Below are positions 1 to 64,000 of a stretch of DNA of 64,000 nt, piece after piece. The notes beneath the pieces were generated by a model, which saw nothing but the letters and a program-made list of their open reading frames with translations, had not been told where the DNA came from and made no database searches. Within the stretch, counting starts at the first letter, position 1; the number at the start of each line of letters is the position of its first letter. Both the position numbers and the translations under genes were made by a program. The stretch is from Methanospirillum hungatei (lineage in GTDB: Archaea; Halobacteriota; Methanomicrobia; Methanomicrobiales; Methanospirillaceae), in contig NZ_CP077107.1 in NCBI RefSeq assembly GCF_019263745.1, forward strand, positions 1,736,001-1,800,000. Reading direction: 5' to 3'.

Positions 1-257
1 TCTTTTTCTATTGCCGATTTTGCTTCGTCATACTGACCTAATTTATAAAGAGTAAGTGCTTTTGCGGCCCAAACGGTGCATGATTTTTCATTAATTAGAA
101 TTTGTTGGTCAAAAGCATCCAGGGCTTCTTCAAATTTTCCTTGTTCAAAAAGCCTCAAACCTTTCTCGTAATTACTGTTATCATTATCTGCCTGAACCCA
201 AAAAGCTAATAATATCACAGATAATAGTGAAAACAGCAAAATCAACTTTCTTTGCAT
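1..257 (-). CDS. Secreted TPR-repeat protein, partial (C-terminus outside window)
   Basis: Reading leftward from the ATG at 257 gives MQRKLILLFSLLSV..., a basic start plus a hydrophobic stretch that looks like a signal peptide or membrane anchor. It is followed by TPR-like helices (EKGLRLFEQGKFEEALDAFD, then VWAAKALTLYKLGQYDEAKS). The frame stays open to base 1, so the C-terminus lies outside the window. It is probably an extracytoplasmic protein-interaction module. The same architecture occurs in the complete TPR protein at 58.5-59.5 kb. No function can be assigned beyond the fold. Confidence 0.75.
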   Translation of the reverse strand, partial: MQRKLILLFSLLSVILLAFWVQADNDNSNYEKGLRLFEQGKFEEALDAFDQQILINEKSCTVWAAKALTLYKLGQYDEAKSAIEK

Positions 258-845
258 ATAACTTCGTAAGCCACATTTATAGATAAAAATATTCTTTTAT
301 TGTCGTTGGTTAAAAACTGAATAGATGGCTAATACATAGAAACCGAGCTGATCAAATCAACTGAAATTTGATTGGATGAGTTACCGCTCCATAATTGGAC
401 ACCCTCTCTTGATGAATCCTAATTATCTATGGGATAACAATAAAAATCCACGAAAGGGGCATTCAGTTTTAGCGGATATATTGTATACATATACCATGTG
501 ATGTCCCCAAATTTACAAAAACTCCCGCCATTAATACTTGAAAAGTATGTGGGTAATCCTGTCAAATATTATCAACAAGAAAGTAAATTCCTGACACTCA
601 TATACTCAATCAATTTGGTGGCATGGTCGCGTTCTTCTTTCAACTATAAAATACCCAATTTATTCAGGTTTACACATCAATACAGGATCTCGTAATACCC
701 TCATAACCATCATGATTTATCATGTAGATACACTCAATAAAATCTGATAGACCTGATCCAGCCAGTCACAAAAATTTTTGACAGGCATCTACATCGTTCT
801 TTAGTGGGAATTGAATATGATGAAGGCACTCATGAGCACATAATT
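258..845. other. Intergenic stretch, no convincing gene
   Basis: About 590 bases between the TPR protein and the CBS regulator. A 65-aa frame at 498-695 has no ribosome-binding site and protein-unlike composition. An A/T run at 770-779 sits where a TATA element for the downstream regulator could be. No RNA gene or repeat was recognised. Confidence 0.5.
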
Positions 846-1724
846 ATGGATTTATCTCCGATTCAAAACGATATCCTGATTACTCTTATCAGCCTGTATG
901 AGAAAAAATCCCTTCCGATAAAAGGAGAGGAGATAGCTGACATCATTTTACGCAATCCCGGAACTGTCAGAAACCAGATGCAGGCACTCAAGGCGATAGG
1001 ACTCGTTGATGGAATTCCAGGGCCAAAAGGGGGGTACCATCCGACCGCTCTTGCGTACAAAGAACTCAACCTGAAACACAACGGGGAAGCATATGAAGTC
1101 AAGATCTCCCGTGACGGAGAGATTGTTCCGGGTGTGAAAGTTGGTGAGATCATCTTTACCACCCTCTCCCATGCCGATATCTGCCATGCCCAGATTCGGA
1201 TCATCGGAAGTGTGAAACTTTTCAATAATGGTGATGTCATCACCATTGGACCAACCCCGGTCAATAAACTGCTTATCAAGGGTGAAGTCTTTGGGAAAGA
1301 TGAGAATGAGCCAGCCCTGATCGTCTCAATCCTTGAGATGGTATCTTTGCCAAAAAAACCTATCCGGGACTATATGACCACCCCAATTAAGATGCTTTCT
1401 ACAAAAAATTCCCTGAAAGAGGCCGTAAGACTCTTTAATACACACCACATCCATGGTGCTCCAGTCATGGACGGGGGATTTCTCCGGGGCATTGTAACCA
1501 TGTCAGATATACTTCACGCCATAGAACAGGATCTTCCACTAGACACCCAGGTCAGTGAGGTCATGACTGAAGATGTGGTATATGCTGATGCATCGGTCCA
1601 GCTCTACGAGGTCATCAGAAAATTCAAGGAGCGTTCTATCGGACGTCTTGTTGTTTTCGAAGAGAACAGACCGGTGGGAATCCTGACCCAGTCAGATATC
1701 TTCCGGACACTGCCGACTAATTAA
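846..1724 (+). CDS. wHTH-CBS domain transcriptional regulator
   Basis: N-terminal winged helix (about residues 1-75, with a PGTVRNQMQALKAIGLVDG recognition-helix pattern), a middle region, then two CBS motifs (about 175-290; DYMTTP...GIVTMSDIL and EVMTEDVV...GILTQSDIF). CBS pairs usually bind adenosyl nucleotides, so this is probably a DNA-binding regulator gated by energy state or a nucleotide. I chose the ATG at 846 (MDLSPIQ) because family members usually begin there. A GTG at 804 would add 14 residues; neither start has a clear Shine-Dalgarno sequence and 804 could be leaderless. The methyltransferase starts 10 bases downstream, so the two are probably co-transcribed. Confidence 0.85.
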   Translation: MDLSPIQNDILITLISLYEKKSLPIKGEEIADIILRNPGTVRNQMQALKAIGLVDGIPGPKGGYHPTALAYKELNLKHNGEAYEVKISRDGEIVPGVKVGEIIFTTLSHADICHAQIRIIGSVKLFNNGDVITIGPTPVNKLLIKGEVFGKDENEPALIVSILEMVSLPKKPIRDYMTTPIKMLSTKNSLKEAVRLFNTHHIHGAPVMDGGFLRGIVTMSDILHAIEQDLPLDTQVSEVMTEDVVYADASVQLYEVIRKFKERSIGRLVVFEENRPVGILTQSDIFRTLPTN

Positions 1725-1734
1725 TTCCTCTTTC

Positions 1735-2724
1735 ATGCGATCTGTTACAACTCCGGGAGGTATTTTTTACAACGGTGAATGCATCTCTGGATCTGTTCTT
1801 ATTCCGGATAACTCCGTTGATCTCATCATAACTGATCCTCCCTATGGCATTGAAGGGGACAAACTCCACCGGCACTATAACCGGGATGAATCATTTGTAA
1901 CAGATGGATATGTAGAAATCCCAGCGGAGGATTATGAATCATTTACAAAGGACTGGATCGGTCAGGCTGAGCGTATTCTCAGGCCTGGAGGTTCTCTTTA
2001 TATCGTATCTGGTTATACCCATCTTCGTCACATCCTCAATGCACTCTACAAAACCAGCCTGGAGGAAGTAAACCATATCATCTGGCGATATAACTTCGGG
2101 GTATTTACCAGTCTGAAGTATGTCTCATCGCACTACCATATCCTGTTTTTTGCAAAGCCCGGGGGAAAGCGGACCTTTAACACCGAATGCAGGTTCTCCC
2201 TCTCGGAGAAGGATGAGAACGGGGGATCGCTCAATTACCAGGACCGGGAGGATGTCTGGATCATCAACCGGGAGTATAAACCAAGAAAGGTGAAGAATAA
2301 AAATGAACTTCCCACCGCTCTTTTAAGTAAAATCATCCAGTACAGCAGTAATGAAGGGGATCTGGTCTGTGATCTCTTCCTGGGTGGGTTTTCAACCGCA
2401 AAAACTGCGATCGGACTCTCACGAAGAGCAACCGGATTTGAGATATCTCCCGTTATGTTTGATGCCAGGATAGATGAGATGGCAGCGCTGATCCCCGGAT
2501 TTCTTCTCAATACCGCACAAACACCAAAGGAACCTGGCAGGAAACGGACCAGGAAGGCCTGGAATAAAGATGAGACAGAGCGACTCCGATCCAGGTATAA
2601 CGAGCTGAACCAGACCAATCTTTCTCAGAAAGAGGTTAACCAGCAATTACAGGAAGAGTTCGACCGGGGATACTGGTCAATTGAAAAAGCTCTCAAACAG
2701 ACTGGTATAAAACCAGGACGATAA
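1735..2724 (+). CDS. Site-specific DNA methyltransferase, beta class (N4-cytosine or N6-adenine)
   Basis: The catalytic motif TDPPYGIEG (motif IV) lies near residue 35, ahead of the SAM-binding motif I region DLFLGGFSTAKTAIG near residue 210. This order defines beta-class amino-methyltransferases. A C-terminal extension of about 70 residues (RKTRKAWNKDE...) looks like a small helical DNA-binding module. No restriction endonuclease is adjacent, so it is probably an orphan methylase. It directly follows the CBS regulator. The target base and sequence cannot be read from the protein. Confidence 0.88.
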   Translation: MRSVTTPGGIFYNGECISGSVLIPDNSVDLIITDPPYGIEGDKLHRHYNRDESFVTDGYVEIPAEDYESFTKDWIGQAERILRPGGSLYIVSGYTHLRHILNALYKTSLEEVNHIIWRYNFGVFTSLKYVSSHYHILFFAKPGGKRTFNTECRFSLSEKDENGGSLNYQDREDVWIINREYKPRKVKNKNELPTALLSKIIQYSSNEGDLVCDLFLGGFSTAKTAIGLSRRATGFEISPVMFDARIDEMAALIPGFLLNTAQTPKEPGRKRTRKAWNKDETERLRSRYNELNQTNLSQKEVNQQLQEEFDRGYWSIEKALKQTGIKPGR

Positions 2725-2783
2725 CCGGAGATATCAGTATCTGATCGGGAGATTTATTATTGGATACAACCGAAATCTGATAT

Positions 2784-3035
2784 ATGAAGTCCATACTTGC
2801 CCGCACGCTCTCACGGAAACAGATCGTGACCAATGACGGGAAAGCAATCGGATCACTTCGCAATCTGATGGTAGATTTTGATACTGGCCTTATCACCGAC
2901 CTTGTGCTCGAGCCGGACCAGTCCTTTGATACAACCGGATATACTCTGGACGGAGATCGGATGCTTATCCCCTTTGAAGCAGTAAGGGACATCAAGGACT
3001 TTATCGTGGTAGACCGTTATCTTGCCAGAATGTGA
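2784..3035 (+). CDS. PRC-barrel domain protein
   Basis: An 83-aa protein made almost entirely of one PRC-barrel: ARTLSRKQIVTNDGKAIGSLRNLMVDFDTGLITDLVLEP. Small stand-alone PRC-barrel proteins are common in methanogens and are linked to RNA processing or cell division, but the role of this one is unknown. Its 3' end overlaps the convergent pgp gene by 19 bases. Confidence 0.85.
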   Translation: MKSILARTLSRKQIVTNDGKAIGSLRNLMVDFDTGLITDLVLEPDQSFDTTGYTLDGDRMLIPFEAVRDIKDFIVVDRYLARM

Positions 3036-3715
3036 GGGAAGTACTTCCTCATAATCTCAACAAATCCTTCTCCGTACGGAACTGATGAACAAAAGTCAGA
3101 AATATTCCGTACATCTTCTTGTGCATTTGCAACGCAACAACCGGTACCTGCAGCCTTAATCATACCGATATCGTTCTCTGAGTCTCCTATGCCAAGGAAC
3201 TCCTCAGGTAGTATACCTAGCTGTTCTGCAACAATATGAAACGTCTTTCCTTTATCGATTCCAGCCTCATGAATATGAATCGCAAAGTTCGTATCCATGA
3301 TATCAACCGGCCAGCCGGCAAGAAGAGACCTCACCTCGTCTACCGGTACCTCCCGGGCAAACGCGATATCAGAATACCGCTCCTGGTGGGAGTAAAGTTC
3401 AAGACGGATGCCTTTTTTCGTATAGTATTCTTCTAACAGGTTCAAAGCTTTTACTGCAATATCCCGGTTCGCCATAACCTTCATTGAGCCCTGAAATCCA
3501 ATGCGGTACACGCCACCATTTTCACCAATGAATGTTCCACCGGTGCCGATGAGCTTGCAGAGCCCTTTGAGAAGGCAGGAGGTGTTCCCTGAGGAGAGCA
3601 CCACCTCTATACCATTCTCCTGGAGCTTTCGTATTGTCTCTATGGCAGCAGTCGAAAGCCTGCGCTTTTCATCAGTCAGTGTTCCATCTATATCAGTTAT
3701 CACGCCCCGTAACAC
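3017..3715 (-). CDS. pgp: Phosphoglycolate phosphatase, archaeal HAD type
   Basis: HAD hydrolase with DIDGTLTD near the N-terminus (nucleophile and acid/base aspartates), an SSGNT motif II near residue 42, and GDSENDIGM near residue 177 (metal site). The length of 232 aa and Cof-type cap fit the archaeal phosphoglycolate phosphatase family (Thermoplasma TA0175 type), which hydrolyses 2-phosphoglycolate to glycolate. It is the last gene of the leftward run that includes radA, beginning 24 bases after the radA stop. Other small phosphate-ester substrates remain possible. Confidence 0.85.
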   Translation of the reverse strand: MLRGVITDIDGTLTDEKRRLSTAAIETIRKLQENGIEVVLSSGNTSCLLKGLCKLIGTGGTFIGENGGVYRIGFQGSMKVMANRDIAVKALNLLEEYYTKKGIRLELYSHQERYSDIAFAREVPVDEVRSLLAGWPVDIMDTNFAIHIHEAGIDKGKTFHIVAEQLGILPEEFLGIGDSENDIGMIKAAGTGCCVANAQEDVRNISDFCSSVPYGEGFVEIMRKYFPHILAR

Positions 3716-3739
3716 AGATAAACTCCTATAATTGTGGAT

Positions 3740-4963
3740 TTAGCAGGACCGAAGACCGCCCTCTTCCACAAGGAACGTTGCTTCCCCTTCCGGCAGGTTT
3801 GGACTGTCAACAAGCCGGAAGATACGCTTTCCGCCCTTGCTTTTACGCAGGTATACCCTGAAGGTGGCAGTATGGCCGACGATATTTCCTCCGATAGGTT
3901 TTGTCGGATCACCAAAGAAAACTGCCGGATTGGATTGGACCTGGTTTGTCACAAGGCCTATGGCATTGTACTCGTCACAGAGTTTGAAGATGTCATGCAT
4001 GTGACGGTTCAGTTTCTGCTGACGTTCTGCAAGAGATCCCCGTCCTGCATACTCTGACCTGAAAAGACCGGTAAGAGAATCCACAATTACCAGCTTGACT
4101 GGTTTCCCTGCAGCCTTCAGTTCTTCAGCAAGTTCTCTGGATGTCTCGATAAGGAGCATCTGATGGTCAGAGGTCTGGGCACGGGCAACGTGGATATTTT
4201 TTAAGAATTCCTGAGGTTCTGCACCTTCTATCTCTAGGCCCTTTACCATCTGCTCAATACGTTCAGGTCTGAAGGTGTTTTCAGTGTCTACGTAGATGAC
4301 CGAACCACCAAGACCACCAAGTTCCTCAGGGAGCTGAACATTGACTGCCATCTGGTGGACAATCTGGGATTTACCAGAACCGAACTCACCATACATCTCA
4401 GTGATGGCCTGGGTCTCAAATCCTCCACCAAGGAGTTCATCGACTTCCGGAACAAGGGTGCGAAGTTTCTTGACTTTCAGACGTTGCTCAAAGACATCGG
4501 TTCCAGTCTTAAATCCGCCAATATCTGCCTGATCCCGGCACCACTTGATCATCTTCTTTGCGGTTGCCTCACCCAGTTCTGCAGCTTCTGCCAGGGTTGA
4601 AGGGAGTGAGGTTGCAATACTTTCAACAGTCAGAAATCCTGCATCCCGAAGTTTTTCTGCAATAGCCGGGCCGACACCCGGAATATCTTCAATATCCAGT
4701 CTCCGTTGTGGCATATTTGTTATATCTTCCTTATTTGCGGACGGAGCAGTTGTGGATTCTTCTGCATCAGGGTTCAGCTGGGTTGTGCACCATTTTATCA
4801 TCTTGCGGGCGGTTGCCTCCCCAATTTCTGCAGTATCATAGAGTTCAGTTGCAGTTGCCTGTGCAATCTTCTCCACTGACTCATACCCGGCTTCGCGGAG
4901 TTTCTCTGCGGTAGTAGGTCCCACACCGGGAATGTCCTCAAGTTTGTATGCTTCTGTTGCCAT
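3740..4963 (-). CDS. radA: RadA recombinase with duplicated N-terminal HhH domain
   Basis: Archaeal RecA/Rad51 homologue that forms filaments on single-stranded DNA and drives strand exchange. Walker A is GEFGSGKS at residues 192-199 and Walker B LVIVDS at 291-296; the C-terminal core is complete. It is 407 aa, against about 320-350 in most archaeal RadA. The extra length is a second helix-hairpin-helix domain: residues 8-60 and 89-145 both carry [15 protein letters not shown] and GEATA.KMIKWC. An internal ATG at 4714 (Met84), preceded by GGAAG, would give a canonical 324-aa RadA. Encoded downstream of rpa and upstream of pgp. Confidence 0.95.
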
Positions 4964-5040
4964 AGTATTTTCCTCATCATACAGGTGGCAACGAGGGGTA
5001 TTTAAGCCTAAAAGAAACGGGGTGAAAGTGAAAACTGCAT

Positions 5041-6330
5041 TTATGAAAGTGACCGGATAAAAGCGGAAATGTCATTTTTCATAGCTGCATGGTCGTGATT
5101 TACCACTTCTTCACTTTCGCAAAAGACTCTTTTTCCACTTGCCAGGCCAGTCATGATCACATGGGTACCATGAGGAAGTTTTGTCTCCACAAGCCATGAT
5201 CCCTCGCTGGTTGCAAGAAGGGTACCTTCTGGTACATGAAGAACGACTCCTTCAATCCGGACTTTTTCTGTTTGTCCCGGAACCACGAACAGAGCGCCGC
5301 TCCTTCCGAGGGATACTTCAGTCTCACCAGATCGCCCAATCTTTGCATAGGCATTGTAAAGCATGAGCGTTTCACCGGAAAGGAGCGTTCGTTTTGCATC
5401 AGCATCCCAGAGTACCAGAGGAACTTCTGCACTCTCATCAGAAAACCGGAGGTTCCTGACCCAGGAAGTCGTACCATCCCGTTTCGTAAACGGTTTTGCA
5501 GGAAGGATTTTTGTAATGGTTCCCCGGACAGTAAAACTCTGTTCAGGGACAAGGGTACCAAGTGGCGTTACCGGAATTGCCGGGATAGTATTGACAGGGG
5601 AGATGTGACTCTCTTCGTCAAATATAACCTCTCTTCCCCCATAATCTCCTTCTTTTACCAGAGCACCGGTCACCGATATGGACGTCCCAGGCGATACTCC
5701 GGATAACAGGGCAGATTCCCAGCAGAGAAGCCGTGCAGTTCCATTTGTGTCACCGACAAGTCCGCTCACCATCTCACCACCGGTTCCATCCCGACGGGTA
5801 AATGGACGGGGCTCTGCAAGACTGAGGATGAGAAGATGCAGATCAGTGCGCTCAGGAGGTTTCCGTTCTTTCACCTCCATCACGCAGTCGATGTCAACAC
5901 ACGTCTTTCGCAGGTTGAGCGGCATAATCTCCCGGATAGACTTTCCATGTCGTCCGATAATCTCAACCACATCAGCAATCTCAAACGTGTCTTCAAGGGC
6001 TGCAGCCTGTTCGTCCCAGAAGACCAGTTCAACCTGTCCGGTCTCATCAGCCACCGTCAGCCGTGAGACAAGACCCTTCTCTCCATCTGACCTATCAAAC
6101 TCCTTTACACCGGAGAATCCGATTATCTTTCCATAAAAACAGAAGAGGGAGGATTTTCCCCGAAGACCACGGATCTTGACATGGGATCGGCCAAGATCTT
6201 TTACCACCAGCAGGGCTGCAGCAGTCTCATCTGCAAGATTTCCGCAATCGTTTATTTTTTTCTCTATCAGACGGTCAAATTCTTCCCTGCTAACCAGGTC
6301 ATCGACCAGAGCGTAGTGATATCTGACCAC
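5041..6330 (-). CDS. rpa: Replication protein A (single-stranded DNA-binding, OB folds)
   Basis: A 429-aa protein with several OB folds: about residues 65-150 ([19 protein letters not shown]), 170-250 ([18 protein letters not shown]) and 270-360 ([18 protein letters not shown]), plus a C-terminal region. The repeated 'v.D.tg...lvlWd' strand pattern is typical of archaeal RPA. No zinc-finger cysteines are visible, unlike some euryarchaeal RPA41 proteins. Start is GTG at 6330, supported by GGAGTG a few bases upstream. It lies 15 bases after lysA and 77 before radA; RPA coats the ssDNA onto which RadA loads, so the pairing is functionally sensible. Confidence 0.9.
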
Positions 6331-6345
6331 CGGTTCACTCCGGTG

Positions 6346-7641
6346 TTATGAAAGCCATGAAGGAGTCACGAGGTTTGCCATCAGGTCAGCAATGGTCTCT
6401 GCCCTTCTCATCAGTTCTGCCTGCCCTTTCCTTACCAGCACCTCTGCACACCGGCCCCTGCCATTGTACTGGGATGCCATGGAGTATCCGTAGGCACCAG
6501 CATCAAGGACAGCTATCAGGTCGCTGGCAACAACGTCGGGAAGCTCCCGATCATGGGCAAGGATATCTCCCGTCTCACAGATGGGGCCCGTGATCGTGTA
6601 TGTTCCAGCCGGTTTTTCATCAGCACGGTTTGCCACGAGCACCTCATGGTATGAATCATACATCGCCGGACGGATGAGAAGATTGAATCCTGCGTCCACA
6701 TTCACAAAGGTCTTGTGTGCCTTTTTGACCGAGTTCACTTTGGTCAGGAGGACTGTTGAGTCACAGACCATGGACCGGCCTGGTTCAATCCAGATCTCAG
6801 GTGAAATACCGAGCCGTCCAAGGACCGATGTGCAGACCGGCATGACAGCACTTGCATAGCTGGCAAAGGATGGTGCATCTGGTCCATGATGATCATATGC
6901 CACTCCAAGTCCGCCACCAAGGTCAATGAATTTGAACTTCACACCCATCCGGTGGAGCTCTTCAACAACCTCCATCATAACCTGTGCTTCCTTTGCAAAA
7001 GGTTCGATCTCAAGGATTTGGGAACCGATGTGACAGTGAATACCAACCGGGACGACGTTTTTACAGGCAAGGGCTGCAGCATAGGCATCGGCAATCTCTG
7101 TTGCCGGGATACCAAATTTCGATGTTGCAAGTCCGGTTGCTATCTTCGGGTGTGTCGGCACATCAATTGCCGGATTAACCCTGAAGGATATCTGGGCAAC
7201 CTTTCCTGCTTCTCCTGCAATCCGGTCAAGCTGAGCCAGTTCATCCAGCGAATCAAGTGATACCCTGACATCTTTCTCCACAGCCAGACGATGATCTGCC
7301 TCGGTCTTTGAGGAGCCATTAAAGAGCAGGTGCTCTGGCTTCATCCCGGCAAGAAGGGCCATATGCAGTTCTCCGGATGAGAAGACATCTGCTCCTGCAC
7401 CCTCCTCTGCAAGGATCTTTATGATATTGAGGTTTCCATTTGCCTTTGCTGCATAGAGAACCCGGATATGTGAGTAATGGGCTGACAGAGCAGCCACATA
7501 CCCCCGGAAGTTGTCCCGTATTCTGGTCTCATCGGTGACATACAGGGGGGTTCCATAATCGAATGCCAGTTCAACCGTATCACACCCGTCAATCATCAGG
7601 TGGTGATTCTGTATGGAGAGATGCGGTGGAAGGTTCACCAT
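6346..7641 (-). CDS. lysA: Diaminopimelate decarboxylase
   Basis: PLP fold-III decarboxylase of 431 aa that converts meso-diaminopimelate to lysine. Visible landmarks are YAAKANGN (PLP lysine) near residue 65, HCHIGSQ near 200, the glycine-rich LGGGLGV near 245, EPGRSMV near 290 and the CETGD motif near 355. It overlaps the upstream dapL by 7 bases, so the last two lysine steps are translationally coupled. Confidence 0.95.
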   Translation of the reverse strand: MVNLPPHLSIQNHHLMIDGCDTVELAFDYGTPLYVTDETRIRDNFRGYVAALSAHYSHIRVLYAAKANGNLNIIKILAEEGAGADVFSSGELHMALLAGMKPEHLLFNGSSKTEADHRLAVEKDVRVSLDSLDELAQLDRIAGEAGKVAQISFRVNPAIDVPTHPKIATGLATSKFGIPATEIADAYAAALACKNVVPVGIHCHIGSQILEIEPFAKEAQVMMEVVEELHRMGVKFKFIDLGGGLGVAYDHHGPDAPSFASYASAVMPVCTSVLGRLGISPEIWIEPGRSMVCDSTVLLTKVNSVKKAHKTFVNVDAGFNLLIRPAMYDSYHEVLVANRADEKPAGTYTITGPICETGDILAHDRELPDVVASDLIAVLDAGAYGYSMASQYNGRGRCAEVLVRKGQAELMRRAETIADLMANLVTPSWLS

Positions 7642-8783
7642 TTCACCTCTCCCATCCGGTCCACTGCCTCTTTTATACGGTCAACAGAGCGGGTAATTGC
7701 GAATCTGACATAGCCTTCTCCGGATTTTCCAAAGCCGACACCGGGAGTTACAACAATTCCGGTCTCATCAAGCATCTTTGCTGCAAATGAGATGCTATCT
7801 GGAACACTCATCCAGACATAGAAGGTTGCCTTTGGTGTGGTAACATCAAATCCAAGCTTGGTAAGGCCACTAACCAGCACATCACGCCGTTCCTGGTAGA
7901 CCTTACATGCCTCTGCAACACAATCCTGGGGACCCTGAAGAGCCGCTATTGCTGCATACTGAACCGGATTAAATACCCCTGAATCAATATTGGTTTTTAC
8001 AATACCAAGACCGCGGATAACCTCCTTATTTCCGACTGCCATTCCTATCCGCCATCCGGTCATATTGTAGGTCTTTGACAGGGAGTGCATCTCAATACCT
8101 ATCTCATCTGCTCCGTCGGTCTCAAGAAAAGACGGTGCCTTGTATCCATCAAAAGAGATTTCAGAGTAGGCATTGTCACTGACAACCACAATACCATGTT
8201 CCCGTGCAAATTCTACAACCTCCTGGTAGAATGAGGGGGGTGCAATGGCTGATGTTGGATTATTCGGATAGTTAATCCACATAAGTTTTGCTTTCTTTGC
8301 AACATCCTTCGGAATAGCATCAAGATCAGGGAGAAACCCATTCTCTTTGAGAAGGGGCATCTCATGAGTTTTTGCTTCAGCAAAGAGGGCTCCTGTGCTA
8401 TAGACCGGATACCCGGGACTTGGAACCAGAACATAATCTCCCGGACCCACGAGAGCTTCAGGGATATGGGCAACCCCATCCTTTGAACCCATCAGGGAGA
8501 TGACCTGTGAGTTGGGATCTACATCAACACCAAACCGCTTATTGTACCAGCCCGCGACAGCCTGGCGGTATGCTGCCATGCCCAGATAGGACGGATAATG
8601 ATGATTGTCCGGATTTTTAGCTGCATCAATGAGAGCATCGACAATATGGGGCGGAGTAGGAAGATCAGGGTCGCCGACTCCAAGGTCGATAACATCAACC
8701 CCTTCAGCCCTTTTCTTTGCTTTCATCTCATCTATGCGGGCAAATAAATAGGGGGGAAGATTCTCGATCCGTTGTGCAAACAT
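7635..8783 (-). CDS. dapL: LL-diaminopimelate aminotransferase
   Basis: PLP fold-I aminotransferase of 382 aa. It has DLGVGDPDLPTP near the N-terminus, NYPNNPTSA near residue 170, and SLSKTYNMTGWRIG near 235 containing the Schiff-base lysine. With lysA as partner it fits DapL, which makes LL-diaminopimelate directly from tetrahydrodipicolinate in the one-step pathway of methanogens. It is the first gene of the dapL-lysA-rpa-radA-pgp leftward run. An unrelated aminotransferase specificity is possible but less likely next to lysA. Confidence 0.9.
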   Translation of the reverse strand: MFAQRIENLPPYLFARIDEMKAKKRAEGVDVIDLGVGDPDLPTPPHIVDALIDAAKNPDNHHYPSYLGMAAYRQAVAGWYNKRFGVDVDPNSQVISLMGSKDGVAHIPEALVGPGDYVLVPSPGYPVYSTGALFAEAKTHEMPLLKENGFLPDLDAIPKDVAKKAKLMWINYPNNPTSAIAPPSFYQEVVEFAREHGIVVVSDNAYSEISFDGYKAPSFLETDGADEIGIEMHSLSKTYNMTGWRIGMAVGNKEVIRGLGIVKTNIDSGVFNPVQYAAIAALQGPQDCVAEACKVYQERRDVLVSGLTKLGFDVTTPKATFYVWMSVPDSISFAAKMLDETGIVVTPGVGFGKSGEGYVRFAITRSVDRIKEAVDRMGEVKW

Positions 8784-8845
8784 GGTGATACACGTTAGCC
8801 ATCAGAATTCATAGATGTTTAGGAACGAAAAGAAGGAAAGGGGGA

Positions 8846-11266
8846 TCAAACCTTAAACTGGTCCATCTCATCATGAATCCGCTGCACTGTTTCATGAGCC
8901 TGATCTGTTACTATGTGTATTTCTTCCATGGAGGAATTCACCTGGGAGACCATATGAGTAATCTGGTCTACTGCGGCTGATGACTCTTCACTTGCAGCAG
9001 CCAGGCCTACTGACTCTTTCGCGGTCTGGGTTACCATGTCACTGAATTCATTTACCGTTGCGGTTACTTCTTCAACAGATGCGGCCTGTTGCTCACTTGC
9101 AGCGGCAACCTCACTCATGTTTGCATTGATGACCGAGATGGAAGTCACGATCTCATTAAAGATATCGAGGGTTTCATTGACCGCAACATTCCCGCTCTCA
9201 ATCTCGGTCAGGGACTTCCCAACAGCTGCGGCCATGGCCCCTGATTTTTTCTGAAGTCCGGATATAATGCCTGCAATATGTTCTGCTGACTTCTGGGATT
9301 CATTTGCAAGTTCCTTGACTTCTGATGCCACAACAGCAAACCCAAGACCGGCTTCTCCTGCCCGTGCAGCCTCGATTGCAGCGTTCAGGGCCAGAAGGTT
9401 GGTCTCTTCGGCAATGGAACTTATGATATCCACGATACGACCGATCTCCCCCATCTGCTGACTGATCTCCTGGTTCATCTCATTGATTGTAGAGGATGCC
9501 TGCATGATGTCCTTCATACCAGTCTCTGCCTCGCCAGCTGCTTTCTTACCATTCTCAGAGAGTTCTGCAGCAGTGTTTGTAAGAACAGACACCTGCTCCA
9601 TTTTTGCCGCAACTGACGAGACGGTTGTGGCAAGATCCTGCATGGCTGCGAGGATCTGCTGGGTATTCATACCACTCTTATCTGCAAGGTCATTCACTGC
9701 CGATGCAATCCGGGCGACCTGACCGACACCTTCAGAGACATCTTCAATGCTTTTGTGTGCAACATCGGTTTCACGGGTAACCTCGTTGACCTTATTTGTG
9801 ATCTCATTCACCTGACCAGATAAGATAGTCATGTGATCACGGACGGCGGTCAGGGCATGGGAAAGATCCACACCGATGGTGTTCAGAGCATCTTTGAACT
9901 CAATAAACTCCCCTTCCAGGTGCAGGTTTGGGTTCATCCGGGCCTGGAAGTCACCAGTGGCATATTTTCCACACAGATTCATGGCTTCCTGTAGGGGAAC
10001 GGCTATGGCATCAACGGTCTCATTTACTCCGTCAATGATAACCGCATAATCTCCCTGGAATTTACTGACATCTCCCCTGACGTTCAGGTTTCCAGATGAT
10101 GCTGCAGAACTTAAGGTCCGGACCTCATCCCTGAAGAGTTGGAAGGTTGATACAACCTCTGCAAAGGCTTTCCCTAGAATTGAGATTTCATCTTTACTTT
10201 GTGATTCAGCAATGCTCACCGAGAGATTCCCATGCTGGATCTGATGGGCTACCTTGACCAGTTCATCCATTCTGCGTGATATTGAGCGACCAAATGCTAA
10301 CGAGACCAGGGTCCCAGCAATGATTCCAAGAACAACAACGAGGATGATAGTGTTTCGAATGGTATCAAGTGGTCCGGTAAAGTCAGAGAGATCACTACTG
10401 GCAACGATGATCCAGTCAAATGGTTCAAAGTAATCATATGCAGCGATTTTATGTGTACCCTGCCAGGGGTATTCCAGGTATCCTTTCTTTTCTGCAAGAA
10501 TTGTCTTGACAAAGTCATGCGAGGTCATATCCTGACCTTCCAGAGATGGGTGAAGGAGCAGTTTTCCTTTGCTATCCAGGATATACATGTACCCATGTTC
10601 ACCGATCTTTTTGTTCCTGATCTGTTCCTGCAGAAGACCGATAGTTGTGGCCTCTTCAACACCGACAAAGAGGATACCAATAATATTTCCTGAGTTATCT
10701 TTTATCGGCTCATAAGCGGTAATGTAATTCTTTCCAACAACATTTGCAGTTCCATAATAGGTCTGTCCTTTATTGATGACCGCATCATACACTGCATCTG
10801 AAACCGGAGTTCCAATTGCCCGTTTTCCATCATCTCCAATTACATTGGTTGATATCCGGATGGCCTGGTTTCCTTTCTTCTGAAATACTGTTGCTGCCCC
10901 TCCCAGAAGAGACTGGACTTCATCCACTATCTCAAAATTGTTATTCACCTTATAGGAAGAACCAAGAATGAGTTCGTCATTTACTATCGAAGGTTTTCCT
11001 TTTTCGTAAAAGAGCTCACGAAGGACATTCAGATCACTATTTACCTTGACCTGAGTCAGATCAAAGACTGTTTTCGTCTCTTCGGTGATATCCGCTGTCT
11101 GCATCTCAAGACTCATCCGGATATCATCTGTGATTGTCGTTTCAGCACTTGAGTACGCTACATACCCAAGCACGATGGTCGGAACGGTAACCAGAATCAG
11201 ACAAATGAGAATAATTTTCTGCCCGATTGTTGCATTATCGATCCATTTTTTTAATTTGTTTTGCAT
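8846..11266 (-). CDS. Methyl-accepting chemotaxis protein, Cache-type sensor
   Basis: Transmembrane receptor of about 806 aa. TM1 ([16 protein letters not shown]) is followed by a roughly 270-residue extracytoplasmic sensor with Cache-like features ([19 protein letters not shown]...GILFVGVE), TM2 near residue 315, HAMP-type linkers, and a long coiled-coil signalling domain whose hairpin tip contains [21 protein letters not shown]. Start is the ATG at 11266, preceded by GTGGGGAACATC; a GTG at 11278 is an alternative. No che genes are nearby, so it must signal to a CheA/CheW set elsewhere. The ligand is unknown, probably a small organic molecule. Confidence 0.92.
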
Positions 11267-11640
11267 GATGTTCCCCACGGTACCATATTATCTTCGCGTG
11301 TTTGATTCCCCTGCACCACACTATTAATCACCATAACGCATGGCAAATATTTATTATATATGATATTAATCGGATTATGAAACAAGGATTATTTTTGTAG
11401 GGCAGCGATTTGGTTCCTGACAGATGAAAAAAGAGATCTCAAATAAGCATTTCCCATCATTGTTTCTGGAGCAAAATTCGAGTATTAAGGAAGTTTTACA
11501 ATTTTATATCTGTGTCTTCTTTTAAAATACTGAATTCGTTGAATTATACTGCATTTTTAAAAAAGTTGAAGCAGGAAGATGAGAAGAATACAATACGTGC
11601 TGAAAAAATTAGTTTTTTCGTGATCGGGTCATCCTACTCA
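11267..11640. other. AT-rich intergenic stretch
   Basis: About 370 AT-rich bases upstream of the chemoreceptor and downstream of the convergent-end phosphotransferase. Apart from the TATA-like element nothing is recognisable. A 61-aa frame at 11512-11697 runs into the phosphotransferase on the opposite strand and has no ribosome-binding site. Confidence 0.5.
11350..11362 (-). promoter_or_regulatory. Candidate TATA element for the 8.8-11.3 kb MCP
   Basis: On the minus strand the sequence reads TATATAATAAAT about 85-95 bases upstream of the receptor's ATG, consistent with an archaeal TATA box giving a leader of some 60 bases. No clear BRE is visible. This is composition-based inference only. 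Confidence 0.35.
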
Positions 11641-12432
11641 TCAGAAGAGTGGACGGACTATCTTTTGCGCTTCCAGGGAGAGATATCCATAGACTGAACC
11701 AGCGACTACCGGAAGCCAGGTCAGAACCTCATCCCGTGTTCTCCCTGTTACAGCACAGTATTTATCCAGATAAAGATCCTCAAGTCCCTGCCTGGCTATG
11801 TAATAATCCATGTAACTTCTACATGCATCAGCTGCAGGACAGCCACAGGAGACCTCTGCCCAGTCAATAATCATACATGAATCCCCATCACAGAGTATGT
11901 TCCCTCCATGGAAATCGCCATGACAGAGAATGATATCATCAGGAAGCGAAGGAAGCATTCCGATAAGACGTTCTTTTTCTTCAGGTGATAATCCGAGACT
12001 TGCGGTAATCATTCCCTGCTGCATCATTTTGAGAGGACGGAAATCGGTAAATTTCACCTGATGCAGAGCTGCCTGAAGTTTTACGACTGTGTCCATACAT
12101 TCCGCGACCTTACTTCTGTCTTTGATCATAACATCAAGGAGTGAGATCCCTTTGACCAGATCCATAAGCAGTACGGTCCGGTTACTGAAGGTCTCAACGC
12201 CATACACCTTCGGAGCAGGAATACCCAGTTCATTGATGACTGCCATGGTGTACGCCTCCTGAAATGCCTGTCTGGGCGGCTGGTTATCCCGAAATACCTT
12301 TGCTGCAACGCCATCCCGGGCATAGATTACGGCAGCCATTCCAGCACCGATCTGTTCACCGTACCGCTCCCTGAATGCTTTGTCATCTCCAATCTCTCCA
12401 AAAAGGGTGTTTACATTGGTTTGATCTGTCAT
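11641..12432 (-). CDS. Aminoglycoside phosphotransferase-family kinase
   Basis: A 263-aa small-molecule kinase fold. It has a glycine-rich start (GAGMAAVIYARDGVAAKVF, lysine near residue 45), the catalytic loop CHGDFHGGNIL near residue 170 (HGD..xxN) and IIDWAEVSCG near 190 (DW metal motif). This family phosphorylates hydroxyls on small molecules; in methanogens the substrate is rarely known and antibiotic resistance should not be assumed. It stands alone, separated from neighbours by more than 100 bases on each side. Confidence 0.8.
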   Translation of the reverse strand: MTDQTNVNTLFGEIGDDKAFRERYGEQIGAGMAAVIYARDGVAAKVFRDNQPPRQAFQEAYTMAVINELGIPAPKVYGVETFSNRTVLLMDLVKGISLLDVMIKDRSKVAECMDTVVKLQAALHQVKFTDFRPLKMMQQGMITASLGLSPEEKERLIGMLPSLPDDIILCHGDFHGGNILCDGDSCMIIDWAEVSCGCPAADACRSYMDYYIARQGLEDLYLDKYCAVTGRTRDEVLTWLPVVAGSVYGYLSLEAQKIVRPLF

Positions 12433-12536
12433 GATAATGCCTCATTTCACAAAGAGAATGCCTGCTATCCCAAAGATGCGGGCATGTGATCATTGAACTA
12501 ATTTTTTTCAACACAGGTTAAGGTATTCGATTCTCT

Positions 12537-13817
12537 TCACACGGTTGTCGGTACCTTTCCCACCATACCTGCCAGGAGTATTAAAAGAATTCCCAAAATG
12601 AAAAGATTCCCAAGAACTATCTCTCCGGGGATAAACCCAGGGATAATCAGGTTTATTCCAAATAGTATTGTTAAGAGGTGAAGGATAATCACCATTCGAA
12701 GAAGTTTTTTCTTTGCAGGAGATGGAAAAACCAGGTCATCCGGAGGGCTTTGTATGGTACGAACAACCGGATGAAGTATCTTTCCAAGACCGGTGCTTCC
12801 GGTTATCACATTCCAGATACCCAAGCTGAAAAACATCCAGCCGGTCAAAAGTCCTGGAATGATACAGGAATATATGCCAAGTGAGACGACGACAAGACCG
12901 ATAAGGATCAGGATCCAGGATCGTTTATACACACCCAGCGGGGTTTTTCCAAGTGCCAGCACCTGAATTGCCATGATTACCATGAGCAGACCAAACTGAC
13001 TGTCACGAGAGAACGGATACAGCCCCTGACTTACCGGGATGAGAAGGACTGCACATTCGGTAAAGATAACTCCAAGCAGAAGAAGGAATGAAACCGGAAT
13101 AGAGAGGGGAACTTCCTCTAAAAAGAGCACCTGAAAGAGACGGTTTTTACTATGAGAAACTGAAGAATTTGTCTGGTCTGCAGTTTCTTTCTGAGGATAG
13201 ACCAATGAGACTTTCTGAATACACCATGCAAGATAAAAGAGACTGACACTAAAGACCAAAGAGAGCAGACTGGCAGAAACACCTGAGAAAAACCAGGGGA
13301 AAAGAATCACAAGACCAAACAGAATCTCTGTCAGGTATACAAATCCACAGGCGAAGGTGAGATGTTGTAGTATTCCTGGAACCCTGATCCACTCCTGTGT
13401 CCTTCCTTTTGAGAAGAGCAGATGAAGAAAAAGTACAAACCCTCCGGTTATCATGAGGATACCAACCAATTCTGGGATTATCCCAGCCAGAAATCCTGGA
13501 ATAAAACAGGCTCCAGTCCCAAGGATGGCGGTTGAGAATCCAAGAATGATGAGTATCCAGTTACGATGGAATGTTCCGAATGGGGTTTTTCCCAGTGTTA
13601 TCATCTGAATGGAACACAGAACAAGCAAGAGTCCATAGGCACTATCCGGATTATATGGCAATTCACCAGTCTGAATTCTGAACCTGAGCAGACCGAAGAG
13701 AAGCATGAACATCCCAAAGACGACCAGGATGACTGTTCCAAGGGTCAGTTCAAATGGATTATCAAGTACCGGATTGGTCAGGCTATTTCTATTATTGTCC
13801 GTAATGGGAATACTCAT
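12537..13817 (-). CDS. Polytopic membrane protein with internal duplication
   Basis: A 426-aa protein with about ten hydrophobic segments. It contains two related halves: YGLLLVLCSIQMITLGKTPF near residue 60 and FGLLMVIMAIQVLALGKTPL near residue 270. Both halves continue with a G..(H/K)R.WILI segment and then CFIPG/CIIPG. Start is ATG 13817 (MSIPITDN); upstream in-frame codons would run into the neighbouring chemoreceptor. I do not recognise the family. The duplicated four- to five-helix unit suggests a transporter-like or scaffold protein, but no substrate motif is visible. Confidence 0.75.
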   Translation of the reverse strand: MSIPITDNNRNSLTNPVLDNPFELTLGTVILVVFGMFMLLFGLLRFRIQTGELPYNPDSAYGLLLVLCSIQMITLGKTPFGTFHRNWILIILGFSTAILGTGACFIPGFLAGIIPELVGILMITGGFVLFLHLLFSKGRTQEWIRVPGILQHLTFACGFVYLTEILFGLVILFPWFFSGVSASLLSLVFSVSLFYLAWCIQKVSLVYPQKETADQTNSSVSHSKNRLFQVLFLEEVPLSIPVSFLLLLGVIFTECAVLLIPVSQGLYPFSRDSQFGLLMVIMAIQVLALGKTPLGVYKRSWILILIGLVVVSLGIYSCIIPGLLTGWMFFSLGIWNVITGSTGLGKILHPVVRTIQSPPDDLVFPSPAKKKLLRMVIILHLLTILFGINLIIPGFIPGEIVLGNLFILGILLILLAGMVGKVPTTV

Positions 13818-13851
13818 GAAAAAATGTACCGGGATAGGTATCAAAAATAAA

Positions 13852-15891
13852 TTATGAGACCGTAAATTGGCCCATTTCTGCTGCGATACGTTGAACAGAT
13901 GCAGTTGCTTCGGAGATAGCACGTGAGATCTGATCTATGGATGCAGTCACTTCCTGCGTGGCTGCTGCTGAATCAACAGCCTCTTTCGCTGTCTGCTGAA
14001 CCAGGGTCTCAATCTCATGGACACTTGCAGTTATTTCCTCCACTGCAGCAGCCTGTTCCTCAGAGGCACTGGCTCCCTCTGCAAGCTGTTCGTAAATAAC
14101 ATTGATCGCCTGTACAATCTCATTGAAAACGCCCAGTGTTTCTCTTACCGCCTCATTTCCACTCTTTACTTCACTGAGCGATTCAGTCATGGAATCAGAA
14201 ACCACCTGAGATTTCTTTTGCAGGTTACCAATGATGGTTGCAATATTTTCTGCGGATTTTTGAGATTCCAGGGCAAGTGATTTGACTTCATCGGCAACAA
14301 CAGCAAAACCCATGCCTGCTTCTCCAGCACGGGCAGCCTCTATTGCTGCATTAAGGGCAAGAAGACCGGTCTGTTCTGATATTCCGGTAATGATGTCCAC
14401 AATCTTACCAATCTCCTCCATCTGATTATTGATGTCTTGGATATTGTTTCCTGTATCCTCAAATGAGACCATTATTCCATTCATACCGGTCTCAGCTTTT
14501 CCGGCCAGGTTAAGACCCTTCTTTGAAAGATCCACGGTGTGCATTGCTTTTTCTGATGCTTCCTCTGCAGATGATGCAACAGCCCCAACAGCTTTGGAAA
14601 GATCATCCATAGCAGAAAGAACTTGAGATATACTACTGCTGTTTCGTTCCGCGAGCATGCTAACCGATGAAGAGTTCTGTGCAAGCATGGTGATAGTACT
14701 GGTGACTTCCTCAGCACCTGCATTTGTCTCTTCCATCACACCACTTAAGGTATTCACCTCTTTCTTGACACCATTTATTGCTCCGGATACACTCATTCCG
14801 CTGTTATCGAGAGCATTTTTAAATTTCTCGAAGTCGCCTTTTACCTGTGATTTCGAATCATACCTGGCGGCAAAATTTCCGGCAGCAAACTTATTGACGA
14901 TGTTCATTGCCTCTTGAAGCGGATGAACGAATGCACTGATAAGGTCATTGACACTTTGGACTGTTACAAGAAATTCCCCTTCATGTTCAGAGGTATTGAT
15001 GGTTGCATCAATGTTACCGCTCTTAATCGCGTTTGCTACATTCATTATCGCTGTATTGGCCTGTTTTGATCTCTCAATATTCCGGTTAATCTCATGGGAT
15101 TGCTTCTCAAGATTTACTGCCATCGAATCAAATGAGGAACCAATTTGGGTAATTTCATCCTTACCGGTCAGAGCTATCCGGTGTGACAGGTTTCCTGCTC
15201 CAACTTCACCCATACCAGTAATGAGCATATTGATTCTTCGGGTAAGATTTCGAATGATGAGCCATGAAATGAGCAGGAGAATAATCGCACAGATAATGGT
15301 AATAATGACCGTGATCAGAACGATTGACTGATAACCAGCCTGTGCATCCAGATAATATTGGTTTGCACTCTGGGTATTGAGTTCTATTAATTTCGCTAAT
15401 CCATCATAGGTTTTCTGACGTGTCGGAACTAATACTTCGGTTCTCAATTTTGTTGATTCTTCGACTTTTCCGGCAAAATTTAAGTCATTGGTCTGTTGTG
15501 CAAGATCGAAATATTCTGTTGACGCCTGTTTGAGATCAGTAAAAACTGCTGTTTCGTCCTCATTCATTGGAATAGATTCATACTCTGCCAGTTTTTCTTT
15601 GAAAGAAGCGACATATGGCAATTGATTCGCATCCTGAATGGCGACTTTTTTTACCGGATCAGGCTCCAGGGTGAGCATGTATCCACCGACTGCAAAGCTC
15701 ATCATGTCAGAATACGCTTCAAGTGCCAGAACTGAATGGGCATATTTATTTTGATATAACTCACCCAATTGTCCGTTTATTTGTTGTGTACTGAATATTC
15801 CGATACAACCAACCACAATTATCGCTAAGATTCCCACAATAACGAGAATCAACAATTTTTTACTTATTGTCAGATCATCCAGTTGAATCAT
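13852..15891 (-). CDS. Methyl-accepting chemotaxis protein, four-helix-bundle sensor
   Basis: A 679-aa receptor with TM1 at about residues 12-32, an alpha-helical extracytoplasmic sensor of roughly 150 residues (4HB_MCP-like), TM2 near 190-212, HAMP, a second linker region, and the MCP signalling hairpin containing [21 protein letters not shown]. Start at 15891 is supported by AGGGTAG just upstream. Ligand unknown. It lies 34 bases upstream of the duplicated membrane protein, in the same direction; co-transcription is possible. Confidence 0.92.
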
Positions 15892-16043
15892 CTACCCTGC
15901 CTCATAGATATACAGTCATTAAAAAGTATATGAAGATTATGCATCAAAAAACAAAGGAAAAGAGCATCGAGTTTATAAAAAATATTATTCACTTTTAAAA
16001 AACAAGGATTTACCTACCCTTCACAATCCAGAAAACCCCCTTT

Positions 16044-17363
16044 TTACAGACCGCCCAGACCACCCTTGATTATCCCTTCTTTGAGGGCCATACTCTCTCC
16101 TGTATTTTTCCCAAAATTTTTCGATGCAGATATCCCACCGGGTGTCAGATTCGGGTGAGGGACACTATTTGCTGACTTATTCCATCCCTCAAAGATCCAG
16201 GACCAGGAGTCTGGATTTTCAGCCACCAACTTGGCGAATCCGGGTGAGAGAGGAGTACTCCTCGAAAAAGACGGGAGAGTGAGATTTGTGTTTCCTCCTG
16301 CACCGTTCTGTCCTGTATTGACCTCAACCATTCCGGAGATCGTGCTGGAACCGGCATCATTTACCACCATGAGTGACACCTGGTGTGTTCCGGGGTCGGT
16401 GTAGGTATACACCGGATTAGTATCAGTTGAATAGCTGCCATCATCGAAGTACCAGAGTCGGAATGTCGGATCTCCGAGAGATTCGTCAATAAACCGTACC
16501 ATGAATATATCTGATGCTTCAATGGTTTCTGCACTGAATTTCGCCACCGGTAAGGAAGGATCTGTCACTTCTACCGATTGGGACAGAATCAGAGGACAGG
16601 GTGGTTTAATCGTTGGTCGTGGCGTTGGTGTCGGGACCGGAGTTGTTGCAACGATATAATTCTCCGCAATGAAGGTATCAGATCCTCCTGCGTTCGATGC
16701 AGTAAGCGAGACTGGGTACATTCCCGGACGGGTATATGTATGATACGGATGTTGCCTGGGTGAATAACTGCCGTCACCAAAATACCAACCCCATGATACA
16801 GGTTTATCTGTTGATGTATCGATGAACAGGATGGTGAGCGGAACCGGTCCGGTAGTAGGTGATCCCATGAATGATGCTGTTGGCGGGTATGTACCTGGAG
16901 ATGGAACCTGAGTTGGTGCAGGAACCGGATTTTGCACCTGAATCAGGCCTGGTACAAACGTTTTGTTATATCCCGCACTGTTAGCGACAAGGAATCCAAC
17001 CGGATAAACACCGGGAGTAGTATAGATATGTTCAGGATTTTGATCATTGGAAGTTCCGCCATCACCAAAATACCATCCCCATTGTGTTGGATTTCCTGTT
17101 GAATGATCAGTAAACTGAATTTTCAAAGGAACCGGTCCGGATGACTGAGAAATAGAGAAGCTAGCAACCGGAGGTGTGAGTGAATCAGCCAGTACTCCAT
17201 CTGACGCTGGAATACCTCCTGATTCTGTAGTATTGTAATATCCGGATTCGAACACGACCGGTGAGATCAAGTCTGAACCGGCCGCGATACATGGACAAAG
17301 AAGCATTATGCCCAGAATAAATAGTATTCTAAATTTTTTATCTACCCTATTATGATCTTTCAT
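16044..17363 (-). CDS. Secreted protein with three PKD domains
   Basis: A 439-aa protein with a signal peptide (FRILFILGIMLLCPCIAAGSD). Three PKD beta-sandwich repeats follow at about residues 65-145, 160-235 and 270-345, each with a 'W.FGDG..S....P.H.Y..PG.Y.V.L...N..G' core; the third has YFDDGS. Two Pro/Thr-rich linkers (PVPAPTQVPSPG and PVPTPTPRPT) separate them. The C-terminal 90 residues have no recognised fold. PKD repeats are typical of archaeal surface proteins that mediate cell-envelope contacts. It stands alone. Confidence 0.9.
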   Translation of the reverse strand: MKDHNRVDKKFRILFILGIMLLCPCIAAGSDLISPVVFESGYYNTTESGGIPASDGVLADSLTPPVASFSISQSSGPVPLKIQFTDHSTGNPTQWGWYFGDGGTSNDQNPEHIYTTPGVYPVGFLVANSAGYNKTFVPGLIQVQNPVPAPTQVPSPGTYPPTASFMGSPTTGPVPLTILFIDTSTDKPVSWGWYFGDGSYSPRQHPYHTYTRPGMYPVSLTASNAGGSDTFIAENYIVATTPVPTPTPRPTIKPPCPLILSQSVEVTDPSLPVAKFSAETIEASDIFMVRFIDESLGDPTFRLWYFDDGSYSTDTNPVYTYTDPGTHQVSLMVVNDAGSSTISGMVEVNTGQNGAGGNTNLTLPSFSRSTPLSPGFAKLVAENPDSWSWIFEGWNKSANSVPHPNLTPGGISASKNFGKNTGESMALKEGIIKGGLGGL

Positions 17364-17574
17364 AGAGAAAACCCCCCATTCCGTACAATAACAGATGCCC
17401 TTATATTTATAATTCTTAATAAATATTTTGTAAGCAATGAAAATTTAAAATAATAATCGGGTTTTCTGACTATGATTTCAGGAAGAAGGTATGGAGATCA
17501 TAAACGGGATGAGAAAATTTCATGGTATGATAAAATGAAGCCCAGGATCTTATGATACCAAATTATGCCCCGGT

Positions 17575-17934
17575 TTATTTGATTTTTTTATTGCCTGGAG
17601 ACTCAATTGAGCATGCTGTAGTCGGAGTATACGTTTCCATCTCACCGTCTGAATGAACCTTATCAAGGAGATTGGATAACGATTCTGCTAATTTCTGAGC
17701 TGCAGCATGAGACATATAGATGCGTGTGCCTTTGACAACATTTTTACCCTCTTTTTTAATTCCTGGCATTTCAAGAAAGTCAATTGACACATCCCGATGT
17801 GAAACCTGTACATATGCCATATTTGAGTACGAGCAATTGGTGATATCCAAAATCAGATCTTCAGGTTTAAAAGCGTATAACTTTTGAAAATCGATAGTTC
17901 CGGGATTATTTTTCTCACTTGACTTTTTATCCAT
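17575..17934 (-). CDS. DUF3467 family protein
   Basis: A 119-aa protein. The core (YSNMAYVQVSHRDVSIDFLEMPG, then GTRIYMSHAAAQKLAESLSNLL) matches DUF3467, a small alpha/beta family of unknown function found across bacteria and archaea. Start ATG 17934 has AAGGAGTTTAGT upstream and begins one base after the stop of the wHTH regulator, so the two form an operon. Confidence 0.75.
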   Translation of the reverse strand: MDKKSSEKNNPGTIDFQKLYAFKPEDLILDITNCSYSNMAYVQVSHRDVSIDFLEMPGIKKEGKNVVKGTRIYMSHAAAQKLAESLSNLLDKVHSDGEMETYTPTTACSIESPGNKKIK

Positions 17935-17935
17935 A

Positions 17936-18436
17936 CTAAACTCCTTCTGCAACCACAAAACCGTTTTTATAGGGTTCACGGTCTGTAGTTATCCCCCACA
18001 TTTCAGGAGATGCTGTTGCACATGCCAGTGGTTTATCCTGTTTTTCCAGGTTTTTATGATAATAATCCAGGATTGCAGTATCCATACATCGGGTTTTATC
18101 CCGGTCATCAAGCAGTGCATATGCCAGGAGTGATAGTGCAATGAACTTTTTCGACTCTACCACTACCCGATATACCGGATGATAGGTATCTTTTGAGACA
18201 TTCTCGATTAATCCGAGTTGTACCAGTTTTTGTAATGCATCTCTCACCGTCTTTGGTTTCCTGCCCGTCATCTCTTCAAGATATTTCGGGCGATAATGCA
18301 TGGTTGGATCGGCAATGATCTCTTCAACTATCTGTGCCTGCGCCGAATTCCCAAATAACCCACCATAAGGAATATCCAAAAAATCCTTAAGATTTTCAGG
18401 TAATTCTGATAATATTTTCTCTGACATGGTATTCAT
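17936..18436 (-). CDS. Winged-helix transcriptional regulator
   Basis: A 166-aa protein. Residues 30-95 form a winged helix (YRPKYLEEMTGRKPKTVRDALQKLVQLGLIENV), followed by a helical domain rich in leucine and alanine (SLLAYALLDDRDKTRCMDTAILDYY). Start at 18436 or 18427; AGGAGGGG lies immediately upstream of the first ATG, which makes the second (MSEK) equally plausible. It is paired with the DUF3467 gene, which it may regulate. The pair lies at the edge of the accessory region and may belong to it. Confidence 0.75.
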   Translation of the reverse strand: MNTMSEKILSELPENLKDFLDIPYGGLFGNSAQAQIVEEIIADPTMHYRPKYLEEMTGRKPKTVRDALQKLVQLGLIENVSKDTYHPVYRVVVESKKFIALSLLAYALLDDRDKTRCMDTAILDYYHKNLEKQDKPLACATASPEMWGITTDREPYKNGFVVAEGV

Positions 18437-18627
18437 CCCCTCCTGATAAATATGGTATCACATGACACCACCTTTGAATATCATTGGAGAGTGAAGTGTA
18501 AAAAATTGATCTCATTCAGTAATAATTTTTACATATCAATCCAATGCTGGTGATGTGGCACTTCAAGATCATAATGTATCATCCATTGATCAGCCCATAC
18601 CTTATCTTTCAATACAATGACCTTGTT

Positions 18628-18819
18628 TCACCGAGAAAGATAAAGTGCGATTCTTTCTTCCCCCATGTCTTTTATAAACCGTTTCGCTTCAAATCCATTC
18701 TCTTTACATTTTCGCTCACAATCCGCCGCACCACGTAATCCCCCACGTTTTTTGAGCCAACCTAAAAATATTGCACCGTTCTCTTTCGGATCCGGACCTT
18801 GGGGGACAGATGTATTCAT
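18628..18819 (-). CDS. Small hypothetical protein (63 aa), doubtful
   Basis: The frame reads MNTSVPQGPDPKENGAIFLG..., then AADCERKCKENGFEAKRF and ends in a charged helix. Composition is protein-like, with a C-x3-C pair. No Shine-Dalgarno sequence is visible, and the remainder of 18437-18980 holds nothing recognisable. It could be the last gene of the mobile-element-like set or an artefact. Confidence 0.35.
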   Translation of the reverse strand: MNTSVPQGPDPKENGAIFLGWLKKRGGLRGAADCERKCKENGFEAKRFIKDMGEERIALYLSR

Positions 18820-18980
18820 AGAATCGTATAAAAACAGGTATGAGACCAAATCTGCATGAACATTCTGAAATGACGTTGAAAAAAAACGAGCTGGGAGTAA
18901 GCATACCCGACATAGGTAATTCTGACAATATCTGACATACCATCCAACCGGGTTACCCGTTTCATCAGCCTGCTATTGTC

Positions 18981-19088
18981 TCATATTTTCTCATCCTCCG
19001 GGTCATCATCATCCCTATCATCAGGAGGAGAGAGCCAGTCTCTCTCTGCCCGGAAATATCCGGGGGGATGAGTATCTGCCCAGTGCAT
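18981..19088 (-). CDS. Acidic micro-protein (35 aa)
   Basis: A 35-aa frame starting MHWADTHPPGYFRAERDW and ending in a run of Asp/Glu. GGGAG lies 7 bases upstream of the ATG, and the start comes one base after the stop of the 57-aa membrane protein. The spacing and ribosome-binding site support translation. No homologous family is recognised. Confidence 0.5.
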   Translation of the reverse strand: MHWADTHPPGYFRAERDWLSPPDDRDDDDPEDEKI

Positions 19089-19089
19089 C

Positions 19090-19263
19090 TTACTTCTCCC
19101 GTGAAAGGAAAGGATACCTGACGGTTACATCCCCATCCTCATCAGTCCTGACCACTGATATTATCCCTGCCTGATCTGCATATCTCATCCAGAGCAGGAC
19201 CGTGCACAGGACATTGATTATTGACGTGACTCCACATCCTGCAGCCAAAACCAGTTCAATCAT
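19090..19263 (-). CDS. Small single-span membrane protein (57 aa)
   Basis: A 57-aa frame with an N-terminal hydrophobic segment of about 20 residues (LVLAAGCGVTSIINVLCTVL) and a charged C-terminal tail (RTDEDGDVTVRYPFLSREK). GGGGAGG sits 6 bases before the ATG, and the start overlaps the end of the upstream secreted protein by 8 bases, so translational coupling is likely. Function unknown; it resembles the small membrane proteins encoded in archaeal viruses and plasmids. Confidence 0.6.
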   Translation of the reverse strand: MIELVLAAGCGVTSIINVLCTVLLWMRYADQAGIISVVRTDEDGDVTVRYPFLSREK

Positions 19264-19816
19264 TTTCTTCCTCCCCGAATACTATCTCCTCGGTGACATT
19301 CATGGACCCTGCAATATCTGAAGCATGTGAAACCGTGCGGTTCCCATCATCAGAATGAGCCTTTGTAAGAAGGATACCACTTCCGTTTACGACTGAACCT
19401 GCAACCGTTTTCTCTGAAAGGATCCGGTGTGAGAGATAATCGCCACTGATGAAGAGGCCATGCGTTGAGATATCATCCTGACGTCCGGATTTTTGATTCA
19501 GAACGGAAAACGTGCAGGTAGGATCCTGTGCTGTCTGATTGTGGGTCTGACCAGTATACTCATCTATCCCCAGTGGACCGGTTGATCTACCGGATACGAG
19601 TGTCGTAATTACTTCTCCGATGTTGAGGGTGCGGTTTACCACAGCTTGGTCAGAAGTAAACAGGTGTGCTGCATATGACCGGGCATCACTGATCACCGAT
19701 GAAGATACCCAGGTTGCTCCTGAACAGACGATTGATGATGAGAGCGAATCCGCATATGTCAGGCCACAGGGCATAACGAGCAGCAATACTCCAAGAGCGA
19801 CCAGAACCTTGTTCAT
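19256..19816 (-). CDS. Secreted protein of unknown function
   Basis: A 186-aa protein with a clear signal peptide (MNKVLVALGVLLLVMPCGLTYA). The mature part is rich in Ser, Thr and Asn, with several N-x-S/T sites (NRTL, NQTA, NGSG, NVTE), as in exported beta-rich proteins. The ATG at 19816 is preceded by GGAGATCGG; an upstream in-frame ATG at 19876 would hide the signal peptide. It overlaps the small membrane protein downstream. No family is recognised; it could be a surface or virion protein of the integrated element. Confidence 0.6.
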   Translation of the reverse strand: MNKVLVALGVLLLVMPCGLTYADSLSSSIVCSGATWVSSSVISDARSYAAHLFTSDQAVVNRTLNIGEVITTLVSGRSTGPLGIDEYTGQTHNQTAQDPTCTFSVLNQKSGRQDDISTHGLFISGDYLSHRILSEKTVAGSVVNGSGILLTKAHSDDGNRTVSHASDIAGSMNVTEEIVFGEEEND

Positions 19817-19838
19817 CCGATCTCCAAAAAGGGAGAGT

Positions 19839-20342
19839 TCAGGCCAGTTCACTGACCGTATCTGCCCAGGTCTCAACGGTAGTCAGGATGCTGTCTGATT
19901 CGTAACTGGAGATGCTCACCTTGTCACGTTTGAAGCTGACATTGTAGAGTTCTCCATTTTCAGCATGACACTTGAGTGTGATATTAAAGCCATCTTCAGA
20001 GCTGTCATGTGATGGTGTACCACCCATGGTGGTCTCTATTGCACTATTTGCAAGAATGCTGGCGATGGTGGTATCAAAGGCACCTGATGCCGGTGAACGT
20101 ACCGATATCCTTCCTACCTGCTTTCCGTCGTTATTTTCATATATAACCGTCCCGGTGTAATATTCCGAACTTTTCGCCACCGCCGGGAGGGTGTCTCCAC
20201 CGGAAATGTAGGACGTGCATCCCCATGGATTATCTACGAGAATATTCCCGATAATGGTGTTTAAGACTGCTTTACCAGCAAGAGGGGTCGCAAGTACCCG
20301 CTCTGCACTTTTTACTACTGATTTTGATACAAAATCTGCCAT
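19839..20342 (-). CDS. Hypothetical protein of the accessory gene set
   Basis: A 167-aa protein that begins MADFVSKSVVKSAERV; GGGGAATC lies 7 bases before the ATG at 20342. It has no signal peptide or membrane segment. The C-terminal half is beta-rich and ends in an amphipathic helix (ILTTVETWADTVSEL). Its stop is 22 bases before the secreted protein start. No family is recognised; the context suggests a structural or accessory protein of a virus or plasmid. Confidence 0.6.
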   Translation of the reverse strand: MADFVSKSVVKSAERVLATPLAGKAVLNTIIGNILVDNPWGCTSYISGGDTLPAVAKSSEYYTGTVIYENNDGKQVGRISVRSPASGAFDTTIASILANSAIETTMGGTPSHDSSEDGFNITLKCHAENGELYNVSFKRDKVSISSYESDSILTTVETWADTVSELA

Positions 20343-20502
20343 GTTCGATTCCCCTGCCGTGTGCACTCCGGCACTATCAGGTTGAAAGGGCAGAGATAAA
20401 AGAAAGCAGACGATAGTTGGGTTTGAGCAATATTTACACCATGTTTTGGAAAATACTCCCGGAGAGAAACATTTCGGGGAACATTCAGAAGTAACTGCAT
20501 CA

Positions 20503-20895
20503 TCACAATTTCATCCGATCCGCGATGTGAATTGAGGGAGAGAAAAACTCACCACATTCAGTCATAGGTAATCTCTCAAATACGGGGGCTTTTTTGTGTT
20601 TTCCGGAGAGGACCATCTTTACCCGCTGGACCGGGGTTGAGTACACCCTGTCCCCGATAGTCCAGTAAAACCCCTTTCCACTCTCTGAAAGCCATGCAGA
20701 ACCAGAGCTTTCACCATCAGGACCGGTGACCGGACTCTCTCCCAGGCCAAGAAGGACTACCCAAGTTTCGTCGATGCTGATGGCAGAACATCCCCGGCCA
20801 TCAATACCAATCCGGAGGAGATCACCATCCAGGAACATTCTCCCGCACCGGACAAACAGAGTCTTCCGGACTGTTCTGACTGTGAATGGGTTCAT
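20503..20895 (-). CDS. Hypothetical protein of the accessory gene set
   Basis: A 130-aa protein beginning MNPFTVRTVRKTLFV. The ATG at 20895 is preceded by GGAGGGATGAT and forms an ATGA overlap with the stop of the gene upstream, which fixes the start. The predicted beta content is high (GRGCSAISIDETWVVLLGLG). No domain is recognised. Confidence 0.65.
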   Translation of the reverse strand: MNPFTVRTVRKTLFVRCGRMFLDGDLLRIGIDGRGCSAISIDETWVVLLGLGESPVTGPDGESSGSAWLSESGKGFYWTIGDRVYSTPVQRVKMVLSGKHKKAPVFERLPMTECGEFFSPSIHIADRMKL

Positions 20896-21077
20896 ATCAT
20901 CCCTCCATCCTCCAAAGGGCATCGATCCAGATATGAAGGTGAGTTTCCGGAAAGTTCACATATTCTCCTCCGTGCCGGTTTTTTTGGATCTCCCTGTCTC
21001 AGGTACCAGATCCAAAGAAGATGCGGACAATTTTTCATAGCACAATTCCCAGCGGATGGCCGGTTCATTGGGAACAT
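20892..21077 (-). CDS. Small Cys-containing protein (61 aa)
   Basis: The frame starts MFPMNRPSAGNC and contains C-x5-C (CAMKNC), later RRRICEL and a C-terminal DRCPLED. GGGGG lies 6 bases before ATG 21077; an alternative ATG at 21068 overlaps the primase stop as ATGA. The stop in turn overlaps the next start as ATGA. This chain of coupled starts favours this frame, although another frame over the same bases is also open. Function unknown. Confidence 0.5.
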   Translation of the reverse strand: MFPMNRPSAGNCAMKNCPHLLWIWYLRQGDPKKPARRRICELSGNSPSYLDRCPLEDGGMI

Positions 21078-24000
21078 GAACTGCCCCCTTCAGACTTTTT
21101 TGACTGTTCCCGAAGATAACAGGCATCACACAGGCCAAGATGAGCTGTATGATCATACCAGATCAGTGGATTGGTATTACAGACATGACACTTTCCTGCA
21201 CTGGCGTTGAGTCTGACCATCTGATCAGTGCTGATGAGACCTGGAAGGGGTATAATGGATGCAACATGTCTGCTGACCGCCTTGTTATAGCAGTCTGCAC
21301 AGAGAAATGCCAGTTCTTCTCCCTTCTGATGGGATCTTTTCCGGTACTGGACCAGAGATCGTCCACAAAGATGACAGGGCTTTTTTTCCGGCCATCCTTC
21401 TATGCGGAGGTACTCATCCGGTTTGATGGTTGCAGCAATCTTTTCTGCATGTTTTCTGTTATTTTCTGAAGTTATCCGCCCAGATTTATTGCTTTGATCT
21501 GATAAAGAGGACTGATCTGTTGAAATCAGGAGTTCGTTTTCTGCAACCAGGTCCGGACACAGGGGTTCGCAGACATGATCACCGGTGCTTCTCCTGATAT
21601 CTTCAGCCCCTTCTGTGAGTGTGCCTGCTGCAGAAAATGATTCTCTATCTCTAAGTATATGTGTACATGTACTATTTTGAGAGAGATCTGAAGTCCTTTC
21701 ATTTTCTGCAGGTGCAGAAATCCGGTCGGTCTCTGCAGAAAATTTTCTGAAATCATCCTCTGGATCATCAGGCGGAGATGAGTCATCATGATGGTGATCG
21801 TCTTCTGACTGACGAAGTGATACAGCTCCTCCCTTCACCCATGCGTAATACAAGGAATTATCCCAGACATACACCTTGCTTCTCCGGTGGGTGGTCTGTC
21901 CGACATCTCCGACGGTGACTGATCGATCATAGAAGGATATGGCCGGACATTTCTGCAAGAGTCCTGAGTAAATATGGCCCCGTGATGCGTATCCGTTCAG
22001 AAGTTTGGATATAGCAGAATTGGTCCATCCTGTCACCCGCTGGATGTCAAGGACAGTAAGTTCTTCCTGGTTTAACATCCGGATAGCTTTAATTAGTGAT
22101 GATTCATTGCGGGTGAGCTTTGTTATCTGGCCGCCGGTATCTCCGTTCAGGGCATTGTACAGCCTGACCGCTTGTTTGAAATCATCCATGGATGCGATGA
22201 TATACTCAGTTCCATCAACGGTTTTTCTCTCACGCTGAAACTGCATAAGAGCGGCATTTGTCTTGATCAGGTCAAGGAGCATGTCCGGGTTTCGCCGGTT
22301 TGCAACAGACTGAAACTCTATCTGTTCTGCATAGGGGATGATGACAAAGGTGTCCTCTACCATCCGCCATATCTGCCTGATAACAAGGATCTCTTCCCTG
22401 ACCGATGAGACTGCTGGTGGTATCTGTGCTGCCTCCCGAAGTGTCCGCTCCAGGACTTTCTTGTCCTGCTCTTCACTGTCGTCTATCCATGCGGTGAGCA
22501 TCCGGTTGAAGATCTGATCATCTCCGACCCCTTCGACCTTTGCGACCCACCAGACACATCGCTCGGGGATGGTACAGGTGATACCGTTTCTGTCTTTTGT
22601 GACGGTCCGATACTTGAATGGTTTCAGAAATGAGGTGATGACTCCTTTTAAGATCTCCTGCATCTGCTCTGAGAGGGAGACATCATCAAGGGCTATGACT
22701 TTTCCGGGTTTCAAATCCTGTGAGTAAAAGAGTGCTTTGTCACTTATCCGGCCGGATAACCGGAACTCTTCCGGAACCTGGGCCAGCATGGTGTCAATGG
22801 CATGTGACTTTCCTTTTCCTGAATCTCCGGTGATTGAGACATGAAGACCTTTTGAGTTGATGACTATCCGGGATGCAAGCGAGAGAATGAGGCATTCTGC
22901 GACAACCTGATCCCCGACATGGTCTAGGGCAAAGGTTTCACGCATGTACTGGACCGGGTGTCCTTGACGGAGGATCTCTTCGGCTTTTTGTATTATTTCC
23001 GGATTTTCTTCGTGCTCAAAGTTGGGGTGATTTTCTTTTTGTATACCTGATTTTTGGGCTTTCTTCTTTTTCCAGGGATGGGACTTTGAAGATCCGGAAT
23101 TTTTTGAATCTTCTAAATCATCAATATCTGTCGTCTCATGGGTGTCTGATGATTGCAGGCCTCCCAGGAGATTTTGTTCGGCCAGATATCGTTTCCTGGC
23201 ATTCTCTTTTTTTATTCTGGAAAGCCGGTCTTCTGTATAGGGTGTGCCTTCATATTTCTGTTTTAGATCTTTCCACCGCTGTATTCCGCCGCCACAACTG
23301 TTGTGATGACATCCGGCAAAGATGGCACCTGATTTAAATTGAATGGCATAGGCTCCATCCTGATGAGCATCTGAGAACGGGCACTGGTCAAGAATAAAGA
23401 GGGTGCCGTCCCCATATGGTTTCCTGGTATATCCAATATTATACCTGGAAAGCCATGTTGCAAGGTCAACAGGATTATCGGAGATAAGGTTTTTTGACGT
23501 AGTTTTCCCTGACGGCCGGGTTCCGGTTTCGGTTGGGTACAGTGAGGCAAGAGTTGTGAGATGGTCACAACCGGTCAGTTGTAGGGATGCTGGTTCTTCT
23601 GTCAGTGATGCGACCCGGTGTGAACGAGGTGGGGTGTTGTCCCCTTTCCGTGTCCTTGTGCCGTAGAGTTTCCATATCCGGGCAGCATTGTAGTTCGCGG
23701 TATCGATGGTACAGATGTCGTCAGAGAACCGGGCAGAGAGTGCTGTCAGACAGTTTTTGACCAGGTCTGTAGCAGCCTCATCATTGGGAAGATCAATTTT
23801 GCATAAGAGATGAGCCCCATTTCCAGAGTCGGCGATGATAGGTTCAGGCCATCCGACTGACTGGAGATAGGCAGATATCTCCTGTGCCTTGTTCATGGCA
23901 TACTGGTGTTCTTCGTCTGATGATGAGACGCCGGAGGGGCGGACTGGATCGATATCAATAGGAAGCCAATGCCTTCTGATGATGTCCTTGTCGGCGGTTG

Positions 24001-24265
24001 TGGCATCTTTTTTTGAAAGTCTGATTATGATTCGGTTCGCACGACGAGCGAGCAGTGCCGGGTTTACTTCGTTTAAGGTGATGTAGATCCCCCGGATCTG
24101 CGGATTGTCGTCCAGGATACAGACCTGGTCTGCGAGTTTCTCAAAGTTGTCAAAATATCCTGAGCCGATTCCATCATTAGTGATAATTCTGACTTCTACA
24201 ACTCTGCCAGGGGAGGAGATGAGGTGAAGGGCTCGCAGGATCTCTGATCTCCGGTCAAATGCCAT
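21065..24265 (-). CDS. Primase-polymerase/helicase replication protein
   Basis: A 1066-aa multidomain protein. Residues about 1-230 look like an archaeo-eukaryotic primase (PrimPol) domain: DID at 104-106, SGNGAHL near 147-153 and a later RIWKLYGT segment. Around 270-330 lies a Cys/His region. A helicase-type ATPase follows (Walker A GDSGKGKS near 480, Walker B VIALDD near 523), then a winged helix near 745 and two C-terminal zinc ribbons (CHLCG...CADC and CHVC...CDAC). This is the architecture of replication proteins from archaeal plasmids and viruses. Start ATG 24265 has AAAGGAGGGTG upstream. It is the core of the mobile-element-like region. Confidence 0.85.
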   Translation of the reverse strand: MAFDRRSEILRALHLISSPGRVVEVRIITNDGIGSGYFDNFEKLADQVCILDDNPQIRGIYITLNEVNPALLARRANRIIIRLSKKDATTADKDIIRRHWLPIDIDPVRPSGVSSSDEEHQYAMNKAQEISAYLQSVGWPEPIIADSGNGAHLLCKIDLPNDEAATDLVKNCLTALSARFSDDICTIDTANYNAARIWKLYGTRTRKGDNTPPRSHRVASLTEEPASLQLTGCDHLTTLASLYPTETGTRPSGKTTSKNLISDNPVDLATWLSRYNIGYTRKPYGDGTLFILDQCPFSDAHQDGAYAIQFKSGAIFAGCHHNSCGGGIQRWKDLKQKYEGTPYTEDRLSRIKKENARKRYLAEQNLLGGLQSSDTHETTDIDDLEDSKNSGSSKSHPWKKKKAQKSGIQKENHPNFEHEENPEIIQKAEEILRQGHPVQYMRETFALDHVGDQVVAECLILSLASRIVINSKGLHVSITGDSGKGKSHAIDTMLAQVPEEFRLSGRISDKALFYSQDLKPGKVIALDDVSLSEQMQEILKGVITSFLKPFKYRTVTKDRNGITCTIPERCVWWVAKVEGVGDDQIFNRMLTAWIDDSEEQDKKVLERTLREAAQIPPAVSSVREEILVIRQIWRMVEDTFVIIPYAEQIEFQSVANRRNPDMLLDLIKTNAALMQFQRERKTVDGTEYIIASMDDFKQAVRLYNALNGDTGGQITKLTRNESSLIKAIRMLNQEELTVLDIQRVTGWTNSAISKLLNGYASRGHIYSGLLQKCPAISFYDRSVTVGDVGQTTHRRSKVYVWDNSLYYAWVKGGAVSLRQSEDDHHHDDSSPPDDPEDDFRKFSAETDRISAPAENERTSDLSQNSTCTHILRDRESFSAAGTLTEGAEDIRRSTGDHVCEPLCPDLVAENELLISTDQSSLSDQSNKSGRITSENNRKHAEKIAATIKPDEYLRIEGWPEKKPCHLCGRSLVQYRKRSHQKGEELAFLCADCYNKAVSRHVASIIPLPGLISTDQMVRLNASAGKCHVCNTNPLIWYDHTAHLGLCDACYLREQSKKSEGGSSCSQ

Positions 24266-24605
24266 GGACACCCTCCTTTATTGCTGCAAATCCACCGGCC
24301 ATGACATGATAGCGATCCCAGACAGCAGCCCGTCTGATCCAGAGCTGGATGGTCCCCGGACAGGTACCTGATGCTGCCATTTGAAAAAGCGGGTTCATCT
24401 CGCTCACGAGACGGTCTTTCTTAAGCGGTCTCCTCAGGGATTTTACTTTAATTAAGAGGATGTCCTGCCGGTTTTTCCATGCTATGATATCGATAGGCAG
24501 GGTTGGGGTTACGACCCGCAGTGCAGTATATCCAAGCTCCTGAAGAAGCCGGCGTGCTGCGTGAGGCGAGGTCCGACAGGTGGAATAATCAGGGGTGTCA
24601 GACAT
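24255..24605 (-). CDS. PD-(D/E)XK nuclease-like protein
   Basis: A 116-aa protein. The pattern SPHAARRLLQELGY...PIDIIAWKN..ILLIKVK resembles the core of restriction-endonuclase-like or Holliday-junction-resolvase-like folds: helix, then D, then a strand ending in x-x-K. The usual acidic residue before the lysine is replaced (LIKVK rather than ExK), so catalytic competence is uncertain. It overlaps genes on both sides and begins inside the 131-aa gene. A degraded second copy lies at about 25.5-25.75 kb. Confidence 0.6.
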   Translation of the reverse strand: MSDTPDYSTCRTSPHAARRLLQELGYTALRVVTPTLPIDIIAWKNRQDILLIKVKSLRRPLKKDRLVSEMNPLFQMAASGTCPGTIQLWIRRAAVWDRYHVMAGGFAAIKEGVHGI

Positions 24606-24993
24606 GGATCATCCCTCTGCCTTGTTGCACGTGCTGATTTGGATGCGATCTGGTGAGATCCAGAGCGATACAGATCCGTGTCCAAATCCCTTCTGGAGAT
24701 TTGAACTTTAAGTTCAAAGCCCCCGAAAGCAGTCCATTGACCAAGTGGCCTGGGTTTCTTCCCTGGCCGGGACCTTGTTGTGCTGGAAGAGTCCCGAAAT
24801 TCCAGGATGGGGAACTTTTTTGCTCTCCAAAAGGAAAGATAGAAAGAACCCCACCTGTGATGAGCTGGCCTGCTTTTTCATGGTTGGGGGATTCGTTCTT
24901 CTTCTGATTCCAGTTGATATTCTTTTCATGTGACTGATCATCTGAGAGCGGTGCCCAGAAGAACAGATAGAAATCTTGTTTTCTTGTTGTCAT
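24598..24993 (-). CDS. Hypothetical first gene of the accessory set (131 aa)
   Basis: The ATG at 24993 has AAAGGAG 8 bases upstream, a strong ribosome-binding site. The protein (MTTRKQDFYLFFW...) is rich in Gly, Pro, Gln and Asn and has no recognised domain. Its end overlaps the nuclease-like gene by 8 bases. A perfect palindrome lies within it (24700-24718), so this stretch may have a DNA-level role as well as, or instead of, coding. Confidence 0.5.
   Translation of the reverse strand: MTTRKQDFYLFFWAPLSDDQSHEKNINWNQKKNESPNHEKAGQLITGGVLSIFPFGEQKSSPSWNFGTLPAQQGPGQGRNPGHLVNGLLSGALNLKFKSPEGIWTRICIALDLTRSHPNQHVQQGRGMIHV
24700..24718. repeat. Perfect inverted repeat
   Basis: TTTGAACTT-T-AAGTTCAAA, nine-base arms around one central base. 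It lies inside the 131-aa gene near its 3' end, about 100 bases before the nuclease-like gene. It could bind a dimeric regulator or an initiator protein. Confidence 0.6.
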
Positions 24994-25118
24994 GGTACCG
25001 TGCTCCTTTTTAGGGAACAGTCCCATTTGAATTGATTTAACGATTTTAAAGTCCTAATGGGAGAACAAGATCCATTCGGCATCTATTAATAGGTAACGAA
25101 ATGAGGATTTTTGGATGA

Positions 25119-25150
25119 ATGATTCGGTCACAATAGTGAATCTGAATCAT
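25119..25150. repeat. Inverted repeat upstream of the accessory gene set
   Basis: ATGATTC (25119-25125) and GAATCAT (25144-25150) form seven-base arms separated by 18 bases. An overlapping pair, ATTCGG and CCGAAT, extends the symmetry. The position is about 125 bases upstream of the first gene of the set. It could be an operator, an origin element or an attachment site; nothing decides between these. Confidence 0.35.
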
Positions 25151-25519
25151 GCGATTTGATTGCCGAATAATAGAGGGGGGTTTGGAGAGAGAACTGAAAA
25201 TATTCATTTTGGTATCTCCTTCACGGAGTGTTCATCAGGTATTGGGATCTTACCAGGAACCGATAACGCGGGAATATTGAAGAATCCGGTTATGACGGGG
25301 AAATGTGCACGAGACTGCATAGAATCAGATTTTGTGAAATAATAATCAAATGAGGAGAGTTTCCTTTTCAGGTCTTGAAAAAAATGAGAAAAAGGTCAGG
25401 GCATCAGTTTTGCATGAAAAGAGAATCCTTTTTAGAAAGAGGTTGCCGTTTCGCCACCTGATGTATCAATAATATTGTATGATATTCGCATAGATTGTGA
25501 TCTAAAATTACTGCCCGAC

Positions 25520-25745
25520 TTAAAAGCGAAGCCACACTCCGGATTTGTAGAGCCAGAACTGGAGCGATCCGGGGGAGCTCACCGCTTAAACTTTGATAGC
25601 AATGGTGAGGATCTTCTGGGTGTGTCTGATGATTCTGTCGTTTTTTATACTAGGAGACACCAAGAAAGAGGACTTTCTCCCCTTTCCATGCGATGATATC
25701 AACCGGCTGCTTTGAGCCGGCGATTCTGGCATTCTGGTATCCGGC
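25520..25745 (-). pseudogene. Decayed paralogue of the PD-(D/E)XK-like gene
   Basis: Leftward from 25742 one frame reads GYQNARIAGSKQPVDIIAWKGE, matching GYTALRVVTPTLPIDIIAWKN of the intact protein, and stops after VLFLGVS. A second frame further on reads PGSLQFWLYKSGVWLRF, matching PGTIQLWIRRAAVWDRY, and then meets stops. The N-terminal part is missing or scrambled. This is a frameshifted relic of a second copy of the gene at 24255-24605. Confidence 0.65.
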
Positions 25746-26168
25746 TTCGTTCTGTTCTCCCGGGCAGACCGAAACGAGATCGCCCGCTCCTGGTGGCTAC
25801 TCTAGTTTATGGGCTCCATTTCCTGAGGGTGCCTAGTCACGGTACTGTCTGTATAGGCAGGGACGGTGGGGATCCGGGTTGCACCGGCATTCTCCAATCC
25901 TCTCGCAACAGATGCAGCAGGTAATGACGTCCTCCTGGGGATGGAAAGAAAAAAGTGTTCAGAGTTTGATTCCGGTAATGTGCCCCTGCTTTCATTCCCT
26001 GTCCGGCAAGATTGAGAACTGGAGTGCGGGGCTTTTCTATTCTTGTGCTTAGTATGATTCCTCTCGAAGGTTGAGGATTTTACCAACCGATTCGCGGTAT
26101 GCACTCTATATTCCCGCCCAGGCGATTGATAAGAATAAGTTCGGGTATGCCTACGAGATGAACTAAAG
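25746..26168. other. Gene graveyard without intact ORF
   Basis: The bases between the decayed nuclease paralogue and the small ORF at 26.2 kb hold only short open stretches. One at about 26080-26165 reads LPTDSRYALYIPAQAIDKNKFGYAYEM before a stop and looks like a coding remnant. No family is assigned. Confidence 0.4.
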
Positions 26169-26297
26169 ATGATCATATCCGGAAGAATGGAGAGTAACGA
26201 AAAGATCGTGAATAAATTTTTTGAGAGTGAGGAGTTCAAGGAGCAGGTTACGAAGTATATGATTGACAAGGTCTATGAAGAGATAATGGGCGGGTAA
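26169..26297 (+). pseudogene. Short C-terminal-like remnant, possibly of a type I restriction R subunit
   Basis: A 42-codon frame reads MESNEKIVNKFFESEEFKEQ and then a helix ending VYEEIMGG before TAA. This charged helical tail resembles C-termini of HsdR-like restriction helicase subunits. The rest of such a gene is absent. The assignment rests on resemblance only. Confidence 0.25.
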
Positions 26298-26309
26298 CCC
26301 AAATGCTTA

Positions 26310-26323
26310 ACCGATATATCGGT
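26310..26323 (+). promoter_or_regulatory. Palindromic operator/TATA overlap upstream of the AAA_14 ATPase
   Basis: ACCGATATATCGGT is a perfect 14-base palindrome with a TATA-like core. The half GATATATCGGT recurs at 26345-26355, overlapping the GTG start codon at 26354. A protein binding both sites would block promoter and start, so autoregulation or element-specific repression is plausible. Confidence 0.45.
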
Positions 26324-26353
26324 CATATTACTACAACAATATAAGATATATCG

Positions 26354-27670
26354 GTGACCCCTGTGAACTCTTCAAAAATCCTGGAAATATTATCTGCATA
26401 TAACCCGTTTTGGATATCCGGGGCTATTGATGCAGGTATTCCCAGGGATCTGCTCCCTGCCTGCTGTGCACAGGTTCAATCCAAAGAAGTACTGGTTCTG
26501 AAAGGAATACGGCGATCCGGAAAAACCACGCTCATGAATCAGGTTATTCAGGAACTCGTAAAAACCGGGATCCCACCAACAGCAATCCTCCGGGTAAATC
26601 TGGAAGAACCACTCTTTGCTCTAGAGTACTCCATCACCCTTCTCGAAGATATCTATCGGACGTATCGGGAACGGATATATCCGGAAGGTAAATGCTGGGT
26701 TTTTCTTGATGAGATACAACAGGTGATCGGCTGGGAATCATGGGTTCGGGGGAGACAGGATACAGAAGATATCAAATTTTTTGTAACCGGCTCATCAGCA
26801 TCCATCCTTTCCCGTGAGATTGGAACGAAACTAACCGGGAGAAACGTCACTTTTGAGGTCTTCCCCCTTTCATTTATCGAATATCTTCGGTTCAACGATG
26901 TGCATGTCCGGACTGAACTGGATTATTTCAATAAGAAATCTGCAATACGAAATTTATTCCATGAATATCTCATGTATGGTGGCTTTCCAGAAGTGACACT
27001 CAAAAAAACTGAGAATGAGAAGAAGATCCTCCTGAAGAGTTACTTTGACGATATACTCTATCGGGACATCGTATCCAGATATGAGATTAGGGATGTGACA
27101 AGTCTTCGAAATCTCGCAGTCTATCTGTTGACACAGGTAGCACGGCCCACAAATATCTCAAAACTGAAAAAGAATTTTTCAATCTCACAGGATAAAACAG
27201 AATCATATATCTCTGCACTTTTAGAAAGTTACCTGCTCTTTCAAGTAACCAGCTTCTCGTATTCATTGAAACATTCCATGCGATCAGGATTCAAACCCTA
27301 TGCAATCGACAACGGCCTTCGTAATCGCGTTGCATTCGCATTTTCCGAAGACACCGGATGGCAGGTTGAAAATGTCATCGCCTGTTTTCTAAGGCAACAG
27401 TATGAAGAAGTGTACTTCTCGAAAAACGGAAACGAAATCGATTTCATCGTAAAAGAAGGGATGAATATCAGCCATAGGATTCAGGTCTGGTATGATGATA
27501 TTTCAGTCAGGGAGATTCCTTCACGTGAATTAGCAGGGTTTACCATCCCGCTACAGGGAGATGATACACCTGAATCCATTCTCCTTACGAACGATTATGA
27601 AGATGTTATCGAACATGATGGCGTACCAATTCGATGCATCCCGGTCGTGAAATATCTGTTATCATTGTAA
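26354..27670 (+). CDS. AAA_14/DUF4143 family ATPase
   Basis: A 438-aa protein. The N-terminal AAA domain has Walker A GIRRSGKTT near residue 50, Walker B CWVFLDEIQ near 115 and sensor segment FFVTGSSAS near 145. The C-terminal DUF4143 half follows (ILYRDIVSRYEIRD near 235; EIDFIVKEG near 365, a nuclease-like strand pattern). These proteins are widespread and multicopy in methanogens; their role is unknown, with suggested links to mobile elements or defence. Start is GTG 26354. It stands alone, directly downstream of a gene graveyard and of a palindromic site. Confidence 0.85.
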   Translation: MTPVNSSKILEILSAYNPFWISGAIDAGIPRDLLPACCAQVQSKEVLVLKGIRRSGKTTLMNQVIQELVKTGIPPTAILRVNLEEPLFALEYSITLLEDIYRTYRERIYPEGKCWVFLDEIQQVIGWESWVRGRQDTEDIKFFVTGSSASILSREIGTKLTGRNVTFEVFPLSFIEYLRFNDVHVRTELDYFNKKSAIRNLFHEYLMYGGFPEVTLKKTENEKKILLKSYFDDILYRDIVSRYEIRDVTSLRNLAVYLLTQVARPTNISKLKKNFSISQDKTESYISALLESYLLFQVTSFSYSLKHSMRSGFKPYAIDNGLRNRVAFAFSEDTGWQVENVIACFLRQQYEEVYFSKNGNEIDFIVKEGMNISHRIQVWYDDISVREIPSRELAGFTIPLQGDDTPESILLTNDYEDVIEHDGVPIRCIPVVKYLLSL

Positions 27671-27823
27671 GCGATTTCTGGCAGAGAGGGAATGTTCACA
27701 ACAGATTTCGGATTCAATCTATAAGAGATCCTTTTTCTTTGTGGTGTATATACCAGAGAGTAGACGGTTCAAACGGATTGCAGATAACATCATTTTATCC
27801 GTTTTATAGCCACACTACATAAT

Positions 27824-28294
27824 ATGGCTCATCCAGATCTCATCCCTATCTATCATGCTGACATCGGAAAAATGAGAGATGTTAAACGGATTGTCAGAAC
27901 CGATGAAGAATGGGAGAATATCCTGAATCCAATCGTCTATGATGTTGCAAGAAAAGGAGGTACAGAACCTGCCTTTTCAGGGGCATACTATGCTACAAAA
28001 ACTCCTGGCTTATACCGATGTGGCTGTTGTGGAACAGATCTCTTTTCATCGGTGGATAAATTTGACTCTGGAACAGGATGGCCAAGTTTTTCAAATCCGG
28101 TATCACTCAGGAATATAAAATCCAGACAAGATCTCTCGCATGGAATGAACAGGGTAGAAGTCCTTTGTGCCTGCTGTGATGCACACCTGGGTCATGTCTT
28201 TGATGATGGGCCACCTCCATCTGGTCTTCGGTATTGTATGAACTCAGCATCGTTGTTATTTTTCCCTGGTGTCATCGCAATAAGACAGGAATAA
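27824..28294 (+). CDS. msrB: Peptide methionine-R-sulfoxide reductase MsrB
   Basis: A 156-aa enzyme that reduces methionine-R-sulfoxide in damaged proteins. Two zinc CxxC pairs (CGCCG near 66 and CACCD near 111), the FDSGTGWPSF motif near 80 and the catalytic RYCMNSASL near 138 are all present. It is monocistronic and, together with the superoxide dismutase in this window, fits an oxidative-stress repair role in an anaerobe. Confidence 0.93.
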   Translation: MAHPDLIPIYHADIGKMRDVKRIVRTDEEWENILNPIVYDVARKGGTEPAFSGAYYATKTPGLYRCGCCGTDLFSSVDKFDSGTGWPSFSNPVSLRNIKSRQDLSHGMNRVEVLCACCDAHLGHVFDDGPPPSGLRYCMNSASLLFFPGVIAIRQE

Positions 28295-28296
28295 GA

Positions 28297-28521
28297 TCAG
28301 GGATCACATTTCCTGAAATATAAATCAGGAACTGTCATCTCAAACCTGACTCCTTTCCCCGGAGTTCCGGTCTCTATGATGTTGATATCGGTGATGGAGA
28401 GGATCTCTCTGATAAGAAAGAGGCCAAGACCAGTATTCTTTCCAGATCCCCGTTTGAAAACCCCTTTCTTCTCATCCTCCGGAATGCCTGCACCGTTATC
28501 AATGTAAATATTTGAACTCAT
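28297..28521 (-). pseudogene. C-terminal fragment of a histidine kinase (HATPase)
   Basis: 74 codons holding only the end of a HATPase domain: DNGAGIPEDE (G1 box) and TGLGLFLIREIL (G2 box), then FEMTVP. The N box and the phospho-acceptor domain are missing. It follows, in the same direction and 70 bases away, the REC-PAS-PAS gene that lacks a kinase domain. The two are best read as parts of one former sensor kinase separated by a deletion. Confidence 0.75.
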
Positions 28522-28591
28522 ATTTTCGTGACTGGCCCATAATGTATCTCACATATGTATCAAATACATGAATAATTATGCATAGCAGAAT

Positions 28592-29722
28592 TCAAAGATA
28601 AATCAAAGCAACTTCCCCTGGATAGGTCTGAAATATTCTAACATTATAATGTCTTTTTGAACCATCCAAAGATATTTCAAGATTATCTATCGAATCCTTG
28701 CCTCCTTCCATTGCAACCTTTTTAGATACAGCACAAATCCTCTGGCCTTCTTCACCAGGGAATACATCTTCAATGGGTCTTCCAGGAGAACACCGTGTAC
28801 CAAGTCCGGTTATCTCTTCTGAAGCAGGATTTCCTCCAGTACAGACCAGATGACCGTTCTTGTTCATGGTAAAGATCTGAAGGCCAAGGGGGAGGTGATC
28901 AAACACCCTGATGAGTTTCTCTTCTGATTCTTTCTGGCGGGTAATATCCCGAAGACTCTCAATAGCTCCTGCAATTTTTCCATCCGGACCATATAAAAAA
29001 GAGGACCGTGCAAGGAAGAAGTGTTTTTTATCATTTAAAAAGAGCACTCCTTCAGCGGTTATCATTCCATCCTCCCGGTGAAGAGAAGGATAGATTTGTT
29101 CAAATGCAGGATCAGGATGCAATAACAGATCAATTATCATCGGGCGTCGTTTTCCGTAAAAAGGAATAGAATGGGCAAATCCCCATTTCCCGATCATATC
29201 TTCAGCTCGGGTATTGGTAATCCGTTCAATCTCCCGGTTCCAGGCTATTATCGAACCATCTGTATTGATGGCGAATGTTGCATCAGGTAAAAAGTTGATG
29301 ATGTCATGAAACCTTTGCTCAGAGGTTTTTATTGCAATCAAAGCCCTCCTTCGTTCGACTGCGGTTTCAACCTTATGTGCAATATCAGCAAACTGTAACT
29401 TGGGATCGCCCCCTTTTTGTACATAAAAATTCGCTCCGATGTTGATTGCATCCCGTGCGACATCCTCTCTACCCCGTCCGGTGAAGAGAATGAAAGGAAT
29501 ATCACCATACTGACTCCGGACAATACGAAGCAGATCAATCCCGGTCATACCTGGCATCTGGTAATCTGCAATGATAACATCAAAGGGTTTTTCGGACAAC
29601 ATCTCAAGTGCTTTCTGTGCTGATTCAACACCGGTCACTGAAAAATTTCCAACCCGCTCTAAAAAAAGACGACCTATATCAACAAGCACCGGTTCATCAT
29701 CAACAAAAAGCACCGAGATCAT
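28592..29722 (-). CDS. Response regulator receiver-PAS-PAS protein, probably truncated
   Basis: A 376-aa protein: REC domain residues 1-120 (VDDEP, phospho-acceptor in IIADYQMPGMTG, lysine in VQKGG), PAS near 140-260 (FHDIINFLPDATFAINTDG), and a second PAS near 270-370. It stops right after the second PAS strand (GEVALIYL), where related proteins continue into a histidine kinase. The kinase tail survives as the fragment just downstream. Start ATG 29722 (MISVLFVDDEP) is chosen because it precedes the REC fold; longer starts add unlike sequence. Confidence 0.8.
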   Translation of the reverse strand: MISVLFVDDEPVLVDIGRLFLERVGNFSVTGVESAQKALEMLSEKPFDVIIADYQMPGMTGIDLLRIVRSQYGDIPFILFTGRGREDVARDAINIGANFYVQKGGDPKLQFADIAHKVETAVERRRALIAIKTSEQRFHDIINFLPDATFAINTDGSIIAWNREIERITNTRAEDMIGKWGFAHSIPFYGKRRPMIIDLLLHPDPAFEQIYPSLHREDGMITAEGVLFLNDKKHFFLARSSFLYGPDGKIAGAIESLRDITRQKESEEKLIRVFDHLPLGLQIFTMNKNGHLVCTGGNPASEEITGLGTRCSPGRPIEDVFPGEEGQRICAVSKKVAMEGGKDSIDNLEISLDGSKRHYNVRIFQTYPGEVALIYL

Positions 29723-29917
29723 ATCTGATGCAGGTATCTCTTTTAAGTAGATTAAAGGTACTGATATCCTGATGCTGACCTCTGGATAGGATGGAGTCAG
29801 GTAATAAAATGAACACCACAATTTGGTATTGTGAAATGATTCCAAATTGAATAAGAAATGAACAAATAGAAAAAATAAGATTCTCTGCCATATCGCAGAA
29901 AAACCAGGTCAGATAAA

Positions 29918-30265
29918 TCAGAGATAATTATTTCGACGTAACCAGTCACGCTGGGGTGGTGTATATCGATATGTGATATCACACTTGTCATCCTGGAAGC
30001 TCCAGGGAACAATAATAATGATATCACCTTCACGAATCCAGGCACGTTTCTTCATTTTGCCTTTAATTCGACCAAGTCTGGTCACTCCATCTGAGCACCT
30101 GACCCTGATATGATTCGCACCCATCATGAGTTCCGCTATCGCGAACTGTTCATGCTCAGATTTTTTTGGCAGACGGACCCTGATAATTTCATCTTCTGGA
30201 GTTACCACTTCTGAAGTTTTTTCCTCATCAGGTAACTCATCCTCAATAAGACTAATCGAACCCAC
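29918..30265 (-). CDS. Translation initiation factor aIF1A
   Basis: A 115-aa OB-fold protein: an acidic N-terminal tail, then VRLPKKSEHEQFAIAELMMG and a basic RIKGKMKKRAWIREGDIIII segment, ending in YTPPQRDWLRRNNYL. These are landmarks of archaeal and eukaryotic IF1A, which binds the ribosomal A site during initiation and helps scanning and start selection. It is monocistronic, with cofH divergent on the other side. Confidence 0.93.
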   Translation of the reverse strand: MGSISLIEDELPDEEKTSEVVTPEDEIIRVRLPKKSEHEQFAIAELMMGANHIRVRCSDGVTRLGRIKGKMKKRAWIREGDIIIIVPWSFQDDKCDITYRYTPPQRDWLRRNNYL

Positions 30266-30416
30266 TCCGGAATAATAATTATGTACTTTGTACTCGTACC
30301 TGAAGAAAGTATGTGCAGGAACTCATATGTACTCTGCGTTTTCCTTTCCGGCACCCATATGGTCATGCACCATGACGAAGGTCAACATTCATCTGGATGC
30401 ACCATGAAATCATATC

Positions 30417-31523
30417 ATGGGAACCATGCATACCACCCCTGCTACACTGCAAACCCTCCTTGATGATGTACAAAATGGGCATCGCTTAACCATTCCAGAA
30501 GCAATAGAACTCTTTAAGACCAGGGATAAAACTGCTTTTTTAATCGCATATACAGCAGATATAATGCGGGAAAAAATAACCGGAAACACAATCACATGGG
30601 TAAAAAATCAAAATATTAATTGTTCAAATATCTGTGTGAACCACTGTGGTTTTTGTGGATTTTCCTGCACAAAAAGTGATCTACAGGCATATGAATTAAC
30701 TCCTGAAGATGTTGCAAAAAAAGCAGAAGATGCAAAAAACCGAGGGGTGACAGAGATCTGTACGGTAAGCGGACTTCATCCAGATTATACACTTGATTCA
30801 TACTTGTCCATATACAAAACCATCCGGGACCATGCACCAGGTGTTCATATTCATGCATCTAATCCTATGGAAGTGGCATATGCTGCGAGAAAATCCAACT
30901 GCTCAACCAGAGAAGTCCTGGAAAAATTCAAGGATGCAGGTGTTGGAACACTCTGTGGCACTGCCGCTGAAATCCTGGTCGATTCAGTCAGAAAAACAAT
31001 TTGTCCAGAGAAAATCCCGACAGATGAATGGATACGGATTATTAAGGAGTCTCATGAGATCGGTCTACGGTCAACTGCTACCATCATGCACGGTCATTGT
31101 GAGTCGGTTGAAGACCAGGTTACCCACCTTTCGATACTTCGAGACATTCAGGATGAAACCAGAGGATTTACAGAATTTGTTCCTTTATCCTTCATCCATC
31201 CAGGCACACCTCTCTATCAAAAGGGATTAGCCAGACCTGGAGCGACCGGCCGACAGGACATGCTTATGATTGCCGTCTCACGGCTCTTCCTTGATAATTT
31301 TAAAAACATCCAGGTATCATGGGTGAAACTGGGGCTGAAGATGGTGCAGATTGGACTTATGTCAGGAGCAAATGATATTGGTGGGACGTTATATGAAGAG
31401 AGTATTTCTTCATCGGCGGGTGCAAAATCCGGAGAATACCTTGACCCATCAGAAATGAATTATATCGCCGAAGATCTCGGAAGAAAACTGGTGCAGAGAA
31501 GAACAGATTACACACCAATTTGA
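30417..31523 (+). CDS. cofH: 7,8-didemethyl-8-hydroxy-5-deazariboflavin synthase subunit CofH
   Basis: Radical SAM protein of 368 aa. The cluster motif C-x3-C-x2-C (CVNHCGFC) is near residue 72. The later pattern (GVTEICTVSGLHPDY, PMEVAYAA, GTAAEILVDSVRKTICP, MHGHCES, FVPLSFIHPGTPL) is that of CofH/CofG-MqnC family enzymes. With CofG it builds the deazaflavin core of F420, the hydride carrier of methanogenesis. No cofG is in the window. Starts at ATG 30417 or 30426 are both possible. Confidence 0.88.
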   Translation: MGTMHTTPATLQTLLDDVQNGHRLTIPEAIELFKTRDKTAFLIAYTADIMREKITGNTITWVKNQNINCSNICVNHCGFCGFSCTKSDLQAYELTPEDVAKKAEDAKNRGVTEICTVSGLHPDYTLDSYLSIYKTIRDHAPGVHIHASNPMEVAYAARKSNCSTREVLEKFKDAGVGTLCGTAAEILVDSVRKTICPEKIPTDEWIRIIKESHEIGLRSTATIMHGHCESVEDQVTHLSILRDIQDETRGFTEFVPLSFIHPGTPLYQKGLARPGATGRQDMLMIAVSRLFLDNFKNIQVSWVKLGLKMVQIGLMSGANDIGGTLYEESISSSAGAKSGEYLDPSEMNYIAEDLGRKLVQRRTDYTPI

Positions 31524-31570
31524 ATCATAAAAATGTCATAATAGTAAATTACGAAAATTAAAAAAAGGAA

Positions 31571-32161
31571 TCAGACAGGAAATATCCGCTCACCAAAGAC
31601 TTCGTTGATGACTTGTCCCATCCCAATATATAATGCTAAGAGACCTGCAATACAACCCACATATCCACCAAAGATCCCGAGCATTGCAATTCCGGTAAGT
31701 TCGTTGAGAACTAACAGTGCAACTAAGAGAACAACGAAAAAGAGTGTTACCTGTAAGACACGATGCATTCTAAAGGTGCAGATAAATAGACCAAGTGCAA
31801 ACAATCCCCAAACTCCTAAAAATGCGGCAAGTTCAGGATTTGTTGGTGCACCTATCAGGTTCATCTTTGGTAACAGGAGAATAAAGGCAAAGGATATCCA
31901 GAAAAATCCAAAGCTTCCAAACGTGACCATGCCAAAGGTATTATTCTTCTTCCACTCCAGGATTCCGGCAATTACCTGTGCAATTCCACCATAAAACAAT
32001 GCCATAGCAAGAATCGGACTTCCTATTGCAGTAATTCCAGCATTGTGTAGACTGAGGAGGATCGTTGTCATACCAAAAGCACAGAGTCCTAATGGTGCCG
32101 GATTTGCTGTATCATCAACGAGAAATATGTTGTTTCTGCTTCTTTCATCAATATGTTCCAT
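31571..32161 (-). CDS. GPR1/FUN34/YaaH (SatP-type) transporter
   Basis: A 196-aa membrane protein with about six helices. The conserved NPAPLGL motif is near residue 18, ahead of the first helix, as in the acetate/succinate channel family SatP/AceTr. In a methanogen the likely cargo is acetate used as a carbon source. Start ATG 32161 (MEHIDE) avoids eight extra residues. It is monocistronic and convergent with cofH. Confidence 0.88.
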   Translation of the reverse strand: MEHIDERSRNNIFLVDDTANPAPLGLCAFGMTTILLSLHNAGITAIGSPILAMALFYGGIAQVIAGILEWKKNNTFGMVTFGSFGFFWISFAFILLLPKMNLIGAPTNPELAAFLGVWGLFALGLFICTFRMHRVLQVTLFFVVLLVALLVLNELTGIAMLGIFGGYVGCIAGLLALYIGMGQVINEVFGERIFPV

Positions 32162-32246
32162 AGTATACTTCCAACCGGATATCATTAAGCGGTAGATCCG
32201 GTGCAGAACCTCATATTTAGTGCACCAGATCAGTATCTAAAGATTA

Positions 32247-32423
32247 CTATTTGAACCACCCTACCTGGACAAGGATCGACTTATGGCACCATTTATAAAA
32301 TAATGTTATCGGTTTAGACTTGTAATGGATTAATCTCCGATCTCGTTTTTTAAGAAAGGTGAAAGTATTCTCAATCGACTCAGTCTCTAAAAACAAGTGA
32401 TAATCTTCCATCGATGACAGCAT
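32247..32423 (-). CDS. Small ORF (58 aa), possible transposase remnant
   Basis: An open frame reads MLSSMEDYHLFLETESIENT and continues through a basic stretch (FLKKRDRRLIHYKSKP) to GWFK. The basic helical composition resembles C-terminal parts of some DDE transposases, but no catalytic motif is present and no ribosome-binding site is obvious. The remainder of 32162-32649 is AT-rich without recognisable features. Confidence 0.25.
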   Translation of the reverse strand: MLSSMEDYHLFLETESIENTFTFLKKRDRRLIHYKSKPITLFYKWCHKSILVQVGWFK

Positions 32424-32649
32424 TTTTTACATAAATGTCATTTTGGTGGATAGATTCATTTATTCCATAAATATTGAGATCTTAAGTCAAATAATTGTGA
32501 AAGTCACATTTATAAAACGTAAAAAATTAACAGAGCCATGGATATGCTTTCATTTAGCGCAAGTTCAAAGATTCTTATTTTTCTTTGTATTTTAGTTGAT
32601 TCAAACATCAAAAATTGTTTAAATCTCAAATTTGGGTTAAACGATTATG

Positions 32650-33369
32650 TCAATTGGCCAATGGGTAAAGAATCACATCTTGTGTTTTCTCTACATTATA
32701 ATCAATTCTTTTATAGCCATTATTGAAGATCCATTCGAAAATTTCTACTTCTTCATTCCAATTTGGATGAAGTGATTTTCCAAATCCAATTTCACAGAAA
32801 ATTATTGGTTTATATTTGGCAATTGTTTTTTTCATGCCATTTAATACTTTATATTCTGCACCCTCAACATCAATTTTAATAAGATTAATTTTTTTAAGTG
32901 GATTTTTTTCAATATATTCATCAAAACTAATACCATTGATAGATAGTTCTTTCATATCATGACTCGCCCTACTACCAATCATCGTATTCCATCCAAAATT
33001 TTGTTCACTCATGAAAATACTAAACTCACCCTTTTTATCAGTTAATGCGTAGTTTTCTACGATAACATTTTCACTCTTTGAAAACTTCTCCTTACAATAA
33101 TTATAATATACAGGTATCGGCTCAAAAAGGATGCATAATGATAGTTTTTTTCTCTTTAAGAGTTCCTCAGTTACTGATCCAGTATTTGCTCCAACATCCA
33201 CAAAAACATCATCATCATTCAACAATTTTGATAAAATATCATTGTTTTCAAGATTGATACGTTTAATTTTACGCTCCCATTTTTTAATCGAATTTTCTTT
33301 TTTTATTACTGAAAACAGTGAATCAATAAAAAATTTGGACATTCTGACAAATTTGTAGTAAATAGTCAT
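32650..33369 (-). CDS. FkbM family SAM-dependent methyltransferase
   Basis: A 239-aa protein. The SAM-binding strand VFVDVGANTGSVTE is near residue 56, ILFEPIP near 85 and IKIDVEGAEYKVLNG near 170; these are the hallmarks of the FkbM fold. Such enzymes O-methylate sugars or lipids in surface glycans. The gene is strongly AT-rich, with Lys/Asn/Ile-heavy codon use unlike most neighbours, and is flanked by AT-rich non-coding DNA, which suggests recent acquisition. No other glycan gene is adjacent. Confidence 0.85.
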   Translation of the reverse strand: MTIYYKFVRMSKFFIDSLFSVIKKENSIKKWERKIKRINLENNDILSKLLNDDDVFVDVGANTGSVTEELLKRKKLSLCILFEPIPVYYNYCKEKFSKSENVIVENYALTDKKGEFSIFMSEQNFGWNTMIGSRASHDMKELSINGISFDEYIEKNPLKKINLIKIDVEGAEYKVLNGMKKTIAKYKPIIFCEIGFGKSLHPNWNEEVEIFEWIFNNGYKRIDYNVEKTQDVILYPLAN

Positions 33370-33915
33370 AGAAAAACCACCATTATTTGGAATGAACAGA
33401 AATGTGTGAATACTAATTAGGGCAATAGAATTGTCTTTAATAATAGGGTTTTAGTTGGGTAAATAATATCTTGTTAAATCTGGAGTAAAAATCCCCCTCT
33501 TTACTCTGAAAATAAAATAGTACGAATAAAAACCATAATAATCATTATACCTCAATAGGGAGGCCATTTATCCATAAAATGCTTAATAGCCCTCACCAAT
33601 CGGAAATAGTCCGAAAGTTAACCATATCTGCATCAAACAAATGATTTATTTATTTAGAGAGTTATATTTTAACTTTTAAGTCCAATTGTTTCGTTGTACA
33701 AGAAATCTCTGCAACCTTTATTTACCACTCTGATTTCAGATACTAAATAAGACCATCCACTATCGTGATCTTTTTTCCCAGAATTTCATAGGGGAACTGG
33801 ATTTGACAGTTGAATCCAACTATGCTATTAGTTAGAGAATCGTTCAAAAAGTTGAGGTACAATCGGATGGGTGCCCCGATGACAGGCAACCTGATGAACT
33901 CTGAAATAGATAGGA
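33370..33915. other. AT-rich intergenic stretch
   Basis: About 545 bases between the FkbM methyltransferase and a secreted protein. Open frames on both strands near 33743-33943 overlap each other and have no supporting start signals. The last 80 bases (around 33850-33910) are less AT-rich and could form a structured leader, but match no RNA family I recognise. Confidence 0.4.
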
Positions 33916-34341
33916 ATGAACATGTACTCACACCACTCGTCATTGATGAGAAGTTCTGTACTCCTCCTCCTGATGGTGTGTGCTTTTGGTATCCTTGCTG
34001 GGACCGGTGTCTGTGCAGAAGAGCAGGACCGTATACCTACCAAAATATCAATTGCACTCGATCCTGCAACACCTCAGGCAGGACAGGAATTTTACATAAC
34101 AGGAACCCTGATTTCCACTACAGGAGAGCCGCTTGGAAACAAATGGATAGTTCTGGAATCAACCGCTGCAGGAGCCACTCCCGGAAAATTCCAGTACCTG
34201 AAGGTAACACGAACGGAACGAGACGGATCGTTTTCATTTTTCCGTCCATCTGCATCACCTCCAGAAGATTTGAAAGTCAGGTTTAAAGGACTCTATCCTT
34301 ATGCTGCATCTGAAAGTGATGTCGTCTCGGCTAAAAAATAA
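33916..34341 (+). CDS. Secreted Ig-like/carboxypeptidase-regulatory-like protein
   Basis: A 141-aa protein with a signal peptide (SSVLLLLMVCAFGILAGTGVCA). The mature part is a single beta-sandwich (KISIALDPATPQAGQEFYITGTL...EPLGNKWIVLE...TERDGSFSFF) like the carboxypeptidase-regulatory or Big domains of archaeal surface proteins. Starts at 33916 and 33922 are both possible. It converges with the FIST gene five bases away. Confidence 0.75.
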   Translation: MNMYSHHSSLMRSSVLLLLMVCAFGILAGTGVCAEEQDRIPTKISIALDPATPQAGQEFYITGTLISTTGEPLGNKWIVLESTAAGATPGKFQYLKVTRTERDGSFSFFRPSASPPEDLKVRFKGLYPYAASESDVVSAKK

Positions 34342-34346
34342 TTTTT

Positions 34347-35450
34347 TTATTTTAAAAATAAAAGCATCGTTGCGGTTTGATTGATATGACCGATGTACTC
34401 TTCTCCATATGTTGAAAAACCGATTGTCGGGATATCAGTAAATATTTGCCCATACTCATCTGTTTTCCCTTCCTGTTCAAGTTGAAGAGTTCGTAATATA
34501 CAGTTAAAATTAATTATTGCTTCAATCGGAGCATTTTTGTTTGCTTCTTCAATTGCCTTTTTTGTATCTGACACAATGTCAGTGGAGGAGAGAACCTCCA
34601 GGTCTACTCCTTCCCGGACCTGACAATAGAAATAGACAGCATCCTGTTCAACCCGCTGAGGACTTCTGACAAAAGGTTCGTTTTCAGCCATCAGACCAAC
34701 CGGATTTTTCATAAATCGGGATGAAACATCACTGCACGAAACTCCAATTGCATCTGCATACGCCTGAGCGGCAGGTTTTCCATTAAATTCCAGAACTTTT
34801 CTGCTTGCAGAATCAACTTTTGTGGGTGTCAGTTTTTTCCCGAGAGAACAAAATGACTGGGTTTTGAGAATATCAAACCGCTTCGATGGCTCAAGGATGG
34901 CGAATATTGCAGTATTTTTATAGGCCTTGCCATTCAGGTAAACATATGTTGCGGAAAACGCAAGATCATCACCTGCTGACCCACCAATTACCTGAATATC
35001 CGTACGGTCACCAATTCTCTCCATTACCGTTTCTTCTGCTCCAGAAAGCCCGTCAAAAAGGATGAGACCAACATAACGGGATGGATCAAGTGAGATCGGG
35101 GTTTTCCCCATTGAGCCGGTGAGATTATCAAGAGTTGTATCCACAGATTTTTGTGAATCAAGCGATATTGTATCGGCATACACATTTTTTATTGTATCTG
35201 AATCAAAGCCCATTGCGACAACTGACTTTTTGAGCATGTGACCAGAAATTAACTCACCTGCTGTTGAGCACCCAATAGTCATCGAATCCGGAAAGGCATT
35301 CTTCATCGCTGCACTTATACCGTCCGGCCCATAACTGGAGGATGCGAAAAAAAGTACCAGACACGGTTTTGTTTCTGCAAAGGATGTCCGGATTTCATCA
35401 GCTGCTGCATATGGATCCGGGTTTTGTGATTTTGTTACATGAACTGACAT
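34347..35450 (-). CDS. FIST domain sensory protein
   Basis: A 367-aa protein with FIST_N (about 25-220: LVLFFASSSYGPDGI, TIGCSTAGELISG, VIGGSAGDD) and FIST_C (about 225-355: NFNCILRTLQ, IGFSTYGEEYIG). FIST proteins are putative small-ligand sensors, often beside signalling genes. The start directly abuts the TAA stop of the 68-aa gene upstream, so the pair is co-translated. Confidence 0.88.
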   Translation of the reverse strand: MSVHVTKSQNPDPYAAADEIRTSFAETKPCLVLFFASSSYGPDGISAAMKNAFPDSMTIGCSTAGELISGHMLKKSVVAMGFDSDTIKNVYADTISLDSQKSVDTTLDNLTGSMGKTPISLDPSRYVGLILFDGLSGAEETVMERIGDRTDIQVIGGSAGDDLAFSATYVYLNGKAYKNTAIFAILEPSKRFDILKTQSFCSLGKKLTPTKVDSASRKVLEFNGKPAAQAYADAIGVSCSDVSSRFMKNPVGLMAENEPFVRSPQRVEQDAVYFYCQVREGVDLEVLSSTDIVSDTKKAIEEANKNAPIEAIINFNCILRTLQLEQEGKTDEYGQIFTDIPTIGFSTYGEEYIGHINQTATMLLFLK

Positions 35451-35657
35451 TTATACCCTCAGTTTGATTCCCATTTCATCTGCTATCTGCATAATACTAT
35501 TAATAACGGCAGGATCATCATCAGATTGTTCGGTAAATTTTTTGCTATCTATTCCTTTTAATAAAAGTTTTGTTCGTGTTGTTGAGGCAATTGAGGGATT
35601 CCCCTGTGATCGTATCTCAATTAGGGTTTCAATTAACTTCTTGATCTTCCCGGGCAT
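35451..35657 (-). CDS. Small conserved-looking protein coupled to FIST
   Basis: A 68-aa protein (MPGKIKKLIETLIEIRSQGN...) that is helical and contains TRTKLLLKGIDSKKF, ending in MGIKLRV. Start ATG 35657 is chosen over a longer frame at 35690. Its stop abuts the FIST start with no gap. I recognise no family; the coupling suggests it works with the FIST protein, perhaps as a partner or regulator. Confidence 0.65.
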   Translation of the reverse strand: MPGKIKKLIETLIEIRSQGNPSIASTTRTKLLLKGIDSKKFTEQSDDDPAVINSIMQIADEMGIKLRV

Positions 35658-35725
35658 GACATGTACACCTTTCTGAGTTATGCATATCAATACATCGAAG
35701 TTGATTTTTGTGAATTTTTCACAAG

Positions 35726-36550
35726 TTATAAAACCCCGATATCTTCATTCCAGAGTTCCGGGCATTTTCTAATAAAGGCCTCCATCATCTGAACACATTC
35801 CAAAAGATCAAGATCCAAAACCTTCACTCCATGAGCTTCCATGAATTCTCGTGCTCCGGGAAATGTTCTTGATTCGCCGACAATAACCTGAGGAATGTTA
35901 AACTGCACAACTGCTCCGGCACATAAGTAACAAGGCATCAAAGTCGAGTACAGGATACAATCTTTGAATGATCCAATTCTTCCAGCATTCCGGATACAAT
36001 CAATCTCTGCATGGACCACTGGGTCTACGTCCTGAACCCGCCGGTTATGTCCTCTACCAATTATTTCTCCATTTTTTACCAGCACAGAACCGATAGGTAT
36101 ACCCCCTTCATCTCGGCCCAGTTCTGCTTCCCTTATCGCAGCCTGCATAAAGGGATCATTCCGGTCAGGTTCAGATACACTTTTTCTGCCGATGATCTCA
36201 TCCTCTTCTCTCCAGAGTGGATCACAAATTGCAAGAAAGAGGAGATCTTCAGAGCCGGTATTCTCAATCCACTGAGTTTTTCCTGGAGGGATATACACCA
36301 GTTGCCCGTCATAAACCTCCTCTGTTTCATCACCAATATGCATCATTCCCTTCCCGGATAAGATGTAATATGCTTCAGAAGACTGGATAAGCCGATGAGG
36401 CAGAGTTTTCTTCCCAGGCTCAACCCATGCATGAGCGATACTATATCGTGCAGATATGTCTCTATTGAGACGTAAAGGATGGAAAATTTCCGCTAACTGA
36501 CTTCCATCAGCAACCTTGCTATGAGGCACCCTGGTATCATATATATCCAT
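35726..36550 (-). CDS. Cupin-cytosine deaminase fusion
   Basis: A 274-aa protein. Residues about 30-115 form a cupin (EPGKKTLPHRLIQSSEAYYILSGKG...IPPGKTQWIENTG). Residues 130-274 form a zinc nucleoside deaminase: HAEID near 185 (Zn His and catalytic Glu) and MPCYLCAG near 213 (Zn Cys pair). The C-terminus CPELWNEDIG is very like the end of yeast cytosine deaminase Fcy1 (RPQDWFEDIG). The likely activity is cytosine or a related base deamination; the cupin may bind a ligand or regulate it. Start ATG 36550 (MDIYDTRV) is chosen over a longer hydrophobic extension. Confidence 0.8.
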   Translation of the reverse strand: MDIYDTRVPHSKVADGSQLAEIFHPLRLNRDISARYSIAHAWVEPGKKTLPHRLIQSSEAYYILSGKGMMHIGDETEEVYDGQLVYIPPGKTQWIENTGSEDLLFLAICDPLWREEDEIIGRKSVSEPDRNDPFMQAAIREAELGRDEGGIPIGSVLVKNGEIIGRGHNRRVQDVDPVVHAEIDCIRNAGRIGSFKDCILYSTLMPCYLCAGAVVQFNIPQVIVGESRTFPGAREFMEAHGVKVLDLDLLECVQMMEAFIRKCPELWNEDIGVL

Positions 36551-36654
36551 GTATATCCTTAGCATGAAATCTGACAAAAATATGTGTAATTTCAGATCAG
36601 ATCCGAACATCTTAAGTAGTGGTGTAGAGAATTTCACATTCAGGAGAAACACCT

Positions 36655-37275
36655 ATGGATGACTCAAAGAAGTACTCACTCCCTGCACTGTCATATGCAT
36701 ACGGAGCACTATCTCCACATATTTCTGAAAAACAACTGACTTTGCATCACCAGAAACACCACCAGGCCTACGTAACCGGAGCAAACACCATTTTTGAAAA
36801 ACTGGAAAAGGCACGAAGTGAAGGTTCTGACCTTGATCAGAAGGCACTCCTCAAGGAGTTATCATTTCATATCGGCGGACACCGTCTTCACACGCTTTTC
36901 TGGGAAAACCTTGCCCCGGCAGGAAATGGTGGTGGAGGAGCACCATCTGGGATCCTTGCAGAATGGATAAACAAGGACTTTGGTTCATTTGACCGGTTTA
37001 AAAAAGAATTTACCCAGGCAGCATCTTCAGTAGAGGGATCAGGGTGGGCTACTCTTTCGGTATGCCTTGGGACACAACGACTTCTGCTCATGCAGGTTGA
37101 AAAACATAATGTAAACGTATTTCCCGGATTTCGAATCCTGATGGTGCTGGATGTCTGGGAGCATGCGTATTATCTTGATTACATGAATGACCGGGGGAAA
37201 TTTATCGAAAATTTCTGGAACATAGTGAACTGGGAGATCGTAAATCAGCGACTTCAGGCGGCTTTGAAGAACTGA
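36655..37275 (+). CDS. sod: Superoxide dismutase, Fe/Mn family
   Basis: A 206-aa enzyme that dismutes superoxide. Metal ligands are His in HHQKHHQAY near residue 31, His in HIGGHRLH near 78, and Asp and His in [13 protein letters not shown] near 165-170. The GGGGAPSG loop and length fit iron-type archaeal SOD. It is divergent from the cupin-deaminase gene and followed by a chemoreceptor. Confidence 0.95.
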
Positions 37276-37349
37276 TCCCTTCATTACCTTTTTCTTCTTA
37301 TCCGCCGACTCAATCATACCACTCCAAAAAAAGGAGAAACCAGATTAAT

Positions 37350-39626
37350 ATGGCGGATTCATACCAACAGACAACAAACCCGGATGGCTACCAGAACCGG
37401 GAATCACAGACAATACTCAATGATATCCCAAACCCCATTCTGGTTCTGAAAGAAAACCGCATTATATATGCTAATATGGCAGCTATCCGCACATTTCGGG
37501 CGCGCCAGGCAGATGATCTCATGGGATCTTTCCTATCTGATTTGTCTCCCACCCATCAGCCTGATGGTTCTTCTTCAGCAGTTATGATTCAAGAACTCCT
37601 GAAGACAGTTCAAAGAGGAAAAAACACCAGGTTTGAATGGGTATTTACCAGGTTTGACAAAGTTGAATTATCAGGAAAAGTAACCATTCGCCAGTCAGAG
37701 TATTCTAAAACCCCATCCCTGATTGTTTCAATAATTGATAATACCCCTGAGCATCATGCTATTCGTGACATTCTCCATCTTGCCGAAGAGATGAAGAGCG
37801 GCAACCTGAGAGCACGACTCAATGCACAAGATTACAAAGGAGATATGTTTAAACTCATCACCGGCATCAATGAGATGCTCAATGGCATTCTTCATCCATT
37901 CAGGGACATGAACCGAGTGCTCCAGAAGATTGCGAAAGGTGATATGAGTGCAGGTATCGACCAGGTATATTCCGGGGAGCATGAAAAGATTAGGCAGGCT
38001 GTCAACGGAGTGGCTGATGTTACGAAGGAGGTACACAAGGAGATCTCCCTGATGGTGGAGGCGGCAAAACGTGGTGACCTGGCAAACAGGGGAAGACCAG
38101 AATTATTCACCGGAGAATATGCAGAAACCATCAAGGGTATGAATGAGATGCTTGATGCAATTCTTACCCCTATCCGGGCAGGAAACCGGATTCTTCAAAA
38201 GATCCGGAAAGGGGACCTGAGTGAACGAGTCGAGATCGAATGTGTGGGTGATCATGCCAAGATTAGAGATGGAATTAATGCGGTTCATGACTGGTTAAAT
38301 GGCCTGATTATTTATGTGACTCGGATTGCAGACGGTGACATGAATGCAGAGATAATCCAGGCATCAGATAGGGATCAGATCCATGGGCCGCTTGTCAGGA
38401 TGCGGGATAATATCCGGGATGTTATCTCTGATGTGGATATGCTTGTTACGTCAGGATCTGAAGGAAGATTACAGGTTCGTGCCGATCCCTCCCAGCATAA
38501 AGGAGATTTCAGGAAGATTATCGAGGGGATCAATAAAACACTGGATTCAGTTGTTATCCCGATTCATGAGGCAATGGATGTCTCAAATGATTATGCACAG
38601 TATGATTTCACCAGAAGAATGAATACCGATGTTTCATACTCTGGAGAGTGGAAAGCATTTCAAACAGCCCTTGATGATGTGGGCCATCATGTCTCTGATG
38701 CAATTTCAATCATTACCAAACAGATCGAAGTATTAAATAATGTTTCAACCCAGGCTTCTTCAAGTATCAGGGATATTTCTGGTGGATCTTCGCTTCTTGC
38801 TGAAATTGCACAAAATGTAAGTCTCAAAGCAGAACAGGGTGGAGATGGTCTTTCTCAGATTCTGCGGGCAATGGAAGATCTTGCAGTCAACGTATCTGAA
38901 GTATCAGCACGGACAGGAGAAGTAAATCAGATCTCCTCAGATACCAACAATCTCTCGAAACAAGGATCGGCCCTTGCACAGGAAGCTGAACGGGGTATGA
39001 AAGAGATCACGAGCTCAACGGACATGGTCACTGGTCTGGTCCATGAGATCATGGAAGAGATGAGCAAAATAAGCAAGATATCCCTCGTGATATCTGATAT
39101 TGCATCACAAACGAACCTTCTTGCATTAAATGCCGCTATTGAAGCAGCACGGGCAGGAGAGGCAGGAAGAGGATTTGCCGTTGTTGCAAGTGAAGTCAAA
39201 TCACTGGCTCTTGAGTCCAGGAAGTCTGCAGAGAATATTTCTGAGATGATTGAGGGGTTAACAAAGAAGACAGAGCAGGCCTCTGAAACTATGGATAAGA
39301 GTGTCATGGTAGTCAGAGAAGGTGGAAAAGCTCTGAATGAAACGCTCGAAGTCTTCAATAAGATCATTGATTCGGTTAATACAGTCAGTTTACAGATGGA
39401 TAATGTAGCAAAGTCTGCAGAACAACAGGCTGCTGCAGTAGAAGAGATTACCGCGTCTATAAACGAAGTAAATACCCTTGTTTCAGGAACTGCGAAAGAT
39501 GCCGTTGCAGCAGCAGCAGCAAGTGAAGAAGCCTCGGCAGCAATTGACCAGATTTCAGAACAGATAATCCATGTCCATGAAGTTGCCGAAAACCTCAATA
39601 AAGAGACAAATAAATTCGTAGTCTGA
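37350..39626 (+). CDS. Soluble PAS-polyHAMP methyl-accepting chemotaxis protein
   Basis: A 758-aa receptor without any transmembrane segment, so cytoplasmic. A PAS domain at about 20-130 (DIPNPILVLKENRIIYANMAA) is followed by an array of HAMP-like units at about 140-430, each with a 'KGDMS/KGDLS...GEH..IR.G.N' signature. The MCP hairpin ([22 protein letters not shown] near 595) closes the protein. PAS suggests sensing of an internal redox or ligand cue. No che genes are adjacent. Confidence 0.92.
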   Translation: MADSYQQTTNPDGYQNRESQTILNDIPNPILVLKENRIIYANMAAIRTFRARQADDLMGSFLSDLSPTHQPDGSSSAVMIQELLKTVQRGKNTRFEWVFTRFDKVELSGKVTIRQSEYSKTPSLIVSIIDNTPEHHAIRDILHLAEEMKSGNLRARLNAQDYKGDMFKLITGINEMLNGILHPFRDMNRVLQKIAKGDMSAGIDQVYSGEHEKIRQAVNGVADVTKEVHKEISLMVEAAKRGDLANRGRPELFTGEYAETIKGMNEMLDAILTPIRAGNRILQKIRKGDLSERVEIECVGDHAKIRDGINAVHDWLNGLIIYVTRIADGDMNAEIIQASDRDQIHGPLVRMRDNIRDVISDVDMLVTSGSEGRLQVRADPSQHKGDFRKIIEGINKTLDSVVIPIHEAMDVSNDYAQYDFTRRMNTDVSYSGEWKAFQTALDDVGHHVSDAISIITKQIEVLNNVSTQASSSIRDISGGSSLLAEIAQNVSLKAEQGGDGLSQILRAMEDLAVNVSEVSARTGEVNQISSDTNNLSKQGSALAQEAERGMKEITSSTDMVTGLVHEIMEEMSKISKISLVISDIASQTNLLALNAAIEAARAGEAGRGFAVVASEVKSLALESRKSAENISEMIEGLTKKTEQASETMDKSVMVVREGGKALNETLEVFNKIIDSVNTVSLQMDNVAKSAEQQAAAVEEITASINEVNTLVSGTAKDAVAAAAASEEASAAIDQISEQIIHVHEVAENLNKETNKFVV

Positions 39627-39637
39627 TTCTGTTCTGG

Positions 39638-40759
39638 TCAGTTCTTCCTGACCTCAGAATAGAACCTGTTTTTAATCTCCAGTGGAGAGAGTAAAATATT
39701 TGGAACATTCCGGTTTCCAGGTCTGATAATTACATGAATAAATGATGGACCACCTGAACGTGCCTTTGTATATGCATCCCGGAGTTCTTCAGGAGTGTGA
39801 ACTTTCCATGTCCGAACAAATCCGCTGGCTCGTGCCAGTAATTCCAGATCAACAGTCTTCCATGCCGGAGAACACTGATTTCCGGTGCTTCCAAATACTC
39901 CGTTGTCAAGACCGATAATAATCAGATTATCAGGGGATTCTCCGGCAATAACCGGAAGGACAGCTGTTCCAAGAAGGCTTCCGTCACCGTCAAGGACGAC
40001 CACCGTCCGGTCAGTTCCAAGAGCGATACCAAATCCAAGGGGACTTGCCTGTGTATATGAGCCGAGCATGTAGAAATTGGCCGGATTATCCCATGCATGA
40101 TAGAGTTCCTTTGATGGAACACCGATATTTGAGACGACCAGTTCATCGGTCATCAACGACGCAAGAACCCCGATTGCATCAGCCCGCTGCATGACTGATT
40201 CATGAATGACTCCCTGATAGGAAAGACTCGTTGTTCTGGTCCGTACTGTTGGTTCGGATTTCAGGAGTTCTTCCTCTCCCTCCCAGACCTGAGGTGAGAT
40301 AAGAGCAACATGAGGTCTGCTTTCGATCCAGGCATCACTGATGACCGAGGTGATGAGATCAATATCCGCAGGTTCCCGGATAATCGTGCAGGGAATATTG
40401 TATAATTTCAGGAGATCCGGGATCTTTTCATTAAACGGGATCTGGGCAGATATTTTCTCCTGGTAATATCCTCTCCAGCTTGCAAGGATTGGCAGGGGAA
40501 GCATGTACAGGTAGGGGAGGGTCATCAGGGCATTGAGAGAGTTACCAAGACCTGAACTCTGCATCTGTAATACGCCCCGTTTTCCCATCAGGGACAGGCC
40601 GGACAGAATCCCAATACCGTCCTCTTCACGTGAGATGGTAATATACCGGAATTCTTTCTCAAGGATCTCACAGAGATCTTTTGTCCGATCACAGGGAAGC
40701 GAGATGATATACTCAATTGCTTCCTTTTTTAATATCCCTGAAACGGTCTGTTCATGCAT
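39638..40759 (-). CDS. comDE: Sulfopyruvate decarboxylase, ComD-ComE fusion
   Basis: Thiamine-diphosphate enzyme of 373 aa converting sulfopyruvate to sulfoacetaldehyde in coenzyme M synthesis. The N-terminal half (residues 1-165; SREEDGIGILSGLSLMGKRG, MQSSGLGN) corresponds to ComD. The C-terminal half (185-373; YMLGSYTQASPLGFGIAL, then GDGSLLG...LIIIGLDN, the TPP/Mg motif) corresponds to ComE. Separate subunits occur in Methanococcales; the fused form occurs in Methanosarcina-type organisms. It overlaps the cysteate synthase gene by 8 bases and ends the operon. Confidence 0.92.
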   Translation of the reverse strand: MHEQTVSGILKKEAIEYIISLPCDRTKDLCEILEKEFRYITISREEDGIGILSGLSLMGKRGVLQMQSSGLGNSLNALMTLPYLYMLPLPILASWRGYYQEKISAQIPFNEKIPDLLKLYNIPCTIIREPADIDLITSVISDAWIESRPHVALISPQVWEGEEELLKSEPTVRTRTTSLSYQGVIHESVMQRADAIGVLASLMTDELVVSNIGVPSKELYHAWDNPANFYMLGSYTQASPLGFGIALGTDRTVVVLDGDGSLLGTAVLPVIAGESPDNLIIIGLDNGVFGSTGNQCSPAWKTVDLELLARASGFVRTWKVHTPEELRDAYTKARSGGPSFIHVIIRPGNRNVPNILLSPLEIKNRFYSEVRKN

Positions 40760-42020
40760 AATATCTCATCCATTCCTGCACCACTGCAGTTATCTTCTCA
40801 AAGGGAGTCTCTTTTGATGTCACGATACCTGGTTCTTTTACAAACCGGGGAAGATCTTTCGCTCCCCTGGCATATCCTCCCCCCGTGATATTGATAAGAA
40901 TCTTCTCATCAGGGTTGATCATCCCTGAACGAACTGCCTCTCGTAAGCCTGCCACACAAACCGCTGCAGCAGGATCAGGATCTATTCCTTCACATGAAGA
41001 GAAGAGGTTTCCTCCTTCCTGTGCATCTTCAGATGAAACGCCGGCCATGAGTCCGTTTGTTGCGATGAGCGTATCAAACACCCCTCCGGCAATTCCATAG
41101 GGAGGTGTCCGGTTTGTCAGGACATCTGAATACACCTGGGAGATGGCATGTTCTGCATCAGGCATATCTTCATCTCTGATCTCCCGTCTTCCCTCCTGCC
41201 AGGCCCTGACCATCGGGATAAATGGTTCATTCTGGAAGAGAAGGAGGCGGGGCATTTTCGTCCCGAACCGACCATCTGCAATAAGCCGGAGCGAGGCTTC
41301 GTATGCTGCAATTCCCCCGGTTCCGCTCCCGACAGCCTGCACGTACCAGTCAGGAAGTGTTCCCATCGCAAGGGTTCCAGCCAGCATGACGGTGCCCATG
41401 CCATCACGTCTGGCAACATTTTTCGCTCCTCCTTCCGGAAAAACACCTGGGAGTGTGCAGATCCGGTGTCCCAGACTGATGGCATCGGTATAATCACCTG
41501 AGATGGTAATCAGCAGGATATCGTGTGCTGGTAGGGTCGTGAATATCCGGTCTCGTGCAGATTCAGGAACGACGATGATGACCGGCTGACCAGTCTGAGC
41601 TGAAACCTCGGCAAATGCTCGGCCTGTATTTCCGGCAGAGGACACCTGGATGATTCCCTTCGTCCGCTCGGATATCCGCTGCATCGTCGGGAAGGCTTCA
41701 AACTCCTTAAACGAACCGCTCACGGCAAAGGCACCCACTTCAGGCCAGTACCCGGAGAAGACAATCCAGAGATCTGAAAGGCCCAAAGCACGAGCAAGAC
41801 CCTCACTTTTGAAACAGACCGGCTCAGCCCGGGTCGGGAGTGAACTGATGACCGGAAGCCAGTCCATATATTTGAAAACACCCGGCGCCTCATGGTGCGT
41901 TATCTGACGTACTGAATATTTTGCCCGAATAAGTCCCTGACACCCATCCGGACAGGTGAGCGTATAGGAATCGGAAAATTCCTTATTACATACCGGGCAG
42001 GTGAGCGTATATCCGGTCAT
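40752..42020 (-). CDS. Cysteate synthase (PLP-dependent, threonine-synthase-like)
   Basis: A 422-aa PLP fold-II enzyme. An N-terminal zinc-like cluster (CPVCN...CPDGC, residues 8-27), the PLP lysine in SGSFKEFEAF (K105), SSAGNTGRAFA near 127 and the phosphate loop GSGTGG near 232 are visible. Next to ComDE it fits cysteate synthase, which makes cysteate from O-phosphoserine and sulfite in the coenzyme M route of Methanosarcinales and Methanomicrobiales. Threonine synthase is the alternative, made unlikely by context. ATGA overlap with the COG1900 gene upstream. Confidence 0.9.
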   Translation of the reverse strand: MTGYTLTCPVCNKEFSDSYTLTCPDGCQGLIRAKYSVRQITHHEAPGVFKYMDWLPVISSLPTRAEPVCFKSEGLARALGLSDLWIVFSGYWPEVGAFAVSGSFKEFEAFPTMQRISERTKGIIQVSSAGNTGRAFAEVSAQTGQPVIIVVPESARDRIFTTLPAHDILLITISGDYTDAISLGHRICTLPGVFPEGGAKNVARRDGMGTVMLAGTLAMGTLPDWYVQAVGSGTGGIAAYEASLRLIADGRFGTKMPRLLLFQNEPFIPMVRAWQEGRREIRDEDMPDAEHAISQVYSDVLTNRTPPYGIAGGVFDTLIATNGLMAGVSSEDAQEGGNLFSSCEGIDPDPAAAVCVAGLREAVRSGMINPDEKILINITGGGYARGAKDLPRFVKEPGIVTSKETPFEKITAVVQEWMRYYA

Positions 42021-43240
42021 ACCTGAAATTCACCCCTGACCAGCATATCCCGCACTTTCCTGCAGAGTATCTCTGCTCTTCTCCGGTCAGACTGCCGGAG
42101 GACAATCGGAATGCCAGATCCATCTCTATCGCTCCTGATGGAACCAAAATTCCCCTCATACGCTGATTCTTTACAGATCTGCACACAGGTTCCACAGACA
42201 AAACATTGTATCTGATTGATCGTCCCGTCTTCCCGGATTGCATCAACCGGACACGAGGTTCTGGCATCACAGGGAGAACAATGAAGACATCGCTGTGGAT
42301 GATACAAGACCCGTGTTGCAGTGCCGGTCCAGACCTGATCATACGAGGCAGTCCCAACCGGCTGGCGGTCACTGATATCCACAACCGGCATTGGAATATC
42401 ACAATCCCGGACAGAAAGGGAAGTGAGGACATCCTTGTCAACAACCGGAATTACAGTCCCGATACTGGTGATACACTCAGGACCTGCAGCGGTGAGAAAA
42501 CCGCCACAAAACTGTGCATCCATCTCCTTCAGGTCGGCATGGACTGAAAGATTGGGCCGCTCAGTAGAACTCCTGGTCCCGGTTCCAATAACCCGGCCAC
42601 CAGCCCCGTTCACGATCACCGGAGTACCGGAAGAGAGGAACCGAAGGGTTGGATCATTTTCCACCGGGTTTATCTCCCCGCATCCGGATACGGTAGCCTG
42701 TGTACTGGTACCCTGAAGAGGCAGGGCAGAAAATATCGTCTTCTCAGGTTCGCAGGCACGATTGATGATTGCAGAGTAGTTCTTAAACGCACTCCGGGTT
42801 GTGAATAACCGGGCAAACGGGAGGTCAGAAAGGGTTACATCAGCCTCATAGTTCTTTCCAGCCGAGGTAACTGCGACATGGATCTCCTTACCAGCAATGA
42901 GGTCATGGATCAGATGTCCCCCGCCATACCGGTCATCTGCATGGGCTGTCCCGAATACCATGAGATCCACAAGACCCAGTCGTTCATTCGGGCAGGGACC
43001 AGGAATTGCAGGCACTCCCTGCAGAGAGATGGTATCTGCACGTGAAAAGGCTCCGGGAGGGGCAACAGGAACAGAAAGGACCGCATAGGTGCCAGACATA
43101 ACTCCACAAGTTCCACAGGTGACCACATCAACATCAGAGATGGTATCACCTTGTGCAATTCTTTTCTTTAACTCCGATGCGGTCAGGATAACTGCAGAAC
43201 CATCAGCAAGGGCAGTCCGGATCTCATCGATTGGTCTCAT
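42017..43240 (-). CDS. COG1900/DUF39-ferredoxin fusion, methanogenesis marker 16 (candidate CoM thiol-forming enzyme)
   Basis: A 407-aa protein. The first 310 residues are DUF39/COG1900 with TCGTCGVMSGT (C42, C45), AGKNYEADVTL and GTPVIVNGAGGRVIGTGT segments. The last 90 carry an 8-Cys two-cluster ferredoxin (CLHCSPC...C and CFVCGTC...C, about 318-356). Relatives are aspartate-semialdehyde sulfurtransferases that turn an aldehyde into a thiol to make homocysteine. Beside ComDE, whose product is the aldehyde sulfoacetaldehyde, it is a good candidate for the analogous conversion to coenzyme M. Start ATG 43240 overlaps the Fe-S gene stop. Confidence 0.85.
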   Translation of the reverse strand: MRPIDEIRTALADGSAVILTASELKKRIAQGDTISDVDVVTCGTCGVMSGTYAVLSVPVAPPGAFSRADTISLQGVPAIPGPCPNERLGLVDLMVFGTAHADDRYGGGHLIHDLIAGKEIHVAVTSAGKNYEADVTLSDLPFARLFTTRSAFKNYSAIINRACEPEKTIFSALPLQGTSTQATVSGCGEINPVENDPTLRFLSSGTPVIVNGAGGRVIGTGTRSSTERPNLSVHADLKEMDAQFCGGFLTAAGPECITSIGTVIPVVDKDVLTSLSVRDCDIPMPVVDISDRQPVGTASYDQVWTGTATRVLYHPQRCLHCSPCDARTSCPVDAIREDGTINQIQCFVCGTCVQICKESAYEGNFGSIRSDRDGSGIPIVLRQSDRRRAEILCRKVRDMLVRGEFQV

Positions 43241-43863
43241 AGGAGCCTGATATCCTCCACCCGTACCTGCAGTCCTTCTTTTCGCGAGAATAACTGGTTC
43301 ACAACGCCGGTATGGGAAAGATTCATCATACAATACGCAGGGAGAAACCGCATCCTCCTCCCAAATACCGGTGACTGACGGACACTCTCTGCCATTCCTT
43401 CAAACCCAATGATATGATAGGCCTCAAGATCTTTTACCTCTCTCCCTCGTGAGTAGAGCGGACCGACAACGTGCGTTTCTATCACCCCTGATACGTTGCT
43501 TGCTGACAACACCTGCAGGACATGCTGGACCGGGCATCCGGCTCCCATCGGCCGTCCGGTCAGGATATCACCCGGCTGGACATCCCATTTTTCAACGAGA
43601 TCAGGTCTGAATGGAAGGAGAATTTTCCTTGCCGAACATTCACCAGGTAATGGGTGCAGGATAAAATCAAAGGGGTCTCCCAAAATATCAGCGGTCCCCA
43701 GAATAGCCTCTGTACAGGGCATCTTCTGATGCAGGACCTGAGAGGAGAACGGGCATTCCTCCTTTTTTCTGGTCCCAGTCCGAAGAGCAAGAGAGAACTC
43801 ATCACAGGTCCCGTACCCGCATGCACCACAGTTTCTTCCAGGCGGGGTCCAGTCCTCTCCCAT
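43237..43863 (-). CDS. 4Fe-4S cluster-domain protein of unknown function
   Basis: A 208-aa protein. The N-terminus has C-x2-C-x4-C-x16-C (C12, C15, C20, C37; NCGACGYGTCDEF), the 4Fe-4S motif seen in RnfB and CdhE-type proteins. A further AGCPVQHVL cysteine is near residue 109. The remaining 150 residues (GDILTGRPMGAG, HVVGPLYSRGREVKDLEAYHIIGFEG) form an unrecognised domain. It overlaps the GTPase gene by one base and the COG1900 gene by four, so it is made with them. An electron or sulfur transfer role is inferred from context. Confidence 0.75.
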   Translation of the reverse strand: MGEDWTPPGRNCGACGYGTCDEFSLALRTGTRKKEECPFSSQVLHQKMPCTEAILGTADILGDPFDFILHPLPGECSARKILLPFRPDLVEKWDVQPGDILTGRPMGAGCPVQHVLQVLSASNVSGVIETHVVGPLYSRGREVKDLEAYHIIGFEGMAESVRQSPVFGRRMRFLPAYCMMNLSHTGVVNQLFSRKEGLQVRVEDIRLL

Positions 43864-44567
43864 CAGTCACCTCTGAACATGAGTGTATCTCCATCAAGCT
43901 GACGAAGAACGCCAGTATGATGCTTCCATCCGATGTTCGTCTTTCCAATGCAGACCGTACACACACCAAGCGGAGGGATACCCCGGAGGGTGATGGTGGA
44001 CGGGTCCTGGATATCCTGGGTTTCGCCAATAGCCCTTGTCAGGTATCGCATACCAGTTCCCTGCACGGCATTGGTCTCAACAATATCGATATCTCCCCTG
44101 ATGCCCCGGATCTTCTCTCTGAACACCTCCTTCTCCGCTTGTGAGACAAGGTCAATCCTGGTCACCACCGCGATATCGGCAAGGGCTATCATGGGTGCCA
44201 TCTTTGCAGGTGACTGAATCCCGGAGATTGCAGATAAGACGACAATACCAAATGACTGGGTGGTATACGGAGTACATCGCAGACAAAGGCCCGCACTCTC
44301 GACGATGAGCATATCTGCCTCTTCTGCCATTGCCCACTGAATAGCCTCATCAAGGATCATGATGCCTGCATGATCAGGACAGAGATCACCGGAGTAGACC
44401 TTCTTTGCCGGAATATGAAACTCATCCCTGATCTCTTCGTCTTCGGTGGCACAGACGACATCTATCTTCAGGTATGCAGTTTTCAGCTCCGGATGGGTCC
44501 TGATTATCTGCCTGGTGACCGCAGTCTTTCCAGCCGAGGGAGGACCGGCGATGATGATGAGTTTCAT
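43863..44567 (-). CDS. G3E-like P-loop GTPase (metallochaperone type)
   Basis: A 234-aa SIMIBI-class NTPase. Walker A is GPPSAGKT (8-15), the ESAG switch motif is at 90-93, and TRIDL at 136-140 stands in place of NKxD. Two CxxC pairs are visible: CLRC directly after ESAG (95-98) and CTVC (203-206). HypB, UreG and CobW-type relatives load metals into enzymes, and the CxxC after the switch is a plausible metal site. One-base overlaps link it to both neighbours. GTP rather than ATP use is inferred from the family. Confidence 0.75.
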   Translation of the reverse strand: MKLIIIAGPPSAGKTAVTRQIIRTHPELKTAYLKIDVVCATEDEEIRDEFHIPAKKVYSGDLCPDHAGIMILDEAIQWAMAEEADMLIVESAGLCLRCTPYTTQSFGIVVLSAISGIQSPAKMAPMIALADIAVVTRIDLVSQAEKEVFREKIRGIRGDIDIVETNAVQGTGMRYLTRAIGETQDIQDPSTITLRGIPPLGVCTVCIGKTNIGWKHHTGVLRQLDGDTLMFRGD

Positions 44568-45352
44568 CAGTAGGATACCGGAATGGGCGAAGTGATCAGT
44601 TCACCGGCACGAATCATCTCTCTCATCTGGCCGATAACGCCATCCATGTGAAGCATCTGACGGATTGCATGCTCCTCTGCCCCGTCTGGCTCGATGACCC
44701 GGGAGACGGCACCATCCTGCATGACGATCCGCCGATCTGAGAGTAGGGAGACCAGGGGATCATGGGTGACAAAGAGCAGGGCCTTGTGATGCTGACGAAG
44801 GACTTCTATTACCTTTTCTTTGAATATACCAGCATTTTCAACCTCATCAAGCAGGATTATCGGTGTATTTGAGATGAGAATGGCATCTGCCACCATCAGA
44901 GATCTGGTCTGTCCTCCGGAAAGGCTGGTCATCCGGACATGGGCGGTGATCGGTTCTCCGGTAAACTGGTTTGCAAGATTGATAGTCTCCTGAATGCAGG
45001 ACTCTTTCATATATCCACGGGAAAGGAGATGCATTCGTAAAAAGTCTGATACGCAGAGGTCACACAGGCACCGGGTATTCTGGGTGATGAGGGCAACAGG
45101 TTTTGCTGCCGGGTCACGGACATACCGCTCCGGAGGAAGTTTTCCGTTGACCAGGATCTGCCGCCCGGTGACGGTATCCCGGTTTGCAAATATCTCGATA
45201 TCGTTGATAAAGGCACTTTTTCCTGACCCGGTCGGCCCGACGATAGACAGGGTATCGCCTGGTCTGATGTGGATCTCATCAAATGCCTCCTGTATTCCCC
45301 TGCGATTTCGTCCTGGCAGTATGGTTATATCCCTGATGGTTTCCTCTGTCAT
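44567..45352 (-). CDS. Stand-alone ABC ATPase with Cys motif, first gene of the CoM operon
   Basis: A 261-aa ABC ATPase: Walker A GPTGSGKS (39-46), Q-loop ITQN (90-91), signature LSGGQ (144-148), Walker B IILLDE with Glu170, and H-loop THD (H197). Immediately after the Q-loop lies C-x-C-x2-C (C95, C97, C100), unusual for ABC proteins. No permease or binding protein is nearby, so it is probably a soluble SufC-like or UvrA-like ATPase rather than a transporter. It opens the six-gene operon, with about 350 bases of promoter region shared with the divergent pst genes. Confidence 0.75.
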   Translation of the reverse strand: MTEETIRDITILPGRNRRGIQEAFDEIHIRPGDTLSIVGPTGSGKSAFINDIEIFANRDTVTGRQILVNGKLPPERYVRDPAAKPVALITQNTRCLCDLCVSDFLRMHLLSRGYMKESCIQETINLANQFTGEPITAHVRMTSLSGGQTRSLMVADAILISNTPIILLDEVENAGIFKEKVIEVLRQHHKALLFVTHDPLVSLLSDRRIVMQDGAVSRVIEPDGAEEHAIRQMLHMDGVIGQMREMIRAGELITSPIPVSY

Positions 45353-45708
45353 CCTGATAATAACATATGCAGGATATCAATCATAATATTATCTAAATTT
45401 ACAAAAAAATAAGACAATAAGATAAATTATTATTATTTTTTTGATACTAAGATAACATCAAGCCTGACTATTAGCTCTTTTTTCAAGAAAAGGGAATATC
45501 ATGAAAAATACACATCGTCACCTATAGAGATCCTATATCTCACAATAGTTCTCCATATTCTCTAGAACATAACCTGATGCTTTATTCAGGAGCATGATAC
45601 ATAACCTGCGTAGTCCGGACCATCATCATGCAAATGTTCATACTTACCAGCAAATATTGTATGATCTGATAAATCCGGTCAATCGCTCAATAAGGAGTCA
45701 GAGAGAAC
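45353..45708. other. Divergent promoter region between CoM operon and pst operon
   Basis: 356 AT-rich bases. Close to the CoM operon (45385-45445) lie several A/T tracts suitable for a TATA box. Around 45520-45585 there is a cluster of CTATAGAGAT, CCTATATCTC and CATATTCTCTAG elements resembling those upstream of pstS. No open frame or RNA gene is seen. Confidence 0.45.
45523..45531 (+). promoter_or_regulatory. Candidate phosphate-regulon element upstream of pstCA
   Basis: TATAGAGAT, identical to the nine bases at 50276-50284 upstream of pstS. Related CTATATCTC and ATATTCTCTAG sequences follow within 50 bases. The position is about 180 bases upstream of the pstCA start. Confidence 0.3.
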
Positions 45709-47658
45709 GTGACATCAGGACTGCACAATACCCTGAAATTTTGCCGGAAACGAAGACCACTTGAACTGACCATGCATACTCTATGGTTTGTCTGTGCCAT
45801 ATCCTCAATCATCGGCATATTTTTCATCCTGATTTTCCTGCTTTATGATGCAGTACCTGCCTTTCTGGATATCGGGCTTATTCCTTTTCTCACCGGAGAA
45901 CGATGGGATCCTGCCAGCGTCATTCCAAAATACGGACTTGTTCCACTTATTGTCGGAACATTGCTTGTTACCCTCGGGGCAATGATCTTTGCGGTTCCAT
46001 TTGGTATTGCCTGTGCCATTTATATTGCTGAACTTGCAAGCCCACGGATGAGAACTATTCTGAAACCAGCCATTGAACTTCTTGCTGGAATTCCTTCTGT
46101 AGTGTATGGTTTTTTCGGTCTTGTCATTCTGGTTAAATTTTTACAGGACATTCTTTCAGTCCCATCCGGAGAATCGGTTCTGGCAGGATCAATTCTGCTT
46201 GGGATCATGTCATTACCGACAATTATTAGTGTATCAGAAGATGCCATCAGTTCAGTTCCCCGGTACTTAAAAGAAGGATCTCTCGCTCTTGGTGCTACCC
46301 ATTGGCAGACTATTTCCCATGTAATTATTCCTGCTGCTCTATCCGGTATAACTGCAGCGATAATTCTTGGTATCGGCCGGGCGGTAGGTGAGACGATGGC
46401 AGTGATAATGGTTACCGGCAATGCAGCTATAATACCAGAACCAATCTGGAATATTCTCTCACCGGTGCGAACACTGACAGGGACACTTGGTATCGAGATG
46501 GGAGAAGTTGCTGTTGGATCACTTCATTATCATGCTTTATTTGGGGTCGCTGTTGTTTTACTTCTGATAACCCTGATTATCAACCTTTCAGCCCTGATGG
46601 TGATGAAACGGATAAAGAGTTCACAAACAGGAGGAGGTTCGAAAAAGGGACTGTTTTCAGATCTTATGATAAATGACCGGCTGTCCTGGATAACGCAGTA
46701 TACCCCCCTGGGATTAACAGCCCTTCTCGGGTTAGCCCTGCTCAGTATCGGAATGTGGTATGGAGCAGTATGTATTGTGCTTCTTTACATAATCGGAAGA
46801 CTGGTTGACAGATACTGTATCAGACAAACCATTCAGAAAATATGGTTTTCAATAATTGGTTTGATGATGGCAGTTGTAACACTCATTCTCATTTTTATCC
46901 TCTATGATATATTTTCAAACGGCCTTCCATATGTTACCCTTGATTTCCTGACACAGGCCCCACGAAATCTTGGACGTGGTGGAGGGATATATCCGGCCAT
47001 TATCGGGACATTCTATCTTGTGACCGGATCAATTCTCATTGCTTTGCCTCTTGGAATAGGGGCAGCCATATATCTGGTTGAATATACTAAAGAGAATATT
47101 CTCACACGGATTATCAGAACCGCTACAGATCTTCTAAATGGAACTCCTTCCATCGTATTTGGTCTGTTTGGGTTCACATTCCTTGTTCTGTTCCTTGGGT
47201 TTGGCATCTCCCTTATTGCGGGTATGGTAACCCTGGCCCTCATGGTTCTTCCAACAGTCATACGGACCACCGAAGAAGCCCTGAAAAGTGTTCCTGACAG
47301 TATCAGGGAGGGATCATATGCCCTTGGGGCAACGAAGTGGCAGACCGTTCGCAGGGTGGTCCTGCCTCCCTCTATTCCAGGAATTATTACCGGAGCAATT
47401 CTTTCAATTGGTCGGGCTGCCGGAGAGACTGCTCCAATCATGTTTACTGCAGTTGTGTTCATGCAACGCAGGCTTCCGGATTCATTTCTTGATCCGGTTA
47501 TGGCCCTTCCATACCATCTTTTTATCCTGGCAACCAATGTTCCGGGAGCCAGAAATAACCAGTACGCAACCGCAGTGGTTCTTTTAGTCCTCGTTATTTT
47601 GATTTATGGAGGGGCAATTGTCATCAGAAATCATTATGATAAAAAAGTCAGGTGGTAA
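45709..47658 (+). CDS. pstCA: Phosphate ABC transporter permease, PstC-PstA fusion
   Basis: A 649-aa membrane protein. Residues 1-305 correspond to PstC and 345-649 to PstA. Each half has the ABC permease EAA-type loop: EGSLALGATHWQTISHVIIPAALSG near residue 195 and EGSYALGATKWQTVRRVVLPPSIPG near 535. In most organisms these are two genes. Together they form the membrane channel for high-affinity phosphate uptake. Start is GTG 45709 with AAGGAG upstream. pstB follows after three bases. Confidence 0.92.
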   Translation: MTSGLHNTLKFCRKRRPLELTMHTLWFVCAISSIIGIFFILIFLLYDAVPAFLDIGLIPFLTGERWDPASVIPKYGLVPLIVGTLLVTLGAMIFAVPFGIACAIYIAELASPRMRTILKPAIELLAGIPSVVYGFFGLVILVKFLQDILSVPSGESVLAGSILLGIMSLPTIISVSEDAISSVPRYLKEGSLALGATHWQTISHVIIPAALSGITAAIILGIGRAVGETMAVIMVTGNAAIIPEPIWNILSPVRTLTGTLGIEMGEVAVGSLHYHALFGVAVVLLLITLIINLSALMVMKRIKSSQTGGGSKKGLFSDLMINDRLSWITQYTPLGLTALLGLALLSIGMWYGAVCIVLLYIIGRLVDRYCIRQTIQKIWFSIIGLMMAVVTLILIFILYDIFSNGLPYVTLDFLTQAPRNLGRGGGIYPAIIGTFYLVTGSILIALPLGIGAAIYLVEYTKENILTRIIRTATDLLNGTPSIVFGLFGFTFLVLFLGFGISLIAGMVTLALMVLPTVIRTTEEALKSVPDSIREGSYALGATKWQTVRRVVLPPSIPGIITGAILSIGRAAGETAPIMFTAVVFMQRRLPDSFLDPVMALPYHLFILATNVPGARNNQYATAVVLLVLVILIYGGAIVIRNHYDKKVRW

Positions 47659-47661
47659 CCA

Positions 47662-48423
47662 ATGAATGAAGAAATAATCATTGATGTGCAGAATTTAAAC
47701 CTCTGGTATGGCGAAACCCAGGCTCTGCGCAATGTAACCCTGCCAATAGCGAACAGAAAGGTCACCGCTCTGATTGGTCCCTCCGGATGTGGAAAATCCA
47801 CACTAATCCGGTGTTTTAACCGCATGAATGATCTGGTCTCCGATTGCCGGGTCACTGGAGACATCCTTTACCATGGACAAAATATCAACGGACCTGATGC
47901 TGATCCGGTAGATCTGAGAATAAAGATTGGGATGGTTTTCCAAAAGCCAAATCCCTTCCCAAAATCTATCTACGAGAATATTGCATATGGCCCACGGGTT
48001 CATGGCACCAGAAATAAAAAACAACTTGATGAAATAGTACATAATTGCCTTCGAAAAGCTGCATTGTGGGAAGAAGTAAAAGATCGGCTCCATGATTCTG
48101 CAATGAGTCTTTCCGGAGGTCAGCAACAACGGCTCTGTATCGCGAGAACCCTTGCAGTAAATCCGGAGATCATCCTGATGGATGAACCGTGTAGTGCCCT
48201 TGACCCGATAGCAACATCAAAGATCGAGGATCTGATTGATGATCTCAAACGTGAGTATTGTGTGATAATTGTCACCCACAGTATGTCCCAAGCCTCCCGC
48301 GTTTCAGATTATACGGCATTTATGTACTTAGGTGACCTCATTGAGTTTGGTGAAACCAGGCAGATATTTGAGAATCCACATAAAGAATTGACTGAGAACT
48401 ATATCACCGGAAGATTCGGATGA
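47662..48423 (+). CDS. pstB: Phosphate ABC transporter ATP-binding protein
   Basis: A 253-aa ABC ATPase: Walker A GPSGCGKS near residue 39, Q-loop VFQKPNPFP near 93 (the PstB-typical KPNPFP), signature [13 protein letters not shown] near 150, Walker B ILMDEP, and [13 protein letters not shown]. It powers phosphate import through the fused permease. The stop overlaps the phoU start as ATGA. Confidence 0.96.
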
Positions 48424-49076
48424 CCATGACAGATAAGATTCGAACTGAACTTTTGCAGATCCATGAGGAAGCATGTAATCTTGGGAAATTTGCAATAACC
48501 ATGCTTCAGGACAGCATTGATGCCTTCGAACGTGCAGATGCAGACCTGGCACAGGATGTTTGTGAACGTAAAATAGAACTCAAAAAACGATTCATTGCGG
48601 TTGAAGAAGCAATGTTCAGATACCTGGCTTTATACCAGCCGGTTGCACGTGACATGAGGGAAATTGTAGCGTCACTTCGCATCATATATAATTTTGAACG
48701 GATCGGGCGGATGGGCTATGATATCGGGGACACAATCAAGGTCCTCTCCCAATGCTGCGGTCTTGCTGATCCTGATAAACTCATTATCGTCGGTAGAAAA
48801 GTTCTTGCAATGATCGAAGATGCAATGGATGCATTTACTGACCGTGAAGTATCCCGTATCAGGAATATGCGAGAGCGGGATTCTGAGATTGACCGGCTTT
48901 ATTGCGAAGTAATGAGGGATCTTATCAAAAGAATGGAGACAGATAAAGACCATGTCTCAATACTGGCAAGATATGTCATTATCGACCGGTACCTGGAGCG
49001 GTGTGGTGACCAGGCATGTAATATTGCTGAGATGACCACCTACATGGTAACAGGTGAACGCATCGAGATAATCTGA
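48420..49076 (+). CDS. phoU: Phosphate-specific transport regulator PhoU
   Basis: A 218-aa all-helical protein with two PhoU repeats; the metal-binding patterns appear as [16 protein letters not shown] near residue 85 and [22 protein letters not shown] near 185. PhoU tunes Pst activity and phosphate signalling. No PhoR/PhoB pair is nearby, so in this organism it probably acts on the transporter itself. Confidence 0.95.
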
Positions 49077-49308
49077 TCTTTCCTCTTCCCGTTTCTTCTT
49101 CTTTTTAACCATTTTTTCCGGAATTATTCTAAAAGGATACCGTTTTACCTGAGAATTATTACAGGATTTCACTCAATGCAGGTTGCAACTACTGACCTTG
49201 TCAAAATCCCCAATCTGATGTGAACACAGAATCTGCTGTCAGAATACAGAAAAGAAGGCCATCAGAAAGATATGATACAAACAGCGGGAGAAAAAAGAAA
49301 AAAAGGGT

Positions 49309-50214
49309 TTACCGGGTAAGGGGAACAAAGCCTTCATCAATTACAACTTCTTGTCCTTCCGGACTGTCGATGAATGCAATAAACTCAGCAATAAGACCAG
49401 ATGGTTCCCCATTTGTCAGGAAATTCAGTGGCCGTGCAATCGGATATGATTTATCCTTTACCGATTCAATAGAGGGTATTACAGACGTACCATCAACGAG
49501 GATTGGCACAGCATGGATAGTTTCGTCGATATATCCAAGACCAACGTACCCGATTGCTGCAGGAGTCTGTGCAACACTTTGTTTTACTGCACCATTTGAG
49601 TTCTTTTCAAGTTGGGTCTGAATAAAATCTTCTTTATTCATGACCTTCTCATGGAAGAATTCTCTGGTTCCGGATGCACTATCACGACCAATTACAACGA
49701 TGTTTGCATCAATGCCCCCGACTTCTTTCCAATTGGTAATATTTCCATTATAAATGGCTTTTACCTGATCAAGGGTAAGTGAAGCAATTGGGTTTGTTTT
49801 GTGAGTAATGATTGCAATACCGTCGATGGCAATTTGATGCTCAACCAGTTCCGGGTATTTTTCTTTCTCTTCGCTCTTCAAATCACGGGAAGCCATTCCA
49901 ATCATGGCAGTACCTGATCCGGCTGATTGGACACCGACTCCTGAGCCTCCACCATTCACCTGTACATCAACACCAGGATGAGTATCCATGTAGAGTTCTG
50001 CTGCCTGGGCTGCGACCGGAAGCACAGTTGTTGAACCGGTAATCGTAAGTACACCGGATTCCGGTATCTGTGCCTGTTTCAATGGATTTTCACTGCTTCC
50101 CTCAGGAGTAGAAGATTTGGATTCATTTGTTCCGATACATCCGCAGAGGAGTACAGCTCCAATAAAGAGCCCAATTATAATTATACCTGATAGCGTTATC
50201 TTGTTCTGCCTCAT
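49309..50214 (-). CDS. pstS: Phosphate-binding lipoprotein PstS
   Basis: A 301-aa extracytoplasmic binding protein. The lipobox LLCGCIG near residue 26 marks a lipid anchor. GVLTITGSTTVLPVA near 55, GGSGVGVQSAGSGTAMIGMASRDL near 90 and GRDSASGTREFF near 175 are the phosphate-binding loops. It is encoded convergently to phoU on the opposite strand rather than ahead of pstC, so it has its own promoter, with the inverted repeat at 50293-50312 upstream. Confidence 0.95.
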   Translation of the reverse strand: MRQNKITLSGIIIIGLFIGAVLLCGCIGTNESKSSTPEGSSENPLKQAQIPESGVLTITGSTTVLPVAAQAAELYMDTHPGVDVQVNGGGSGVGVQSAGSGTAMIGMASRDLKSEEKEKYPELVEHQIAIDGIAIITHKTNPIASLTLDQVKAIYNGNITNWKEVGGIDANIVVIGRDSASGTREFFHEKVMNKEDFIQTQLEKNSNGAVKQSVAQTPAAIGYVGLGYIDETIHAVPILVDGTSVIPSIESVKDKSYPIARPLNFLTNGEPSGLIAEFIAFIDSPEGQEVVIDEGFVPLTR

Positions 50215-50292
50215 AGCATCTCACGCATCAAAACCTATAATGGACCTAGATAATAAGCAGATTGCCTCCAGAGAATATAGAGATATCAGACT

Positions 50293-50312
50293 TCTCTATA
50301 TGTACATAGAGA
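50293..50312. promoter_or_regulatory. Inverted repeat operator candidate between pstS and dedA
   Basis: TCTCTAT-ATGTAC-ATAGAGA: seven-base perfect arms around six bases that are themselves palindromic. A related half (GAATATAGAGAT, 50273-50284) lies next to it. The site is about 80-100 bases upstream of pstS and 90 upstream of dedA. It is a candidate binding site for a phosphate-responsive regulator. Confidence 0.45.
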
Positions 50313-50401
50313 GGGCTCCATCAACCAATGACCATACCAATAACTGCCATTACTATCAATGGGAAACCCTATTGCTCTGGAGAGGGAACATTTCCGGATA
50401 C

Positions 50402-51112
50402 ATGGATTTTACCATTTTTGATCTTATTCTTCATATTGACTCATCTCTTGAACAGATGGCCGGAGAATTAGGGCCTCTTATCTATGGTGTACTGTTTCTC
50501 ATCATCTTCTGTGAGACCGGTTTTGTCATAACCCCATTTTTGCCTGGAGATTCTCTTCTTTTTGTCAGTGGTGCACTTGCAGGAAGCGGAGTGCTCAATA
50601 TCTGGGTATTACTTCTCATCATTGGATCTGCTGCTGTAATAGGAGATACCGTAAATTTCTGGATAGGAAGGTATGCCGGATGCAAAATTATGGAAGGTCG
50701 CCTTGCTGCATTCATTCATAAAGAATGACTCATAAAAACCCATCACTATTTTGAGACATATGGAGGCATTACCATTGTTATCGCACGGTTTGTCCCAATT
50801 GTCAGAACCTTTGCCCCCTTCCTTGCCGGAATAGGAACGATGAACTATCGCTGGTTTTTATTTTATAACGTTTTTGGGGCAGTCCTATGGACCGGGGGAC
50901 TTGTAGGGGGAGGATTTCTGATTGGCAATATTCCGATCATCCAGGACAATGTCTCGATGCTCATGTGGCTGGTATTAGGTATCTGTATCTTTTCAATTGC
51001 TATGGTTTTAAAAGCAGTAATCAGTGCATTCGTATTCAAGAAAGAAAAACCCAGAGATACAGAACAGAATCAGGCATTAGAATATTGCATGACGATTGAA
51101 TCGAAAAAATAA
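50402..51112 (+). pseudogene. DedA family membrane protein interrupted by an in-frame TGA
   Basis: Codons 1-108 encode the first half of DedA (CETGFVITPFLPGDSLLFVSGALAG, then GDTVNFWIGRYAG). They are followed by TGA at 50726-50728. The same frame continues without shift through LIKTHHYFETYGG, IARFVPIVRTFAPFLAGIG and the last helices to 51112. All conserved DedA motifs are present, so one nonsense codon is the only lesion. DedA proteins are lipid or ion-linked membrane transporters. The choices are a fresh pseudogene, a sequencing error or readthrough. A separate product from ATG 50840 is unlikely to be functional. Confidence 0.85.
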
Positions 51113-51232
51113 CGATACATATCCCTATTTTATAAGATAAAGGATCTGTGTAAGGATCAAAGAAGAGAAATACGGTTCATCATATATCATATACCTGATT
51201 ACCGCCTGGGTGATCCTCCCTGGAGGATTTTC

Positions 51233-53125
51233 ATGAAATGTTCATATAAAAATTCAGAAGATCCGGGATTTAGCAGATATACGGCAGAAACAATGCTCCC
51301 ACTCATGAGCCAGCTGGAGCAGGAATTATCAGGGGTCAGGTCATCAGACGATATTGAATATGTACACCGGGCCCGGGTTGCAACCCGGCGGCTCCGGGCA
51401 TGTTTCACCATTTTTTCATCCAGTCTTCCCAGTGCCCATGCAAAACGATGGAGAAAAAAGATAAGAAACCTCACAAAGGCACTCGGGGAAGCACGGGATC
51501 TTGATGTTCAGATAACTTTTGTTCATGAATATTTTGAAAAAAGGGTCACAGATTCAAGGAATGAACCTCTTTTCTTTCACTATCACGAGGAAGAATTCCG
51601 GGTTCTGACTGATACAACATATCCAAACCAGGAAGAATCAGTTGAATGCCATCCATGTGAGAGGAAACCAGGAGTATGGCCTTACGCTGAAACAATAGAT
51701 CATATAAGACCTGGTCTTGAATGTCTCCTCTTCAGGCTTGTTCAAAGGCGACTTATGATACAACCGGATGTCGTGAAAGTTGTAAATACGCTTGAAAAAT
51801 CCGGGGATCTCGAAGCGATAGCAACCTGCCTTCATGAGCAAAAAATCAAAGCAGAACTGGCTGATACCGGAGAAAACTCACACTATGCATATGAGCAGGC
51901 GTTCCTTCACATTATGACCGCTATGCAGGATCTTTTCTGGTATGAACCCTGGCTTTCTGACCCGGACATGATCCACAGACACCATGAAATGCGTATTGCT
52001 GCCAAAAGACTTCGCTATACGCTTGAATCATTTTCGGGTCTCTTCGAATGCGGGTTAAAATCTGAAATTAAAATGTTTAAATCTTTGCAGGACGTGCTTG
52101 GGGATATGCATGACTGCGACGTATGGATTGAAAAAATACCTTATTTCATCAAAGATGAAAAAGAAAGGGCATTGGATTATTTTGGAAATCCGGATTTTTT
52201 TTCCTGGTTGGAACCAGGTTTTTTAGACCTTCTTGAGAATCGGAAAAAGAAACGTACAGAACTATTCAGAGAACTCCAAAACCTATGGAATTCAATGAAG
52301 GAAGAGGGATTCTGGATTCGGCTTGAAGAGAAGATATCTATTCCGGTACAGTATTCCTTTCAGGAGCAATGTGAGCAGGATCCAAAAGGACCGGTAAAGA
52401 TTGCTCTTATTTCAGATGTTCATGCAAATCTACCCGCTCTTGAAGCGGTTCTTTTCGATGCAAAAGAGCGGGGAGCATCAGCAGTCTTCAATGCAGGAGA
52501 TAGTATTGGATATGGAGCATTTCCTGATGAAGTAATGACCCTGCTCCGGTCTTCTCATGTCTTATCAGTAATCGGAAATTACGATCGTTCGGTTCTTTCA
52601 AAAAAATGGAAAACCGGGAGACCTAAGTCACGGGATAAACAGATTGCAATGAGATATGCTTATCATCATCTCTCTCGGGAAAACCGGGCATATCTGGCAG
52701 CCCTCCCCCGTCAACACAGATTCCGGGTAAGAGGTACATCCATTTTGGTCACACATGGCAGTCCAGGTTCACTCAATGAATACCTGGTCCAGGAGACACC
52801 AGAGACAAGATTTCGGGAAATTGCGCAAAAATCAAAGGCTGATATTATCGTAACCGGCCATGCACACATACCGTCTATCAGACAGGTAGATGGAGTCTGG
52901 TTTGTAAACTGTGGTAGTGTCGGAAGAACAGAAGATGGCGATCCCCGGGCATGCTATGCCCTTCTCAGCCTTGATCCATTTTCCATAGTTCATGTCCGGG
53001 TTTCATATGACATTTCAAGAGCCATAGATGCATTGCGAAAAAGGCATCTCCCTGATTCATTCCGCCGGATCATTTCAGAGGGAAAGCCCCTTGATGTGGT
53101 CTCTGAACCGGAGGATTCTCTCTGA
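51233..53125 (+). CDS. CHAD domain-metallophosphoesterase fusion
   Basis: A 630-aa protein. Residues about 15-345 form a CHAD domain with its conserved His/Arg/Lys helices (YVHRARVATRRLRACF near 43, HHEMRIAAKRLRYTLESF near 250, LGDMHDCDVW near 290). CHAD domains bind polyphosphate. Residues 385-600 form a YfcE/MJ0936-type phosphoesterase: ISDVHAN, NAGDSIGYG, GNYDRS, THGSPGS, TGHAHIP. GGAGG lies 5 bases before ATG 51233. The stop overlaps the HD gene start by one base. It is probably a polyphosphate-associated phosphatase. Confidence 0.88.
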   Translation: MKCSYKNSEDPGFSRYTAETMLPLMSQLEQELSGVRSSDDIEYVHRARVATRRLRACFTIFSSSLPSAHAKRWRKKIRNLTKALGEARDLDVQITFVHEYFEKRVTDSRNEPLFFHYHEEEFRVLTDTTYPNQEESVECHPCERKPGVWPYAETIDHIRPGLECLLFRLVQRRLMIQPDVVKVVNTLEKSGDLEAIATCLHEQKIKAELADTGENSHYAYEQAFLHIMTAMQDLFWYEPWLSDPDMIHRHHEMRIAAKRLRYTLESFSGLFECGLKSEIKMFKSLQDVLGDMHDCDVWIEKIPYFIKDEKERALDYFGNPDFFSWLEPGFLDLLENRKKKRTELFRELQNLWNSMKEEGFWIRLEEKISIPVQYSFQEQCEQDPKGPVKIALISDVHANLPALEAVLFDAKERGASAVFNAGDSIGYGAFPDEVMTLLRSSHVLSVIGNYDRSVLSKKWKTGRPKSRDKQIAMRYAYHHLSRENRAYLAALPRQHRFRVRGTSILVTHGSPGSLNEYLVQETPETRFREIAQKSKADIIVTGHAHIPSIRQVDGVWFVNCGSVGRTEDGDPRACYALLSLDPFSIVHVRVSYDISRAIDALRKRHLPDSFRRIISEGKPLDVVSEPEDSL

Positions 53126-53706
53126 TGGAAAAGACCATATGGCCGGTTATCATTGGATATGCAGACAGATTTGATCCTGATCCTGGTCATGCCAGGGAGG
53201 TGTGCAGACTCTCTGCTCTGTTATTTAAGGCTCTTGGTGAACTCCACACATACGAGAAAAAAGAACGTGACATCTTAAAATCTGCCGCTTTACTACACGA
53301 TATTGGATGGAGTCGGCCTCAGATAGCCCATCACAAAGCATCACGAGACATCATCCTGGCAGATAGGACTATCCCATTTAGTAACAGGGAAAGAAAAATG
53401 GTTTCATTAATCGCCCGATATCATAGGAAAACCAGCCCAAAGCCGGATCATGCAGTGTTCCGTGATCTTGATGGTGCAGATCAACAGATAGTGATATTTT
53501 GCTCTGGGATACTTCGGATCGCAGACAGTCTTGACCGGGCACACCAAAATGCAGTATCTGATCTTACCTGCACTATCGGTGATGATGAACTTATTATTTC
53601 CATAACATGCAGACATCCATCTCTCATTGATATCGCTGTTTTTTCTGAGAAGAGCCAGCTTTTGGAAACTACCATAAACCGCAGGATTTCCCTTATATGC
53701 ACCTGA
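53125..53706 (+). CDS. HD domain phosphohydrolase
   Basis: A 193-aa protein. The HD motif is SAALLHDIGW near residue 55, with H in DPDPGHAREV upstream and ARYHRK plus RIADSLDRAHQ downstream. It closely resembles the C-terminal HD domain of the Ppx protein encoded next (HAAYLHDVGQ, ARYHRKK, MAENLDRSH), so it is probably a stand-alone relative acting on nucleotides or polyphosphate. It overlaps the upstream gene by one base and ppx by ten. Confidence 0.85.
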   Translation: MEKTIWPVIIGYADRFDPDPGHAREVCRLSALLFKALGELHTYEKKERDILKSAALLHDIGWSRPQIAHHKASRDIILADRTIPFSNRERKMVSLIARYHRKTSPKPDHAVFRDLDGADQQIVIFCSGILRIADSLDRAHQNAVSDLTCTIGDDELIISITCRHPSLIDIAVFSEKSQLLETTINRRISLICT

Positions 53707-55265
53707 AAAAACCTCGAGTTGTTGGATTTATTGATCTTGGCACAAATTCGGTACGACTGTTGGTGGTCAGGTTAAACACGAATGGTTCGTACACTCTCCT
53801 CACTCAGCAAAAAGAAGTGATCCGACTTGGAGAAGGGGAATATCCGGCTAATCGTCTGACCATTACTGCGATTGAACGGGCAATCAGTGTTATTACAAAA
53901 CTGATTGAACTGGCAAAAAGCCGGGGGGTAGAAGAGTTTGTCGCCGTTGCAACATCTGCAGCACGTGAAGCAGAAAACGGAGAAGAACTCTGCCTCCATA
54001 TTGAAGACCTAACAGGAATCAGAATTCACATCATCTCCGGAACAGAAGAAGCACGTCTTATCTGGCTGGGAGTATCCAGTGGGATTGATATTCGCGATGA
54101 GAAAGCACTTTTCATCGACATTGGTGGAGGATCTACCGAGATAATCGTCGGTGATCAGCATGAACCGAGTATCCTTCGCAGCCTGAAACTTGGAGCCATA
54201 CGAACAACAGGAACTCTCATAAACCCAGAAAAAGATGGAAAAATCTCACCAGATACCCTGAAACAGGTTCGGCGTCATATCGAACATGAGATTGTCCACA
54301 TTGCAAAACAGATCCGGGTTTTATCTGTAACAAGAGCCTTTGGAAGTTCTGGTACCATTCTTGCACTTGAAACCATTGCCAGTTCATATAAACCATTTCA
54401 GAGTACTCATGTTTCTGGTTTTTTGGGAACCGATGAACTCGAAGCGATCATATCATATTTATCTGGTCTTCCCCTGGAGGCTAGAAAAAACGTTCAGGGG
54501 TTAAATCCTGAACGGGCCGATATCATCGTTGCTGGAGCATTAATCCTTCATGAAATACTAAAGGCAACAAAAGTTTCTGGAATATTCGTATCAAACCGAT
54601 CTCTTCGTGACGGTCTTCTGGTGGATTATATCTCCCGGATTCCAGAATTTCCTCATGCAGAACAGGTATCCATAAGGGAACGTTCTGTCAGGCATCTTGG
54701 AAAGTTATGTCATATCGACGAAAAACATGCGGCCCACATTGTCAAATTATCACTCCAACTCTACCACTCCGCAATTCGGTCAAAATTATTCAAATATCAG
54801 GAAGAATCTGAAGAATTACTGACACATGCAGCATACCTGCATGATGTAGGACAATTTATCTCCTTTTCTAATCATCATCAGCATTCATTTTATCTCATAA
54901 CTGAGGTTCCGCTATTGGGCTTTAATCAATATGAGGTGCTCATGATTGGCCTTGTTGCCAGATATCACCGAAAAAAACTACCACGAAGCCGTGATGTTCC
55001 ATTTCAGGAACTTGGACGAACAGAGCGAAGAACAGTCAGAATATTGTCACTTCTTTTACGGATGGCTGAAAATCTGGACAGAAGTCATAACTGCCGAATA
55101 GAGAAAGCAGAGTTTTCACGAGATAAGGAGAGTATTGTATTATCGATCTCCTGTATATCGGACTGTTCACTCGAATTTTGGGCGATAGAATCTGAAAAAG
55201 ATACTTTTTTCAGAACATTTAGATTACCCCTACATATTGAGTATATTCCTTTGGATCATAAATAA
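53697..55265 (+). CDS. ppx: Exopolyphosphatase/pppGpp phosphatase with HD domain
   Basis: A 522-aa protein. The N-terminal Ppx/GppA ASKHA domain has FIDLGTNSVRLLV near residue 12, ATSAAREAENG near 85, FIDIGGGSTEIIV near 142 and AFGSSGTI near 220. The C-terminal HD domain has HAAYLHDVGQFI near 380 and RYHRKK near 425. It hydrolyses terminal phosphate from polyphosphate chains or a related nucleotide. Coupled to the HD and CHAD genes, polyphosphate is the more likely substrate. Confidence 0.92.
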   Translation: MHLKKPRVVGFIDLGTNSVRLLVVRLNTNGSYTLLTQQKEVIRLGEGEYPANRLTITAIERAISVITKLIELAKSRGVEEFVAVATSAAREAENGEELCLHIEDLTGIRIHIISGTEEARLIWLGVSSGIDIRDEKALFIDIGGGSTEIIVGDQHEPSILRSLKLGAIRTTGTLINPEKDGKISPDTLKQVRRHIEHEIVHIAKQIRVLSVTRAFGSSGTILALETIASSYKPFQSTHVSGFLGTDELEAIISYLSGLPLEARKNVQGLNPERADIIVAGALILHEILKATKVSGIFVSNRSLRDGLLVDYISRIPEFPHAEQVSIRERSVRHLGKLCHIDEKHAAHIVKLSLQLYHSAIRSKLFKYQEESEELLTHAAYLHDVGQFISFSNHHQHSFYLITEVPLLGFNQYEVLMIGLVARYHRKKLPRSRDVPFQELGRTERRTVRILSLLLRMAENLDRSHNCRIEKAEFSRDKESIVLSISCISDCSLEFWAIESEKDTFFRTFRLPLHIEYIPLDHK

Positions 55266-55271
55266 TTGAGA

Positions 55272-55829
55272 TCATTCTTCAATTTGGAGTTCTCCCATTA
55301 ATTCCCTAAGAGCATTTTTCGCTGCTGTCCTGGCTTCTTCATCCTTCAGGACTTCTCCTTTCTTATATCCATGACCAGATACTGACCTGATAATCTTCAT
55401 CTCATGGGCCTGTGCCCATATCCGCAACGTTTCAAGGGTTCTATCTTCTCCTGATGCAGCACTAACAGCGACCGGAATAATTTTCTTTCCCTTCAACTGT
55501 CGGTCATGCCAGAGTGAATATGTCCGATCAATGAGATTTTTTACCGGTCCGGATACGTCGTGGAAAAAAACCGGAGATCCGATTATGATAAGATCACTTT
55601 TCAGCATCTTCTTTGCGATTGATTGAAAATCATCTTTCACGACACAGGAACCAGTTTCCATGCATTTTTTGCATGCTTTACAGGGAGAAATTTTTTCACC
55701 GGAGAGGGAAAGTGATGTTAATTTCAGATCTTGAATATCAGATTTTTCCATTTGTTTTGTTAAATAAGTAATGAGCTGACTCGTGTTTCCTTTCTTGAGG
55801 GGGCTGCCAGAGAGGGTTAAAACGCGCAT
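55272..55829 (-). CDS. Iron-sulfur flavoprotein / NADPH-dependent FMN reductase family
   Basis: A 185-aa flavodoxin-like protein: SGSPLKKGNTSQL (FMN phosphate loop) near residue 8, and C-x2-C-x2-C-x5-C (CKACKKCMETGSC) near 50-62, the compact cluster motif of methanogen Isf. IIIGSPVFFHDVSGPVKNLIDR is near 98. Such proteins shuttle electrons from ferredoxin to oxygen, peroxide or quinone-like acceptors. It is convergent with ppx, six bases apart. Confidence 0.88.
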   Translation of the reverse strand: MRVLTLSGSPLKKGNTSQLITYLTKQMEKSDIQDLKLTSLSLSGEKISPCKACKKCMETGSCVVKDDFQSIAKKMLKSDLIIIGSPVFFHDVSGPVKNLIDRTYSLWHDRQLKGKKIIPVAVSAASGEDRTLETLRIWAQAHEMKIIRSVSGHGYKKGEVLKDEEARTAAKNALRELMGELQIEE

Positions 55830-56029
55830 ATATATCTCCAGGGTGTTAAGAGATATAAAAGTTCTGATCCCTCTATTATATTTGCGGCGTAAGAATATAC
55901 CTGACGAAAAAATCTATACATCTACAGTTATCTCTATATTTTTTTAATCCAACACCCTGACTATCAAATACTTCACAGAGAGGAATGTTCATTACCAGCC
56001 AGAACAGATGTCCCACAAGAGGCACACTG

Positions 56030-57670
56030 ATGAATGAATATTCTATTTTGATAGGGGGAAAAGCAGGGGATGGCATTTCCCAGGCAGGTCAGATAATCGG
56101 CTCTATTTTTTCCTCGCTCGGTTATCATGTATACCAGTATGTTGATTACCCATCACTCATCAGGGGAGGGCATAATTTTTGTATCATCCGGGCTGCAAAA
56201 GAGCCTATTTTCACGCACCGCACAAAAGTAAACGCAATTATTGCTTTTGATCAGCAGACGGTAGATACTCATCTTGACAAACTGGCTAACCATGGGATCA
56301 TACTTTTTGATAAAGATAAGGTAAAGACAGAGGGTGTAGGAATTTCTATCACTCAGATCATAAACGAACTACAGGGCATCCCTATTATGGGAAATACTGC
56401 TATGATTGCAGTTTTGTTCAGGTATCTTGGTGTGCCTTGGGAGCATGTTGAATCAGTTTTATCACGAAAAATTCCTAAAAAAATAGAGAAAAACCTGCAG
56501 ATTGCACAGGCTGCATGGAAAACCGTCACACCAGGCCTTAATATTTCACCGATTTCAGGAGAGACGAAACCATTTCTGTCAGGAAATGAATGGATAGCGA
56601 TAGGTCTTTTGGCAGGAGGTATTGATGCATATATTGCCTATCCAATGACGCCATCTTCAGGAGTGCTTCATTTTCTCGCAAGTGTTGCTGAAGAGACAGG
56701 AATCACGGTGTACCATCCGGAGAGTGAGATTGCAGTAATTCTCATGGCTCTTGGGTTCTCATATACCGGAAAAAAGTCTGCTGTCGGAACATCAGGAGGT
56801 GGATTCTGCCTAATGACCGAAGGACTATCACTTGCCGGACAGGCAGAACTCCCTATCGTCATTATCGTATCACAAAGGACAGGGCCTTCAACCGGTCTGC
56901 CCACGTATACTGCTCAGTCAGACCTTATGTTTATACGACATGCTGGACAGGGAGAATTTCCCCGATGGATAGCAGCACCAGCAAATCCTGATGAAGCACT
57001 TCGTCTGGGTGCAGAAGCGGTTCAGATCTCCTCGCAATTCCAGATACCCGCATTTATTCTGACAGATAAAACATTTTCAGAAGGGATATACACTGGCTCA
57101 TCATCATTACCGAGAACAGAACCAACCACCAAGCCCGGACCCACATTTCCCTATAACAGGTATGCAGACCATCCTGATGGAATATCCCCGGTCCTTTCAC
57201 CTCCATACCCGGGAGAATCCATAAAGGTAAACAGTTATACACACGATGTCAGGGGAATTACCACAGAAGATCCACAGGTAACCAGGTTCATGGTCGAGAA
57301 ACGAAAGCGAAAGCAACAGGTACTCTGTGAATATGTTGACAGACCGGAGAATATTTTCATTGATGGAGATAAAAATGCCACAACCGGTATCATATGCTGG
57401 GGATCCGTTCGGGGACCTGTGACAGAAGCAATCCAAACCATGTCGGTGAGAATAATCTCTCCTCTTATCCTCGAACCATTTCCAAAAAAATCCTTTTTGA
57501 AAGCGATGGAAGGGGTAGAAAAGATCATACTCATTGAAGAGAGTGCAATGGGTCAGCTAGATAAAATTCTCCGGGAACATGGAATAGTACCAGATCAACA
57601 GATTTTACGGTATGACGGACGACCGTCTGCTGTAGAAGAACTAGAGGAACAGATCAGGAGGTATGTATGA
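56030..57670 (+). CDS. 2-oxoacid:ferredoxin oxidoreductase, fused gamma-alpha subunit
   Basis: A 546-aa protein. Residues 1-180 are a gamma domain (ILIGGKAGDGISQAGQIIG; RGGHNFCIIRA). Residues 190-546 are an alpha domain (GLLAGGIDAYIAYPMTPSSGVLHFLA, YHPESEIAVILMALG, GTSGGGFCLMTEGLSLAG). It oxidises a 2-oxoacid with coenzyme A and reduces ferredoxin together with the beta subunit. No ferredoxin subunit is adjacent. The start ATG 56030 follows CAAGAGG; an earlier ATG at 55985 is less likely. The substrate could be 2-oxoglutarate, pyruvate or a branched-chain oxoacid. Confidence 0.9.
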   Translation: MNEYSILIGGKAGDGISQAGQIIGSIFSSLGYHVYQYVDYPSLIRGGHNFCIIRAAKEPIFTHRTKVNAIIAFDQQTVDTHLDKLANHGIILFDKDKVKTEGVGISITQIINELQGIPIMGNTAMIAVLFRYLGVPWEHVESVLSRKIPKKIEKNLQIAQAAWKTVTPGLNISPISGETKPFLSGNEWIAIGLLAGGIDAYIAYPMTPSSGVLHFLASVAEETGITVYHPESEIAVILMALGFSYTGKKSAVGTSGGGFCLMTEGLSLAGQAELPIVIIVSQRTGPSTGLPTYTAQSDLMFIRHAGQGEFPRWIAAPANPDEALRLGAEAVQISSQFQIPAFILTDKTFSEGIYTGSSSLPRTEPTTKPGPTFPYNRYADHPDGISPVLSPPYPGESIKVNSYTHDVRGITTEDPQVTRFMVEKRKRKQQVLCEYVDRPENIFIDGDKNATTGIICWGSVRGPVTEAIQTMSVRIISPLILEPFPKKSFLKAMEGVEKIILIEESAMGQLDKILREHGIVPDQQILRYDGRPSAVEELEEQIRRYV

Positions 57671-58512
57671 ACCCGAATGAATCGCTGGTAGCTGATACAA
57701 AAAATACCTGGTGTCCGGGATGTGGTAACTTTGCGATTCAGCATGCAGTCAAGTTTGTTATCGAAGAGTTTGAAAAAGAAGGTGTTCCAAGAGAAAATTT
57801 TGTTTTTGTTACAGGAATCGGGTGTCATGCAAAAATTGCAGATTACTTTAATCTGAATAGTTTTTACTCACTTCATGGGAGAACAATCCCAGTCGCATCG
57901 GGAATAAAAATGGCAAATCCGGATCTGAAAGTGATTTGTTTTGCAGGAGATGGGGATCTCTATGCTGAAGGGCTTGAACATCTTATTCATGCTGCAAAAC
58001 GGAACATTGACATCACGGTAATATGTCATAACAACCGGGTTTACGGGCTAACAACCGGTCAATACACACCAACCTCTCCTTATGGATATCGGGGGAAATC
58101 TACTCCGGGAGGAATTCACGAATATCCCTTAAACATTATCGAGATGCTCCTTGGATCAGGCGCCACCTTTGTTGCCAGAGGATATTCAAGAAAAATCCCA
58201 CTTCTGAAACGAATCATACGGGAGGCAATACTTCATCCGGGTTTTGCTCACATTGACGTTCTGCAGATCTGTGCCTCATTTTTTAACATGACACCACAGT
58301 ATGATGAATTTGTTTACGAAACATCTGAAGCAAATGTGTCACAATTTGATGTTGCCTGCAGGACCGGCCAGCAATGGAACTATTCTGACCCCGGTCCGAT
58401 TCCGCTGGGAATTTTTTATAAAACGATAAAGCCCTCTTTTCCAGAGAATAAAGAGAAAAAGGTCATAAACCGGGAAGAGATAATCAGGACCATCCTCTCC
58501 AGGTATTCATGA
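57667..58512 (+). CDS. 2-oxoacid:ferredoxin oxidoreductase, beta subunit
   Basis: A 281-aa TPP-binding subunit. WCPGCGNFAI near residue 14 and FVTGIGCHAKIADYF near 47 provide cluster ligands. FAGDGDLYAEGLEH near 97 with NNRVYGLTTGQYTPTSP near 118 form the TPP/Mg site. ATGA overlap with the alpha subunit gene. Two-subunit enzymes of this form are common in archaea; specificity cannot be fixed from sequence alone. Confidence 0.92.
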   Translation: MNPNESLVADTKNTWCPGCGNFAIQHAVKFVIEEFEKEGVPRENFVFVTGIGCHAKIADYFNLNSFYSLHGRTIPVASGIKMANPDLKVICFAGDGDLYAEGLEHLIHAAKRNIDITVICHNNRVYGLTTGQYTPTSPYGYRGKSTPGGIHEYPLNIIEMLLGSGATFVARGYSRKIPLLKRIIREAILHPGFAHIDVLQICASFFNMTPQYDEFVYETSEANVSQFDVACRTGQQWNYSDPGPIPLGIFYKTIKPSFPENKEKKVINREEIIRTILSRYS

Positions 58513-58520
58513 TCCAAAAA

Positions 58521-59474
58521 TTATAACCCTCTTTTTTTCAGAGTCCGTCTCTTCATGAACCCAAGTATTCCAATCATGAGAATTGCTAGAATTCCTATCC
58601 CGATCATAACATAGTTTAAGAGAAATATGGCGGGCGGGAGAGTAAAGATAAGGGGCGAAACAGGATCAGAGGAGCTTGTAGAAGATGAAATTATTTGATC
58701 ATCCTGACCGGCCTTTGCAAGCCGGCTGAGCGTATCTCCATATTTTTGCGGAATATAACTTTCATCCAGGGATATAGCCTGCTCAAACGCCTTTAGAGCT
58801 TTTTCCATATTTCCCATAGAAAAATAGACACTACCAAGATTATTCCAGACTTCTGCTGACTCAGGATATATCTGGATTGACTGGTTAAATGCAGCAAGTG
58901 CCTCTTCATTCCGGTACATCTTTGCGAGGACTTCCCCTTTCTTATTCCAGGTGGCATTACTCTTTGGATCGATTTTAAGTGCACTGGTATATGCATAATC
59001 TGCTTCGGTAAACCGATTCAGAGCTGCCAGCACGTCCCCATATCCATCCTGGTTTTGAAAAATATACGGATTTAACGATACGGCACGTGTGAATATATCA
59101 AGGGCATCCTGATATTTCCCAAGTTCATAAATGGCACGACCCTTTTTTCCAAGCAGATCAGCATTTGTTTTGTCGATTGAGATGGCGCGATCATAAGACT
59201 CTGCCGCTTCAGCGTACCGTTTCAGTTCCATCAGAGCATCACCGCGTAATTTCCACCCTTCCGTATAAAATTCATCAAGAAGAAGGGCCTGATCATACGC
59301 AGCGATCGCGCTGACAAAATCCTTATTCTGAAATGCGTCTTTCCCTTTGTTTATCCATACCGTTGCATCATGGATACTTTCTGCTGCTATACAGGTACAG
59401 ACAAAAAAAAAGCATATACAAAAGACTGTGATTACCTGAACCATACAGTGACATCGGATCATAGGATGTTCCAT
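58521..59474 (-). CDS. Membrane-anchored TPR protein
   Basis: A 317-aa protein with a signal peptide (VITVFCICFFFVCTCIAAES). Six TPR repeats lie at about residues 35-245 (KDAFQNKDFVSAIAAYDQALL, GDALMELKRYAEAAESYDRAI and similar). A C-terminal membrane helix (LLNYVMIGIGILAILMIGILGF) is followed by a basic tail (MKRRTLKKRGL). The TPR region is therefore displayed outside the membrane. Starts at 59474 or at a slightly later ATG are possible. Probably a scaffold; partner unknown. Confidence 0.88.
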   Translation of the reverse strand: MEHPMIRCHCMVQVITVFCICFFFVCTCIAAESIHDATVWINKGKDAFQNKDFVSAIAAYDQALLLDEFYTEGWKLRGDALMELKRYAEAAESYDRAISIDKTNADLLGKKGRAIYELGKYQDALDIFTRAVSLNPYIFQNQDGYGDVLAALNRFTEADYAYTSALKIDPKSNATWNKKGEVLAKMYRNEEALAAFNQSIQIYPESAEVWNNLGSVYFSMGNMEKALKAFEQAISLDESYIPQKYGDTLSRLAKAGQDDQIISSSTSSSDPVSPLIFTLPPAIFLLNYVMIGIGILAILMIGILGFMKRRTLKKRGL

Positions 59475-59653
59475 CTCATCTATCTCAAAGATTCCAATCA
59501 GGATGTGATTGATTCAATAAAGTAGTTTCCCTTTCAAAACAAATAACAATAGGTATGTTAAATCATGAAAAATTGTCAGATGAACACTATTTCCATTGGA
59601 GACTCAGGTCTGCATAGTTTATTACCAGTAAGGTAAATGTTGTTTTAGGTATC

Positions 59654-60130
59654 ATGGAAATAGTGAAGATCCCCCGCATGGAAAAAGAAGAGTATGATGC
59701 ATTAATTCATAGCCGGTTCATGGCCCGAATCGCTTTTTCAGGGGAAAAATATCCTTATATTGCACCATTTTTATATGTATTTGATGGGAAACACATCTAT
59801 TTCCTATCCACTAAGTATGGTAAAAAGATTGAATATTTCAGAAAATCTCCCTATGTCTCTGTAGAGATTGACAAATATACCAAAGATCTCTCCTGTTACA
59901 TGTTTGTAACCCTTCAGGGTTATCTTGAAGAAGTGAATGATTCAATTGAAAAGAAACTTATCAGGGAGCGGTTTGTAAGACTCATACAGGAACAAAACCT
60001 TTCAAATAATATACTTGCTGCACTTGGTCATTCACCACAGGATCCACCTGAATCAATCTGCACTGAAGAGCGCTCACTTGTCTGGAGACTCAGTGGCGTT
60101 CGAAACCTCATCGCCCTTAAAAACATCTGA
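59654..60130 (+). CDS. Pyridoxamine 5'-phosphate oxidase-like flavin-binding protein
   Basis: A 158-aa split-barrel protein: [74 protein letters not shown]. This is the FMN- or F420-binding fold of the PNPOx-like family. True PNPOx activity is unlikely in this short form. The last 57 bases overlap the end of the convergent DUF255 gene. Confidence 0.82.
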
Positions 60131-62176
60131 TTTCCTTAAAAACTCCTGCAACTTTTCTACAGATGTGACTGGAGGGTAGCACTGGTTTCTTGCGCAGATG
60201 AGGACTTTTGGAATACTGTCCAAAACATCTGAACCGAGGATATTTTTAATAATTGATGATTTATTTCCTCTAACTGGGATTCTTATGAACCCCGGACAAA
60301 AACAGGACCATAGTTCTGACCACATCTTTGAGTATTCAGGATTTTTTGGATCTCCCATGAGTACCGCTCTTCCCCTATGTTTGTTTTCACAAAGTCCCAT
60401 GAGAAATGAAGGAGAAGAATATGCTACCCACTCTTCAGACTTAGCATAATATCGCTCAATATCCTGGGATTTTTTTATATATTCCTCATCTCCCGTGATT
60501 TCTCCAAGAGATCGGAGGAGAAGGTACGCTATCCCATTCACGCTGGGGACCGGACCGTCAGTATGATCTTTCAGCCGCACGGGCAGATCAACCAGGCTTT
60601 CTGTCTGAAAATACCCGCCATTCTGATGATCGTAAAACCTCATTGAAGCTTCCTTTTCCAAATCCTGTGACCGGATAAACCATTTCTCATCTCCGGTAAC
60701 CTGATACAGTACCATACAAGACCATGACAAGGAGAGATAATCACTGCTTGTCCCAGCAATTCCTACATCCCCATCATGCCAGCGATGAAGAACCGTGCCA
60801 TCAGAACGGACCATGGTAGAAAACAAAAAATCAGCAGTATTGATAGCCTGCATGATGTACCGGTCAATTTGAAAGACTGATCCGGCATATGCCAAAGCCC
60901 AGACGGCCATACTATTCCAATCGGTAAGAATTTTATCATCCGTTGCTGGTTTCTCGCGGTTTGCCCGGGCAGTCCGAAGGGTGTGAATAATTTTTTGATA
61001 GTACTCCTGGGGATCAGAAATTCCCAAACTTTTTAATTTTTCAATAGGATTCTCCTGCGGATAGAGCACATTGTCTCCAGGTTTCATTCCATGCACACCA
61101 GATACATTACCATTTTTAGAGAGGTGAAATAGCTGGCATACTATTTCTGCATCTGATCCACACAAATGGGATATTTCATCATAGGTCCAGAGATAATATG
61201 CCCCCTCCCCACCAGGGCTGTCCGCATCTTCAGAAGAATAAAACCCACCCTCTTTTTCCTGTAATGAATGCATCATATATTCAAGGGCAGATATTGCAAT
61301 GTGTTTATAACTAAGAGAACCTGTTACCTGCCATGCTTCAGTGTACACAAGAACGGCCATCGCCTGATCATAGAGCATTTTTTCAAAATGAGGAAGTTTC
61401 CATGCATTATCTGTTGCATACCGGTGAAAACCACCGTCCAGATGATCCCGGATCCCGCCATATGCAATCTGATCAAGGGTTTTTACAACCATTGAGAGTA
61501 TATTTGATTCATTCTGGTACCAGGAATACCGAAACAGAAACATAAGGGTAGAGACTGAAGGAAACTTAGGGGCACGTGAAAAACCTCCATGAACCGGATC
61601 ATACCGATTGATAAGGTTTTTTGCGGCATTTTCTACAATATCCTGAATGTTGCCGGGTTGATTTCTCTCATTGTGTTTAAGAATTGCTGTAATAATCTGG
61701 TCAGCGATTGCATGAACTTCTCCTTTTCTTGTCTTCCAGACATCCGCAAGATAAGGAAGAATGTCAAGCATCCCAGGCATTCCCGGACTACTGTCTCGAG
61801 GGATATAGGTAGCTGCATAAAAGGGACGTTTATCAGGAGTTAAAAAGAGACTGAGCGGCCAGCCACCAGAGCCAGTCATGGCCTGACAGACATTCATATA
61901 AATGGCATCTATGTCCGGGTGTTCTTCTCTATCTACTTTGATTGAGATAAAATGAGCATTTAGAAGATGTGCAACAGATTCATCCTCAAAACATGTATGT
62001 TCCATCACATGACACCAATGACATGCTGCATATCCAATTGAGAGAAAAACAGGTTTATCCTGCTCCCGAGCGATTTTAAATGCTTCTTCTCCCCAGGGAT
62101 ACCAGTCCACCGGATTATATGCATGCTGGCGAAGATACAAGCTGTGTTCATGTACCAGCCGGTTCGGGAGTGACAT
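60074..62176 (-). CDS. DUF255/YyaL thioredoxin-like protein
   Basis: A 700-aa protein. An N-terminal thioredoxin fold (residues 1-165; [17 protein letters not shown] with C52 and C55) is followed by an alpha/alpha-barrel like N-acylglucosamine epimerases or glycosidases ([69 protein letters not shown]). The family is widespread and its biochemical role is unsettled. Divergent from the HTH-PAS gene. Confidence 0.92.
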
Positions 62177-62263
62177 GATGAAAGATGTCTTTTTTCACTA
62201 CATATATCTTGAGTCAAGGGATCGCCACAATTATATAATGACACCGACAATCTCTTTCCACCG

Positions 62264-63535
62264 ATGGACAATACCCACTATTACATCTCCCGGATAACAG
62301 AGCATTTACGAGAGAATCGAGGTGGTTTAACAATATCAGAGATATCTGCCGGTTTGTCCATGTCACGAAACACCATCAGCAAGTATATTGAGATGATGTT
62401 TCTCTCTGGTATAGTTGATGTCCGATCTGTAGGAAAAGCAAAAATATTCTCCCTTTCTAAAAGAATCCCCATAACAACTCTTCTAAACTACATCTCTTCA
62501 GCTGTTATCCAGACCGATGACTCCTACGTAATCAGGAATGCAAACCTGAGTGCTGCAGATTTCCTGGAGATGGAACTCAACCAGCTGGCCGGGAGAAATG
62601 TTCTTGATCTACTCACGATCCAGGGATTAAAACAGGATATCAGGACGTGGATAATTTCTTCTGATCGACCGATGGTGTTTGCATCTGATGTGGAATTAAT
62701 CAGATCAGAACGAAAAAGACTCATCTGGCTTACTGTTGCTGATGTCGTCATGTACGATGGAACAAAAGGCCATTTTCTTGTTATCGAAGATGTAAATGAT
62801 TGGAAAGAGGCTGAAGAGAGTAAAAACAGATATTATAAACTGTTTCACGCACTTGCAGATGAGACTGATGAGCGTATCTTTGTCATGACACCAGAACTGA
62901 TGTTTACCTATGTCAATCCCCGGTACGGAGTTGCTCATCATCGGGATCCACAGAGCATGATAGGCGAGAACAGACTCAATTTCTGTGACACACATGCAAG
63001 ACATCTTATATCAGATGCTGCTGGGTATGTTCACACAAAAGGGGAACCATACAGGATAATCTTCCCGTTACAAGAGAGGGATACCGTCAGATGGTTTGAT
63101 GAGCGGTTATTTCCAATATCTGATAACGGTGGGGAGATAAGAGAAATTATCGGATTTTCCCGGGATATCACCGGATTCCAGGAAGGCGGATCAGCTCCAG
63201 TCCTGCTGGCATCACTTATGGATATGCTTCATGAAGCGGTAATTACGACAACACCTGCCGGGAAAGTTCTATCCTGGAATCGTGGTGCTGAATTGATGAC
63301 CGGGTACCCACGGGATGAACTCATTGGTAGTACTGCCCTTTCCATTATCACTCCTGAACTGAATGCCGGTCGGGATCTTGTCCAGGAAACCTGTACTGGT
63401 GATGAAATCCGGGATCTGAAAGCAATTATCCGGGCCAGGGGAGGAAGAAAAAAAAGAGTGTTTATTTCAACCTCCCGGGTATCTATTCAGGGAGGGATTG
63501 TGAGTGGAGTATGCATCGTTATCAGGGAACATTAA
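62264..63535 (+). CDS. HTH-PAS signalling regulator
   Basis: A 423-aa protein. The N-terminal winged helix is at residues 1-70 (GGLTISEISAGLSMSRNTISKYIEMMFLSGIVDV). Three PAS-type domains follow at about 75-175, 190-305 and 315-423 (AVITTTPAGKVLSWNRGAELMTGY). No kinase domain is present, so it is probably a one-component regulator controlling DNA directly in response to a PAS ligand or redox signal. Its stop overlaps the end of the convergent HTH gene by four bases. Confidence 0.85.
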   Translation: MDNTHYYISRITEHLRENRGGLTISEISAGLSMSRNTISKYIEMMFLSGIVDVRSVGKAKIFSLSKRIPITTLLNYISSAVIQTDDSYVIRNANLSAADFLEMELNQLAGRNVLDLLTIQGLKQDIRTWIISSDRPMVFASDVELIRSERKRLIWLTVADVVMYDGTKGHFLVIEDVNDWKEAEESKNRYYKLFHALADETDERIFVMTPELMFTYVNPRYGVAHHRDPQSMIGENRLNFCDTHARHLISDAAGYVHTKGEPYRIIFPLQERDTVRWFDERLFPISDNGGEIREIIGFSRDITGFQEGGSAPVLLASLMDMLHEAVITTTPAGKVLSWNRGAELMTGYPRDELIGSTALSIITPELNAGRDLVQETCTGDEIRDLKAIIRARGGRKKRVFISTSRVSIQGGIVSGVCIVIREH

Positions 63536-63888
63536 TCCTGCCTGCATATGGTGGGTGTATGACTATCCGGAGTTGTACAGGCAGAACAAACCGAATCTCC
63601 TCCACGAATAAGAACGCAGATTTTGCAAATTCTTTCTCTTGGATCACTAATCTGACCCGAAACGAGATCTGCAGCAAGTGAAGCGATAGCCGATGTAACT
63701 TCATCAGAAAAAACAATACGATACCCACGTTTTCCTGATAAATACTGAGAAACTGCTGATGGTGCCATATTCAGAATCGATGCTACCATTTTCTGGGAAA
63801 GCCCGATCCGTACCATCTCAACCGCAATAGCAGCCCGGATTGCAGGCAGTGAGTCCCACACAATTGTTTCGCACGGAAGTTTTTCCAT
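63532..63888 (-). CDS. HTH regulator with C-terminal Cys cluster
   Basis: A 118-aa protein. An XRE-like helix-turn-helix at about 18-55 (MVRIGLSQKMVASILNMAPSAVSQYLSGKRGY) is followed by a short tail with CKIC near 88-91 and CSAC near 102-105, a plausible metal or Fe-S site. The architecture matches small archaeal predicted regulators of COG2522 type. The target is unknown. The 112 bases upstream to the window end contain no other gene. Confidence 0.8.
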   Translation of the reverse strand: MEKLPCETIVWDSLPAIRAAIAVEMVRIGLSQKMVASILNMAPSAVSQYLSGKRGYRIVFSDEVTSAIASLAADLVSGQISDPRERICKICVLIRGGDSVCSACTTPDSHTPTICRQD

Positions 63889-64000
63889 GTCTTACTCCAG
63901 TGATTACATATTTCACGCCGTGAATTATCAATATACGTATGACACTGATTCATTTACACCCCCTTTCAGAGGAAACAAAATCAGAATGATTGAGAAGTCA

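Follow-up and report, generated by a model that had tools for sequence, protein, structure and literature searches.

A conserved ATPase-GTPase-Fe-S gene cassette linked to coenzyme M biosynthesis in methanogens

Methanogenesis depends centrally on coenzyme M, which archaea make by two routes that both begin with the addition of sulfite. The window analysed here, a stretch of 64,000 nucleotides from Methanospirillum hungatei, carries a coenzyme M biosynthesis operon whose first three genes encode an ABC-type ATPase, a GTPase and an Fe-S protein, and the question raised by this locus is which step of the pathway, if any, this trio serves.

The operon and its place in the literature

Six overlapping minus-strand genes occupy positions 39638-45352 of the window, and all six reading frames are open. 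In the direction of transcription they encode the ABC-type ATPase (44567..45352, 261 AA; PF00005), a HypB/UreG-like GTPase (43863..44567, 234 AA; PF02492, with a sub-cut-off match to HypB TIGR00073), the Fe-S protein (43237..43863, 208 AA; PF04060 and an AF2 model), MMP16, also called ComF, a COG1900 domain with a ferredoxin insertion (42017..43240; TIGR03287 and published genetics, PMC12068725), cysteate synthase, the Type 2 sulfonate-forming enzyme using O-phosphoserine and sulfite (40752..42020; TIGR03844), and ComDE, the fused alpha and beta subunits of sulfopyruvate decarboxylase (39638..40759; TIGR03845, TIGR03846). The COG2000 type of the Fe-S protein was taken over from the description in PMC12068725. 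For MMP16 we took the ATG at 43240 as the start, a longer TTG reading frame reaching 43333 being less likely. Read 5' to 3' along the operon, the junctions overlap by 1 (TGATG), 1 (TGATG), 4 (ATGA), 4 (ATGA) and 8 bases, an exact match to the six leftward genes and the overlaps listed in a preliminary description made from the sequence alone. The operon is isolated, with a divergent pst operon beginning at 45709, beyond a 356-bp intergenic region (45353..45708, unstranded) that presumably holds the promoters of both, and a convergent chemotaxis gene ending at 39626, 11 bp past comDE.

MMP16 (601.5 bits against a cut-off of 363.95) and the cysteate synthase (649.8 against 324.9) both exceeded the cut-offs of their NCBIfam profiles, as did ComDE with TIGR03845 at residues 3-159 and TIGR03846 at residues 192-370, and the six genes, as one transcription unit, form a coenzyme M biosynthesis operon. 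The preliminary description had counted only the last two genes as established coenzyme M enzymes; both are, but the count is now three, because the COG1900-ferredoxin protein is MMP16/ComF, for which a 2025 paper (PMC12068725) gives genetic evidence as the main coenzyme M synthase of Methanosarcina acetivorans. The legend to Fig 2B of the same paper already records the co-localisation of an ATPase-GTPase-COG2000 trio with coenzyme M genes, 'role unknown', and the trio in the window is that trio. The preliminary description had offered the operon as a candidate for an undescribed system; given this legend, "undescribed" holds for the function of the trio but not for its co-localisation. Literature searches by locus tag or essentiality found nothing on the trio genes. 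New here are the conservation of the cassette, its distribution, the lack of a tie to MMP16, the exchange of ComA and cysteate synthase in one neighbouring slot, and the invariant ligand sets.

Conserved residues of the three proteins

The Walker A, LSGGQ, Walker B (DEVENAGI) and H-loop motifs of the ABC ATPase were invariant across 73 homologues. The protein matched PF00005 but scored far under every curated NCBIfam cut-off, and the SufC and AtwA families were not among the best 25 of its 143 NCBIfam matches. Its ABC_tran domain could place it in an uptake transporter for sulfonates or coenzyme M, but the operon encodes no permease or binding protein, none is conserved next to the trio in the loci read, and the only membrane permease nearby belongs to the divergent pst system, which makes this reading highly improbable. 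A transporter role for the ATPase was accordingly rejected for want of a permease.

The GTPase belongs to the CobW/HypB/UreG superfamily (PF02492, 48.2 bits against a gathering score of 20.7) and its profile matched HypB and UreG structures, although it fell below the cut-offs of both HypB TIGR00073 (54.9 against 121.2 bits) and UreG TIGR00101 (24.9 against 204.2 bits). The P-loop residues G8, G13, K14 and T15 were invariant in 76 sequences, and the homologue alignment revealed seven invariant Cys/His residues, C63, H66, C95, C98, C203, C206 and H217, which would be candidate metal ligands were the protein a nickel metallochaperone. An AF2 model built from the single sequence (pLDDT 39) was not usable.

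In the Fe-S protein, all eight Cys/His residues were invariant among 74 homologues. Four of them (C12, C15, C20 and C37) lie in the N-terminal PF04060 4Fe-4S domain, which scored 39.4 bits against a gathering score of 23 and was matched by 24 of 24 A1 members, and the other four (C110, H114, C178 and H184) lie in a second, beta-rich domain. Judged from the alignment, these sets probably represent a 4Fe-4S cluster plus a second, C2H2 metal site. The C-terminal domain matched no Pfam family, and in a PDB sequence search for it, matches were confined to the N-terminal cluster domain. The best AF2 model, from four sequences, had a mean pLDDT of 71 (the other four models, 39-63) and resembled no PDB fold at E <= 0.001, the lowest value being 0.16, and we therefore make no claim as to its fold. 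Plasmid records contained no Fe-S protein of this type, and viral contigs gave one weak match, to the Fe-S domain only.

Distribution and neighbours of the cassette

The gene order ABC-GTPase-FeS was identical in every locus read, and the ABC-GTPase junction was a 4-base overlap in 35 of 35 related loci. This order and coupling are far beyond chance, and several lineages of methanogens share the three genes as a conserved cassette. The preliminary description had proposed a survey of methanogen genomes for the trio together with coenzyme M genes; the loci read show the two co-localised in other methanogens, well beyond this genome. With the Fe-S gene as proxy for the trio in genome-wide counts, a full-length Fe-S protein was present in 48 of 197 genomes of the phylum, 47 of them MCR-positive. 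Within the order of the window, 17 of 18 trio-positive genomes carried cysteate synthase, and cysteate synthase and MMP16 were both absent from all 11 trio-negative genomes (Fisher p = 3e-7, the genomes not being independent). The link of the trio to coenzyme M biosynthesis is strong.

The trio is absent from relatives without coenzyme M genes, and producers often lose it as well: of 63 genomes that encode ComA or cysteate synthase 28 lacked it, as did 90 of 106 ComA-positive Methanobacteria, and one Methanothermococcus MAG has an intact ComA and only remnants of the trio. Species with and without it occur in a single genus, G041 and G032 being an example. With so many producers lacking it, the trio must be conditional or replaceable. 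Small sulfite-reductase-like proteins occurred in 23 of 35 trio-positive and 22 of 28 trio-negative producers (p = 0.4), and with no clear complementarity they were rejected as its replacement. In one genome, G183, the trio is intact and all three of the coenzyme M enzymes tested are missing. A COG1900a match was found in nearly all of 80 genomes, with the trio or without.

ComA and cysteate synthase are non-homologous enzymes that both consume sulfite. ComA lay immediately upstream of the ABC gene in 16 of 16 Methanobacteria loci, overlapping by 1 or 4 nt, and in 13 of 17 Methanococci loci, with gaps of 11-119 nt, and in all 17 loci of families f8 and f22 that slot was taken by cysteate synthase. 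In these four groups MMP16 lies elsewhere or on the opposite strand, whereas in the order of the window and in ANME-1-like genomes it is the gene adjoining the Fe-S gene. In the trio tree, f8 and f22 grouped with Methanobacteria and Methanococci (support 1.00), so that within one clade the neighbour was swapped between a sulfite enzyme and its non-homologous analogue, in either direction. The Methanosarcinales archaeon AUK006 (locus L146) has the order ABC-GTPase-FeS-MMP16-ComA-ComB-ComC-ComDE, the layout of the window with ComA-ComB-ComC replacing cysteate synthase; all known steps from PEP plus sulfite are encoded there, and the trio is the sole part without a step. A role limited to cysteate synthase was ruled out, as organisms with ComA carry the trio as well. 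The bacterial ComA loci examined had no trio nearby; bacteria can obtain sulfite through sulfate assimilation.

Possible roles and comparison with known systems

Across methanogens the trio stands beside whichever enzyme attaches sulfite, and therefore it probably serves the sulfite step; from this adjacency we infer action there rather than at the final thiolation. In our preferred reading, to which we give a probability of roughly 0.4, the trio works as an accessory module, dependent on metal, at the step where ComA or cysteate synthase consumes sulfite and forms the sulfonate; supply of that sulfite would be its most likely task. The Fe-S protein would be the effector, its N-terminal [4Fe-4S] cluster exchanging electrons, to or from, with a second metal at C110/H114/C178/H184 where a reduced sulfur species could be handled; the HypB/UreG-like GTPase would load that metal, and a soluble dimer of the ABC ATPase might power a conformational or redox step. 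The identity of the metal and the origin of the sulfite (sulfide, cysteine sulfur or other) are matters of hypothesis only. In genome G009 a NifS/IscS-type cysteine desulfurase gene lies inside the trio and shares 8 nt with the GTPase gene, which suggests sulfur chemistry. We counted this for the sulfite-step reading, along with the electron-transfer role of PF04060 domains in other proteins and the bacterial ComA loci that have no trio. Oxidation of sulfide to sulfite under anaerobic conditions is uphill and requires an electron sink. We counted this against the sulfite-step reading, together with the producers that lack the trio, the want of clear complementarity with sulfite-reductase-like proteins, the position of MMP16 next to the Fe-S gene in the order of the window and in ANME-1-like genomes, and G183.

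The preliminary description had suggested that the trio matures, energises or feeds sulfur or metal to the COG1900 enzyme, MMP16, which would place it at the last step, from sulfoacetaldehyde to coenzyme M. The make-up of the three proteins, with the Cys/His set of the GTPase, the Fe-S protein and the soluble ATPase, fits an accessory system that handles metal or sulfur, and a role at the last step would account for the sulfur and metal supply of MMP16. The Fe-S and MMP16 genes adjoin in the order of the window, mostly with a 4-nt overlap, and also in loci L059 and L146; the sulfur donor of MMP16 is still to be found, according to PMC12068725; and the cysteine desulfurase gene inside the trio of G009 fits sulfur delivery as well. 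The specificity for COG1900 was not supported, however. The Fe-S gene is absent from 26 of 59 MMP16-positive genomes; G056, on one contig, has trio-cysteate synthase-ComDE with MMP16 nowhere in the genome, the fragmented G039 has the trio and cysteate synthase without it, and with G183 these make the trio not confined to genomes with an over-cut-off MMP16. The direct upstream neighbour in Methanobacteria, Methanococci and f8/f22 is ComA or cysteate synthase, and ComF is functional in M. acetivorans while large-genome Methanosarcina-like genera of f8 lack the trio. We consider this reading rather unlikely.

G056 could also be read as using the Fe-S protein, with its redox cluster and likely second metal site, as a reserve enzyme that makes coenzyme M or forms a thiol and is matured by the GTPase and ATPase. 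Most trio-positive genomes have MMP16 too, however, and G019 and G192 have cysteate synthase with neither MMP16 nor the trio, so that other back-ups such as L-ASST must exist, and this role seems distinctly improbable. Nor is it probable that the trio serves generally in nickel or Fe-S maturation, be it of MCR, of hydrogenase or of other enzymes, and merely travels with coenzyme M genes. The HypB/UreG-like GTPase, the convergent nickel-insertion gene LarC in both annotated Methanococci loci, McrD beside one Methanocaldococcaceae-like locus and the intact trio of G183 would suit such a system, but the trio is absent from 11 of 11 members of the order of the window that have MCR and no coenzyme M genes, and LarC, McrD and other flanking genes vary by lineage and are convergent, whereas ComA and cysteate synthase are co-directional and coupled.

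Where the sulfite for coenzyme M comes from is a recognised gap; reverse-running sulfite-reductase-like proteins have been proposed to fill it, but some methanogens have no such protein (PMC3448663, PMC6286981). A conserved cassette that stays by the sulfite-using enzyme, even where an unrelated enzyme has taken that place, offers a direct lead, open to test, on the origin of sulfite in cells living on sulfide. The more far-reaching form of the sulfite-step reading, which we put forward with considerable doubt, is that the trio constitutes a metalloenzyme system of a new kind, driven by nucleotides, that makes or delivers sulfite in archaea which are strictly anaerobic and fed by sulfide. It would provide the entry step still missing from archaeal coenzyme M biosynthesis, and its catalyst would be a protein of a type not seen before, with a 4Fe-4S cluster and a C2H2 metal site.

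The coenzyme M neighbourhoods of Chadwick et al. contain the same three genes, co-localised with MMP16 and further genes of the pathway, in several methanogen orders; the passages concerned give no trio function, distribution statistics, ligand analysis or comparison of ComA with cysteate synthase. L-aspartate semialdehyde sulfurtransferase (COG1900a plus NIL-ferredoxin), a paralogue of MMP16, has an Fe-S partner for reductive thiolation, but that partner is not related to the Fe-S protein of the trio. The latter shares the four-Cys N-terminal 4Fe-4S domain of the CFeSP large subunit and RnfB, where PF04060 domains serve electron transfer, and differs in its C110/H114/C178/H184 domain, which has no Pfam family or, for the model used, significant PDB fold. 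The non-transporter ABC ATPases SufC, AtwA and PhnK/PhnL are likewise soluble and encoded with Fe-S or metal proteins, and share with the trio ATPase a presumed dimeric state that drives conformational work; however, the 25 best NCBIfam matches of the trio ATPase include none of these families, it falls under no curated family, and no SufB/D, McrC or Phn partner occurs at the trio. With the nickel-metallochaperone GTPases HypB and UreG, the trio GTPase has the superfamily and P-loop in common, and its Cys-(Pro-Asp)-His sits where the Cys-His metal motif of HypB and the Cys-Pro-His motif of UreG sit, but it has no hydrogenase or urease partner, and its C98, C203, C206 and H217 are additional and invariant.

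A six-gene coenzyme M operon and its surroundings

All six overlapping genes of the operon (window 39638-45352, minus strand) lie where the preliminary description had placed them, with overlaps of 1, 1, 4, 4, and 8 bases. Scores over cut-off were obtained for MMP16 (the COG1900-ferredoxin coenzyme M synthase ComF; TIGR03287), cysteate synthase (TIGR03844), and both halves of ComDE (TIGR03845 and TIGR03846). The other three genes, here called the trio, encode an ABC ATPase with an ABC_tran domain (44567-45352), a GTPase of the CobW/HypB/UreG type (43863-44567), and a COG2000-type protein (43237-43863) whose N-terminal part is a PF04060 Fe-S domain. PMC12068725 (PLoS Genet 2025) reports that deletion in Methanosarcina acetivorans identified MMP16 as the main coenzyme M synthase, and among the papers listed it was the only one with COG2000 together with methanogens. 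The trio had been put forward as the strongest candidate for an undescribed system; its co-localization with coenzyme M genes is in fact already published there, and what stands of that claim is that its role is unpublished.

The operon is bordered by a divergent pst operon on one side and a convergent chemotaxis gene on the other. On the pst side, the phosphate permeases PstC (residues 21-301) and PstA (377-643) are fused in one 649 AA ORF (45709-47658, plus strand), followed by PstB and PhoU. Elsewhere in the window, a 308 AA ORF (35726-36652, minus strand) appears to join an N-terminal cupin, recognized by eye, to a TadA-like deaminase matched below cut-off, and is divergent from a superoxide dismutase-like gene (36655-37275). 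An ORF of 1068 AA (21065-24271, minus strand) was primase/helicase-like by eye, may belong to a mobile element, and had no NCBIfam match.

Distribution and neighbors of the trio

Full-length Fe-S protein, used as a proxy for the trio, was found in 48 of 197 genomes of the window's phylum, of which 47 were MCR-positive and the remaining one was a 70%-complete assembly; by profile search, the protein was present in 36 of 80 MCR-positive genomes. Within the order of Methanospirillum (29 genomes), trio presence tracks the coenzyme M pathway, with cysteate synthase present in 17/18 trio-positive genomes and both cysteate synthase and MMP16 absent from 11/11 trio-negative genomes. Outside this order, the trio was often absent from families f8, f10, f12, and f14 despite the pathway. 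Of 120 genomes from the Methanobrevibacter cuticularis phylum, 16 had the trio, each together with ComA, and it was also found in half of the genomes (18/36) from the phylum to which a Methanothermococcus belongs. A Methanopyri MAG and ANME-1-like MAGs carry it too (such lineage terms are our own reading, family codes being used otherwise). The trio is spread over several lineages with many losses. A Methanothermococcus MAG (L113) shows one such loss with ComA kept: its intact ComA is directly followed by trio fragments (10736-11200), consisting of a disrupted initial part of the ABC gene and the final residues of the Fe-S gene, with the remainder gone. An intact trio at L103 (G183:C1:714000-733000) lies in a genome without cysteate synthase, over-cut-off MMP16, or ComA; either the pathway was lost recently and left the trio behind, or the trio has a second role.

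The order ABC-GTPase-FeS was kept in all 40 loci read from the window's phylum, as far as the contigs allow, and the ABC and GTPase genes overlapped by 4 nt in 35/35 loci. Downstream of the trio come MMP16, cysteate synthase, and ComDE in the window's order; in f8 and f22, cysteate synthase directly precedes the ABC gene (17/17 loci). ComA lies directly upstream of ABC in 16/16 Methanobacteria loci, overlapping by 1 or 4 nt, and upstream of it in 13 of 17 Methanococci loci. The unrelated enzymes ComA and cysteate synthase catalyze an analogous step, the addition of sulfite to phosphoenolpyruvate or phosphoserine, respectively. A concatenated-trio tree placed f8 and f22 in one clade together with Methanobacteria and Methanococci; part of this clade has ComA as the trio's neighbor, and the other part has cysteate synthase. 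The window's order, ANME-1-like, and f14 genomes stood apart from it. The co-occurrence with COG1900 and ComDE, proposed as a check in methanogen genomes, was borne out in part: the trio is near coenzyme M genes in several lineages, but MMP16 is not constant and f22 neighborhoods contain neither MMP16 nor ComDE.

Other neighbors were seen beside the Fe-S gene. In Methanococci, LarC (a nickel pincer cofactor protein) is convergent to it in both loci annotated (L216 and L228), with genes of like size and orientation at this place in other ComA-linked loci. A stand-alone McrD gene is convergent to it in a Methanocaldococcaceae-like locus (L211), its place being taken by a 167 AA gene in L212 and L214. 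In L240 it is followed on the same strand by a CofE-like F420 ligase homologue (PF01996, under the CofE cut-off) and then transcription factor E; at the place of the homologue, a similarly sized gene occurs in several further Methanobacteria loci.

A proposed role at the sulfite step

Among archaea that make coenzyme M the trio forms a conserved unit, and because many producers manage without it, it is accessory. We infer that it acts at the sulfite-consuming step, since sulfite use is common to both alternative upstream partners, ComA and cysteate synthase, and since trio presence does not track MMP16. The main alternative, that the trio serves MMP16, draws on the fact that the Fe-S gene is coupled to MMP16 in the window's order and adjacent to it in ANME-1-like genomes; we consider it the less likely of the two. 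Against it, G056, a one-contig genome, has the window-type operon minus MMP16, with no over-cut-off MMP16 elsewhere. A NifS/IscS-type cysteine desulfurase gene between the GTPase and Fe-S genes of G009, overlapping the former and missing from its sister genome G039, is compatible both with service to MMP16 and with the sulfite step. Of the preliminary reading, the tie of the trio to coenzyme M genes stands, and the proposed service is shifted from the last step to the sulfite step.

A Methanosarcinales MAG (L146) has the order ABC-GTPase-FeS-MMP16-ComA-ComB-ComC-ComDE (ComB and ComC named by best matches below cut-off) and differs from the window's operon in that Type 1 genes replace cysteate synthase. 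Genes for all known steps that lead from PEP and sulfite to coenzyme M are thus in this locus, and the trio alone is left without a role there. The Fe-S protein may be a redox metalloprotein which produces sulfite or passes it on, in which case the GTPase would load its second metal and the ABC ATPase would power it. The sulfite source for coenzyme M is considered unsettled; sulfite reductases working in reverse have been proposed and are absent from some methanogens (PMC3448663, PMC6286981). Small sulfite-reductase-like proteins, classed by match length and ORF size, were found among the matches listed in 23/35 trio-positive versus 22/28 trio-negative producers (p = 0.4), which gives no support for replacement of one by the other among these producers. 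The value of the finding lies in a sharp, testable question on where methanogen sulfite originates.

Protein anatomy

Residue conservation was examined in 73-76 homologues from all groups with the trio. Eight Cys/His residues of the Fe-S protein were invariant, namely C12, C15, C20, and C37 of the PF04060 cluster and C110, H114, C178, and H184, four residues that could together accommodate one further metal; R104, P105, P135, G156, P175, and E203 were also invariant. In an AF2 model from four aligned sequences, the C-terminal domain is rich in beta structure, with pLDDT mostly 80-90, and has no significant match in the PDB, a weak hint at a new fold. All ATPase motifs are present in the ABC protein, for which no membrane partner was seen in the operon or conserved beside the trio. 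In the GTPase, C63-P-D-H66, C95, C98, C203, C206, and H217 are conserved; the protein scored below the cut-offs of both the HypB and UreG families, and its CPDH motif aligns with the metal-binding Cys-His of HypB and Cys-Pro-His of UreG.
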